Below, one piece after another: positions 1-35,766 of a stretch of 35,766 nt of DNA. Position 1 is the stretch's first letter, and every line of letters starts with the position of its first letter. The notes below the pieces were generated by a model. The model searched no databases and was not told where the DNA came from. It saw only the letters and a program-made list of their open reading frames with translations. The stretch comes from an uncultured delta proteobacterium (GTDB taxonomy: Bacteria > Myxococcota_A > Polyangia > Polyangiales > Polyangiaceae). The position numbers were made by a program, and so were the translations under genes. The stretch covers positions 1-35,766 of the forward strand of contig CAIVJW010000363.1 of assembly GCA_903906315.1 (NCBI GenBank), in the 5' to 3' direction.

Positions 1-55
1 CCGCGGCCAACGCATCAACCACGAAGAAGCCTCGGGTCAAGTAGGCGAACATGAA

Positions 56-137
56 CGTCCGGCCGCGCCGCGGCCGGACGCGCAGTCGACGGGGTCTGCG
101 CGCAACGATCGAATTTCTACGGATTTGCGCGATCGTT
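56..137. repeat. Palindrome and inverted repeat at the truncation point
   Basis: Positions 56-80 form a near-perfect palindrome with 12-bp arms around one central base (arm CGTCCGGCCGCG). A second inverted repeat, AACGATCG at 104-111 and CGATCGTT at 130-137, encloses an AT-richer 18-nt spacer. Both lie just upstream of the truncated TPR frame. No T-run follows, so this is not an ordinary terminator. It may be an insertion scar, or the edge of an element outside the window. Confidence 0.4.
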
Positions 138-138
138 A

Positions 139-375
139 ACACAAGGTTCACCCGGCGAGGCGGTGACGTGGTTCGAGACCTACCTGCGCGAGGAGCCCGG
201 CGGTTCGCTGGCCGAGCAGGCGCTCGGTCGGGTGATGGAGCTGCGTCGCAGGGGGGCGCCGGGGGCGGCGCGGGCGGTGGCCGAGCGCTACCTCGCGGCG
301 TATCCGCGGGGGGCGTACTCGAAGCTGGCGGCGAGTCTGGTGGCTCCGGTGAAGGTGGATCCCACGGAGCTCTGA
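139..375 (+). pseudogene. C-terminal remnant of a TPR-type protein
   Basis: The frame reads as the tail of a tetratricopeptide-type protein: an amphipathic helix pair around WFETYLREEPGG, then AVAERYLAAYPRGAY, which resembles the last repeats of YbgF/YfiO-like proteins encoded next to FecR-type regulators in myxobacteria. It stops at 373-375. Upstream the frame stays open only to a stop at 52-54, and that stretch is AT-richer and does not look like protein. A GTG at 163 would give just 70 residues. I read it as a 5'-truncated gene whose front has been lost or replaced near position 140, not as a working gene. The secreted-protein gene starts 32 nt downstream. The alternative is a real small protein started at GTG 163. 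Confidence 0.45.
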
Positions 376-407
376 GCGCTGCGCGGGCAGGGAAGTGCTC
401 GGGCGCG

Positions 408-1502
408 GTGGCTGCTCGCGCCTCCCTCGTGGGCCTCTCGCTGTGCGCGACGATCGCGGTCGCGGCGCAGGCGCAGGCGGACGGCGCGCGCGTGGTCCTC
501 GTCGGCCTCGGCGCCGATCCGACGGTCGTTCGCATGCGGCAGGAGCTCGGAGTCATCGGCTTCGAGGTCGAGCAAGTGCCGGCCGAGCGCGCGGGGCGGG
601 GGCTCGCCGCGATCGGTCGATTCCGCAAGGCCGCCGCCGTCGTGCGCGTGAGCACGACACCACCGTCGATCGCGCTCTGGTTCGACCCGGCCACGTCCGG
701 GGCCGGGGCCGGGGCCGCCCCGATGCCGGTGGAGCTCACGGTCGACGCCGAGCTGACCGGGACGAGCGACCCGGGGCTGCTCGCTCTCCGCGCAGTGGAG
801 CTCGTCCGAGGTCGCCTGCTGCCGGTCCCCGCCCCGCCTTCCGCGCCGCCGGCCCCGGCCGACGCACGTCCGATCGACGGGGGGGGCGAAGCCGCGCCGC
901 CGGCGTCGAAGATCGCGCCCGCGCCGAGCTCCGCGCCCGCTTCCGAGCCCCGGCCGGTCGCCACGCATGCTGTCGCGGGGTGGTCGCGCGACGCTTCGAT
1001 TCTCGTCGCGCCGGCGATCCTCGCGAGTCCCGGCGGTCTCCCGCCCGCGCCGGCGGTCCTCCTCGGCGGTCGAGCGCGCCTGATCGACCGCGCCGAAATC
1101 GAGGCGTTCGCGATCGTCCCCACGGTCGGTGCCTCCGCAGAAGACGCCCCCGGCAAAGCCACCCTCCGCCTCGCCGCGATCGCTTTCGGTGGCGCGGTGG
1201 AGCTCACCCCTCCGCGCGGGCGAGTGTTCGTCACGGCGGGGATCGGCGCCGGGCTGGCGCTCCTGTTCTTCGCTGGTGAAGGGACGCCGCCCTACCAGCC
1301 CGTGTCGGGCGCGCGCGCCGCGGCTCTGCCGTATGCGCACCTCGCGTCCGGCGTCGCGGTCGGCCCGCGCGTCGGGATCCGACTCGACCTGATCGCGGGG
1401 CTGTTGCGGCCCGAGCCCGTGCTCCGCGTCGCAGGCGCCGATCTGGCATCGTTCGGATCTCCCGCGGTCCTCGCGGCGGTGGGCCTCGAGGTGAGGCCGT
1501 GA
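408..1502 (+). CDS. Secreted protein with C-terminal barrel-like region
   Basis: 364 residues from GTG 408, chosen because the first residues form a signal peptide (ASLVGLSLCATIAVAAQAQA, cleavage near AQA-DG). No family is recognised. An N-terminal alpha/beta domain follows (ARVVLVGLG...; about residues 25-135), then a Pro/Ala-rich linker (about 140-195). The C-terminal part has alternating hydrophobic strands ending in VGLEVRP, as in outer-membrane beta-barrels or periplasmic proteins anchored to the outer membrane. The last codon overlaps the start of the next gene (GTGA), so the two are probably translated together and work in the same envelope process. A poor Shine-Dalgarno (GGGAAG) lies about 12 nt upstream. 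The longer open frame back to 51 is not supported, because it runs antisense to coding signal. Confidence 0.7.
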   Translation: MAARASLVGLSLCATIAVAAQAQADGARVVLVGLGADPTVVRMRQELGVIGFEVEQVPAERAGRGLAAIGRFRKAAAVVRVSTTPPSIALWFDPATSGAGAGAAPMPVELTVDAELTGTSDPGLLALRAVELVRGRLLPVPAPPSAPPAPADARPIDGGGEAAPPASKIAPAPSSAPASEPRPVATHAVAGWSRDASILVAPAILASPGGLPPAPAVLLGGRARLIDRAEIEAFAIVPTVGASAEDAPGKATLRLAAIAFGGAVELTPPRGRVFVTAGIGAGLALLFFAGEGTPPYQPVSGARAAALPYAHLASGVAVGPRVGIRLDLIAGLLRPEPVLRVAGADLASFGSPAVLAAVGLEVRP

Positions 1503-3013
1503 GCGCCGCGCCCCGCGCCTTCGTCCTCGTCGCGGTCGCGGTCGCGGTCGTGATCGCCGGGGCCTGCGGGACGACGTACCTCGATGCGGTGGTCGGCGGA
1601 GGCGCCGTGGACGCCGCGGCCCCGCCGGTGTGTCGACAGGGGCAGAGCGACTGCGGCGGCGTCTGCGCCGTGGTGCGCGAGGATCCGGCGAACTGCGGCG
1701 CGTGCGGGGCTTCGTGCGATGCGGTGCTGGTCTGCTCGCTCGGGGCGTGCGAGGAGCGCTGCGCTGGCGGGCTTGTCGCGTGTGCCCGCGCGTGCGTCGA
1801 TCTCGGATCGGACTCCGATCACTGCGGTGCGTGCGGCTCCGCCTGTGCCGAGCCGCTCACGTGCGTCGCCGGGGCGTGCGCCTGCCCCGGCGGCCGGACG
1901 CGCTGCGGGGAGGCGTGCGTGGTGCTCAGCGCGGACCCCACGAGCTGCGGCGCGTGCGGCGTCGCGTGCGGCGCTGGCATGGTCTGCAGTCAGGGGCGCT
2001 GCGCGGGCTCGTGCGCGAGCGACGAGACAGACTGTGGCGGCTCGTGCGTCGATCTCCAGACGAACGCCTCCGACTGCGGCGGCTGCGGCGCAGCTTGCTC
2101 GCCTGACGCGCATTGCGTGTCCGGTGTCTGCCAGTGCGCTGCGGGGCAGGGGAGCTGTGACGGCGCGTGCGTCGACCTCGGTCACGACCCGCGGCACTGC
2201 GGCGCGTGCGGGAATGCGTGCGGCTTCCAGGGCGTGTGCGCGTCCGGTGCGTGCCAGTCCTCGTGCGGCCCGGGCGAGACTCCGTGCGGGGGCGCGTGCG
2301 TCGACCTGCGCACGAGCAGCGCGAACTGCGGTGGTTGCGGGACTTCGTGCACGGGAGGCACCTACTGCGCGGTGGGCCAGTGCGTGTGCCCGGTCGGGGC
2401 CGAGGTTTGCTCGGGGTTCTGCGCGAACACGGCCTCGAGCTCCGCGAACTGCGGGGCGTGCGGGGCGGCCTGCGCGCCGGGGCAGGTGTGCGCCCTCGGC
2501 GTGTGCCAGGTCTCCTGTCCGGTCGGCCTCGAGCCGTGCTACGGCGGCTGCGTCGATGCCTCGGCCGACAACCTCAACTGTGGCGCCTGCGGCGTGGTGT
2601 GCTTTGGCGGGACGTCCTGCTCGGGCGGCATCTGCTCGTGCGGGGCCGCGCACACGTACTGTGAGGGCGTCTGCGTGGACGCCCAGACGAGCAACACCGA
2701 CTGCGGCTCTTGCAGCCATGTCTGCGTCGGCGGGACGACCTGCGTCGCAGGCGCCTGCGTGTGCGCCGCGGGCCTCGCTTCCTGCAGCGGCGTCTGCGTC
2801 GACGCGCTCAGCAGCAACGATCATTGCGGCTCGTGCGACCAGGTGTGCGCGGGCAAGGCCTCGTGCCAGGACGGCGCCTGCGTCTGCCCGTCGCAGTTCA
2901 CCTATTGCGAGGGTGGCGGGTGCGTCAACCTGAAGACCGACGCCGAGCACTGCGGTGCGTGCGGCGCCGCCTGTCCAGCGAAGCAGCCCTGCATCGGTGG
3001 CGTCTGCAAGTGA
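1499..3013 (+). CDS. Stig1-like cysteine-repeat lipoprotein
   Basis: 504 residues. The N-terminus is hydrophobic (VLVAVAVAVVIAGAC) with a putative lipid-attachment Cys at residue 23, so it is probably a surface or outer-membrane lipoprotein. The rest is 11 repeats of about 35-40 residues, each with a C-x-G-x-CVDL...NCGACG-x-xC core, the pattern of stigma-specific-protein (Stig1)-like repeats that are abundant in Polyangiales lipoproteins. The cysteines are likely all disulfide-bonded outside the cytoplasm. The function of these proteins is not established; surface adhesion or matrix roles are guesses. The GTG start overlaps the preceding stop codon by 4 nt, which indicates translational coupling. 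Confidence 0.85.
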   Translation: MSAAPRAFVLVAVAVAVVIAGACGTTYLDAVVGGGAVDAAAPPVCRQGQSDCGGVCAVVREDPANCGACGASCDAVLVCSLGACEERCAGGLVACARACVDLGSDSDHCGACGSACAEPLTCVAGACACPGGRTRCGEACVVLSADPTSCGACGVACGAGMVCSQGRCAGSCASDETDCGGSCVDLQTNASDCGGCGAACSPDAHCVSGVCQCAAGQGSCDGACVDLGHDPRHCGACGNACGFQGVCASGACQSSCGPGETPCGGACVDLRTSSANCGGCGTSCTGGTYCAVGQCVCPVGAEVCSGFCANTASSSANCGACGAACAPGQVCALGVCQVSCPVGLEPCYGGCVDASADNLNCGACGVVCFGGTSCSGGICSCGAAHTYCEGVCVDAQTSNTDCGSCSHVCVGGTTCVAGACVCAAGLASCSGVCVDALSSNDHCGSCDQVCAGKASCQDGACVCPSQFTYCEGGGCVNLKTDAEHCGACGAACPAKQPCIGGVCK

Positions 3014-3055
3014 CGCGGCGGGGCCCGACCGGGGGCTTGTCGCCCGCCGAACCCG

Positions 3056-3604
3056 TCAACGGAGCGTGGGCGACGGCCTGCGCGGGACGTCGGTGAGGAT
3101 GAAGTGGAAGCGCAGGCTCGAGCGGGCGACCTCGGATGCCGCGAGCTCCGCGCGAGGGTAGCGGTGACTGCGTAGGTCCGCCCGTCCCAGCACGAGCAGC
3201 CCGCGCTTGTGGGTCGCGAAGAGCAGCTGCTTGAACTCGTCGAGGGACACGTCGGTGAAGGCGGCGCGCCAGACGGGCTCGATGAGCGCGCGGTCGGCGC
3301 CGAAGGCCGCGTCGCGCGCCACGGCCAGCACGAGGCGGGCGAAGGCGCTCGCTCTCCGCTGCGACTCCGCCTCGCGCTCGTCGGCGGCTGCACGAGGCCG
3401 TGCTGCGACCAGGCGCGCCTGCACCACGTCGGTCGCCGGCGGGAGCTCCCCGTCGGCCCGCGCAGCGGGCGCCTGGCCTGCCTGCGCGTCGTTGGCGCTC
3501 GCGACCGGCCGGACGCGGACGTGGGTGCCGCTCGCCCGCCGGTCGTCCTCGCGCGAGGTGGCCTCGCGGTCCTGCGGGGCGGCGCCGTGCTGCTCGTTGC
3601 GCAT
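3056..3604 (-). CDS. Hypothetical protein
   Basis: 182 residues, no family recognised. The first about 60 residues are polar and probably disordered. The remaining part (about 75-175) is mixed helix and strand, containing ARLVLAVARDAAFGADRAL and DEFKQLLFATHKRGLLVLGRADL. The latter suggests a compact winged-helix-like fold with a beta-hairpin (RGLLVLGRA), but no signature proves DNA binding. It is convergent with the Stig1-like gene (42 nt between stops) and divergent from the GAF gene, with which it shares a 207-nt promoter region. Codon use matches the neighbours. Confidence 0.6.
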   Translation of the reverse strand: MRNEQHGAAPQDREATSREDDRRASGTHVRVRPVASANDAQAGQAPAARADGELPPATDVVQARLVAARPRAAADEREAESQRRASAFARLVLAVARDAAFGADRALIEPVWRAAFTDVSLDEFKQLLFATHKRGLLVLGRADLRSHRYPRAELAASEVARSSLRFHFILTDVPRRPSPTLR

Positions 3605-3811
3605 GACCTGTTGGAAGGAGCCCGCGGGCGTGGCGGGCGGCTCAACAAACCCTTCCCGCTCTGACTGGACGGGGTCCGCGTTGCCTGGACTTGCCTCGAA
3701 TTGTGCCCGCGAGCGCCGTCCGCGTCGGGTTCGCCTCGAACGCCGGGGTTCGCTGCGCTACGCTCTGCGGTCCATGGGGGGACTCGACGACACGGGACGG
3801 GAGATCGGCTC

Positions 3812-4843
3812 ATGAGCGCTGCGAGCTTGGAGCTCGATCTCGACGCGACCTACTCCGCGGGTCCGACCGGCTCGGCGACAGGGGACGGCGCCGGTCGCTT
3901 CCGCCTGGTCGCGAGTCGCGATACGGATCCGTCCGAAGGAGCGCCGTTGCTCTACCGCGAGCGCGCGTTCTCGGCCCCGTCCGGGTGCGACGCGCCGACG
4001 ATCGAGGCGTTCCTGCTCGACCGCCTGGCCGAGCTGCGGGGGAAGCTCGCGGCGGCGCCGGCCCGGCTCGTCGTGCTCGCCGCGTTCGACGGCCTCGAGG
4101 GCGGGCGGCCGAAGGGCGTGCCGCGCGCCGTGGTGACGTGGAAGGACTGGCGGCCGGACGCCGCGGAGCTCTCGACCCCCGGGGGCGGCGTGCGCGAGCT
4201 GCCCCTCGTCGCCCGGGTCGCCGCGAGGCCAAGCGCCGCTTCGACGACCAAGGGCAAGCGGTCCTCGCAGCCTCCGAAGGCGGGACTCGCGCGGCGCGTC
4301 GCCGCCGACGACCTCATCGCCGAGCTGTTCGAGGCGATGGTCGATCTGCACTTCGAGCCGGACGCGGTGGCCGGCGCGCACTTCGTGCTCGCCCTGCTGC
4401 GGGAGAAGCTCCACGTGGACGGAGCGCTCGTGTCGCTCTTCGACCTCGCGCGGCGCGAGTTCGTCGTCGTCGCGGAGCACGGCGGCTCGGGCAGCGCGCT
4501 GCTCCACCGGCAAGGGCAGCACCTCAAGCTCGCCGACACCGCGCACCGCACGAGGCGATCGGTTCTCGTGGCGGACGCCGCCGGGGACGCGAGGGTGCAC
4601 GTGGCGCACTGGGAGGCGCTCGGGGTCTCGCCCCGCAGCCTGGTCTGCGCGCCGGTCGCCTCCGGAGGTCGCACGCTGGGCCTCATCGAGCTCGCGAACC
4701 CACGCGACGGCGCCGCGTTCGGCGAGTCCGAGAGCAACGCCGTCCTGTACGTCGCGCAGCAGCTCGGCGAGTTCGTCGCCGACCGCGGGGTGTCGATCGA
4801 CGAGGAGGCCGTTCGACAGGCGCACGCGGACCGCGCGCGCTAG
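3812..4843 (+). CDS. GAF-domain protein
   Basis: 343 residues from ATG 3812, which follows a GGGAG Shine-Dalgarno by several nucleotides; earlier starts in the same frame (from 3701) lie in promoter-like sequence. The C-terminal half (about residues 165-335) is a GAF fold: a helix (DDLIAELFEAMVDLHF), strands around VDGALVSLFDLARREFVVVAEHG, RSVLVADAAGDARVH, and the closing LVCAPVASGGRTLGLIELANP followed by FGESESNAVLYVAQQLGEFV. GAF domains bind small ligands such as cyclic nucleotides or serve as dimer sensors. The N-terminal half carries a short beta-rich region (LLYRERAFSAPSG, ARLVVLAAFDGLEGG) of unknown type. No output domain is present, so it is probably a stand-alone sensor or adaptor. 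Confidence 0.75.
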   Translation: MSAASLELDLDATYSAGPTGSATGDGAGRFRLVASRDTDPSEGAPLLYRERAFSAPSGCDAPTIEAFLLDRLAELRGKLAAAPARLVVLAAFDGLEGGRPKGVPRAVVTWKDWRPDAAELSTPGGGVRELPLVARVAARPSAASTTKGKRSSQPPKAGLARRVAADDLIAELFEAMVDLHFEPDAVAGAHFVLALLREKLHVDGALVSLFDLARREFVVVAEHGGSGSALLHRQGQHLKLADTAHRTRRSVLVADAAGDARVHVAHWEALGVSPRSLVCAPVASGGRTLGLIELANPRDGAAFGESESNAVLYVAQQLGEFVADRGVSIDEEAVRQAHADRAR

Positions 4844-5000
4844 CGGAGTCGCCCTGCCCGTCGGGCGAGGGCGAGGGGCCGGTGCACCTGGTGCGCTCGG
4901 GCGGAACGAACCACCTTCTCTGAGCCGCAGCCGCGCCCGCGAGGCACTTCACGCGCGGTCCGACGACGTCGAAGTCCGCGCGGGGCTCTCCACCTCTCCG

Positions 5001-5218
5001 TCACTTGAAGGCTGCGGAGCACTGAAATCCGTTCAGTGCTCCGCTCCCGCCCTGCACGCACGCGCCAGCCTGCCAGATCGCCCGCAAGCACTGCGAGCTC
5101 CGCGTCGGCAGGACGGAGCTCCCCGCGGACTGCGTCGGAACGCCGCGTCGTCGGCGCCGCCGCACGCGGTCGCGCCGAGGCCGAAGGCGGCCGTGAGGCA
5201 CAAGGAACGAATCGTCAT
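5001..5218 (-). pseudogene. Frameshifted small lipoprotein
   Basis: ATG 5218 begins a clear lipoprotein signal, MTIRSLCLTAAFGLGATACGG, with the lipid Cys at residue 19. After GGADDA the coding signal (high GC at third codon positions) moves by one nucleotide into the frame ending SSQCLRAIWQAGACVQGG...FKC-like tail at stop 5001-5003, which has regularly spaced cysteines (QC, AC, QC). The total length of 218 nt is not a multiple of 3, fitting a single 1-nt indel near 5140. In the unshifted frame the protein would end at 5033 with an Arg-rich, non-native-looking tail. It is either a pseudogene or a sequencing error. It lies 3' of the lamin-tail lipoprotein gene on the same strand. Confidence 0.45.
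5014..5044. repeat. 13-bp perfect hairpin
   Basis: GCGGAGCACTGAA at 5014-5026 and its exact reverse complement at 5032-5044 enclose a 5-nt loop (ATCCG). It sits within the last codons of the frameshifted lipoprotein on the reverse strand. No T-run follows on either side, so an intrinsic terminator is possible but not shown. It could equally be an mRNA-stabilising 3' structure. Confidence 0.55.
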
Positions 5219-5338
5219 CGAGTCGCCTCGGCCCGACAGGAGGCGCCAGGCCCGCGCCAAGGCTCGGTGTCGGGGGCCGCCCGACGCCCGACCCGAGGCC
5301 TCGGCGGCCATCGGGATCGGGGTGGGCGGCGGCGCGCG

Positions 5339-6808
5339 TCACGGGGTGGGCGCGCTGGCCAGGTTCTGCGGCGCGGCCGGGGTGAGCGGCAGCCAGTCCT
5401 TCGCGTTGTCGCCGGTGTCGCAGACGTTGCCCGCGGCGCCGCCGGGCCTGCGCTCGAGGCTCGTGTCGACATTGCTCTTGGCGCTCGACGCATCGTTGTG
5501 CGGAAGGTTGCTGACGGGAGTGCCCTTGCAGCTGTACGCCTTGACCGGGTCGGTCAGCGAGGCGAGCGTCGTCGGGTTGAAGTAGTAACAGACGGCGTCG
5601 ACCACGGCGCCCGTCTTCGTGAGTCGGACGCTCGCCGCGTCGGTGATGCCGGACGAGAGCTTCGTGTCGCCGGCTGCCGCGCCCGCGTACGCACTGCCAT
5701 TGAGGAGCAGGTGGCCGTGCGCCGGGAGGACCTGGCCGCTCCCCGTGAACCGGGTCGAGTAGCTCGCGGCGCTCGCGCTGCGCACCTCGAGCTTCCACTC
5801 GCTGTCGAGCGTGACCGGCGCGGCCGTCGGATTGTAGAGCTCGACGAAGTCGTCACTCGCGCCGCCGAGCCCGCGGCTCCTGATCTCGCTCAGCACGAGG
5901 TGATCGCCGGGGGCGCAGGTGCACGTGCCCGCGCACGCGCCCGTCGAGCAGTCGGAGGGCGCCGAGCACGTTTGCCCGAAGCCGCAGGCCGCGCACGCGC
6001 CGCCGCCGCAGTCGACGTCGGTCTCGGCGCCGTCCTTCACGCCGTCGGTGCAGGTCGGCGCGCACGTGTTCGCCACGCACGACCCGCCGAGGCAGTCGTC
6101 GTCGACGGCGCACGCCTTGTCGGGCGCGCATTTCCCGCACTGGCCACCACCGCAGTCGACGTCGGTCTCGGCGGCGTTCTTCACCTGGTCCTGACAGCTC
6201 GCGATCGTGCAGGTGTTCGTCGCTTCGTCGCAGACCTGGGTGGCGCAGTCGCCGTCGGTGAGGCACTCGACGCAGCTCGCGGCCGCGCTGCAGAACAGGC
6301 CGCCGTTCTGGCTGCACGCCGTGCCCTCGGCGACCGGGACGTTCGTCGCCGACCCGTTGCTGCACCCGTCCGTCGTGCACTCCTTGCCGTCGTCGCCGAG
6401 GTCGGCGTCGTCCGGCTCCGCCGCCTCGCTGCCGCTGCCGTCGCAGATCGCCTTCTGGCAGTCGCCCGGCGCTTGTTGCGCGAGCACCGTGCCCGCGGGC
6501 GCGAAGGTCTCACCGCAGACCCCGGCCTGGCAGGTGCGCGTCCGACATTCGGAGTCGCTCCCCGGGCACTCCGAGGCGTCCGCGCACCCCGGCGCGCCGC
6601 CCGAGCCACCCGCGCCCGTCGTCGTGCCCCCCGCCCCTCCCGCCGCCGTCGCGCCTCCCGCGCCTCCTGCGCCGCCCGCGCCGCCCGCGGACGTCGTGTC
6701 GGAGCCGCTGCCCTGCTTGTTTCCGGTCACCTCCGGGGTGCTCTGGCAGCCGACGGTGATCGTGATCGCGAGGACCGAGGCGAAGTGAGCGGAAGAACGC
6801 ATGCGCAT
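5339..6808 (-). CDS. Cys-rich lipoprotein with lamin-tail domain
   Basis: 489 residues. The signal peptide ends in a lipobox-like ITVGC (Cys 21), followed by a Gly/Ala/Ser linker built of GGAGGAGGAGG-type repeats. The middle (about residues 75-315) is a chain of disulfide-type repeats, including two near-identical ones with ETDVDCGGG, as in myxobacterial surface lipoproteins. The C-terminal part (about 320-470) is a lamin-tail domain: LVLSEIRSRG, DDFVELYNPTAAPVTLD, LPAHGHLLL, and DAVCYYFNP. These domains occur in secreted bacterial proteins and are thought to mediate binding; the partner here is unknown. Two Mets (residues 1 and 3) are possible starts. A weak TTCTCG-N17-TAGCCT promoter (reverse strand, -10 at 6816-6821) lies just upstream. 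Confidence 0.8.
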   Translation of the reverse strand: MRMRSSAHFASVLAITITVGCQSTPEVTGNKQGSGSDTTSAGGAGGAGGAGGATAAGGAGGTTTGAGGSGGAPGCADASECPGSDSECRTRTCQAGVCGETFAPAGTVLAQQAPGDCQKAICDGSGSEAAEPDDADLGDDGKECTTDGCSNGSATNVPVAEGTACSQNGGLFCSAAASCVECLTDGDCATQVCDEATNTCTIASCQDQVKNAAETDVDCGGGQCGKCAPDKACAVDDDCLGGSCVANTCAPTCTDGVKDGAETDVDCGGGACAACGFGQTCSAPSDCSTGACAGTCTCAPGDHLVLSEIRSRGLGGASDDFVELYNPTAAPVTLDSEWKLEVRSASAASYSTRFTGSGQVLPAHGHLLLNGSAYAGAAAGDTKLSSGITDAASVRLTKTGAVVDAVCYYFNPTTLASLTDPVKAYSCKGTPVSNLPHNDASSAKSNVDTSLERRPGGAAGNVCDTGDNAKDWLPLTPAAPQNLASAPTP

Positions 6809-6894
6809 GCGCGCCAGGCTAGCCGACCGCCGCTTGCGCGAGAAGGCTCGCGCGCCGGATCGACCGCGCTTCGAGCCGGAAGCGCCCGCGCCGG

Positions 6895-6922
6895 TTGACG
6901 GACCGCCGAAACGGCCTACCCT
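6895..6922 (+). promoter_or_regulatory. Promoter for prfC
   Basis: TTGACG at 6895-6900 and TACCCT at 6917-6922 are spaced by 16 nt, a good vegetative-type promoter. Transcription would start about 6929, only some 5 nt before the GTG at 6934, so the prfC mRNA would be nearly leaderless. This agrees with the absence of any Shine-Dalgarno there, and shows that the TTG at 6895 belongs to the -35 box and is not a start codon. Confidence 0.55.
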
Positions 6923-6933
6923 CCCGCGCCGCC

Positions 6934-8523
6934 GTGCCCGACCTAGAGCTAGAACGCGAGATCGTCCGTCGCAAGACGTTCTCCATCATCTCCCACCCCG
7001 ACGCGGGCAAGACGACGCTCACGGAGAAATTCCTCCTGTACGGCGGCGCCATTCAGCTCGCCGGCGCCGTGAAGGCCAAGAAGGCGCGGTCGCACGCGGT
7101 CAGCGACTGGATGGAGATGGAGCGCGAGCGCGGCATCTCGATCGCGTCGAGCGTGCTCCAGTTCCCCTACAGGGGCAGAAACCTCAACCTCGTCGACACG
7201 CCCGGGCACGCGGACTTCAGCGAGGACACGTACCGCGCGCTCATGGCCACCGACGCGGCCATCATGTTGCTCGACAGCGCGAAGGGCGTCGAGACGCAGA
7301 CGAAGAAGCTCTTTCGCGTCTGCAAGATGCGCAAGATGCCCATCTTCACCTTCGTGAACAAGATGGATCGGCCGGGCCGCGACCCCTTCGATCTCATCGG
7401 CGAGGTCGAGGAGGTGCTCGGCATCGGCGTCTACCCCATCACGTGGCCCATCACGGTGAGCGGGCGCTTTCGGGGCGTGTACCACCGCTTGCTGCGCCAG
7501 GTGTTCCTGTTCCAGGTCGTCGCGCACGGCGCCGAGATCGCGCCGATGGACGCGCACTCGCTCGACCACGCCGAGCTCGTCTCCGCGATCGAGGAGGACG
7601 GCGCACGTCAGCTCGAGGAGGACGTCGCGCTGCTCGACGCCGCCGGCGACGCGCTCGACCCCGGCAAGTTCGCGCGCGGCGAGGTGACGCCGATGTACTT
7701 CGGCAGCGCGCTGACGAACTTCGGGCTGCCCCAGTTCCTCGACTCCTTCGTCGACCTCATGCCGCCGCCGGCGCCGCGCGTGAGCGACAAGGGCCCCATC
7801 GCCCCCGACGACCAGCGCTTCACGGCGTTCGTCTTCAAGATCCAGGCGAACATGGACCGATCGCACCGCGATCGCGTCGCGTTTCTGCGCGTGTGCTCGG
7901 GCCGCTACGAGCGCGGCATGAAGGTGCGCCACGTGCGCCTCGAGCGCGACATCCGGCTGAACAACCCGGTCCAGTTCATGGGGCAGGACCGCACGCTCGT
8001 CGAGGACGGGTTCGCGGGCGACATCATCGGCGTCTTCGACCCGGGCATCTTCCTCATCGGCGACACGCTGACGTCGGGCGTGAACCTGAAGTACGAGCCG
8101 CTCCCGCAGTTTCCACCCGAGCACTTCGCGCGCGTCGCGATGCTCGACCCGATGAAGCGCAAGCAGCTCAAGAAGGGCCTCGAGCAGCTCGGTCAGGAGG
8201 GGTCCATCCAGCTCTTCCGGCCGCCGGAGGGGCGCGAGGGCGACGCCATCGTCGGCGCCGTGGGCGAGCTGCAGTTCGAGGTGGTCAAGGCGCGCCTCGA
8301 GGCCGAGTACTCGGTCGACATCCGGTTCGATCGCCTGAGCTTCTCGCTCGCGCGCTGGGTGCAGGGCGAGGCGGTCCCGCTCGCCGAGCTCGAGGGGCAG
8401 CTCTTCGGCTACGGAGCGCTCGACGTGCACGGCAACCCGGTCGTGCTGTTCAAGGGCGAGTGGCAGCTCGAGACGTGCGCCAAGGCGTTCCCGCGGACCC
8501 AGTTCGTCGAGCTCGGCGCCTAG
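6934..8523 (+). CDS. prfC: Peptide chain release factor 3
   Basis: 529 residues from GTG 6934. RF3 is a translational GTPase that removes RF1/RF2 from the ribosome after peptide release. The GTPase motifs are all present: SHPDAGKTT (P-loop, residues 20-28), the RGIS switch segment, DTPGHADF, and NKMDRPGRD. The C-terminal RF3 domain includes NNPVQFMGQDR, GDIIGVFDPG, and VVGELQFEV-like IVGAVGELQFEVV. The length equals that of E. coli RF3, and the N-terminus (REIVRRKTFSIISHPDAGK) lines up with it, which supports GTG 6934 over TTG 6895. No operon partner; the divergent neighbour is a lipoprotein. Confidence 0.95.
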   Translation: MPDLELEREIVRRKTFSIISHPDAGKTTLTEKFLLYGGAIQLAGAVKAKKARSHAVSDWMEMERERGISIASSVLQFPYRGRNLNLVDTPGHADFSEDTYRALMATDAAIMLLDSAKGVETQTKKLFRVCKMRKMPIFTFVNKMDRPGRDPFDLIGEVEEVLGIGVYPITWPITVSGRFRGVYHRLLRQVFLFQVVAHGAEIAPMDAHSLDHAELVSAIEEDGARQLEEDVALLDAAGDALDPGKFARGEVTPMYFGSALTNFGLPQFLDSFVDLMPPPAPRVSDKGPIAPDDQRFTAFVFKIQANMDRSHRDRVAFLRVCSGRYERGMKVRHVRLERDIRLNNPVQFMGQDRTLVEDGFAGDIIGVFDPGIFLIGDTLTSGVNLKYEPLPQFPPEHFARVAMLDPMKRKQLKKGLEQLGQEGSIQLFRPPEGREGDAIVGAVGELQFEVVKARLEAEYSVDIRFDRLSFSLARWVQGEAVPLAELEGQLFGYGALDVHGNPVVLFKGEWQLETCAKAFPRTQFVELGA

Positions 8524-8920
8524 CACTACTGCTGGAGACTTTGGCGGATGGGTCTGTGGGCGGGGGCAGCGGCGGCCACGTGAGACCGGCGAGGCCGGTG
8601 AACGGCACGGTTCTGGGCGATCGTGCCGCGGGGCATGCCGGGGGGCTTGGCCTCCTTCGGCGCTGCGCGGCCTGGGCCGCAGGCGACGGGCTCAACCACC
8701 GGTTTCGGCCGGGCTTTCGTGGCCTTGCTGCGCGTCCAGACCTACTCGTCGAGCCAACGTTGCAGCCGTAGTGCTGGGATCTGGCCAGCGCCGCGCCGAC
8801 GCTCCCCGGTGAGCGCCGGCGCGCTCCTCCCCTTGGGCGGCCCGTCACCGCCTCCAAACGCGCGGAACATGCGCCAAATGGGCTGATTCGTGCGCACCGG
8901 CTGCGGCGGGGGGTCGCGCA
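8524..8920. other. 397-bp region without a confident gene
   Basis: Between prfC and the tandem-lyase promoter I find no gene I can support. A short hairpin (ACCGGC at 8585-8590, GCCGGT at 8594-8599) might help end prfC transcription but has no T-run. On the reverse strand an in-frame stretch from ATG 8870 reads 42 residues to a stop at 8742-8744 and then continues open with a Lys/Pro-rich sequence (WTRSKATKARPKPVVEPV). It looks like decayed coding sequence, but I recognise no family. Confidence 0.4.
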
Positions 8921-8948
8921 TTGACCCGGCGTCGCGGTTCCCTATCGA
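8921..8948 (+). promoter_or_regulatory. Promoter for the tandem lyase
   Basis: TTGACC at 8921-8926 and TATCGA at 8943-8948, spaced 16 nt, predict a transcript start near 8955 and a leader of about 50 nt. The leader carries a strong Shine-Dalgarno, AGGAG at 8992-8996, 8 nt before ATG 9005. Confidence 0.5.
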
Positions 8949-9004
8949 ACTCCGCGAAGCGGTGCGCCCGGCGACGGGCCGGCGGCCCCGCAGGAGCTCC
9001 CCCG

Positions 9005-11677
9005 ATGCCCACGCCGAAGCCGATCCACGAGCCCCACAAGATCAAGACCATCCGCCACGTGGCCTTCCCGGCCCTCGAGGAGCGCAAGCGCCACCTGATG
9101 GAGGCGCACTTCAACGTCTGGAACCTGACACCCTCACAGGTCAGCTTCGACATGGCGTCGATCGGGACCAGCGCCTTCAGCCAGGAGCAGGTCGCGGGGC
9201 AGCTCGTCGGCGATGAAGCGTACGCTGGCGCGCGCAACTTCGAGACGCTCGAGAAGGTGGTCAATCGCGTCCTCGGCCACACCTACGTGTGCCCGACGCA
9301 CAACGTGCTCGGCAGCGTGAAGCTCGTCGCCGCGACGCTCACCCCGCCCGGCACCGTCGTGCCGTCGAACGCGAACGGCCGCATCGACGTCCTCCGTCCG
9401 CGCGGCCTGACGGTGAAGGATGTCCGCGACGCGAAACAGGCGCAGTTCACGGGCAACGTCGACCTCGGCGCGCTCAAGGCGATCCTCGCCGAGGACAACG
9501 TCTCCGCGGTCAGCATGCACGCCTTCGCCGACGGCCGGTACCCGTTCAGCCTCGCGAACATCGTGGCCGTGCGCGCTGCGGTCGACCAGCGCGGCGTGCG
9601 CCTCTTGCTCGACGGCTCGCGCATCATCGAGAACGCCTGGTTCATCCAGCAGAACGAGCCGGGCCAGGCGACGCGGACGATCGCCGAGATCGTGCGGCAG
9701 ATCGTCAAGACCTCGCACGTGCTCATGCTCGACGGCGCGCAAGATCCGAAGTGCAACACCGGCGGCCTCATCAGCACCGACAACCCGGCCGACCACGAGA
9801 AGTTCGTCAGCGAGGTCGTCGCGTACGAGGGGCTCCACACGTACGGCGGCATGGCCGGCCGCACGATGGAGGTGCTGGCGCGTGGCATCGACGAGATGTG
9901 CGACGAGGCCGAGGTGCAGTGGGTCATGCATCAGACCCAGCTGTTCACCGACAAGCTTCGCGCGGCGGGCGTGCCGCTCGAGGTGGGCTGCGACGGCGCG
10001 TACCTCGTCGCCAGCGAGTTCCTGCCGCACGTGAAGGAGCACGGCCAGCACGCCCTCGCCGCCGCGCTCTACCAGACGTCCGGTGTGCGCGCGACCGTCT
10101 CCGGCATGGTTGGCCGCGACGGCGTCGTGCCGATCCAGATCCCGCGGCTCGCGATGACGACGTGGCAGCTCGACCAGATCGCCGACGCGGTGATCAACGT
10201 CTGGAAGCAGCGCGACCGCGTCGCCGGGCTCGAGCTCCAGAGCGGCGCCAAGTGGCACGACGACCTCCGCTTCCGGTCGATCTTCGCCGACCTCGAGGCC
10301 TACGAGTTCGACTGCTTCCCGTTTACCATTCACACCCTCGAGCGCATCTCCGGATCGACGCGCGAGCACCGCGAGAAGGCCATTCGCGTCGCCGGCTACA
10401 ACACCTTCCTGTTGCCTTCGGCCGACGTGACGATCGATCTCCTCACCGACTCGGGTACGTCGGCGATGAGCACGGACCAGTGGGCCGCCTACGACGCCGC
10501 GCGCGCGACGCCCGCGACGAGCGACGCGTACCACGCGTTCGTGAAGGCCATTCGTGACATCTACGGCTACGACCACGTCATCCCGACGCACCAGGGCCGG
10601 GCGGCCGAGCACATCCTCAGCCAGACGATGATCAAGCCGGGGCAGATCGTGCCCGGCAACATGTACTTCACGACGACGAAGCTCCACCAGGAGCTCGCCG
10701 GCGGCGTGTTCGTCGACATCATCGTCGACGAGGCGCACTCGCCGGAGAGCGAGTTTCCCTGGAAGGGCAACATCGACATGGCCAAGCTCAAGGCCTGCGT
10801 CGACAAGCACGGTGCGCAGAAGATCGCCTACATCTCCTTCGAGCACTCCGTGAACATGGCCGGCGGCCAGCCGGTCAGCATGGACAACATGAAGGAGGTC
10901 TACTCGTACTGCTCGCAGCACGGCATCCCCGTGCTGTTCGACGCGACGCGCGCCGTCGAGAATGCCTACATGATCCAGAAGCGCGACCCGCGCTACAAGA
11001 CCACGCGGATCCGGGACATCCTGCGCGAGATGATGATGTACGGCGACGGGTGCACCGTCTCGGGCAAGAAGGACTTCCTGATCAACATGGGGGGCTTGCT
11101 CGCGTTCAAGGACAACGCCGAGTGGGCGCGTCGCGCCGAGGACATGCTGCGCATTCAGGAGGGCGGCGTGCGCGACGGCGGCTTGCCTGCGGCCGACCTC
11201 GCGGCCATCGCGGTCGGCGTCCAGGAGATGCTCGAGGACCGCTACATCCGCACGCGCGTCGAGCAGGCGACCTACCTCGGCCGGCGCCTGCGCGACGCGG
11301 GCGTGCCGATCGTGATGCCGACGGGCAGCCACGCCGTGTTCGTCGACGTGAAGCGCTTCCTGCCTCACATCGATCAGGACGAGTACCCCGCCCAGTCGCT
11401 CGCCGCCGAGATCTACCTCGAGACCGGAGTCCGCGTGATGGAGCGCGGCAACGTCTCGAAGGGCCGCGACGCGAAGACCGGCAAGAACTACCGCCCGCAG
11501 CTCGAGCTCGTGCGGCTCACGATCCCGCGCCGCGTCTACTCCAACGACCACATGAGGGCGGTCGCCGACGGCATCATCCGCCTCTACGAGCGGCGCGCGT
11601 CCATCAAGGGGCTGCGCTTCGTCTACGAGCCCGAGAAGCTGCGCTTCTTCCAGGGCCGCTTCGCCCCGATCGAGTAG
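9005..11677 (+). CDS. Tandem fused tyrosine phenol-lyase/tryptophanase-like enzyme
   Basis: 890 residues holding two complete beta-eliminating-lyase units (about 1-430 and 431-890); normal enzymes are about 460 residues. The family cleaves Tyr or Trp to phenol or indole, pyruvate and ammonia using PLP. The C-unit has TDSGT, THQGR, YFTTT, DATR (Asp646, Arg649), the PLP motif SGKKD (Lys689), MERG with Arg814 aligned to the phenol-recognising Arg381 of tyrosine phenol-lyase, and TIPR (Arg842), so it is closer to tyrosine phenol-lyase than to tryptophanase. It lacks the DEAYAG loop (Pro503 aligns with the catalytic Tyr) and the YGG loop (Asp724). The N-unit is the reverse: DEAYAG (Tyr73) and EGLHTYGG (Tyr280) are kept, but SGKKD is DGAQD (Gln246 for the PLP Lys) and THQGR is THNVL. 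The start follows AGGAG by 8 nt. That the halves complete each other is inference. Confidence 0.9.
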   Translation: MPTPKPIHEPHKIKTIRHVAFPALEERKRHLMEAHFNVWNLTPSQVSFDMASIGTSAFSQEQVAGQLVGDEAYAGARNFETLEKVVNRVLGHTYVCPTHNVLGSVKLVAATLTPPGTVVPSNANGRIDVLRPRGLTVKDVRDAKQAQFTGNVDLGALKAILAEDNVSAVSMHAFADGRYPFSLANIVAVRAAVDQRGVRLLLDGSRIIENAWFIQQNEPGQATRTIAEIVRQIVKTSHVLMLDGAQDPKCNTGGLISTDNPADHEKFVSEVVAYEGLHTYGGMAGRTMEVLARGIDEMCDEAEVQWVMHQTQLFTDKLRAAGVPLEVGCDGAYLVASEFLPHVKEHGQHALAAALYQTSGVRATVSGMVGRDGVVPIQIPRLAMTTWQLDQIADAVINVWKQRDRVAGLELQSGAKWHDDLRFRSIFADLEAYEFDCFPFTIHTLERISGSTREHREKAIRVAGYNTFLLPSADVTIDLLTDSGTSAMSTDQWAAYDAARATPATSDAYHAFVKAIRDIYGYDHVIPTHQGRAAEHILSQTMIKPGQIVPGNMYFTTTKLHQELAGGVFVDIIVDEAHSPESEFPWKGNIDMAKLKACVDKHGAQKIAYISFEHSVNMAGGQPVSMDNMKEVYSYCSQHGIPVLFDATRAVENAYMIQKRDPRYKTTRIRDILREMMMYGDGCTVSGKKDFLINMGGLLAFKDNAEWARRAEDMLRIQEGGVRDGGLPAADLAAIAVGVQEMLEDRYIRTRVEQATYLGRRLRDAGVPIVMPTGSHAVFVDVKRFLPHIDQDEYPAQSLAAEIYLETGVRVMERGNVSKGRDAKTGKNYRPQLELVRLTIPRRVYSNDHMRAVADGIIRLYERRASIKGLRFVYEPEKLRFFQGRFAPIE

Positions 11678-11712
11678 CGACCGCGAGGCGCCTCGCGCTC
11701 GCCGCTCACCCC

Positions 11713-11744
11713 GCCCCCCTTCTCCCTCGCGGGATCAGGGGGGC
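11713..11744. terminator. Intrinsic terminator after the tandem lyase
   Basis: GCCCCCCT at 11713-11720 pairs with AGGGGGGC at 11737-11744, with a further inner TCCC/GGGA stem, followed by TTTCGTTT. It lies between convergent genes, 36 nt after the lyase stop and 50 nt from the stop of the reverse-strand metzincin gene, and could serve both directions. Confidence 0.7.
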
Positions 11745-11793
11745 TTTCGTTTCGCGGTGCCGTGCGTGGAGCGGGAGTCGCGGGCGCCCGCTA

Positions 11794-14700
11794 TCAGGGC
11801 TGCGGCAGGCCGCCGTCGAGCGGCTGGAGGAACGTCGCCGTGAGCTGCCGCATCATGTCGAGGTTCGTGACGTACTTGCGCAGCACCGAGTCGGCGCCGG
11901 CGTGGTCCGTGTCCTTCACGGCCTTGCCGCTGGTGTCGAGGACGAGGATCGGCGCGCCGTCGGGGCCGAGCACGGGCTCGCCCTTCGCGTCGCGCTCGAC
12001 CACGTAGGCGACCGTCAGGAGCTTGTTCGCCCACTCGAGCATGCGCGCGCCGGCGCCCCGCTGGTGGACGGCGCCGAGGACGGTCTCGGTTCCCGTCGCG
12101 TGGGCGCGGTACGTCAGCCCGGACTCGGGATCGTGGAAGACGACCGTCTCGGCTTCCGGCCAGTCGGGCTTCTCGGAGGGGAGGGCCGTGATGCGCGCCT
12201 CGTTGACGAAGCCGTACGACCAGTTCGTCGGGAAGTACATCGTGCCCCAGAGCATCGCGTAGATCTGCTCGTTCCACGCGTAGTTCGGGTCGGCGAGCTT
12301 CGCCTTCGAGGGCCGCTTGGCCGGGCCCTCGAGAGCGTGCCAGTCGGGGTAGGCGAGGGTCACCTCGGGCGTGTCCGACGGGTTCGGCAGCGTCACGACC
12401 CAGGGCGCGTACGAGGCGTAGTCGCCGGTCAGGAGGCCGTTATAGAGGCGCCGCACCTGCTCGGGGTACACGGTGGCGAAGTTCACGTTCTTGTAGCGCG
12501 AGTCGGTGAAGTCGTCCTTCGAGTTCGAGACGAAGAAGTCGTACGCCTCGGCGAGGTAGTACGTCGCCCAGACCTTCTCGTAGTACGAGCCGACCTGCGA
12601 CTGGTAGTCGGACCACCAGTAGCCCTTGGAGTAGTCGAAGTCGTTGTGCAGGTACCGGCCGTCGCCGAGGCCGACGCGGAAGTCGTAGAGGTAGACCTCC
12701 GGCTGCGGGGCGGTGTCGGCGACGTGAATGGCCTCGTCGACGCCCCACGGCTGATCGCCCGCGCAGTTCGGGTCGCTGCGATCGAGGCAGTAGTAGTAGC
12801 CCGGCTCCGGTCGCGTCAGGATGCGAGCGAACAGGTCGAACGCCACCGTGCCGCTCATCGCCAGAGGCCCGTAGTAGCCGTCGGCGAGGAAGTCGGCGGT
12901 CGGATTGGCCGGGTCGCCGTCGAGCACCGCGCCGAAGGCGAAGGTCTTGGCGATCTGCTCGATCGTGTCGAGGTAGCGCGCCTGGATGCGCGCGGTCGTG
13001 TCCCAGGAGTTGAACTGCACCCGGTTGCGCCGGAACCCGTCGAGCAGGTAGCGGTGCTCGTAGGCCTGCTCGAGGAACCGCACCTGTTCGTAGGCGTCGG
13101 CGCCGGCGTCGTTCGTGAAGGACGGGACGTTGCCGGTGTCGGCGAACTCGTCGGACGAGAAGAGGTATCCCCGGCGGACTCGCCCGCTCGCGTCGACGGC
13201 CTTCGGCGCGACCGCCCACGAGAACGCCGCGTAGGCCGGGTCGGGGGCGAAGTCCTGTAAATCGCGGTAGTCGACGACGTCGATGGGGTGCTCGGCGCAC
13301 TTCGAGTCGAGGGCGGCAGCGCCCGACCCGGCGGCCTTGCAGTCGATGAGGCCGAAGCGCTGCTGGTGCGCGCTGTAGTGGTGGAACTCGTAGCCGTCGG
13401 CCGGGTCGACCGCGGGGTAGTAGTAGACGCCGAAGAGGCCTGGGCTCGAGTCGAAGGCGGTGAGCGCGTACGCCTCGGCCTTCTGGGCTCCCTTGCCCTT
13501 CACGGTGAGGCCGGGCTTCTGCCACACGTCGACGACCCCGCCGTAGCCGAAGCGGAGCGCGGCGCGGTCGTACTTGCCGGGCAGGTTCTGGTCCTGCGAC
13601 TGGTCACCGGGGTAGTCCATGACGCTGCTCGTCGCGTACTTGCCGAGGTCGCCCTCGATCTCGGCCTTGCTCAGCGGGTCGCGCCAGCGGGGCCCGACGC
13701 ACGCGGCTCCGTCCTCCGTGCCGTCCGCGCACGCCTTCGTCACGGTGCCGTTGCTCGTGCGGAGCTGCCAGTATTGCGGCTCGTAGTTGAGCGCGTCGAA
13801 CGAGGCCGCGAAGTTGTGGCGCAGGCCCATCGAGTGGCCCATCTCGTGGGCCATGACGCCCTTGTTGTACTCCTGTCGGGCCCACAGATAGACCTGCTCA
13901 CGGTGCTGCTCGACGGCCGCCCGGTCGGTCGGATCCGGGGCAGGGAAGAGCTTCCTCGCGGCCCGCGCCAAGCCGAGGAGGTTGTCCGGCTCCGGGCTCT
14001 CGACGCGGCAGGCGTGGCGCTTGGCCCGACCGACCCGGGCCGAGCGCTCCTCCAGGCGTCGCACCGCCGGGTTCATGCGGAAGAACGGCGATCCGCGCCT
14101 GCGCGCGTCCGCGCCGAGGCTCGCCGAGGGGTCGAAGCCGGCCGCCTGCGCCATCTCCGGCGAGACGAGCGTGGCCTCGAGCGCGGTGCCGCGCAGCTTC
14201 GTCATGCGCTGCATGAGCGCGGCGTTGCCGGGCCCGAGGCGGCCCTGATCGACGAGCGCCTGCACCTTGGCGCGGTGGCGCGCTTGCGGCGGCGTGCCGG
14301 GCTTCGCCGCCGGCAGGCCGCTCGCGTAGGGCGCGACGGCCTGCGGATCGAACGCGCCGCGGCGCGAGGCGACGTCCGCGGCGGTCATGGGCGCGCCACC
14401 TCGCTCCGCGGGGCCGCCGGGCTGCTGAGCGCGCACCCAGTCGGAGACGTTCTGCCCGGCGATGTAGGCGTCGGGCGCGATGTCGCCGTCGATGAGGGCG
14501 AGGAGATCGGCGAGCGTCGACGCCGCGCGGTCGAGCACCGCGCCCCATTCGTTCACGCTGCCGGCGATCTTCTCGCCCGTGAGCGGGTCCTCGGCGTCGA
14601 CCATGATGCCCCACGGCGAGCGCTGCTGCGGGGCGTCGGTGATGTTGACGAAGTTGTAGCGGAGGTCGCCGAGGCGGGCTGCGGTGCCGACGGCGCCGCA

Positions 14701-16125
14701 CGCCGCGTCGTCGCCCTTCGCGGGGTCGACCGGGTTGTGGCAGAGGACGAAGACGTTGGGCACCTCGCCTGCGCCGTTCGACCCGACCGGGGGCACGTAG
14801 TCGTCGGCCCACACCGCCGGCCAGCGGAGCTCGGCCTCGCAGCCCTCGGCGCCCGTCCGGCGGCACTCGGACATGCGGCCCGAGACGACCGCGACGCGCA
14901 GCGCGTGGTTCCAGGCGTCGAGCGCCTGCTTCGTGCCGGCGTAGAGCTCCTCCGGGAAGCCGGGGCTCACGTGCCAGGGGATCGTGCGGACCTTGCGGTC
15001 GCGGAGCGGGATCGTGCACTCGGCGCGAAACTCGTCGCACCGCGAGCCGCGTCCCACGCTCGCGCACTCGTCCTCTGTGCCGTCGCCGTCGTCGTCGCGG
15101 TGCACGTTCTTGCCGATGGGCGTCGTCTCCTTCGTGCCGCACGCGACGAGCGGCGAGGCGTGCGACCGCTCCCAGACGTTCCAGCGCGTCGCGAAGCGGT
15201 GCCACTTGTCGTCGACGACGCCGTAGCGCCGGTCGTAGCCGAAGCGGTCCGCCGTGAAGTAGCCGAACATGTCCATCTTCGTGCCGTCCCAGTCCACGGG
15301 CTCGTAGTCGTGGTCGACGACGCGCAGGTACGACTGGCGGAGCGTGAGCTCGCTCGGGTTGCAGCTCAGCGTGGGGAACTCGCCGACGAGCCAGCATGCG
15401 GGGAAGTCCCCCCACTCGGCGTCGTGGATGATCTCGGGCGAGGCGAGCGCCTTGGTGGTGACGTCGAAGTAGCCGCGGTCGAGATCGAAGCGCGGCGCGT
15501 CGGGGTGCGCCGGGTCGTTCACGTAGTAAGCGACAGGGTCGATCTTGACGCCGTAGAAGATGCCGAGCTGCGAGAGGGCGTCGAGGTCGTAGGCGTCGGT
15601 GATGAGGTTCTTCGACCAGTCGACGCGCATGTACTCGCGCTGGTTCCACGTCCGCTCCGAGTCGTTCTCGACGACGACGTTGCTCTCCTCGCCGGTCGAT
15701 GCGTTGTAGTCGCGCCGGATGTCGAAGTGCTTGTCGATGGTGTACGCGGCGACGATCTGGCCGTCGGGCGTGCGCCGCAGGCCGTGGTGATCGGTGTCGT
15801 CGACGAGCTCGTACGTCAGCCGCGCGACGAGGAGCTTCTCGGTGACCTCGAAGCGGACGCGTGCCGTGGGCTGGGCGTCGGAGCTCGTGTAGAGGCCGTC
15901 GTTGCCCGCGCCGGTCTGCGCGTCGACCACGGTGACCCGCTGGTAGAACTCCGGGTCGTCGGAGGGGTCGTCGAGCGCGCCGACGAAGAAGCTCTTCGCG
16001 AGCGCGTTCGCTTGCACCCGCGAGATCGGGGCGCGCTCGTCGGCGCAGCCGGAGGCGAAGAGCGGCAGTGAGGCGAGGACGACGGACAGCGCCGCGCGGC
16101 GCGTGAGACGGAGCGGAGAGCGCAT
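11794..16125 (-). CDS. Large metzincin-type zinc metalloprotease lipoprotein
   Basis: 1443 residues from ATG 16125. The lipoprotein signal is RRAALSVVLASLPLFASGC, with lipid Cys 27. The zinc site is HEMGHSMGLRH (His760, Glu761, His764, His770), an exact HExxHxxGxxH metzincin motif, with the Met-turn SVMDY at Met836, about 66 residues further as the clan requires. It is preceded by a helix carrying EQVYLWARQEYNKGVMA. The N-terminal 700 residues are rich in Tyr/Trp/Asp strands and Cys pairs, and the C-terminal 550 residues contain long helices (YEQVRFLEQAYEHRYLLDG). Myxobacteria make such giant outer-membrane or secreted proteases for predation; the substrate here is unknown. The open frame runs back to 16500, but only ATG 16125 places the signal peptide at the N-terminus. 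Confidence 0.85.
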   Translation of the reverse strand: MRSPLRLTRRAALSVVLASLPLFASGCADERAPISRVQANALAKSFFVGALDDPSDDPEFYQRVTVVDAQTGAGNDGLYTSSDAQPTARVRFEVTEKLLVARLTYELVDDTDHHGLRRTPDGQIVAAYTIDKHFDIRRDYNASTGEESNVVVENDSERTWNQREYMRVDWSKNLITDAYDLDALSQLGIFYGVKIDPVAYYVNDPAHPDAPRFDLDRGYFDVTTKALASPEIIHDAEWGDFPACWLVGEFPTLSCNPSELTLRQSYLRVVDHDYEPVDWDGTKMDMFGYFTADRFGYDRRYGVVDDKWHRFATRWNVWERSHASPLVACGTKETTPIGKNVHRDDDGDGTEDECASVGRGSRCDEFRAECTIPLRDRKVRTIPWHVSPGFPEELYAGTKQALDAWNHALRVAVVSGRMSECRRTGAEGCEAELRWPAVWADDYVPPVGSNGAGEVPNVFVLCHNPVDPAKGDDAACGAVGTAARLGDLRYNFVNITDAPQQRSPWGIMVDAEDPLTGEKIAGSVNEWGAVLDRAASTLADLLALIDGDIAPDAYIAGQNVSDWVRAQQPGGPAERGGAPMTAADVASRRGAFDPQAVAPYASGLPAAKPGTPPQARHRAKVQALVDQGRLGPGNAALMQRMTKLRGTALEATLVSPEMAQAAGFDPSASLGADARRRGSPFFRMNPAVRRLEERSARVGRAKRHACRVESPEPDNLLGLARAARKLFPAPDPTDRAAVEQHREQVYLWARQEYNKGVMAHEMGHSMGLRHNFAASFDALNYEPQYWQLRTSNGTVTKACADGTEDGAACVGPRWRDPLSKAEIEGDLGKYATSSVMDYPGDQSQDQNLPGKYDRAALRFGYGGVVDVWQKPGLTVKGKGAQKAEAYALTAFDSSPGLFGVYYYPAVDPADGYEFHHYSAHQQRFGLIDCKAAGSGAAALDSKCAEHPIDVVDYRDLQDFAPDPAYAAFSWAVAPKAVDASGRVRRGYLFSSDEFADTGNVPSFTNDAGADAYEQVRFLEQAYEHRYLLDGFRRNRVQFNSWDTTARIQARYLDTIEQIAKTFAFGAVLDGDPANPTADFLADGYYGPLAMSGTVAFDLFARILTRPEPGYYYCLDRSDPNCAGDQPWGVDEAIHVADTAPQPEVYLYDFRVGLGDGRYLHNDFDYSKGYWWSDYQSQVGSYYEKVWATYYLAEAYDFFVSNSKDDFTDSRYKNVNFATVYPEQVRRLYNGLLTGDYASYAPWVVTLPNPSDTPEVTLAYPDWHALEGPAKRPSKAKLADPNYAWNEQIYAMLWGTMYFPTNWSYGFVNEARITALPSEKPDWPEAETVVFHDPESGLTYRAHATGTETVLGAVHQRGAGARMLEWANKLLTVAYVVERDAKGEPVLGPDGAPILVLDTSGKAVKDTDHAGADSVLRKYVTNLDMMRQLTATFLQPLDGGLPQP

Positions 16126-16322
16126 GAGGACCTCGTCGGACGCACGGCGCGGAGGCGCGTGCGGGGCGGCCCCGCTCTTATCACGGCGACGATCGCGCGG
16201 GGCGCGGCCCGGACGTCGCGAGTCCGTCGCACTCTCGGCCCCCGGTCGCGGGTTGTGGCTCCCGTGGCGAAAGCCCCCGACGCGCGCGGCTCGCGGGGCC
16301 GCCGACGCGAAGCGCGCGGCGA

Positions 16323-16544
16323 TCAGCCCTTGGTGAGGTGGCTCGAGTCCTGCGGGAAGCCGAAGACGAGCGGATCCTTCTCCGGGTCGAAGTCGCAGAA
16401 CTTCGCGCGGCGGCCGGCTGCCACGTCCTCGGGCGAGCCGAAGCAGTACGGGCAGTCCTCGTGCTCGTCGACGGTGCGCGCCCGGTCGATGCGCGGGCAC
16501 TGGACCTTCTGCTCGCTCGGGACCGTTTCCAGTGTTCGCTTCAT
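16323..16544 (-). CDS. Small CxxC protein, conserved type
   Basis: 73 residues from ATG 16544 with a GAGAGG Shine-Dalgarno 8-10 nt upstream. It contains QCPRIDRAR, HEDCPYCFG and FCDFDPEKDPLVFGFP. The four cysteines (VQCP, DCPYC, KFCDF) suggest a single small metal site or redox pair in a short soluble protein. I recall similar short myxobacterial hypotheticals with a PYCFG motif, but no function is known. It is 197 nt upstream of the metzincin gene on the same strand, so co-transcription is possible. Confidence 0.75.
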   Translation of the reverse strand: MKRTLETVPSEQKVQCPRIDRARTVDEHEDCPYCFGSPEDVAAGRRAKFCDFDPEKDPLVFGFPQDSSHLTKG

Positions 16545-16572
16545 GACAGGACCTCTCCCCCCGACCCCTCGA

Positions 16573-16602
16573 AGCCTACCGGACCGCGTGCCGCTGCGCC
16601 AA
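16573..16602 (-). promoter_or_regulatory. Promoter for the CxxC protein gene
   Basis: Read on the reverse strand: TTGGCG (16602-16597), an 18-nt spacer, then TAGGCT (16578-16573). The start codon at 16544 is 29 nt downstream of the -10 box, leaving room for the visible Shine-Dalgarno. Confidence 0.45.
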
Positions 16603-16678
16603 GGCTCGTGCGCCGGGGGGAAGCGCGACCGGCACGGCGGAGCGGCCGGCTCGCCGAAGGCCCCCCCCGCGCGCGCGG

Positions 16679-18532
16679 CTACCTGGTCGGCGCGTCGGCA
16701 GGGCCTGCCATGAGCTCGCGCACGTGGCGCATCGCCGGAGATCCGAACGACAGCAGCCGGTCGTGGTAGGTGCGCTCGCGGAAGCCGGGGCGCTTCTCGT
16801 GCTCCGCGCGGAGCTTCGTCATCTCGGTGAAGCCGAAGTAGTAGGTCGTCAGCTGCGCGCTCGTGAGCCGCGCGCGCTTCCACTTCCCGATGGCCTCGCC
16901 CTCCTCCTGGAAGGCCTCCTGCGTCATCAGCGCGATCGCCGCGCCCTCGTCCATCGCGCCCGCGTGCGTCTCGTGGTCGAGGATGGCGTTGGCGGCGAGG
17001 CGGAGGACCATCTTCTGTCGCTGAAGGCGCACCCGCGGCCCACCGAAGCCGTGGGCGGCCATCACGCCCTCGGCGTAGACCGCCCAGCCCTCCACGAATG
17101 GCCCGCTCGAGAAAACGGCGCGCACGTGGGAACGGAACCGATTGGCATGCATGATCTGCAGGAAATGGCCGGGCATCGCCTCGTGCACGGTCAGATCGGC
17201 CAGCATGGCGCGGTTGTACTCGCGGTAAAACGAGGCGACGCGCGGCGCGCTCCAGCCGGCCGGCGTGGGCGAGATCGCGTAGAAGGTCTCCTGCTTCTGC
17301 TCGAGCGGACCCGAGGCGTCGCAGTAGGCCACGGCGACGCCACGCCGGTATTCGGGCATCTCGATGACGCCGCAGGGCTCGTCCGGCACGCGCACGAGGT
17401 CGTGCGCGCGAACGAACGCGGTGGCCTCGGCGAGCAGGCGCCTGCCCTCGGACACGATCGTGGCGTCCGTCGGGTGGTCCGCGGCGCACGCATCGAGCAC
17501 GGCCTTCACGAAGGCCTTCTTCTCGGCCGCCGTGTCGAGGCGGGGGACGGGCCTCGCGGGCGTGAGCGCCGGGGCGACCTCGCGCGCCGTCGCGACCATC
17601 TCCTCCTGCGTACGCGCGAGGAGCGCGCGCGCGCCGCGCACGATCTCGGCCGGGTCGACGTCGTCGTCCAGCTCGAAGCCGAGCTTCTTCGCGAAGCGCG
17701 TCGCGCCGAGCCGGAAGTCGCCGTCGCTGCGAGCGAGCAGGTCCTTCTCGAGGAACGCCTGCAGCTCGCGCAAGGCGGACGTGGCGCGTCGAGCCGCCGC
17801 CTCGAGCTCGGTGCGCTGCGCGGGCACCTTCGCGAACGTGGCGCCGAGGTCGGCTTCGCAGAGGGCGATGAGGCCTCGGTTCTGCTCGATCGCGGTCTCG
17901 GTCACGAGGCGCGCGGGGTGGGCGAGGCGCTTGCGCGCGGCCTCGACGATCGCGGGGATGCCCTGGAGGCGACCGAGGAGGCTCGCCATGCGGGCCTCGA
18001 TCGGCGCGAAATCCCGGGTCACGAGCGGGTCGAGGCCGTCGCCGATGAGCCCGGTGTAGGCGAGCGGGCTCGTGTCGAGCTCGCGCAGCTCTTCAGCCGC
18101 GAAGAGGCGGTAGCGGAGCTGATTGTCGAGGATCTTGGCGTCGACGCGGCGAGGCTCGTCGAGGCCGTCCTTCGGCAGCGCCGCGAGGGCGGCGAGGGTC
18201 GACTCGGCGAAGGCGCGCCGGGCTCGGTCGCCCGCGACGGTGACGTCGGGCCAGGTCGCGTCGTGGGCGTGCGCGCCCGCCTCCGTGGCACGAACGGGCT
18301 CGAGCCGCAGGTACTCCGCGAGGAATCGCGCGGCGAGATCGTCGAACGCACGGGCGGGGGACGTCGTCGGCATCGGGGCGTTCCTCGCTGGAGCGGCCTG
18401 CGCGGGCTGGGCGGTCGTCGCGGCCGAAGGGGTGCGGTGTGCGGGCGCGAGGCACCCGCCGATCGACAGTGCGAGCGCGAACGGGGCGAGCCGCACGCGC
18501 AGCCGGCGGCCGTCACGTCGCTCAGAGGCCAC
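16679..18532 (-). CDS. DUF885-family metallo-hydrolase lipoprotein
   Basis: 617 residues. The signal LAPFALALSIGGC has lipid Cys 27. The DUF885 hallmark HEAMPGH (His450-Glu451...His456) supplies a gluzincin-like HExxPGH site, preceded by the helix MLADLTVHE and followed by HANRFRSHVRAVFSSGPFVEGWAVYAEGVMAAHG-type sequence typical of this family. C-terminal helices include KMVLRLAANAILDHETHAG. DUF885 proteins are probable peptidases. GTG 18532 overlaps the stop of the upstream gene by 11 nt, so the two are likely translated together; GTG 18496 is an alternative start that leaves a shorter signal peptide. The protein is complete for the family (about 600 residues). Confidence 0.85.
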   Translation of the reverse strand: MASERRDGRRLRVRLAPFALALSIGGCLAPAHRTPSAATTAQPAQAAPARNAPMPTTSPARAFDDLAARFLAEYLRLEPVRATEAGAHAHDATWPDVTVAGDRARRAFAESTLAALAALPKDGLDEPRRVDAKILDNQLRYRLFAAEELRELDTSPLAYTGLIGDGLDPLVTRDFAPIEARMASLLGRLQGIPAIVEAARKRLAHPARLVTETAIEQNRGLIALCEADLGATFAKVPAQRTELEAAARRATSALRELQAFLEKDLLARSDGDFRLGATRFAKKLGFELDDDVDPAEIVRGARALLARTQEEMVATAREVAPALTPARPVPRLDTAAEKKAFVKAVLDACAADHPTDATIVSEGRRLLAEATAFVRAHDLVRVPDEPCGVIEMPEYRRGVAVAYCDASGPLEQKQETFYAISPTPAGWSAPRVASFYREYNRAMLADLTVHEAMPGHFLQIMHANRFRSHVRAVFSSGPFVEGWAVYAEGVMAAHGFGGPRVRLQRQKMVLRLAANAILDHETHAGAMDEGAAIALMTQEAFQEEGEAIGKWKRARLTSAQLTTYYFGFTEMTKLRAEHEKRPGFRERTYHDRLLSFGSPAMRHVRELMAGPADAPTR

Positions 18533-20423
18533 TGGCGTCTTTCACCATCTTGGCGGAGGCGCGCAGATTCGCCTCGATCGAGGTCATCAGCGGTCCGAGC
18601 GCGTACCCCGTCGCGGCGACGTCGAGCGTGACGCCGAGGACCTGGCCGATTTGCGAGGCGAGCTCCTCCGCGAGCGAGGGCTCCTTCGGCGCCATGTATC
18701 GGCCGATCGAGGCGAGCGGCGATCGGACGTTGGCGAAGGCCGCCCCGCACGCGGCCTGGAGCACCTCGAGCGTGATGTTCTGCGGGACGTCGGCCTCGAG
18801 CATGGTGGCGTAGGCGAGGAACGTGGAGCACACCGCCGTCTCGGCGCGGATGCGGTCGAATGCGTCGGCGCCGAACGTGTTCTTCCATCGGGTCATCTCG
18901 CCCGCGCGGGTCGACTCGAACGCGCCCGATCGGCCGTCGGCCGCCGGCGCGAAGGTCGCGAGCACGTCGGGACCGCACTCGTCGAGGCTCACGCCGCGCA
19001 CGCCGAGCGTGTCGTGAGCCCGCAGCGCGCCGAGCAGCAACCGGCTCGCCGCGTCGCGCAGCGTGCCAGCGACTGCCCCGCCGATGACCTCGGGCGACGA
19101 CCCGACCGGGGGCACCCCGCCGACGGCGACGGGGCGCGATGCTCGCGACCCTCGCGATCCGCCCGACGAAGGGGCCGCGGCCGGGACGGGCGGCGACGGC
19201 CGCTCGTCGCGCGCGGAGCGGCCCGCGGACGAACCCCGCGGTGCAGGGATCGCGTCGCGCGAGGAAGGCGCGCCGGGCGAGGCCGGCCGCGCGTCGAGGC
19301 GTTGCGAGGGGCGATCCTCGTGACGCGGGAGGCGCTCCGACGGTCGAGGCTCGAACGGGCGCTCCTCGATCGGCGCTCCGATGGCGGCGCGGCGCAGGGA
19401 GGCCCCCTCGTCCTGGCGGGGAAGTCGCTGCGAGGGGTGCTCGTCGATGGTCGGGAGTCGCTGCGACGGGCGCTCGTCGAGCGCGGGCGCGCGCGGTGGC
19501 TTGCGGTCGTCGAGCCGCTGCTCCGCCGCGGGCAGTCGCTGCGACGGGCGCTCGTCGAGCGCGGGGAGGACCCGTGGCGTGGGGGCGCTCGAGGCGCCGG
19601 TTGGGCGCGCCCGCGCGGCGTCCTCCTCGGGCGTGGAATCCAGGTCGATGATGAGGTCCAGCGCCTGCGGCCTGCTCGGGGGCGACGACGGGGGCGTGGG
19701 AGGCCAGGCGCTCTGGACCGGCTTTGCCGCGGCGGGCACGCTGGAACGTGGCGGAGGCGCGGCGTCGTCGAGGTCGATCGTCCGGCTGCTGCCCGGATGC
19801 AGGTCGATCGTCGACCCGTCCGCAGGGCTTCCGTCCGTCGTCGATTGCAGGGGCCTGCGGCTCGTGTCGAGCGGGATCGAGTCGAGGGAGAAGTCGAGCT
19901 CGTCGTCCGCCGGCGGGCGCGCGGAGGGCGCCTTGGCTCCCCCCACCTTGGATGCTGGGGGCGGCGGGCGCGACGAGCCCGCGCCCATCGCGGCAGCCCC
20001 CGCTGGCGGCCCGGCGGGCCGGCTCGGGGCCGGCGAGCGGGGGCGGTCGGGGCCCCCGGAGGACGGAATGAGGCCGTTCCACTCCCCGCTGGGGCGCGGG
20101 CCGAAGTCGCCGACGGCGTGGAGCGCGGCGATCTCGATCGACCGCGTCGCGGGCATGTTCGAGGGCAGGCGCGCCTCGAGCTCGCCGAGGACCTCGGCCT
20201 CTTTGCCGACGACCTGGCTCTTGTCGTCGGCCTCGCGCACGATCGCCTCGACGAGCGATGCGAGCTGGTCGGCGATCACGTCGGCCGTGGCCTTCGACTC
20301 GCGCGACGCGAAGTGGAGGGTCAGCTTTCCGCGGACGGTGACCCCGTCGCGTGGCGCGGCGCTCACGATGCGGGTGGCGACCTCGACGCCTTCCCCTTTT
20401 CGCCCGAACGGCCAGAACCCCAT
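18522..20423 (-). CDS. Low-complexity protein with ERPSQRLP repeats
   Basis: 633 residues, unrecognised. The N-terminal domain (about 1-115; MGFWPFGRKGEG, VRGKLTLHFASRES, ADVIADQLASLVEAIV) looks like a small alpha/beta domain, faintly like SPFH/band-7 proteins. A long disordered Pro/Ser/Arg-rich middle (about 130-450) holds about six copies of a motif close to DERPSQRLP, together with acidic patches such as IDLDS. The C-terminal about 180 residues are helical (TLRDAASRLLLGALRAHD, GGAVAGT, FLAYATMLEADVPQNITLEVLQAACG). No signal peptide is seen. A linker-type scaffold is my guess. The start has no good Shine-Dalgarno; TATCGT lies 10 nt upstream. Its stop overlaps the start of the DUF885 gene. 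Confidence 0.7.
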   Translation of the reverse strand: MGFWPFGRKGEGVEVATRIVSAAPRDGVTVRGKLTLHFASRESKATADVIADQLASLVEAIVREADDKSQVVGKEAEVLGELEARLPSNMPATRSIEIAALHAVGDFGPRPSGEWNGLIPSSGGPDRPRSPAPSRPAGPPAGAAAMGAGSSRPPPPASKVGGAKAPSARPPADDELDFSLDSIPLDTSRRPLQSTTDGSPADGSTIDLHPGSSRTIDLDDAAPPPRSSVPAAAKPVQSAWPPTPPSSPPSRPQALDLIIDLDSTPEEDAARARPTGASSAPTPRVLPALDERPSQRLPAAEQRLDDRKPPRAPALDERPSQRLPTIDEHPSQRLPRQDEGASLRRAAIGAPIEERPFEPRPSERLPRHEDRPSQRLDARPASPGAPSSRDAIPAPRGSSAGRSARDERPSPPVPAAAPSSGGSRGSRASRPVAVGGVPPVGSSPEVIGGAVAGTLRDAASRLLLGALRAHDTLGVRGVSLDECGPDVLATFAPAADGRSGAFESTRAGEMTRWKNTFGADAFDRIRAETAVCSTFLAYATMLEADVPQNITLEVLQAACGAAFANVRSPLASIGRYMAPKEPSLAEELASQIGQVLGVTLDVAATGYALGPLMTSIEANLRASAKMVKDASGL

Positions 20424-20468
20424 GCGTCTATTACGATAGGAGGTAGCACGCTCGCCGCTCGTGCCGAA

Positions 20469-20518
20469 AGCCCCCGGCGCGCGTGGGCGTCAGAAAACTC
20501 CTCCGGCCGCCGGGGGCT
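20469..20518 (-). terminator. Terminator between mpg and the 633-residue gene
   Basis: AGCCCCCGGCG at 20469-20479 and its exact reverse complement at 20508-20518 form an 11-bp stem with a 28-nt loop. On the reverse strand the stem is followed by TTTCGG, much like the terminator at 11713-11744. It lies 14 nt after the mpg stop. Confidence 0.5.
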
Positions 20519-20532
20519 GCCGTCCGGTCGGA

Positions 20533-21183
20533 TCACGTCCTCGGGGCGACCGACACGTGCGGGTTGCCCCGCTCGAAGAACCGCCACGGGCGGCTCGCCC
20601 ACTCGCCTGCGTAGTCGACGTTGATGCGCGACGAGCGCCCCACGGCGCCGGCCCGGCCGTCCTCGAGCCACAGGCGAGATCCGCAGAGATCCTCGCCGTA
20701 CGCCGCGCCGTCGAGGCCCAGGGCCTGGCAGAGCTTGCCCGGGCCGCTGGTGAGGTTGCGGTCGCCCACGCGCGGGCCGCGTCGCGCGCGCATCGCGTCG
20801 AGCCCGAGGACCGGCTCGATGGCGCGCACCAGCACCGCGTGCGGCTCGCCGGGCTCGCCCACGACGAAGTTGAGCGCCCAGTGCATGCCGTAGAGCAGGA
20901 ACATGTAGGTGCGCCCGGGCGGGCCGTACATGACCTCCGTCCGGCGCGTGCGGCGGCCTCCCGCGCTGTGGGCCGCGAGGTCCTCGGGGCCTCGGTACGC
21001 TTCGGTCTCGACGATGCGCCCGGCGACGACGCCGTCCGGCCCAGCGTGGACGACCACCTTGCCGATGCAGGCCCGAGCCACCTCGAGGACCGGGCGCGCG
21101 AAGAACGCGCGTTGGAGGCGTGGCCCCACGATTCCGCCGGGCTCGGCAGGCATCGGGAGGTCGAGGCCGCGATCCGTCGACAT
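20533..21183 (-). CDS. mpg: 3-methyladenine DNA glycosylase (MPG/AAG family)
   Basis: 216 residues from ATG 21183. It excises alkylated purines as the first step of base-excision repair. Family signatures: LGCxL-like core (ARACIGKVVVH), the catalytic Glu in VETEAYRGPEDLAAHS, TRRTEVMYGPPGRTYMFLLYGMHWALNFVV, and SGPGKLCQALGLDG. The length is typical. It follows the response-regulator gene by 17 nt on the same strand, so the two are probably co-transcribed, which is an unusual pairing. It is closed by the terminator at 20469-20518. Confidence 0.9.
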   Translation of the reverse strand: MSTDRGLDLPMPAEPGGIVGPRLQRAFFARPVLEVARACIGKVVVHAGPDGVVAGRIVETEAYRGPEDLAAHSAGGRRTRRTEVMYGPPGRTYMFLLYGMHWALNFVVGEPGEPHAVLVRAIEPVLGLDAMRARRGPRVGDRNLTSGPGKLCQALGLDGAAYGEDLCGSRLWLEDGRAGAVGRSSRINVDYAGEWASRPWRFFERGNPHVSVAPRT

Positions 21184-21200
21184 CGCCGGGGAGCGCCGCC

Positions 21201-22667
21201 TCAGACGTCGATGCCGAGGCGCTTCAGCCGGTAGTAGAGCGTCGTGCGCTGCACGCCGAGCGATCGCGCGACCTCGGCCTTGTTGCCGCTGCAGCGGGCC
21301 AGCGCCGCGAGGAGCTCGCCCCGCTCGATGTCGTCGAGCCGCGAGTCGAGGTCGATGGGGGAGCCGGCTGCGGCGCGCGCCTCCGGTGCGCGAGGGGACG
21401 GGGGAGGGGACCCGGGCGCGGCCTCGGCGGGCGGGGCAGGGCGATCGCCGCCGAGCGCGAATTGCAGGTGCTCCGGCTGGATGACATCGCCCCGGGCGAG
21501 GATGGCGGCGCGCTCGATCACGTTCTCGAGCTCGCGCGCGTTGCCCGGCCACGCATACGACGCGAGCTTCGCCACCGCTTCGCCCGACAGCGCCGTCGCC
21601 GCGCGCGGGTTGCGGCGCGCGTACTTTTGCAGGAAGTGCTCGGCGAGCAGGCGCACGTCGCCCTGCCGCTCGCGTAGCGGCGGCAGGCGGATCGGCAGCA
21701 CGGCGAGCCGTTCGACGAGCTCTGCCTCGACCCCGGTGCGGCTCCAGGTGCCGGCGAGGCTCGGCGTCAGCGACACCACGAGGCGCGCGTCCACCCGCGT
21801 CGGCTCGGTGGCCCCGAGGCGCTCGACCTCCCCCGTCGCGAGCAGTCGCAGCAGGCGCGCCTGCAGCTGCGGCGTGATCCCGGTTGGCTCGTCGAGGTAC
21901 ACCGTGCCGCCGTGCGCGAGCTCGATCCGCCCGGCGCGATCCGCGAAGGCGCCGTCGAAGGCGCCCTTCTGCCAGCCGAAGAGCTCGCGCTCGAGCGCGT
22001 CCGCGGGGAAGGCCGCGCACGTCACCTTCACGAACGGGCGCTCTTCTCGGGGCGAACCGACGTGCACCGCGCGCGCGACGACCTCCTTCTCGCTGCCGGG
22101 CTCGCCCTCGATGAGCACGTGCGTCGACGTCGGCGCGACCTCGGCGAGGCGCATCGCGACGAGGCGCATGGCCGCGCTCTCGCCCGTGAGCTCGCCGAAG
22201 TCGAAGCTGTCGCGTTGCTCGCGCTCGAGGTAGCCCGCGTAGAGCGCGAGCTGCTCGCGCAGGCGCCGGTTCTCGCGCACGGTCGCGAAGCTCGTGATGC
22301 CCTGGCGCAGGATGACGCCGAGCTCCTTCGAGTCCCAGGGCTTCTGCACGTAGCGGTCGACCGCGCCGGAGTTCACCGCCTCGATGAGCACCGACAGGTC
22401 CGCGTACGCGGTGAGCAGCACGCCGAACGCATCCGGCCGGCGCTCCTTCACGCGCTGCAGCAGCTCGATGCCGTTCATGCCCGGCATGCGCTGATCGCTC
22501 ACGATCACGGCCGGGTCGAGCCGCTCGATCGCGGCGAGCGCGCTCTCGCCGCCGAGCGCGTAGTGCAGCGTGAACGACTTCCGGAACGCGAAACGGAACG
22601 CGTCGAGGTTGTCCTCCTCGTCGTCGACGACGAGGACGTCGAACGCCTTCCAGTCGAGCTCCTTCAT
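21201..22667 (-). CDS. Sigma-54-type response regulator with degenerate AAA+ motifs
   Basis: 488 residues from ATG 22667. The receiver domain (about 8-125) is intact: VVDDEE, phospho-acceptor Asp58 (IVSDQRMPGMNG), Thr86, Lys109 (QKP). The central AAA+ domain (about 160-395) is altered in its key loops: Walker A GEPGSEKE has Glu193 for the usual Gly before Lys194, the sigma-54-contact GAFTGA loop is GAFDGA (Asp238), and the FR-x-DLYYRL arginine-finger region reads VEAELVERL. Walker B-like VYLDE and LPPLRER remain. A Fis-type HTH closes the protein (ELLAALARCSGNKAEVARSLGVQRTTLYYRLKRL). It probably still binds DNA and receives a phosphate, but may not remodel sigma-54 polymerase. No paired histidine kinase is in the window. 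Confidence 0.9.
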   Translation of the reverse strand: MKELDWKAFDVLVVDDEEDNLDAFRFAFRKSFTLHYALGGESALAAIERLDPAVIVSDQRMPGMNGIELLQRVKERRPDAFGVLLTAYADLSVLIEAVNSGAVDRYVQKPWDSKELGVILRQGITSFATVRENRRLREQLALYAGYLEREQRDSFDFGELTGESAAMRLVAMRLAEVAPTSTHVLIEGEPGSEKEVVARAVHVGSPREERPFVKVTCAAFPADALERELFGWQKGAFDGAFADRAGRIELAHGGTVYLDEPTGITPQLQARLLRLLATGEVERLGATEPTRVDARLVVSLTPSLAGTWSRTGVEAELVERLAVLPIRLPPLRERQGDVRLLAEHFLQKYARRNPRAATALSGEAVAKLASYAWPGNARELENVIERAAILARGDVIQPEHLQFALGGDRPAPPAEAAPGSPPPSPRAPEARAAAGSPIDLDSRLDDIERGELLAALARCSGNKAEVARSLGVQRTTLYYRLKRLGIDV

Positions 22668-22900
22668 CACGGCCCCGCGGGCAGCATATCCCGTCGGGCG
22701 GCCCCGGCGCACGCGGCGTCCGGTCGACCGGTGGTCGGGGACACCGCCGTGGCGCAGCCTGCCGTGTGCTTGGGGCTTGACCCCTCCCACGGAGGGCCCC
22801 CAGAGTGTGCAACCGCTCGCCGCACCCGCGAGGTCGGGCCGTGTCACGCGCTCTCCGGCGGAGCACCCCGCCCGCCGGTCGGTTCGCTCAGGAGACCGCC

Positions 22901-23458
22901 ATGCTCGAGGACGTACTCAAGGAGCTTCACGCAGGGATCGAGAAGGCCGTCGAGGCCCTGCGCCGCGACCTGTTCAAGGTCCGCACCGGCCGGGCCCACG
23001 CCGGCATGCTCGACGGCATCCGCGTCGACTACTACGGCGTGCCGACGCCGCTCGGCCAGATGGCGACCGTCAACGTGCCGGAGCCCCGCATGATCACCGT
23101 CAAGCCCTGGGAAAAGGGCCAGGCCAAGCACGTCGAGAAGGCGATCCGCGACACCGATCTCGGGCTGAACCCGCAGGTCGACGGCGAGCTCATCCGCATC
23201 CCGATCCCCGCCCTCACGGAGGAGCGGCGCAAGGAGATGGTCAAGCTCGCCAAGAAGTACGGCGAGGAGTGCAAGGTCGCCATTCGCAAGCACCGCCGCG
23301 ACGCCAACGAGATGATCGGCGAGCTCGATCAGGGCGGTGACGTCAGCGCGGACGACGCCGACCGCACGAAGAAGAAGGTCGAGGACGTGGTCGGCGACGG
23401 CATCAAGCACGTCGACGCGATCGTCGCCTCCAAGGAGAAGGACATCCTCGAGGTTTGA
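22901..23458 (+). CDS. frr: Ribosome recycling factor
   Basis: 185 residues, the standard length. RRF splits post-termination ribosomes together with EF-G. The family signatures are all present: KVRTGRAHAGMLD, YYGVPTPLGQMA, PRMITVKPWEK, GLNPQVDGELIRIPIPALTEERR, and RDANEMI. Start ATG 22901 follows AGGAG (22890-22894) by 6 nt; the open frame runs back to 22805 but the Shine-Dalgarno decides the start. Gene order here is not the usual tsf-pyrH-frr. Confidence 0.97.
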   Translation: MLEDVLKELHAGIEKAVEALRRDLFKVRTGRAHAGMLDGIRVDYYGVPTPLGQMATVNVPEPRMITVKPWEKGQAKHVEKAIRDTDLGLNPQVDGELIRIPIPALTEERRKEMVKLAKKYGEECKVAIRKHRRDANEMIGELDQGGDVSADDADRTKKKVEDVVGDGIKHVDAIVASKEKDILEV

Positions 23459-23563
23459 TCGAGCGCTCCGGCCGGCGCGCTCGAGCGGCGCGCCGTGGCC
23501 GGATGGCCCGCGACCCCGATCGGTCGCGCTCGGCCGTCGCCTCCGTGGCGCCGAAATCACGCC

Positions 23564-23592
23564 TTGACATGGTTCTCCGGTGCGTGGGACGT
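23564..23592 (+). promoter_or_regulatory. Possible promoter for the PP2C gene
   Basis: An exact TTGACA -35 box lies at 23564-23569. The -10 partner is not clear: GGACGT at 17-nt spacing is poor, and the TAGTAG at 23592-23597 is too far (22 nt). Only the -35 box is convincing. Confidence 0.3.
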
Positions 23593-23641
23593 AGTAGCGG
23601 ATCGGGAAGCGCACCCGGGATGCTGAAGGAGCACCGAGGTC

Positions 23642-24490
23642 ATGAGAGCGATGGCGTCCGGCATGACCGATGTCGGTCTTCAGCGAGAGCACAACGAGGA
23701 TAGCTACGCGGTCCTCGCGCAGTACGACCTCTACGTCGTCGCCGACGGCATGGGCGGGCACCGCGCGGGCGACGTGGCGAGCCGGCTCGCGACCGATTCG
23801 ATCGCGGATTTCTTCCGCAAGACGTCCGCGGAAGACGCGACCTGGCCCTTTCATTTCGACCTGACGCTGACGGAGGAGGAGAACCGCCTCGTCGCCGGCA
23901 TCCGCGTCGCGAATCGCCAGATCTTCGAGCGCAGCCTGCGCTCGCGCGAGTACTCCGGCATGGGCACCACCATCGTCGGTGCGCTCTTCTCGCGGAAGAA
24001 GCACCGCCTCTTCGTGGGCCACGTGGGCGACAGCCGCTGCTACCGCGTGCGTCGTGGCGAGATCGCCCAGCTCACCCGCGATCACTCGCTCGTGAACGAC
24101 TACCTGCTCGCGATGCCGGGGATGTCGGAGGAGCAGCGGGCGGAGCTGCCGCGCAACGTGATCACGCGGGCGCTCGGCATGCACGACCAGGTGCAGATTG
24201 ACCTCGTCAGCGACGATCCGCAGTCATCGGACGTCTACCTGCTCTGCTCGGACGGGCTGAGCGGCATGATCTCGGACGAGGAGATCCTCGACGTCGTCAC
24301 CTCGAGCGGCGATCCCGACGAGATCTGCCGGCGCTTGATCACGCGCGCGAACGACCGCGGCGGGGAGGACAACATCACCGTGCTCGTCGTCCGCTTCGAC
24401 GACGGCGAGGCCGAGGCCTCGCCCGACAGCAAGCGACCCACGTCGCCCGCACCGCCGCTCGAAGAAGGCGACCCCGCGTCGCGGCCGTAG
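23642..24490 (+). CDS. PP2C-family Ser/Thr phosphatase
   Basis: 282 residues. All PP2C metal-binding motifs are visible: DVGLQREHNEDS, VADGMGGH, MGTTIVGALF, HVGDSRCYRVRRG, LTRDHS, LLCSDGLSG and GGEDNITVLVV. Such Stp/PstP-type phosphatases reverse phosphorylation by Hanks-type kinases; the kinase-like gene at 26503 is about 2 kb away but on the opposite strand. The C-terminus is a short polar tail with no membrane segment, so it is cytoplasmic. ATG 23642 has a GGAG about 10 nt upstream; internal Mets are less well placed. Confidence 0.93.
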   Translation: MRAMASGMTDVGLQREHNEDSYAVLAQYDLYVVADGMGGHRAGDVASRLATDSIADFFRKTSAEDATWPFHFDLTLTEEENRLVAGIRVANRQIFERSLRSREYSGMGTTIVGALFSRKKHRLFVGHVGDSRCYRVRRGEIAQLTRDHSLVNDYLLAMPGMSEEQRAELPRNVITRALGMHDQVQIDLVSDDPQSSDVYLLCSDGLSGMISDEEILDVVTSSGDPDEICRRLITRANDRGGEDNITVLVVRFDDGEAEASPDSKRPTSPAPPLEEGDPASRP

Positions 24491-24598
24491 CCAGCAGACC
24501 ACAGCATAGCGGCCGCCCACCGCCTGGCCCCCTGCTCCGATCGCGCGTAGCTCGCCCCCGTCGGGGCCGCGATCGGCCCCGTCACGAGCGGCGTGGCG

Positions 24599-25195
24599 TC
24601 ACTCGGCGGCGGTGCCGTCCGAGCAGTTCTCGAAGATCGCGTAGCCGGACTTGATGCCGCAGGTCGAGTCGTGGCCGTCGTCACGGACGGCGTCGCACGC
24701 GAAGGCGACCCAGACCTTGCCCGCGGAGACGTCCTGGCTCGTGCTCGGCTCGAACCAGAACTTGCAGGGCGAATCCGAAGTGTTCACGTAGGCGTTGCCC
24801 GCCGTGTTCGGCGATGCGTACGAGAGGCTGCCGGTGGCGGGTTGGTCGACCGTCGCGCTTTTGCTGAGCGATCCGATGCTGATCGACAGGCTCTTGCCGC
24901 TCTGGCTCGCGCTGCCCTGCACCTTGAAGCCGCCCGTGCCCTGGACCGTGCACGAGACCGACGCGCCGTCGAGGGCATCGGTCACCTCGTCGCCGCGCGT
25001 GTTCTTGCTGATCACGCCGACCGCGGCGTTGTGCTGGTTGATGTGGCACGCCGACGTCTCCGCGCCCGAGAAGAACGTCACCTGCCAGGCGCCCTTCGGG
25101 GTGGGAGGGACGGGGGAGCTGCAGCCCATCGCGGCGAACAGGCTGCAGGAGGCGGCGAGGGCGAGCGTGACGAAGCCAAGGTGGGCGAGGCGCAT
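24599..25195 (-). CDS. Secreted lipoprotein of unknown function
   Basis: 198 residues. The signal peptide LAASCSLFAAMGC has lipid Cys 25. The mature domain is beta-strand rich with conserved-looking Cys (TSACH, VSCTV, SPCKFW, FACDAV, STCG) and resembles small lipoproteins common in Polyangiales (GAWQVTFFSGAETSACHINQHN). No function is known. Start ATG 25195 follows a strong GGAGG by about 8 nt. A repeated CTAGC (25218-25222, 25229-25233 and 25249-25253) sits in its promoter region. Confidence 0.8.
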   Translation of the reverse strand: MRLAHLGFVTLALAASCSLFAAMGCSSPVPPTPKGAWQVTFFSGAETSACHINQHNAAVGVISKNTRGDEVTDALDGASVSCTVQGTGGFKVQGSASQSGKSLSISIGSLSKSATVDQPATGSLSYASPNTAGNAYVNTSDSPCKFWFEPSTSQDVSAGKVWVAFACDAVRDDGHDSTCGIKSGYAIFENCSDGTAAE

Positions 25196-25225
25196 CGGTG
25201 GATCCTCCAGGAGACGACTAGCTTG

Positions 25226-25255
25226 CTTCTAGCGCAACTTCGGCGCCCCTAGCAA
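25226..25255 (-). promoter_or_regulatory. Promoter for the lipoprotein gene
   Basis: Read on the reverse strand: TTGCTA (25255-25250), an 18-nt spacer, then TAGAAG (25231-25226), with the start codon at 25195. Confidence 0.35.
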
Positions 25256-25291
25256 ACGGGCCCGCGCCGGTCGGGCGCGGCGCCGGGCGCG

Positions 25292-26458
25292 CTACATCGC
25301 CGCGAGCGCGGCGTCGATGTCGTCCCACAGGTCGTCGCAGGACTCGAGGCCCACGCTCAGGCGGACGAAGCCGTCCGTGATGCCGAGGGCGGCGCGCGTC
25401 TCCGCCGGAACGGAGGCGTGGGTCATGATGGCAGGGTGCTCGGCGAGCGACTCGACGCCGCCGAGGCTCTCGGCGCACGCGAAGAGCTCGAGGTGGGCGA
25501 GGAAGCGCTTGGCCTCGTCGAGGCCGCCCGCGAGGTCGACCGAGATCATCGCCCCCGGGCCCTTCATCTGCCGGGCGGCGAGGGCGTGCCCGGGGTGGGA
25601 GGCGAGCCCGGGGTAGTGCACGCGGCGCACGCGCGGGTGCCCGACGAGCCGCTCGGCGATCACGGCGGCCGACGCCGACTGCTGGCGAACGCGGACGCCG
25701 AGGGTCTTCACGCCGCGGAGCACGAGGTAGCTGTCGAACGGGCTCGGCACCGCGCCGATCGCGTTCTGCAGGAAGGCGAGGCGGTCCGCGAGGCCGAGGT
25801 CCGAGGTCACGAGCGCGCCGCCGACCGCGTCGGAGTGGCCGTTGATGTACTTGGTCGTCGAGTGCACGACGAGGGTCGCGCCGAGATCGAGCGGGCGCTG
25901 GAGGACCGGCGTCGCGAAGGTGTTGTCGACGACGAGCACCAGGCCGGCGGCGCGCGCGATCTCGGCCATCGCCGCGATGTCGAACACCTTGAGCATCGGG
26001 TTGGTCGGCGTCTCCATCCAGATCATCTTCGTCGTCGGCCGGACCGCGGCGCGGACGACCGCGGGGTCGCTCATGTCGAGGAAGGTGAAGTCGATGCCCA
26101 TCGGCCGCATCACCTTGTCGAAGAGGCGGAACGTGCCGCCGTAGACGTCGTCGCCCGAGAGGACGTGGTCGCCGGGCCGGAGGGTGTGCATGACGGTCGC
26201 GGTGGTGGCCGAGCCGCTGGCGAAGCAGAGGCCGCGCGCGCCGCCCTCGAGCGCGGCGAGGCAGTCCTCGAGCGCCTTGCGCGTGGGGTTGCCCGTGCGC
26301 GAGTACTCGAAGCCCTTGTGGTTGCCCGGGCCGTCCTGCGCGAAGGTGCTGGCGAGGACGATGGGCGTCATGACCGCGCCGCTCGTCGGGTCGGGCTGCT
26401 GCCCGGCGTGAATGGCGAGCGTGTCGAGGGCGAGCGGCTTCTTCGAGGTGTTCGACAT
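25292..26458 (-). CDS. Cystathionine gamma-lyase-type PLP enzyme
   Basis: 388 residues from ATG 26458. The Cys/Met metabolism PLP family (fold type I) makes or breaks cystathionine: gamma-lyase gives Cys, 2-oxobutyrate and ammonia. Signatures: LAIHAGQQPDPTSGAVMTPI, EYSRTGNPTR, FASGSATTATVMH, WMETPTNPML, DNTFATP, and the PLP lysine Lys203 in HSTTKYINGHSD. The C-terminus has SLGGVESLAEHPAIMTH and FVRLSVGLES. Sequence alone does not settle lyase versus gamma-synthase; the length and SLGGVESL favour the lyase/synthase group over methionine gamma-lyase. No clear Shine-Dalgarno is seen. It is 44 nt after the kinase-like gene on the same strand and may be co-transcribed. Confidence 0.88.
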   Translation of the reverse strand: MSNTSKKPLALDTLAIHAGQQPDPTSGAVMTPIVLASTFAQDGPGNHKGFEYSRTGNPTRKALEDCLAALEGGARGLCFASGSATTATVMHTLRPGDHVLSGDDVYGGTFRLFDKVMRPMGIDFTFLDMSDPAVVRAAVRPTTKMIWMETPTNPMLKVFDIAAMAEIARAAGLVLVVDNTFATPVLQRPLDLGATLVVHSTTKYINGHSDAVGGALVTSDLGLADRLAFLQNAIGAVPSPFDSYLVLRGVKTLGVRVRQQSASAAVIAERLVGHPRVRRVHYPGLASHPGHALAARQMKGPGAMISVDLAGGLDEAKRFLAHLELFACAESLGGVESLAEHPAIMTHASVPAETRAALGITDGFVRLSVGLESCDDLWDDIDAALAAM

Positions 26459-26502
26459 GGCGCGCGGAGGCTGTCCCGGCCCGCGAGGCGCGTCAAACGG
26501 TG

Positions 26503-27339
26503 CTACGCGGGCGCGAGGGCCGAGGCGAGGTCGCGCGCGCGCGACAGGCGCGTGGTCGGATCGAACGCGAGGGCGGCGCGCAACGCGTCCCGCGATCGTC
26601 GGCCGATCCAGGGGACGGAGTCGATCGCGTCGACCCGGACGCCGCGCTCGCCGATCTCGACGAGCCTCGCGGCTTCGTCGCGCGCATGGCACGGCGGCGC
26701 GCCCGTCGCGAGGAAGAGGAGCGTGGCCGCGAGCGAGTAGACGTCGCCCGCGGCCGACGGCGGCGCCTCGCCACGGGCGATCTCGGGCGCGACGTAGGGC
26801 AAGGTGCCGCGCTCGGCGGGCGAGGGCAGCGCCCGCATGTCGCGGAACCGCGAGGCGCCGAGGTCGATGACGCGCACCTCGCCGATCGGCCCGAAGATCA
26901 GGTGATCCGGGCCGAGATCGCCGTGGACGAAGCCAAGCGGGCCCGCTGCGTCGGCGAGGTCGGCGAGGTCGGCGAGCGCCTCGGCGGCGGCCTGCGCCAC
27001 ATGCGCGAAGAGCGATGGTGGCACCGGACCCGAGCGCTCCGCCCACCGATCGGACAGCGCGCGCAGGCTCACGCCCTCGGCGTACGTCTCGAGCACGAAG
27101 GGCCCCTGGGCGTCCGCACCGACGCGAACCAGCATCGGTAGCGCCGCGTGGCGCACGGCGGCGAGCAGCTCGGCCTCGCGGACGAGCGAGGCGCGCCCGT
27201 CGGGCTCGCGGAGCATGCGCGGAGCGAGGCGCTTGCAGACGAGCAAGGCGTCACCGTCGCGCACCAAGGCGACGTCGAAGAAGCCGCCCGCACCGAGCGC
27301 CTCGGCGAGCACCGTCCCGTCCGGCGCGTGGAACGTCAT
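26503..27339 (-). CDS. Ser/Thr protein kinase-like protein
   Basis: 278 residues from ATG 27339, with a GGAAGGA Shine-Dalgarno. It is a short Hanks-type kinase domain without extra domains or a membrane helix. Visible motifs: glycine loop GAGGF (16-20), VCKRL (Lys36), Glu in REAELL (about 55-57), catalytic loop HGDLGPDHLIF (His139, Asp141), DLG instead of DFG (Asp159), and YVAPEIARGE. The position that is normally Asn in HGDxxxxN is His146, so Mg2+ binding may be weak. It may be a weak kinase or a pseudokinase. The C-lobe ends early, typical of the small myxobacterial variants. It leads the cystathionine-lyase-type gene by 44 nt. Confidence 0.75.
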   Translation of the reverse strand: MTFHAPDGTVLAEALGAGGFFDVALVRDGDALLVCKRLAPRMLREPDGRASLVREAELLAAVRHAALPMLVRVGADAQGPFVLETYAEGVSLRALSDRWAERSGPVPPSLFAHVAQAAAEALADLADLADAAGPLGFVHGDLGPDHLIFGPIGEVRVIDLGASRFRDMRALPSPAERGTLPYVAPEIARGEAPPSAAGDVYSLAATLLFLATGAPPCHARDEAARLVEIGERGVRVDAIDSVPWIGRRSRDALRAALAFDPTTRLSRARDLASALAPA

Positions 27340-27567
27340 GGCGAAGCGTCCTTCCGGGGGGGCGGCTCGCCGCCTCGCGAGGCCCACCACCGGCAGCTAA
27401 CGCGCGGCCCGTCGCGCGGTCAACGAACGCTGTGCGCGGCGCGAGGGAGGCCGCATTCTGTACGCCTCGCGGTCGCGAGGAAGCACGGATGCGGGCCAGC
27501 TGGGTGAACAAGACGCGATCGCCGCCGAATCGGCCGGCTCGTTCGCTCTACAGATTGTCCGCCGAGA

Positions 27568-27583
27568 AGCCCCGAGGGGGGCT
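27568..27583 (-). terminator. Old tRNA-His terminator
   Basis: AGCCCC (27568-27573) and GGGGCT (27578-27583) form a 6-bp stem with a GAGG loop. On the reverse strand it lies 9 nt after the tRNA fragment's 3' end and is followed by TTCTC. It fits the original terminator of the disrupted tRNA-His locus, left on the chromosome side. Confidence 0.5.
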
Positions 27584-27591
27584 GAATCCGG

Positions 27592-27636
27592 GGTGAGTAA
27601 CGGGGATCGAACCCGCGACAACTGGAACCACAATCC
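27592..27636 (-). other. 3' half of tRNA-His(GTG), probable attachment site
   Basis: On the reverse strand the sequence runs from the 5' side of the anticodon loop, with anticodon GTG at 27631-27629 in loop TTGTGGT, through stem TCCAG, variable region, T-arm GCGGG-TTCGATC-CCCGT and acceptor strand TACTCAC with discriminator C. Then comes CCG, so no complete CCA is encoded. The 5' half is missing: there is no D-arm, and the 5' anticodon stem reads CGGGA, which cannot pair fully with TCCAG (CTGGA would). This is the displaced 3' end produced when an element integrates into a tRNA gene. By orientation, the element lies to the right and the intact tRNA at its far end. Confidence 0.75.
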
Positions 27637-27727
27637 CGGGCTACACGAGGATTTGCCCAGAAACAAGGGCGATCGGGGTGGCTCCAAAGCACCGAACGGC
27701 GCGCCTAAGTGCGCGGATGGTCGTGCG

Positions 27728-27925
27728 GTGGACGTACCATCATCGTCCACGAGAACGCGCCTCGCGCGTGCGCTGGCCGACGTCGTAGCAGAGGCGCTCG
27801 CCGAGGGCGACGCCGTCGCCGCACGGATCGGGCTTGAGGCCCTCGAGCGGCTCACGGGCGAGATCGGAGAGGGCGACCTCCACGGTGGGCGAGCGGCCGG
27901 CGAGCGGAAGGTTGGCGCCTCGTGA
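27728..27925 (+). CDS. Small unknown protein, element
   Basis: 65 residues from GTG 27728. Two amphipathic helices are visible (RLARALADVVAEALAEGDAV and GLEALERLTGEIG), with a basic tail. No family is recognised. The start is uncertain because no Shine-Dalgarno is seen; the frame is open back into the attachment site. Its stop overlaps a GTG at 27922, but I do not accept the reading frame that begins there. Confidence 0.4.
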   Translation: MDVPSSSTRTRLARALADVVAEALAEGDAVAARIGLEALERLTGEIGEGDLHGGRAAGERKVGAS

Positions 27926-27977
27926 ACCGCGCCGCGTACGTGGTCCTTACTGCGCTGCTCGCCACGCTTTGTGCCCG

Positions 27978-28026
27978 CGTGTTCACAGATGGATCGGTCC
28001 CTTCGGGCACGTACGAACGTGTTCAC
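27978..28026 (+). repeat. Direct repeats CGTGTTCAC, possible operator
   Basis: CGTGTTCAC occurs at 27978-27986 and 28018-28026, exactly 40 bp apart. The second copy sits inside a partial inverted repeat: CGAACG at 28014-28019 and CGTTCG at 28028-28033. These lie 75-120 nt upstream of the ribbon-helix-helix-like gene, so autoregulation is plausible. Confidence 0.4.
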
Positions 28027-28100
28027 GCGTTCGCACATCCGCCCGGCGTGGTGACGATTGCGCGAACAGGCATCCCAATCGGCACGTATAGCTGCGCCAT

Positions 28101-28250
28101 ATGGGCACCTGGCGCCGCCGACCGATGCTTGTCGCCACGATCGATGCTGACATCCGCGTTGCCCTCGACGTGCTCGCGAAGCGACGACACGTCACGCTCT
28201 CGCGGCTCGTGGATGAGCTACTTCGGCGCGCGCTCACAGACCATGTCTGA
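28101..28250 (+). CDS. Ribbon-helix-helix-like regulator
   Basis: 49 residues, MGTWRRRP then MLVATIDADIRVALDV and LAKRRHVTLSRLVDELLRRAL. The strand (LVATID), helix (DIRVALDVLAKRR) and second helix (LSRLVDELLRRAL) fit the CopG/Arc ribbon-helix-helix pattern, which normally binds DNA as a dimer. The frame has a stop at 28089-28091, 9 nt before the ATG, so 28101 or the internal ATG 28125 must be the start. No Shine-Dalgarno is seen. A hairpin terminator follows the stop by 5 nt. Likely an element control gene, possibly acting on the repeats upstream. Confidence 0.6.
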   Translation: MGTWRRRPMLVATIDADIRVALDVLAKRRHVTLSRLVDELLRRALTDHV

Positions 28251-28255
28251 CCCAC

Positions 28256-28297
28256 AAAGCACGAGCGGCCGGGGCTCGACTCCCGACCGCTCGCTTT
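28256..28297 (+). terminator. Hairpin terminator after the ribbon-helix-helix gene
   Basis: AAAGC plus GAGCGG (28256-28260, 28263-28268; a 2-nt bulge) pair with CCGCTC and GCTTT (28287-28297), 11 pairs in all, with an inner GGG/CCC. It lies 5 nt after the stop at 28250 and separates the regulator from the downstream gene cluster. Confidence 0.5.
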
Positions 28298-28329
28298 GCC
28301 CTCTCGAAAGGCACTCGAAAGGACACCTG

Positions 28330-28725
28330 ATGGATGCCAGCACAGCCCGACATTGGCAACACGATCGAGCAGCAAGATTCGCCGAGGCGGCGCGCGCGGA
28401 GAAGGCGCGGATCAACCTCGACTCCATGCGACGCGAGCGCATCGAGATAACCGGCGAGGATCCGCCGCTCGGCGATCACGCTCTGTACGTGCGCCCACTT
28501 CGCCGTGCGCAAGCATCGCTTCGTCGCGCGCTGAAGGCTCCAAGCTCGGCGCCGACGGTCGCGCCTGCGCTTGTTCGCCGCACAGTGCGCCGCGCCCCTC
28601 GACGCGCTCGCGTCGCACGGGTGACGCACACGACGGCGGGACCGCCGAGCGGAGACGCGCCATCGCCACCACGACGTAGCATCCTGACCGCGCCGCGCCG
28701 CGCACCCCTCGAGGTGTCGCGATGA
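28330..28725 (+). CDS. Unknown basic protein, element
   Basis: 131 residues from ATG 28330, preceded by AAAGGA at about 8 nt. The N-terminal half is helical and charged (DASTARHWQHDRAARFAEAARAEKARINLD, read in pieces), and the C-terminal half is Arg/Pro/Ser-rich and probably disordered. No family is recognised. The frame is open far upstream to 27922, but composition there is not coding. ATGA overlap (28722) joins it to the next gene, so it heads the overlapping cluster. Confidence 0.55.
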   Translation: MDASTARHWQHDRAARFAEAARAEKARINLDSMRRERIEITGEDPPLGDHALYVRPLRRAQASLRRALKAPSSAPTVAPALVRRTVRRAPRRARVARVTHTTAGPPSGDAPSPPRRSILTAPRRAPLEVSR

Positions 28726-29111
28726 GCGGCCGAACCAAGATCGACTCGACGGCCGGCGCCGTCCTCGCGACGCTCATGCTCCCGCCCGGAGCCAAGATCG
28801 TCGCCGCACCCCGTGCGACGTCGCAGCGCACGATCCTCGCGACGCACGGGATCACGCCGCCCGCGTTCCTTGCGCACGTCGTCCCGGCGCTCCGCGCCGC
28901 AGGGATCCCCGTGGCGAACGTCGGAAAGCTCCGCGTCGTCGCCGTCGAGGACCTCGACGCGTGGCTCCGCGTCCAGGGGGGCGAGCTCCCGGCCGCGCCT
29001 CGTCGAGGTCGCGCGGCGAAGGCCGCGAACGATGCGCCCGCCGAGGACGACGAGATCGAGCGCATCCTCGCACAGCACGGGACGCGCCGTGTCGCCGGGG
29101 GCCGACGATGA
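28722..29111 (+). CDS. Winged-HTH/excisionase-like protein
   Basis: 129 residues. The middle (about residues 38-90) reads SQRTILATHGITPPAFLAHV, VPALRAAGIPVANVGK and LRVVAVEDLDAWLRVQ. The last piece, a GK-LRVV-x-x-EDLDAWL wing and helix, is typical of MerR/excisionase-type DNA-binding domains that choose DNA through a first helix. The C-terminus is an acidic tail. It overlaps neighbours by ATGA at both ends (28722 and 29108). It could be the element's excisionase or a transcription regulator; the name is not secure. Confidence 0.55.
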   Translation: MSGRTKIDSTAGAVLATLMLPPGAKIVAAPRATSQRTILATHGITPPAFLAHVVPALRAAGIPVANVGKLRVVAVEDLDAWLRVQGGELPAAPRRGRAAKAANDAPAEDDEIERILAQHGTRRVAGGRR

Positions 29112-29449
29112 GCGCCCCGAAGATCAAGATCGGCGCATCCGAGGCGCTCGATCTGCTCTGGGCTATGCCGTGCTGCGCGGGCTGCCTCGCTCGCGCGCGT
29201 CGCGTCTTCGGCGGGCGCTACCAGCCGCGGAGCTACACGCCGAACGCGCCAGACCTCAAGGAAGTGCCGCCGGCCGCGGTCGCGCGGCGAGGACGTACCC
29301 GCGGGCTCTGCCTCGCCTGCTACCGCGCTCTCCCGCGGTCGCAACGCCGTCAGTGGACCGCGGACAGCTACCAGCCGATGCCGCACGCGGCCGTCGCGAA
29401 GCGGCTGCTCCGGGTGCTGCGTGACGCGGCGAAGGGAGCGGCCCGATGA
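29108..29449 (+). CDS. Protein with two CxxC pairs
   Basis: 113 residues from ATG 29108. It contains MPCCAGCLARARRVFGG (cysteines at about 21, 22, 25) and RGLCLACYRALPRSQ (cysteines at about 68, 71), the layout of a zinc ribbon or knuckle, followed by a basic helix (AVAKRLLRVLRDAAKG). A nucleic-acid-binding or adaptor role is likely. No homologue is recognised. It overlaps the next gene by ATGA at 29446, placing it in the replication operon immediately before the primase. Confidence 0.6.
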   Translation: MSAPKIKIGASEALDLLWAMPCCAGCLARARRVFGGRYQPRSYTPNAPDLKEVPPAAVARRGRTRGLCLACYRALPRSQRRQWTADSYQPMPHAAVAKRLLRVLRDAAKGAAR

Positions 29450-29667
29450 CCCGCTCGCCCGTCCGTGCCCTCTTCCTCGCGCTGCAGGAAGCATTGAACG
29501 AGGCCGAGCACACCGGGGCATGGTCCGCCGCCGCCGACCTGGTCGAGCAGCTCCTCGCCGAACTCCGCGCCCGCGCCACCGCGCAGGCGTACGAGCGCCT
29601 CGAGGCCCGTCGTCGTGAGCGTCTCACGACCGGCGAGCGCGCAGCCGAGCTCGGGTGCGCATCGTGA
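29446..29667 (+). CDS. Small helical protein before the primase
   Basis: 73 residues, nearly all helix: ALFLALQEALNEAEHTGAW, ADLVEQLLAELRARATAQAY, ERLEARRRERLTTGERAA. No family is recognised; it could be a small coiled-coil partner. The stop overlaps the primase start (GTGA at 29664), which argues for co-translation with it. Confidence 0.6.
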   Translation: MTRSPVRALFLALQEALNEAEHTGAWSAAADLVEQLLAELRARATAQAYERLEARRRERLTTGERAAELGCAS

Positions 29668-30815
29668 CCGGCGCAGACGAAGTCCTCGAGGTTCGCCGCG
29701 CTCTCGACGACCCGCGGCGCCTCGTGCTCGCGCTCGGGCTCGCCAAGGGCGCGACGCGCCAGCGGGGCGGCATGGTGATCAAGTGCCCGGAGCCGAACCA
29801 TCGGGACAGCACGCCCTCGTGCTCCGTGCGGCTCGGGCGCGACGGGACGATCGCCTGTCGCTGCCACGGGTGCGGCTGGTCGGGCGACGCCCTGACGCTG
29901 GTCGCCGTCGCGCTCGGCCTCGACATGGACCGCGACTTCCGCGACGTCCTCGAAGAGGCCGCCGCGATCGCCGGCGTCCGGCTCGAGCCGCGCGCCGATG
30001 GCCAGCGCGTCGAGGGGCGAGCTCGCCCGGCTCCTCGACGCCCAGCGCCCGAGCCTGAGCCCGAGCCCGAGCCGATGCCGGATGCGACCTTCGCCTCCAT
30101 CGTGGCGCCGCTGCTCTACGCCGGGCGCCTCGACGGCTCGCCCCTCGTCGCCGACGTCGAGCGCTACCTCGAGGCCCGCGGGCTCATCGAGGAGGCCCGC
30201 GCGGACGGCTGGACGGGCCTCCCTGAGCCTGGCGCCCTCGTCGCCTGGGTCGACATGCTGCGCGCCGTCGCGGAGCCTGCCGAGGGCTACGCGCCGCCGT
30301 TCACGCAGGCGGACCTCGAGGGCTCCGGGCTGCTCGCTCCGGGCGGGCGGACCCTCTCGCATCCTGCCGCTCGGGTCGTCATCCCCTGGCGAACGGCGGC
30401 TGGCACCGTCGCCACGATCCAGCGTCGCCGCCTCGACGCAGGCGTCCCGAAGTACGTGTTCCCGAGCGGCCGCGCGCCCTCGGCGCCGTACGGCGTCGAC
30501 CGCCTGGCGGAGCTCGGGCCCGATGCCCCGGTCGCCTTCGTCGAGGGCGCCGTCGACGTGCTCGCCCTGCGCATCCTGTACCGGCGAAACGGCGTCGCGC
30601 GGGTCGTGCTGGGCATCCCTGGGCTCGGCGGATGGCGCCCAGCGTGGGCGGAGCTCGCGCGAGGCAGGGACGCGATCGTCGCCTTCGACGGCGACAAGGC
30701 AGGCGAGGACGCGGTCGAAGGCGTCGCGCGCGACCTCTTCGATGCGGGCGCGCTGCGCGTCCGGCGAGCGGCACCCGTAGGCGCGAAGGATTGGGCGGAG
30801 GCCCTCGCATCATGA
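29664..30815 (+). CDS. DnaG-type primase (CHC2 zinc finger and Toprim)
   Basis: 383 residues from GTG 29664, which overlaps the previous stop. Primases make the RNA primers for DNA replication. The zinc domain is CPEPNH (Cys41, His46) with CRCHGCGWSGD (Cys67, Cys70). A Pro/Glu-repeat linker follows at about 130-140. The Toprim part contains VAFVEGAVDVLAL (Glu294) and IVAFDGDKAGEDA (Asp342, Asp344). It is shorter than chromosomal DnaG (about 600 residues) and has no C-terminal helicase-binding domain, as in phage and satellite primases. ATGA overlap to the helicase-like gene suggests the two act together. Confidence 0.85.
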   Translation: MTGADEVLEVRRALDDPRRLVLALGLAKGATRQRGGMVIKCPEPNHRDSTPSCSVRLGRDGTIACRCHGCGWSGDALTLVAVALGLDMDRDFRDVLEEAAAIAGVRLEPRADGQRVEGRARPAPRRPAPEPEPEPEPMPDATFASIVAPLLYAGRLDGSPLVADVERYLEARGLIEEARADGWTGLPEPGALVAWVDMLRAVAEPAEGYAPPFTQADLEGSGLLAPGGRTLSHPAARVVIPWRTAAGTVATIQRRRLDAGVPKYVFPSGRAPSAPYGVDRLAELGPDAPVAFVEGAVDVLALRILYRRNGVARVVLGIPGLGGWRPAWAELARGRDAIVAFDGDKAGEDAVEGVARDLFDAGALRVRRAAPVGAKDWAEALAS

Positions 30816-32683
30816 GCTCCGCACCCTGGAACGAGACGGACCTCGCGCCGCCTCCGGCGACCGGACCGCGCAAGGCCAACGGCCGGCGCCCGGCGCGCGT
30901 GCCGCACGAGACCAGAGGCGAGCTCGTCGAGGTCGAGACGCGCTCCGGCGCGAACGACGCGCCGAGCTCGCGCGCGGCAGGCCCGAGCAAGCCTCGCCGC
31001 GAGCGGCCCCGCCGCACACGCGAGGACGACGGCGACCAGGACGACGACGCGCGGCCGGTCGTCCAGTTCGAGCCGGACCAGCTCGGCCCGTGCATCGACA
31101 CGGGGATCGCGTCGCTCCGCGGAGACGCCTCGCTCTACGTGCGCGGTGACGACCTCGCCCACGTCATGACCACGACGATGGAGGAAGAGGACCGCGACCC
31201 CGGCACGCCCGAGGGCTCGCCGCGCATTCGCGAGCTCCCCCTCGACGCCCTGCGCGAGCGCCTCGCGAGGCTCACGCGCTGGCGCAAGTGGGACGCCCGC
31301 GCGGGCGACTGGGTGGCGTGCGTGCCCCCCTCACCCGTGCTCGGCGCGATCGCTCGCCGGGGCGAGTGGCCAGGACTCCGCCAGCTCGTCGGCATCGCTG
31401 AGGCGCCGCTCATGCGCCCCGACGGGCGGATCGTCGACGTGCCCGGCTACGACCCGCAGACGAGGTACCTCTACGCGCCCGCGATCGCGTTCCCGAAGAT
31501 CGCCGATCAGCCGACGCCCGACGAGGCGCGCGACGCGCTCGCCGCGCTCGGTGACGTCTTCGCCGACTTCCCGTACGCCCTCGACGCGGGGCGCTCCGCC
31601 GCCGTCGCGTCCGTGCTCACGCTCGTAGCGCGCGCCGCGATCCGCGGGCCGACTCCGGCGTTCCTCTTCAACGCGACGTCTCCTGGGTCCGGCAAGACGC
31701 TCCAGACCGACGTCGCCAGTATGATCGCGTTCGGTCGGCACGCGGGCCGGAAGAACTTCCCGACCGACGAGCGGAACGCAGACGAGGAGTTGAACAAGGT
31801 CCTCGGCGCCTACGCGATGTCCGGCGCCCCGCTCATCAACTTCGACAACGTGAGCGACTCGGGCGCCGTCGCGTTCGGTGGGTCGGCGATCGAGGGGCCG
31901 TTGACGGCAGCCGACACGGCGGACTTCCGAGTGCTCGGCGAGTCGACGATCAAGGCCGTCCCGTGGCGAACGGTCATCTTCGGCAGCGGCAACAACATCG
32001 TCGTCGGGCGAGACGCGCTACGACGCGTCCTCCTCATCACAATCGAGACGCCGCACGAGAGTCCGGAGTCTCGGCCCCTCGAGGACTTCAAGCACCCGGA
32101 GCGTGCGTTCGGGCTCGTGCCTTGGGTCCAGGCGCACCGCGCAGAGCTCGTCGCCTCCGCCCTCACGCTCCTCCGCGGCTACCACGTCGCCGGCCGCCCG
32201 AAGGTGAAGCGGACGAAGCAGTGGGCCAGCTACGAGGCGTGGACCGCCCTCGTCGCGAACGCGATCGTGTGGGCCGGCGGAGCCGACCCGCTCGAGTGCA
32301 GGCCGGAGGGTGACGCCGAGAACCCCGAGAAGCGGCTCCTTGGTGTCGTGCTCCGGGACTGGCCGAAGCTCGACACCCAAGCGCGCGGCCTGGCCATCAA
32401 GACCGCCCTCGCCGCCCTCTACCCGAGGGAGCGGATGCGCGGTGAGGTGCTGCCCCCCGACGGCTTCGACGACCTCCGGGAGGCCCTCGAGACGCTCGCC
32501 GGTACGCCTTCCGGAAGGGCTCCGGACGCCCGCCGGGTCTACGACGTCTTCCGTCGGTATCGGCGCTCGGTGCGGGGCGGGAAGGCCCTCGACACGACGA
32601 GCACAGACCACGGCGGCGCGATGAGATGGACCGTTGTTTCGCGTGGTTACGTGGCTACGTCGAGCGCCGGAGGTGACCCGTGA
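30812..32683 (+). CDS. Replicative helicase-like P-loop ATPase
   Basis: 623 residues from ATG 30812. The first about 85 residues are Arg/Ser/Asp-rich and probably disordered. The core (about 230-470) has Walker A ATSPGSGKT (Lys295), Walker B-like LINFDNV (Asp345), and a sensor-like TVIFGSGNN. The fold is like the AAA+ primase-helicases of mobile elements (superfamily 3 or related). The C-terminal part (about 470-600) contains KRTKQWASYEAWTALVANAI and VYDVFRRYRRS, a winged-helix-like end. By context it is the element's replicative helicase, loaded at the adjacent repeat array. Stop and next start overlap (GTGA at 32680). Confidence 0.75.
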   Translation: MSSAPWNETDLAPPPATGPRKANGRRPARVPHETRGELVEVETRSGANDAPSSRAAGPSKPRRERPRRTREDDGDQDDDARPVVQFEPDQLGPCIDTGIASLRGDASLYVRGDDLAHVMTTTMEEEDRDPGTPEGSPRIRELPLDALRERLARLTRWRKWDARAGDWVACVPPSPVLGAIARRGEWPGLRQLVGIAEAPLMRPDGRIVDVPGYDPQTRYLYAPAIAFPKIADQPTPDEARDALAALGDVFADFPYALDAGRSAAVASVLTLVARAAIRGPTPAFLFNATSPGSGKTLQTDVASMIAFGRHAGRKNFPTDERNADEELNKVLGAYAMSGAPLINFDNVSDSGAVAFGGSAIEGPLTAADTADFRVLGESTIKAVPWRTVIFGSGNNIVVGRDALRRVLLITIETPHESPESRPLEDFKHPERAFGLVPWVQAHRAELVASALTLLRGYHVAGRPKVKRTKQWASYEAWTALVANAIVWAGGADPLECRPEGDAENPEKRLLGVVLRDWPKLDTQARGLAIKTALAALYPRERMRGEVLPPDGFDDLREALETLAGTPSGRAPDARRVYDVFRRYRRSVRGGKALDTTSTDHGGAMRWTVVSRGYVATSSAGGDP

Positions 32684-33009
32684 CGCGTGTAGGTGGAGCT
32701 GCCGTACTGGTGACACTGGTGACACTGGTGACACTGTTTAACCCAAGAGCCTTGAACTGTCAGAACGTCACCAGCGGGGGTGGTGACAGTTCACGCCCTG
32801 TGGCCGCAACAGTGTCACCAGTGTCACCAGTGTCACCAGACACCACCCCCCTCGACGCCCTGCGCGAGCGCCTCGCGAGGATGCTACATGTGGGCGCGCG
32901 AGCCTACAGGGGGGTATACCCACCCCCCCCCACCCCACCCAGCGTTGGGGCTAGGCCTGCAAGTGGCACTGTAATTCTCTACCTCACTTGCTCACAGGTG
33001 CGCACATGA
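32680..33009 (+). CDS. Putative small ORF over the repeat array
   Basis: 109 residues between two stop-start overlaps (GTGA at 32680 and ATGA at 33006). The repeats are translated as LVTLVTLVTL (left arm) and VSPVSPVSP (right arm). The rest contains PLDALRERLAR, identical at DNA level to the helicase gene at 31237-31270, followed by MLHVGARAYRGVYPPPP, which has some likeness to the next helicase stretch. It may be an actual protein or just an open frame that keeps translational coupling across the origin. No family is recognised. Confidence 0.35.
   Translation: MTRVGGAAVLVTLVTLVTLFNPRALNCQNVTSGGGDSSRPVAATVSPVSPVSPDTTPLDALRERLARMLHVGARAYRGVYPPPPTPPSVGARPASGTVILYLTCSQVRT
32707..32839. repeat. 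Iteron array with 32-bp perfect inverted repeat, candidate origin
   Basis: Three tandem copies of GGTGACACT (32709-32735) face three tandem copies of its reverse complement AGTGTCACC (32811-32837). The whole arm 32707-32738 is perfectly complementary to 32808-32839 (32 bp), with 69 bp between them. In the spacer a second inverted repeat, TGAACTGTCA (32753-32762) and TGACAGTTCA (32784-32793), has the same centre (32773), and GTCACC/GGTGAC half-copies occur at 32767-32772 and 32782-32787. The array begins just after the helicase gene, as in satellite P4, where GGTGAACA-type repeats form the origin. Its role as origin is inference. Confidence 0.6.
32847..32880 (+). repeat. 34-bp exact copy of helicase-gene sequence
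   Basis: Positions 32847-32880 are identical to 31237-31270 in the helicase gene, and both copies are read in the frame giving PLDALRERLAR. It directly follows the right arm of the repeat array. Confidence 0.75.
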
Positions 33010-33701
33010 GCGCACGACGCGCCCCGGTTTCGCCCGAGATCGACGCCCGTCTGCGCGCGCGCCAAGCGCCGTGGGAGATCGTCGCCTGGGCGAAGCGCAA
33101 GGGCGTCCCGTGCCCGAGCGCGGCCACGCTCTCCAGGCGCAAGGCGGAGATGTTCGGGCGCCAGCGCGTACCGCAGGGCGGGGGCGCCAGCCTCACCTCG
33201 CGTGCGGGCAAGGTGCCGCCGGCGCCTCGCGCGGCGAAGGGCGGGAAGCTGTCGGCCCGATCGCGCGCCGAGGCGCCGCCTTCGACGCCTCCCGAGCTCG
33301 CCGGCGTCGACGTGACGACCGCGGACCTGGCGACGCTCGACGCCTGGATCGCTACGGCCCAAGGGCTGCTCGCCAAGTCTCAGGAGGACGACAACCTCGC
33401 CGGCTTCGCTTCGATCTCGCGGCTCTTGATCCTCGCAATCGCGCGCCGCGCAGCGATGCGCCCGCCGCCGCCGCAAGACCCGAACGAGCATCCTGATTTT
33501 GTCGCGGCCGCCGAGCGCGCGCGCACGAAGTTGCACGATCTGCTCGCTCGCGCGCTCGAGGCCCGCGGCGTCGACGCCGTCGCCGACGAGCACAGCCTCG
33601 TCGCGGTCGGGCTGCGCCGCGCCGCTGAGATCGCGGAGGCGCACGGCGCGCCGGCCGTTGCCCGCGCCATCCGCGCTGCCGCTCAGGAGAACACCCGATG
33701 A
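33006..33701 (+). CDS. HTH-like element protein of unknown role
   Basis: 231 residues from ATG 33006. The N-terminal segment DARLRARQAPWEIVAWAKRKG and SAATLSRRKAEMFG suggests a helix-turn-helix (recognition helix ATLSRRKAE). A basic linker rich in Lys/Arg/Ala follows (about 60-95), then a helical C-terminal domain (LDAWIATAQGLLAK, FASISRLLILAIARRAA, ERARTKLHDLLARAL). The layout resembles small terminase subunits or phage DNA-binding adaptors, but there is no diagnostic motif. The ATG overlaps the preceding stop, and its own stop overlaps the next start (33698). Confidence 0.55.
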   Translation: MSARRAPVSPEIDARLRARQAPWEIVAWAKRKGVPCPSAATLSRRKAEMFGRQRVPQGGGASLTSRAGKVPPAPRAAKGGKLSARSRAEAPPSTPPELAGVDVTTADLATLDAWIATAQGLLAKSQEDDNLAGFASISRLLILAIARRAAMRPPPPQDPNEHPDFVAAAERARTKLHDLLARALEARGVDAVADEHSLVAVGLRRAAEIAEAHGAPAVARAIRAAAQENTR

Positions 33702-33937
33702 AGACCCGCACCGTTCATGCCTTGCCGCCGCGCTTGCCCGTCGTCACCGTCATGCGCCTCGAGGCCGAAGTTCTCGACGACCTGGAGCCGCTCGGCGACG
33801 AGCTCGTGCGCGCCGCCGAGCGGGCGCCCGGTGCGCGCCGACTCCGCGACGTGGTCCGCGACCTCGACGCCCTGACCGACGAGCTCGCGCTGCACCTCGC
33901 GGCCGAGCGGGCGCACCGCCTTGGGGCGCTGTCGTGA
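33698..33937 (+). CDS. Small helical protein, element
   Basis: 79 residues, predicted helices VLDDLEPLGDELVRAAER and LRDVVRDLDALTDELALHLAAERA. No family is recognised. ATGA overlap at 33698 and GTGA at 33934 place it in the coupled chain between the HTH-like and ribbon-helix-helix-like genes. Confidence 0.55.
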   Translation: MKTRTVHALPPRLPVVTVMRLEAEVLDDLEPLGDELVRAAERAPGARRLRDVVRDLDALTDELALHLAAERAHRLGALS

Positions 33938-34161
33938 GCCTCGCGCCCGCACCCGCTTCGGCGCCGCCGGTGGCCGTCCACCTGGCGCTCGAGCACGACG
34001 TCGCCGTGCTGCTCGAGCAGCTCGCCGCCCGCGCCAAGGTGACGCCCTCGGCGCTCGTCGGTCGCATGGTCCGCGATGCCTCCGCGGCGTCGCAGGCGTC
34101 GACGCTCGTCGAGGGGCTCGCTCGGGCGCTCGCGACTACCGACCCGCGGAGCCGCTTGTGA
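33934..34161 (+). CDS. Ribbon-helix-helix-like protein
   Basis: 75 residues from GTG 33934. The region VAVHLALEHDVAVLLEQ and LAARAKVTPSALVGRMV reads as strand-helix-turn-helix of the CopG/Arc type, so it probably is a dimeric DNA-binding protein. The short C-terminal helix (LVEGLARALATTD) may add dimer contact. It overlaps neighbours at both ends. Confidence 0.5.
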   Translation: MSLAPAPASAPPVAVHLALEHDVAVLLEQLAARAKVTPSALVGRMVRDASAASQASTLVEGLARALATTDPRSRL

Positions 34162-34682
34162 ACGCGCCGCCGCACCCGTCGCTCCCTCGGCGCCCGGCGC
34201 GCACGAGCCAGCGCGAGCCGGAGCGCGCACCGCGCCCCCCGGCGCGCACGAGCACGACCGCGTCGCAGGTTGAAGAGTTCTCGGCCGTCCGCCTCGACGC
34301 GGACACGACCCGCACGATCGCGATCCTCACGCGGCCGGGCGATGCCGCGTGCCTCGCCGTCTCGCGCTTCTCCAAGGGCGCGTGCCTCGGCGCGATCCGC
34401 ATCCGAGCGCCGCACGCCGCCGCCGTGCTGCTCGTCGTCGAGGCCGCCCTCGAGGGCCGCACGACGCCGCCGTGCTCGGTCCCTGACCGCGGCGGCGCGT
34501 GGTCTGTCGTCGCGACCTCGACCGGGCGCGCGGTCGTGCTGGCGCTCGCCCTCGACGGCTCGACCCGCGGCAGGCCCACGACGCTCGCCGGCGCTGAGCT
34601 CGTCGCGTTCGCGCGAGCTGCGCGGGCGCTCGCTCTGACCTTCGACGCTCGCGCCACGGTGGCGCGGTCGTCGCTCACCTGA
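34158..34682 (+). CDS. Unknown element protein
   Basis: 174 residues from GTG 34158. The first about 40 residues are Pro/Arg-rich and disordered. The rest is a mixed alpha/beta domain: EEFSAVRLDADTTRTIAILTR, DAACLAVSRFSKGACLGAIRIR, AAAVLLVVEAALEG, AWSVVATSTGRAVVLALALDG and ELVAFARAARALALTFDA. No family is recognised. It ends the coupled chain; the next gene has its own Shine-Dalgarno. Confidence 0.5.
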   Translation: MNAPPHPSLPRRPARTSQREPERAPRPPARTSTTASQVEEFSAVRLDADTTRTIAILTRPGDAACLAVSRFSKGACLGAIRIRAPHAAAVLLVVEAALEGRTTPPCSVPDRGGAWSVVATSTGRAVVLALALDGSTRGRPTTLAGAELVAFARAARALALTFDARATVARSSLT

Positions 34683-34693
34683 ACGGAGACACC

Positions 34694-35566
34694 ATGGCCC
34701 CGAAGAAGATCGCCAACGACTCGACCACGTCCCCGACCCGCGTCGCCTTCGACGCCGCGAAGAGCACCGCCGCCTCGACCGCGCACGCGCTCGAGGTCGC
34801 TCGCGCCGCGGTGCGCGCCGCCGAGGCCGCCGCCGGCGCGCACCGCAACACGCCGCCCGAGATCGAGATCGCCGCCGTGGAAGCGGAGGCCGACGATCTG
34901 CGCGCCCGCGCCACGCTGGCCGCCGCGGGCCGCGACCTCGACGCCGAGCTACACGCGCGGACGCTGGCGGACGGCGACGAGGAGGCGCTGGTCATCGACC
35001 TGGCCCACGTCCTCGGCGACGTCGAGGCCCGCGTCGAGGAGGCGCTCGAGCTGCGCCGCCGCGCCGCCGACCTCGACGCCAGCGCCCGCGCTCGCCTCCT
35101 CGCCGCTCGCGAGGCGCACGCCCGGCTCGCCGCCTCTCGTCGCGCCGCGGGGCTGCCCGAGCCGCGCCGACTCCCGCGTGCGAGCGCGCCCGCCGCGCTG
35201 GGCGTCGCAGCCCTCTCGGGCTCGCACCCCGTGCCGCTCGCCGCCGAGCTCGCCGCGCTCCGCGCCGCCGTCGAAGCGCCGCACGAGGTCGACGTCGACG
35301 CCGCGAAGATCCACGCGCTCGACGTGAAGGCCCGCCGCCTCCGCGCCGAGCACGAGGTCGCGCTCCGGCTCGTCGAGGAGGAGAACGCGCGCGCGACCGA
35401 GCACGCGAAGCGCGCGAAGCGCGAGGCCGCCGACGACGCGAAACGCGCCGCCGCGCAGCACGAATCGATGGTCGCGAAGTTCAACGCGGAGCGCGCCGCC
35501 GAGGACGCCCTCGTCGCCGCCAGCCGCGCGCGCTCGACGTCGACCGGCAACCCCGCCGCCGCGTAG
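34694..35566 (+). CDS. Long coiled-coil-like protein
   Basis: 290 residues from ATG 34694 with GGAG a few nt upstream. Almost the whole protein is Ala/Glu/Arg helix with heptad-like spacing (EVARAAVRAAEAAAG, VEARVEEALELRRRAADLDA, ARATEHAKRAKREAADDAKR), interrupted by a Pro-rich break near 165. Such proteins in phage-type elements include scaffolds, tail-fibre partners and structural spacers, but none can be claimed here. It starts 11 nt after the previous stop. Confidence 0.55.
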   Translation: MAPKKIANDSTTSPTRVAFDAAKSTAASTAHALEVARAAVRAAEAAAGAHRNTPPEIEIAAVEAEADDLRARATLAAAGRDLDAELHARTLADGDEEALVIDLAHVLGDVEARVEEALELRRRAADLDASARARLLAAREAHARLAASRRAAGLPEPRRLPRASAPAALGVAALSGSHPVPLAAELAALRAAVEAPHEVDVDAAKIHALDVKARRLRAEHEVALRLVEEENARATEHAKRAKREAADDAKRAAAQHESMVAKFNAERAAEDALVAASRARSTSTGNPAAA

Positions 35567-35595
35567 CGGCACCCGCACACGAAGGAGATCCGAAC

Positions 35596-35766
35596 ATGTT
35601 CAAGAACACCTCCCCGCATTCGCCCGTGACCCGCGCCGTCCTCGAGGGCCGCGCGCACCTGGCCGCCGAGGCGCGCGCCGACGAGGCCCGCGCCGTCGGC
35701 ATCCGCCCGCGGATGCTCGCGCGCCTCGCCGCCGCCGGTGCCGCCGTCGCGGTCCGCGCCGCCGCC
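35596..35766 (+). CDS. Partial element gene at window end
   Basis: ATG 35596 follows a strong GAAGGAGA Shine-Dalgarno (35581-35588). The visible 57 codons give MFKNTSPHSPVTRAVLEGRA, then an Ala/Arg-rich helix (EARADEARAVGIRPRM, LARLAAAGAAVAVRAAA). No stop is reached. No family is recognised from this part. Confidence 0.5.
   Translation, partial: MFKNTSPHSPVTRAVLEGRAHLAAEARADEARAVGIRPRMLARLAAAGAAVAVRAAA

Follow-up and report, generated by a model that had tools for sequence, protein, structure and literature searches.

Tyrosine phenol-lyase (TPL, EC 4.1.99.2; C. freundii 1tpl, E. herbicola 1c7g) is made of single-unit chains assembled into homo-oligomers, each chain carrying the full residue set, and tryptophanase (TnaA, EC 4.1.99.1) belongs to the same family. 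Tyr74 and Tyr307 of E. coli tryptophanase bind the PLP phosphate of the neighbouring subunit and the Y74F variant has negligible activity (PMC2770544), Tyr72* of P. vulgaris tryptophanase is contributed by the opposite subunit of the catalytic dimer (PMC11301627), and positions Thr124, Met379, Arg381 and Phe448 distinguish TPL from tryptophanase (PMC5805759). The glycine decarboxylase P-protein, termed an unusual fold type I member, is a single chain of related N- and C-terminal halves, and its PLP lysine lies in the C-terminal one (Lys754 in human; PMC7259800). Serine palmitoyltransferase has an LCB1 subunit without the PLP lysine that holds other residues predicted to be catalytic, a single-active-site LCB1/LCB2 heterodimer being a working hypothesis (PMC3794620).

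The window analysed here, a stretch of 35,766 nucleotides, contains an open frame at 8921..11677 on the forward strand in which the gene begins at ATG 9005 and runs for 890 codons; the start codons of homologues map near this ATG. The frame is open and both halves match TIGR02618 and NF009709, so that the single uninterrupted gene with two TPL/tryptophanase-type units described in an earlier sequence-only reading was recovered (Table 1). Promoter and Rfam scans gave nothing useful. The source assembly of the window is fragmented into 455 contigs.

The C-unit shares with TPL the fold and the PLP, carboxylate and phenol-pocket residues. In contrast to TPL, the residue set is divided between two diverged fused units and one PLP site is without its lysine. 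The Asp137/Ile396/His463 fingerprint of tryptophanase is absent and the C-unit has Thr556, Arg814 and Phe881 instead. The architecture of fused halves with a PLP lysine only in the C-terminal one is shared with P-protein but is analogous, not homologous. P-protein belongs to another enzyme family with another reaction, and no match to its family was found in Pfam and NCBIfam scans of the chain. Serine palmitoyltransferase differs by its separate chains, its membrane-bound state and its different family.

Table 1. Features of the fused gene, with residues numbered along the 890-residue chain and equivalents in C. freundii TPL and E. coli TnaA numbering
Feature	Position	Strand	Observation
Fused two-unit TPL-type gene	9005..11677	+	890 aa, no internal stop
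AGGAG, probable ribosome-binding site	8992..8996	+	8 bases upstream of ATG 9005; inferred from spacing
N-unit, residues 1-431, putative partner-donor half without PLP lysine	9005..10297	+	NF009709 278.1 bits, TIGR02618 247.5 bits, both below cut-offs
GDEAYAG loop, N-unit residues 69-75; Glu71, Tyr73 = TPL Glu69, Tyr71 (Tyr73 = TnaA Tyr74)	9209..9229	+	Glu69 and Tyr71 in 49/49 N-units, plus 3/3 more
THNVL replacing THQGR in N-unit; Gln98, Gly99, Arg100 lost	9296..9310	+	Asn98 in 49/49; Arg100 in 1/49; Gly99 in 4/49
DGAQ replacing SGKK in N-unit; Ser254 to Asp243, Lys257 to Gln246 (TnaA Lys270)	9731..9742	+	Asp254 in 49/49; Lys257 in 0/49
EGLHTYGGM loop, N-unit residues 275-283; Leu277, Tyr280 = TPL 288, 291 (Tyr280 = TnaA Tyr307)	9827..9853	+	Leu288 and Tyr291 in 49/49 N-units, plus 3/3 more
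C-unit, residues 432-890, PLP-binding half	10298..11674	+	TIGR02618 628.0 bits alone, below 720.7 cut-off
C-unit Pro503 at TPL Tyr71 position	10511..10513	+	Tyr in 0/50 C-units with letters there
C-unit THQGR, Arg532 = TPL Arg100	10586..10600	+	Arg100 in 51/51 C-units
C-unit Thr556 = TPL Thr124	10670..10672	+	51/51 C-units
C-unit SGKKD, Lys689 = PLP Lys257	11060..11074	+	49/49 C-units with letters there
C-unit Gly721..Asp724 at TPL Met288..Tyr291 (Asp724 = Tyr291)	11165..11176	+	Tyr291 in 0/48 C-units with letters there
C-unit MER, Met812 and Arg814 = TPL Met379 and Arg381	11438..11446	+	44/44 C-units with letters there
C-unit Arg837 = TPL Arg404, which we take to bind the substrate carboxylate	11513..11515	+	Arg in 44/44 C-units with letters; Pro in 45/49 N-units
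C-unit Phe881 = TPL Phe448	11645..11647	+	44/44 C-units with letters there

Profile scores place the chain in the beta-eliminating lyase family (PF01212, 311.9 bits over two stretches for a gathering score of 27). With NF009709, a broad profile named tryptophanase (cut-off 285 bits), the whole chain scored 834.5 and the C-unit 561.2; this profile does not separate TPL from tryptophanase, since the TPL-type single gene L046 also passes it (632.4). The tryptophanase equivalogs were missed by the whole chain (TIGR02617, 610.9 vs 825.8; NF053783, 659.4 vs 750). The TPL equivalog TIGR02618 was passed by the whole chain (869.4) only through summation over two halves that each fall below the cut-off, and the shortfall of the C-unit alone was counted against the composite active site proposed below. 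Thr124, Met379, Arg381, Phe448 and the PLP lysine are all present in the C-unit. The five residues separating TPL from tryptophanase are thus split four and one, the fifth (position 288) coming from the N-unit as Leu, a residue that 40 of the 42 single genes of TPL type also have there.

Alignment of both halves to C. freundii TPL and E. coli TnaA confirmed the catalytic residue numbers given previously. Tyr71, Met/Leu288 and Tyr291 (TPL numbering) are not in the same unit as Lys257: they are carried by the N-unit, while the C-unit has Pro503, Gly721 and Asp724 in their places. Further losses had gone unmentioned, namely Gln98, Phe123, Thr124, Asn185, Ser254 and Arg404 in the N-unit and Glu69 and residue 288 in the C-unit. 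Asp214 and Arg217 are retained in the N-unit.

Fused relatives amount to dozens of genes from several bacterial phyla. Among 52 non-identical fused genes, the window's included, complementary loss was established in all 49 that could be scored, three others (L032, L035, L039) having C-units cut by contig ends. Besides the window's gene, 51 loci were thus found, of which 48 were scorable and all 48 agree, so that the loss of opposite active-site parts suspected from one gene holds throughout; this recurrence rules out chance or a fault of assembly. In every case the N-unit keeps Tyr71, Leu288 and Tyr291 without the PLP lysine, which is confined to the C-terminal half, and the C-unit has the PLP lysine, Arg100, Thr124 and Arg217 wherever letters exist but never Tyr71 or Tyr291. 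Clustered by N-unit identity, the 52 genes fall into 49 groups at 90% and 40 at 80%; the 49 scored genes are nevertheless not 49 independent events, because a common single origin is probable.

Without preselection of residues, 14 positions were found to be kept in the N-unit and lost in the C-unit, 12 of them within loops 67-73 and 283-300 (hypergeometric p 3.6e-12). These partner-reaching loops also hold the N-unit's longest invariant runs. The tryptophanase structures support the earlier statement that the retained loops extend into the partner (PMC2770544 and, for the Tyr71 equivalent, PMC11301627). The reverse pattern covers 55 positions, PLP and substrate residues among them. Four of these (446-449) are doubtful owing to the same alignment dependence as Phe448, whose loss from the N-unit is not claimed because the residue is absent in one alignment and F or Y in another. 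The old N-site is not wholly erased, since Asp214 persists in 48/49 and Arg217 in 41/49 N-units; Asn98, Ser216 and Asp254 are new invariant residues without an assigned role. Arg at N-unit position 124 occurs with Asp at C-unit position 291 in 26/49 fused genes, a pairing that suggests, from sequence and with descent as a confounder, a contact between the halves.

Purifying selection on both halves is likewise established (w 0.024-0.377 in nine of the 11 pairs tried, the other two being without dS). In a tree of 23 fused genes, the N and C clades each received full support (100/100) and were nearly mirrored, and N and C as sisters was not rejected (AU p 0.361). No stand-alone N-type unit or two-gene form was recognised by N-profile search in 877 genomes of three phyla (282, 297 and 298), in contrast to P-protein, which also occurs in unfused alpha-beta form. 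The 24 N-profile matches scoring 450 bits or more all belong to frames of 749-1377 aa, with a C-unit in all 22 retrieved. Weaker matches were assumed to be single genes, and the seven retrieved from one genome set all had the full residue set. Two genome sets listed matches only to E 1e-105 and short fragments in the other were not followed; consequently, with weaker matches left unread, a very diverged lone N-unit could have escaped the search. Adjacent gene pairs (L054-L056, L062, L068-L071, L077, L082) were considered as split partners and rejected, being actually a tryptophanase-type and a TPL-type gene, with key residues retained where letters exist; the second gene of L068 is only a short piece. 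Comparison of the flanks of 43 loci (0 to about 9 kb upstream) displayed a divergent AsnC/Lrp-type regulator in four and no substrate-indicating operon.

The predicted fold is also established. The best full-chain model reached a pLDDT of 91.7 and a pTM of 0.90, the latter being only an indirect sign of packing between the halves, whereas the other four models had mean pLDDT of 78.0-87.6. The C-unit of this better model, about 52% identical to C. freundii TPL, matched TPL structures at 51-53% identity and Z 56.9-59.0; across the best 13 of them the rmsd was 0.9-1.6 A over 448-455 residues. The N-unit loops are among the less certain parts of the model (block means 70-84). In a first, poorer model, TPL residues 36-37 and tryptophanase residue 38 superposed on N-unit residue 75; this was not relied on, because residues 69-78 and 449-487 (the N-terminal arm of the C-unit) had pLDDT below 50 and, in the better model, the matches to TPL start at the C-unit.

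We consider it very probable that the protein is an obligate pseudo-heterodimer in which each chain has a single composite active site of TPL type. Two subunits of an ancestral catalytic dimer would have fused and specialised into a TPL-type beta-eliminating lyase. The C-unit would hold PLP on Lys689, the phosphate cup, the substrate-carboxylate residue Arg837 and a phenol pocket of Thr556, Met812, Arg814 and Phe881. The N-unit, itself left without PLP lysine and phosphate cup, would donate two loops in trans to complete this site, much as Tyr74 and Tyr307 of tryptophanase reach the neighbour's PLP in the structure cited, and each chain would therefore have one composite site and not two. The donated residues would be Tyr73 (acid and phosphate ligand), Leu277, Tyr280 and probably Glu71 of the cation site. 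The enzyme would probably cleave tyrosine, or a close para-hydroxyphenyl amino acid, by beta-elimination into phenol, pyruvate and ammonia. The pseudo-heterodimer of the sequence-only reading is thus supported in its complementary losses and partner-crossing loops, while N-C pairing through the catalytic interface, within or between chains, and activity remain inferred. Its Tyr-like substrate gains support from Arg814 and the other TPL-type residues, tyrosine itself still being an inference.

It is possible, if rather unlikely, that the composite site is real and the main substrate is not tyrosine but a substituted tyrosine or another amino acid with a beta-leaving group. Residue 288 is Leu where C. 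freundii TPL has Met, the flanks give no indication of a substrate, and we are not aware that any TPL-type relative from these phyla has been assayed (no dedicated search was made), which was counted in the same direction. Opposed to this is the conservation of Thr124, Met379, Arg381 and Phe448 in C-units with letters, the residues that separate the two enzymes (PMC5805759).

The composite site could also form between chains, by fusion across a non-catalytic interface or a swapped arm, two chains then making a pseudo-tetramer with N-C' catalytic pairs. This is judged unlikely, even though the tryptophanase tetramer has a second interface, not a catalytic one, to which N-terminal strands contribute (PMC2770544). 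The poor definition of the C-unit arm in the first model also pointed this way, but the arm is better defined in the model with a pTM of 0.90; a single-chain prediction cannot show how chains pair.

Pseudo-enzyme lobes are common, and the N-unit might be a purely structural or regulatory one, C-units pairing mutually in a reaction independent of Tyr71 or Tyr291. The residues remaining in the old N-site and its new invariant ones are compatible with such a role, but it appears very improbable: the longest invariant runs are the partner-reaching loops, and a C-C pair would be without both phosphate tyrosines, when the Y74F change leaves tryptophanase with negligible activity (PMC2770544). Finally, misassembly or a decaying duplicate can be practically discarded despite the fragmented assembly and the MAG label of all 80 loci listed in the homologue search, as one shared open frame recurs in 42 other loci among those 80 and in nine more, and in the nine scored pairs w stays under 0.4 for either half.

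Returning to the composite-site pseudo-heterodimer, a more speculative and doubtful extension is that this is a second, independently evolved fused fold-type-I pseudo-heterodimer besides P-protein, with an actively closed donor half. The invariant residues Asp254 and Asn98 of the old phosphate cup would then serve either to keep PLP out or to build a new ligand or regulatory site controlling the single live site. No report of a fused, tandem or pseudo-heterodimer TPL was found among the papers looked at in a literature search, subscription papers and UniProt being outside its scope. The gene is also an annotation trap, the NCBIfam TPL cut-off being passed only by summing two sub-threshold halves.

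Taken together, the family offers a natural separation experiment in which evolution distributed the active-site residues of a fold-type-I enzyme, those acting in cis and those acting in trans, over two units, a sorting readable from sequence alone. If the proposal is true, it would be a second fused fold-type-I heterodimer besides P-protein, and would allow a clean test of the residues that function between subunits, as well as offering a single-chain scaffold for altering either half of one lyase site independently of the other.

The sequence-only reading had described an uninterrupted gene with two lyase units, and this was borne out by the open frame of 890 codons and by a Pfam match to beta-eliminating lyase in two stretches of the fused chain. 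The C-unit (residues 432-890) was aligned along its length with solved structures of tyrosine phenol-lyase (TPL; for example 1c7g, 537.7 bits). Alignment of both units to Citrobacter freundii TPL and E. coli tryptophanase also confirmed the residue numbers proposed earlier for each of them. The N-unit (residues 1-431) retains Glu71, Tyr73, Leu277 and Tyr280 (TPL 69, 71, 288 and 291) as well as Asp203 and Arg206 (TPL Asp214 and Arg217), its PLP lysine position is Gln246, and THNVL stands for THQGR, Asp243 for Ser254 and Pro376 for Arg404 (TPL numbers for the replaced residues). The C-unit carries Lys689, Arg532, Thr556, Asp646, Arg649, Ser686, Met812, Arg814, Arg837 and Phe881, and has Ala501, Pro503, Gly721 and Asp724 at TPL Glu69, Tyr71, Met288 and Tyr291. 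PF04885 STIG1-like matches, from a family described as stigma-specific, occur here in a bacterial genome; release factor 3 did not recur as a neighbour in the flank comparison of fused loci.

Features of the window
Feature	Position	Strand	Remark
STIG1-like (PF04885)	1499-3010	+	eight matches, 504-aa frame
Peptide chain release factor 3 gene	6895-8523	+	just upstream of lyase gene
AGGAG	before fused-gene start	+	read from sequence
Fused lyase gene	9005-11677	+	single open frame, 890 codons
Met-zincin (DUF4953), short match	11794-16500	-	1568-aa frame, convergent to lyase gene
Methylpurine-DNA glycosylase domain	20533-22866	-	C-terminal end of 777-aa frame, start uncertain
Cys/Met metabolism PLP-dependent enzyme	25292-27046	-	second PLP enzyme of window

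The Tyr74 and Tyr307 hydroxyls of E. coli tryptophanase bind the PLP phosphate of the neighbouring subunit; Tyr74 also forms a bond with the adjacent subunit's Arg103, and the Y74F variant has negligible activity (PMC2770544). In P. vulgaris tryptophanase the proton donor is proposed to be Tyr72*, which is contributed by the second chain of the catalytic dimer and sits at 3.3-3.9 A from the substrate analogue's C3 (PMC11301627). E. coli Tyr74, Tyr307 and Arg103 align with TPL Tyr71, Tyr291 and Arg100; the equivalence of P. vulgaris Tyr72 to TPL Tyr71 is taken from homology and not from alignment. Since the Tyr71 and Tyr291 equivalents cross to the partner's PLP, the N-unit keeps the residues acting in trans and the C-unit those acting in cis. 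TPL Glu69 is part of a cation site across the subunit interface. The earlier interpretation that the halves supply each other's lost parts, making the chain a pseudo-heterodimer, is therefore well supported by the residue split and by the tryptophanase structures; activity, and pairing in cis or by swapping, are inferred.

A first structure prediction from 36 fused sequences gave a pLDDT of 83.0 and a pTM of 0.78, and a second from 66 sequences, in which single (unfused, one-unit) genes informed the C-half, reached 91.7 and 0.90 in the best of five models, the mean pLDDT of the individual models going down to 78.0. The C-unit superposed on TPL with Z of 56.9-59.0 and rmsd of 0.9-1.6 A over 448-455 residues (13 best TPL rows). 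The high pTM of the prediction supports a defined N-C packing, but the crossing loops are among its less certain parts.

A scan of genome contigs gave 223 confirmed relatives, the best 80 of which, all labelled MAG, were taken on. In a set of 82 loci that includes these 80 and the window, an N-type and a C-type unit shared a frame in 43, window counted; the record titles of the fused loci from the scan name Acidobacteriota, Planctomycetota, Gemmatimonadota, Myxococcota, Desulfobulbaceae, Bacteroidota, Bdellovibrio and Eisenbacteria. Two more loci (L040, L044) are C-type units cut off at contig ends. Phylum-wide searches added nine further fused loci after removal of those already counted, six from the search of the window's phylum and three from those of two other phyla, so that the proposed search for double-unit members with the same losses yielded 52 non-identical fused genes, window included; these group into 49 clusters at 90% N-unit identity and into 40 at 80%. 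N-profile matches of at least 450 bits occurred in 10/282 genomes of the window's phylum, 6/297 of the phylum of L025 (titled Acidobacteriota) and 8/298 of that of L007 (titled Gemmatimonadota), seed genomes counted, and every one sits in a frame of 749-1377 aa. Three of 59 near-relative genomes, own genome counted, hold the fused gene. A tryptophanase-type single gene (L002) is present elsewhere in the window's genome. Across several phyla, tryptophanase-type and TPL-type single genes adjoin in tandem (L055, L077, L082) or divergently (L054, L062, L069-L071).

The residue census covered 49 N-units, 51 C-units and 42 single genes classed as TPL-type by Arg381. Glu69, Tyr71, Leu288 and Tyr291 were each present in 49/49 N-units and Lys257 in none of the 49. 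Counting C-units with letters at the position, Lys257 and Arg217 were found in 49/49, Arg100 and Thr124 in 51/51, Arg381 and Arg404 in 44/44, Tyr71 in 0/50 and Tyr291 in 0/48. Tyr71, Tyr291, Arg100 and Lys257 are kept in all 42 single genes. The split is not entirely clean: Glu69 persists in four C-units, and the 49 N-units retain Asp214 (48), Arg217 (41), Gly99 (4) and Arg100, Thr124 and Asn185 (1 each). Scored per gene on the state of Tyr71, Tyr291 and Lys257 in both halves, 46/49 genes satisfied the resulting six-residue rule, the remaining three being cut off, as did three further fused genes outside the 49. Asn98, Ser216 and Asp254 are new invariant residues of the old N-unit site.

A test without preselected residues took the 175 positions that show at least 95% conservation among the single TPL-type genes. 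Fourteen were retained by the N-units and lost from the C-units, 12 of them within loops 67-73 and 283-300, the two loops together accounting for 19 of the 175 (enrichment p 3.6e-12); 55 showed the reverse pattern, and six were lost in both halves against 10.3 expected (p 0.046). The loop limits were set after the 14 positions were known, and the p values assume independent positions, which is only roughly true.

Tryptophanase and TPL are told apart at positions 124, 288, 379, 381 and 448 (PMC5805759). At 124, 379, 381 and 448 the C-unit carries Thr, Met, Arg and Phe, respectively, and position 288 is supplied by the N-unit as Leu, likewise Leu in 40/42 TPL-type single genes. From these residues the substrate is inferred to be tyrosine or a close analogue. 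A divergent AsnC/Lrp-type regulator gene lies directly upstream of the fused gene in L010, L025, L026 and L031 (Pfam match verified in L026 only; L010 has only part of the gene), which fits an amino-acid catabolic gene.

Trees built on 23 fused genes put the N-units in one clade and the C-units in another (100/100 each). The two clades branch in almost the same order, with L033 at a different place in each. The longest end branches were 1.2-1.3 changes per column for N-units versus 0.5 for C-units, indicating faster divergence of the N-units. A sister relationship of N and C was not rejected (p 0.361), so duplication, with fusion and complementary loss, is the simplest history. Pairwise w was 0.024-0.377 in nine of 11 pairs tried; the other two were without dS.

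The glycine decarboxylase P-protein is described as unusual within fold type I: each chain consists of two halves related to each other, and the C-terminal one carries the lysine (PMC7259800). In serine palmitoyltransferase, LCB1 is without the lysine that LCB2 holds (PMC3794620). By analogy, the fused chain probably works by a similar split, but unlike these it is a member of the TPL/tryptophanase family. Among the literature matches listed, none dealt with a fused TPL.

The NCBIfam TPL model TIGR02618 scored 869.4 bits on the whole chain against a cut-off of 720.7, and 628.0 (C-unit) and 247.5 bits (N-unit) on the units separately, both below it; the chain passes because the scores of two sub-threshold halves add. 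Since the equivalog cut-off is met solely through this two-domain sum, automatic annotation could hide the fusion.
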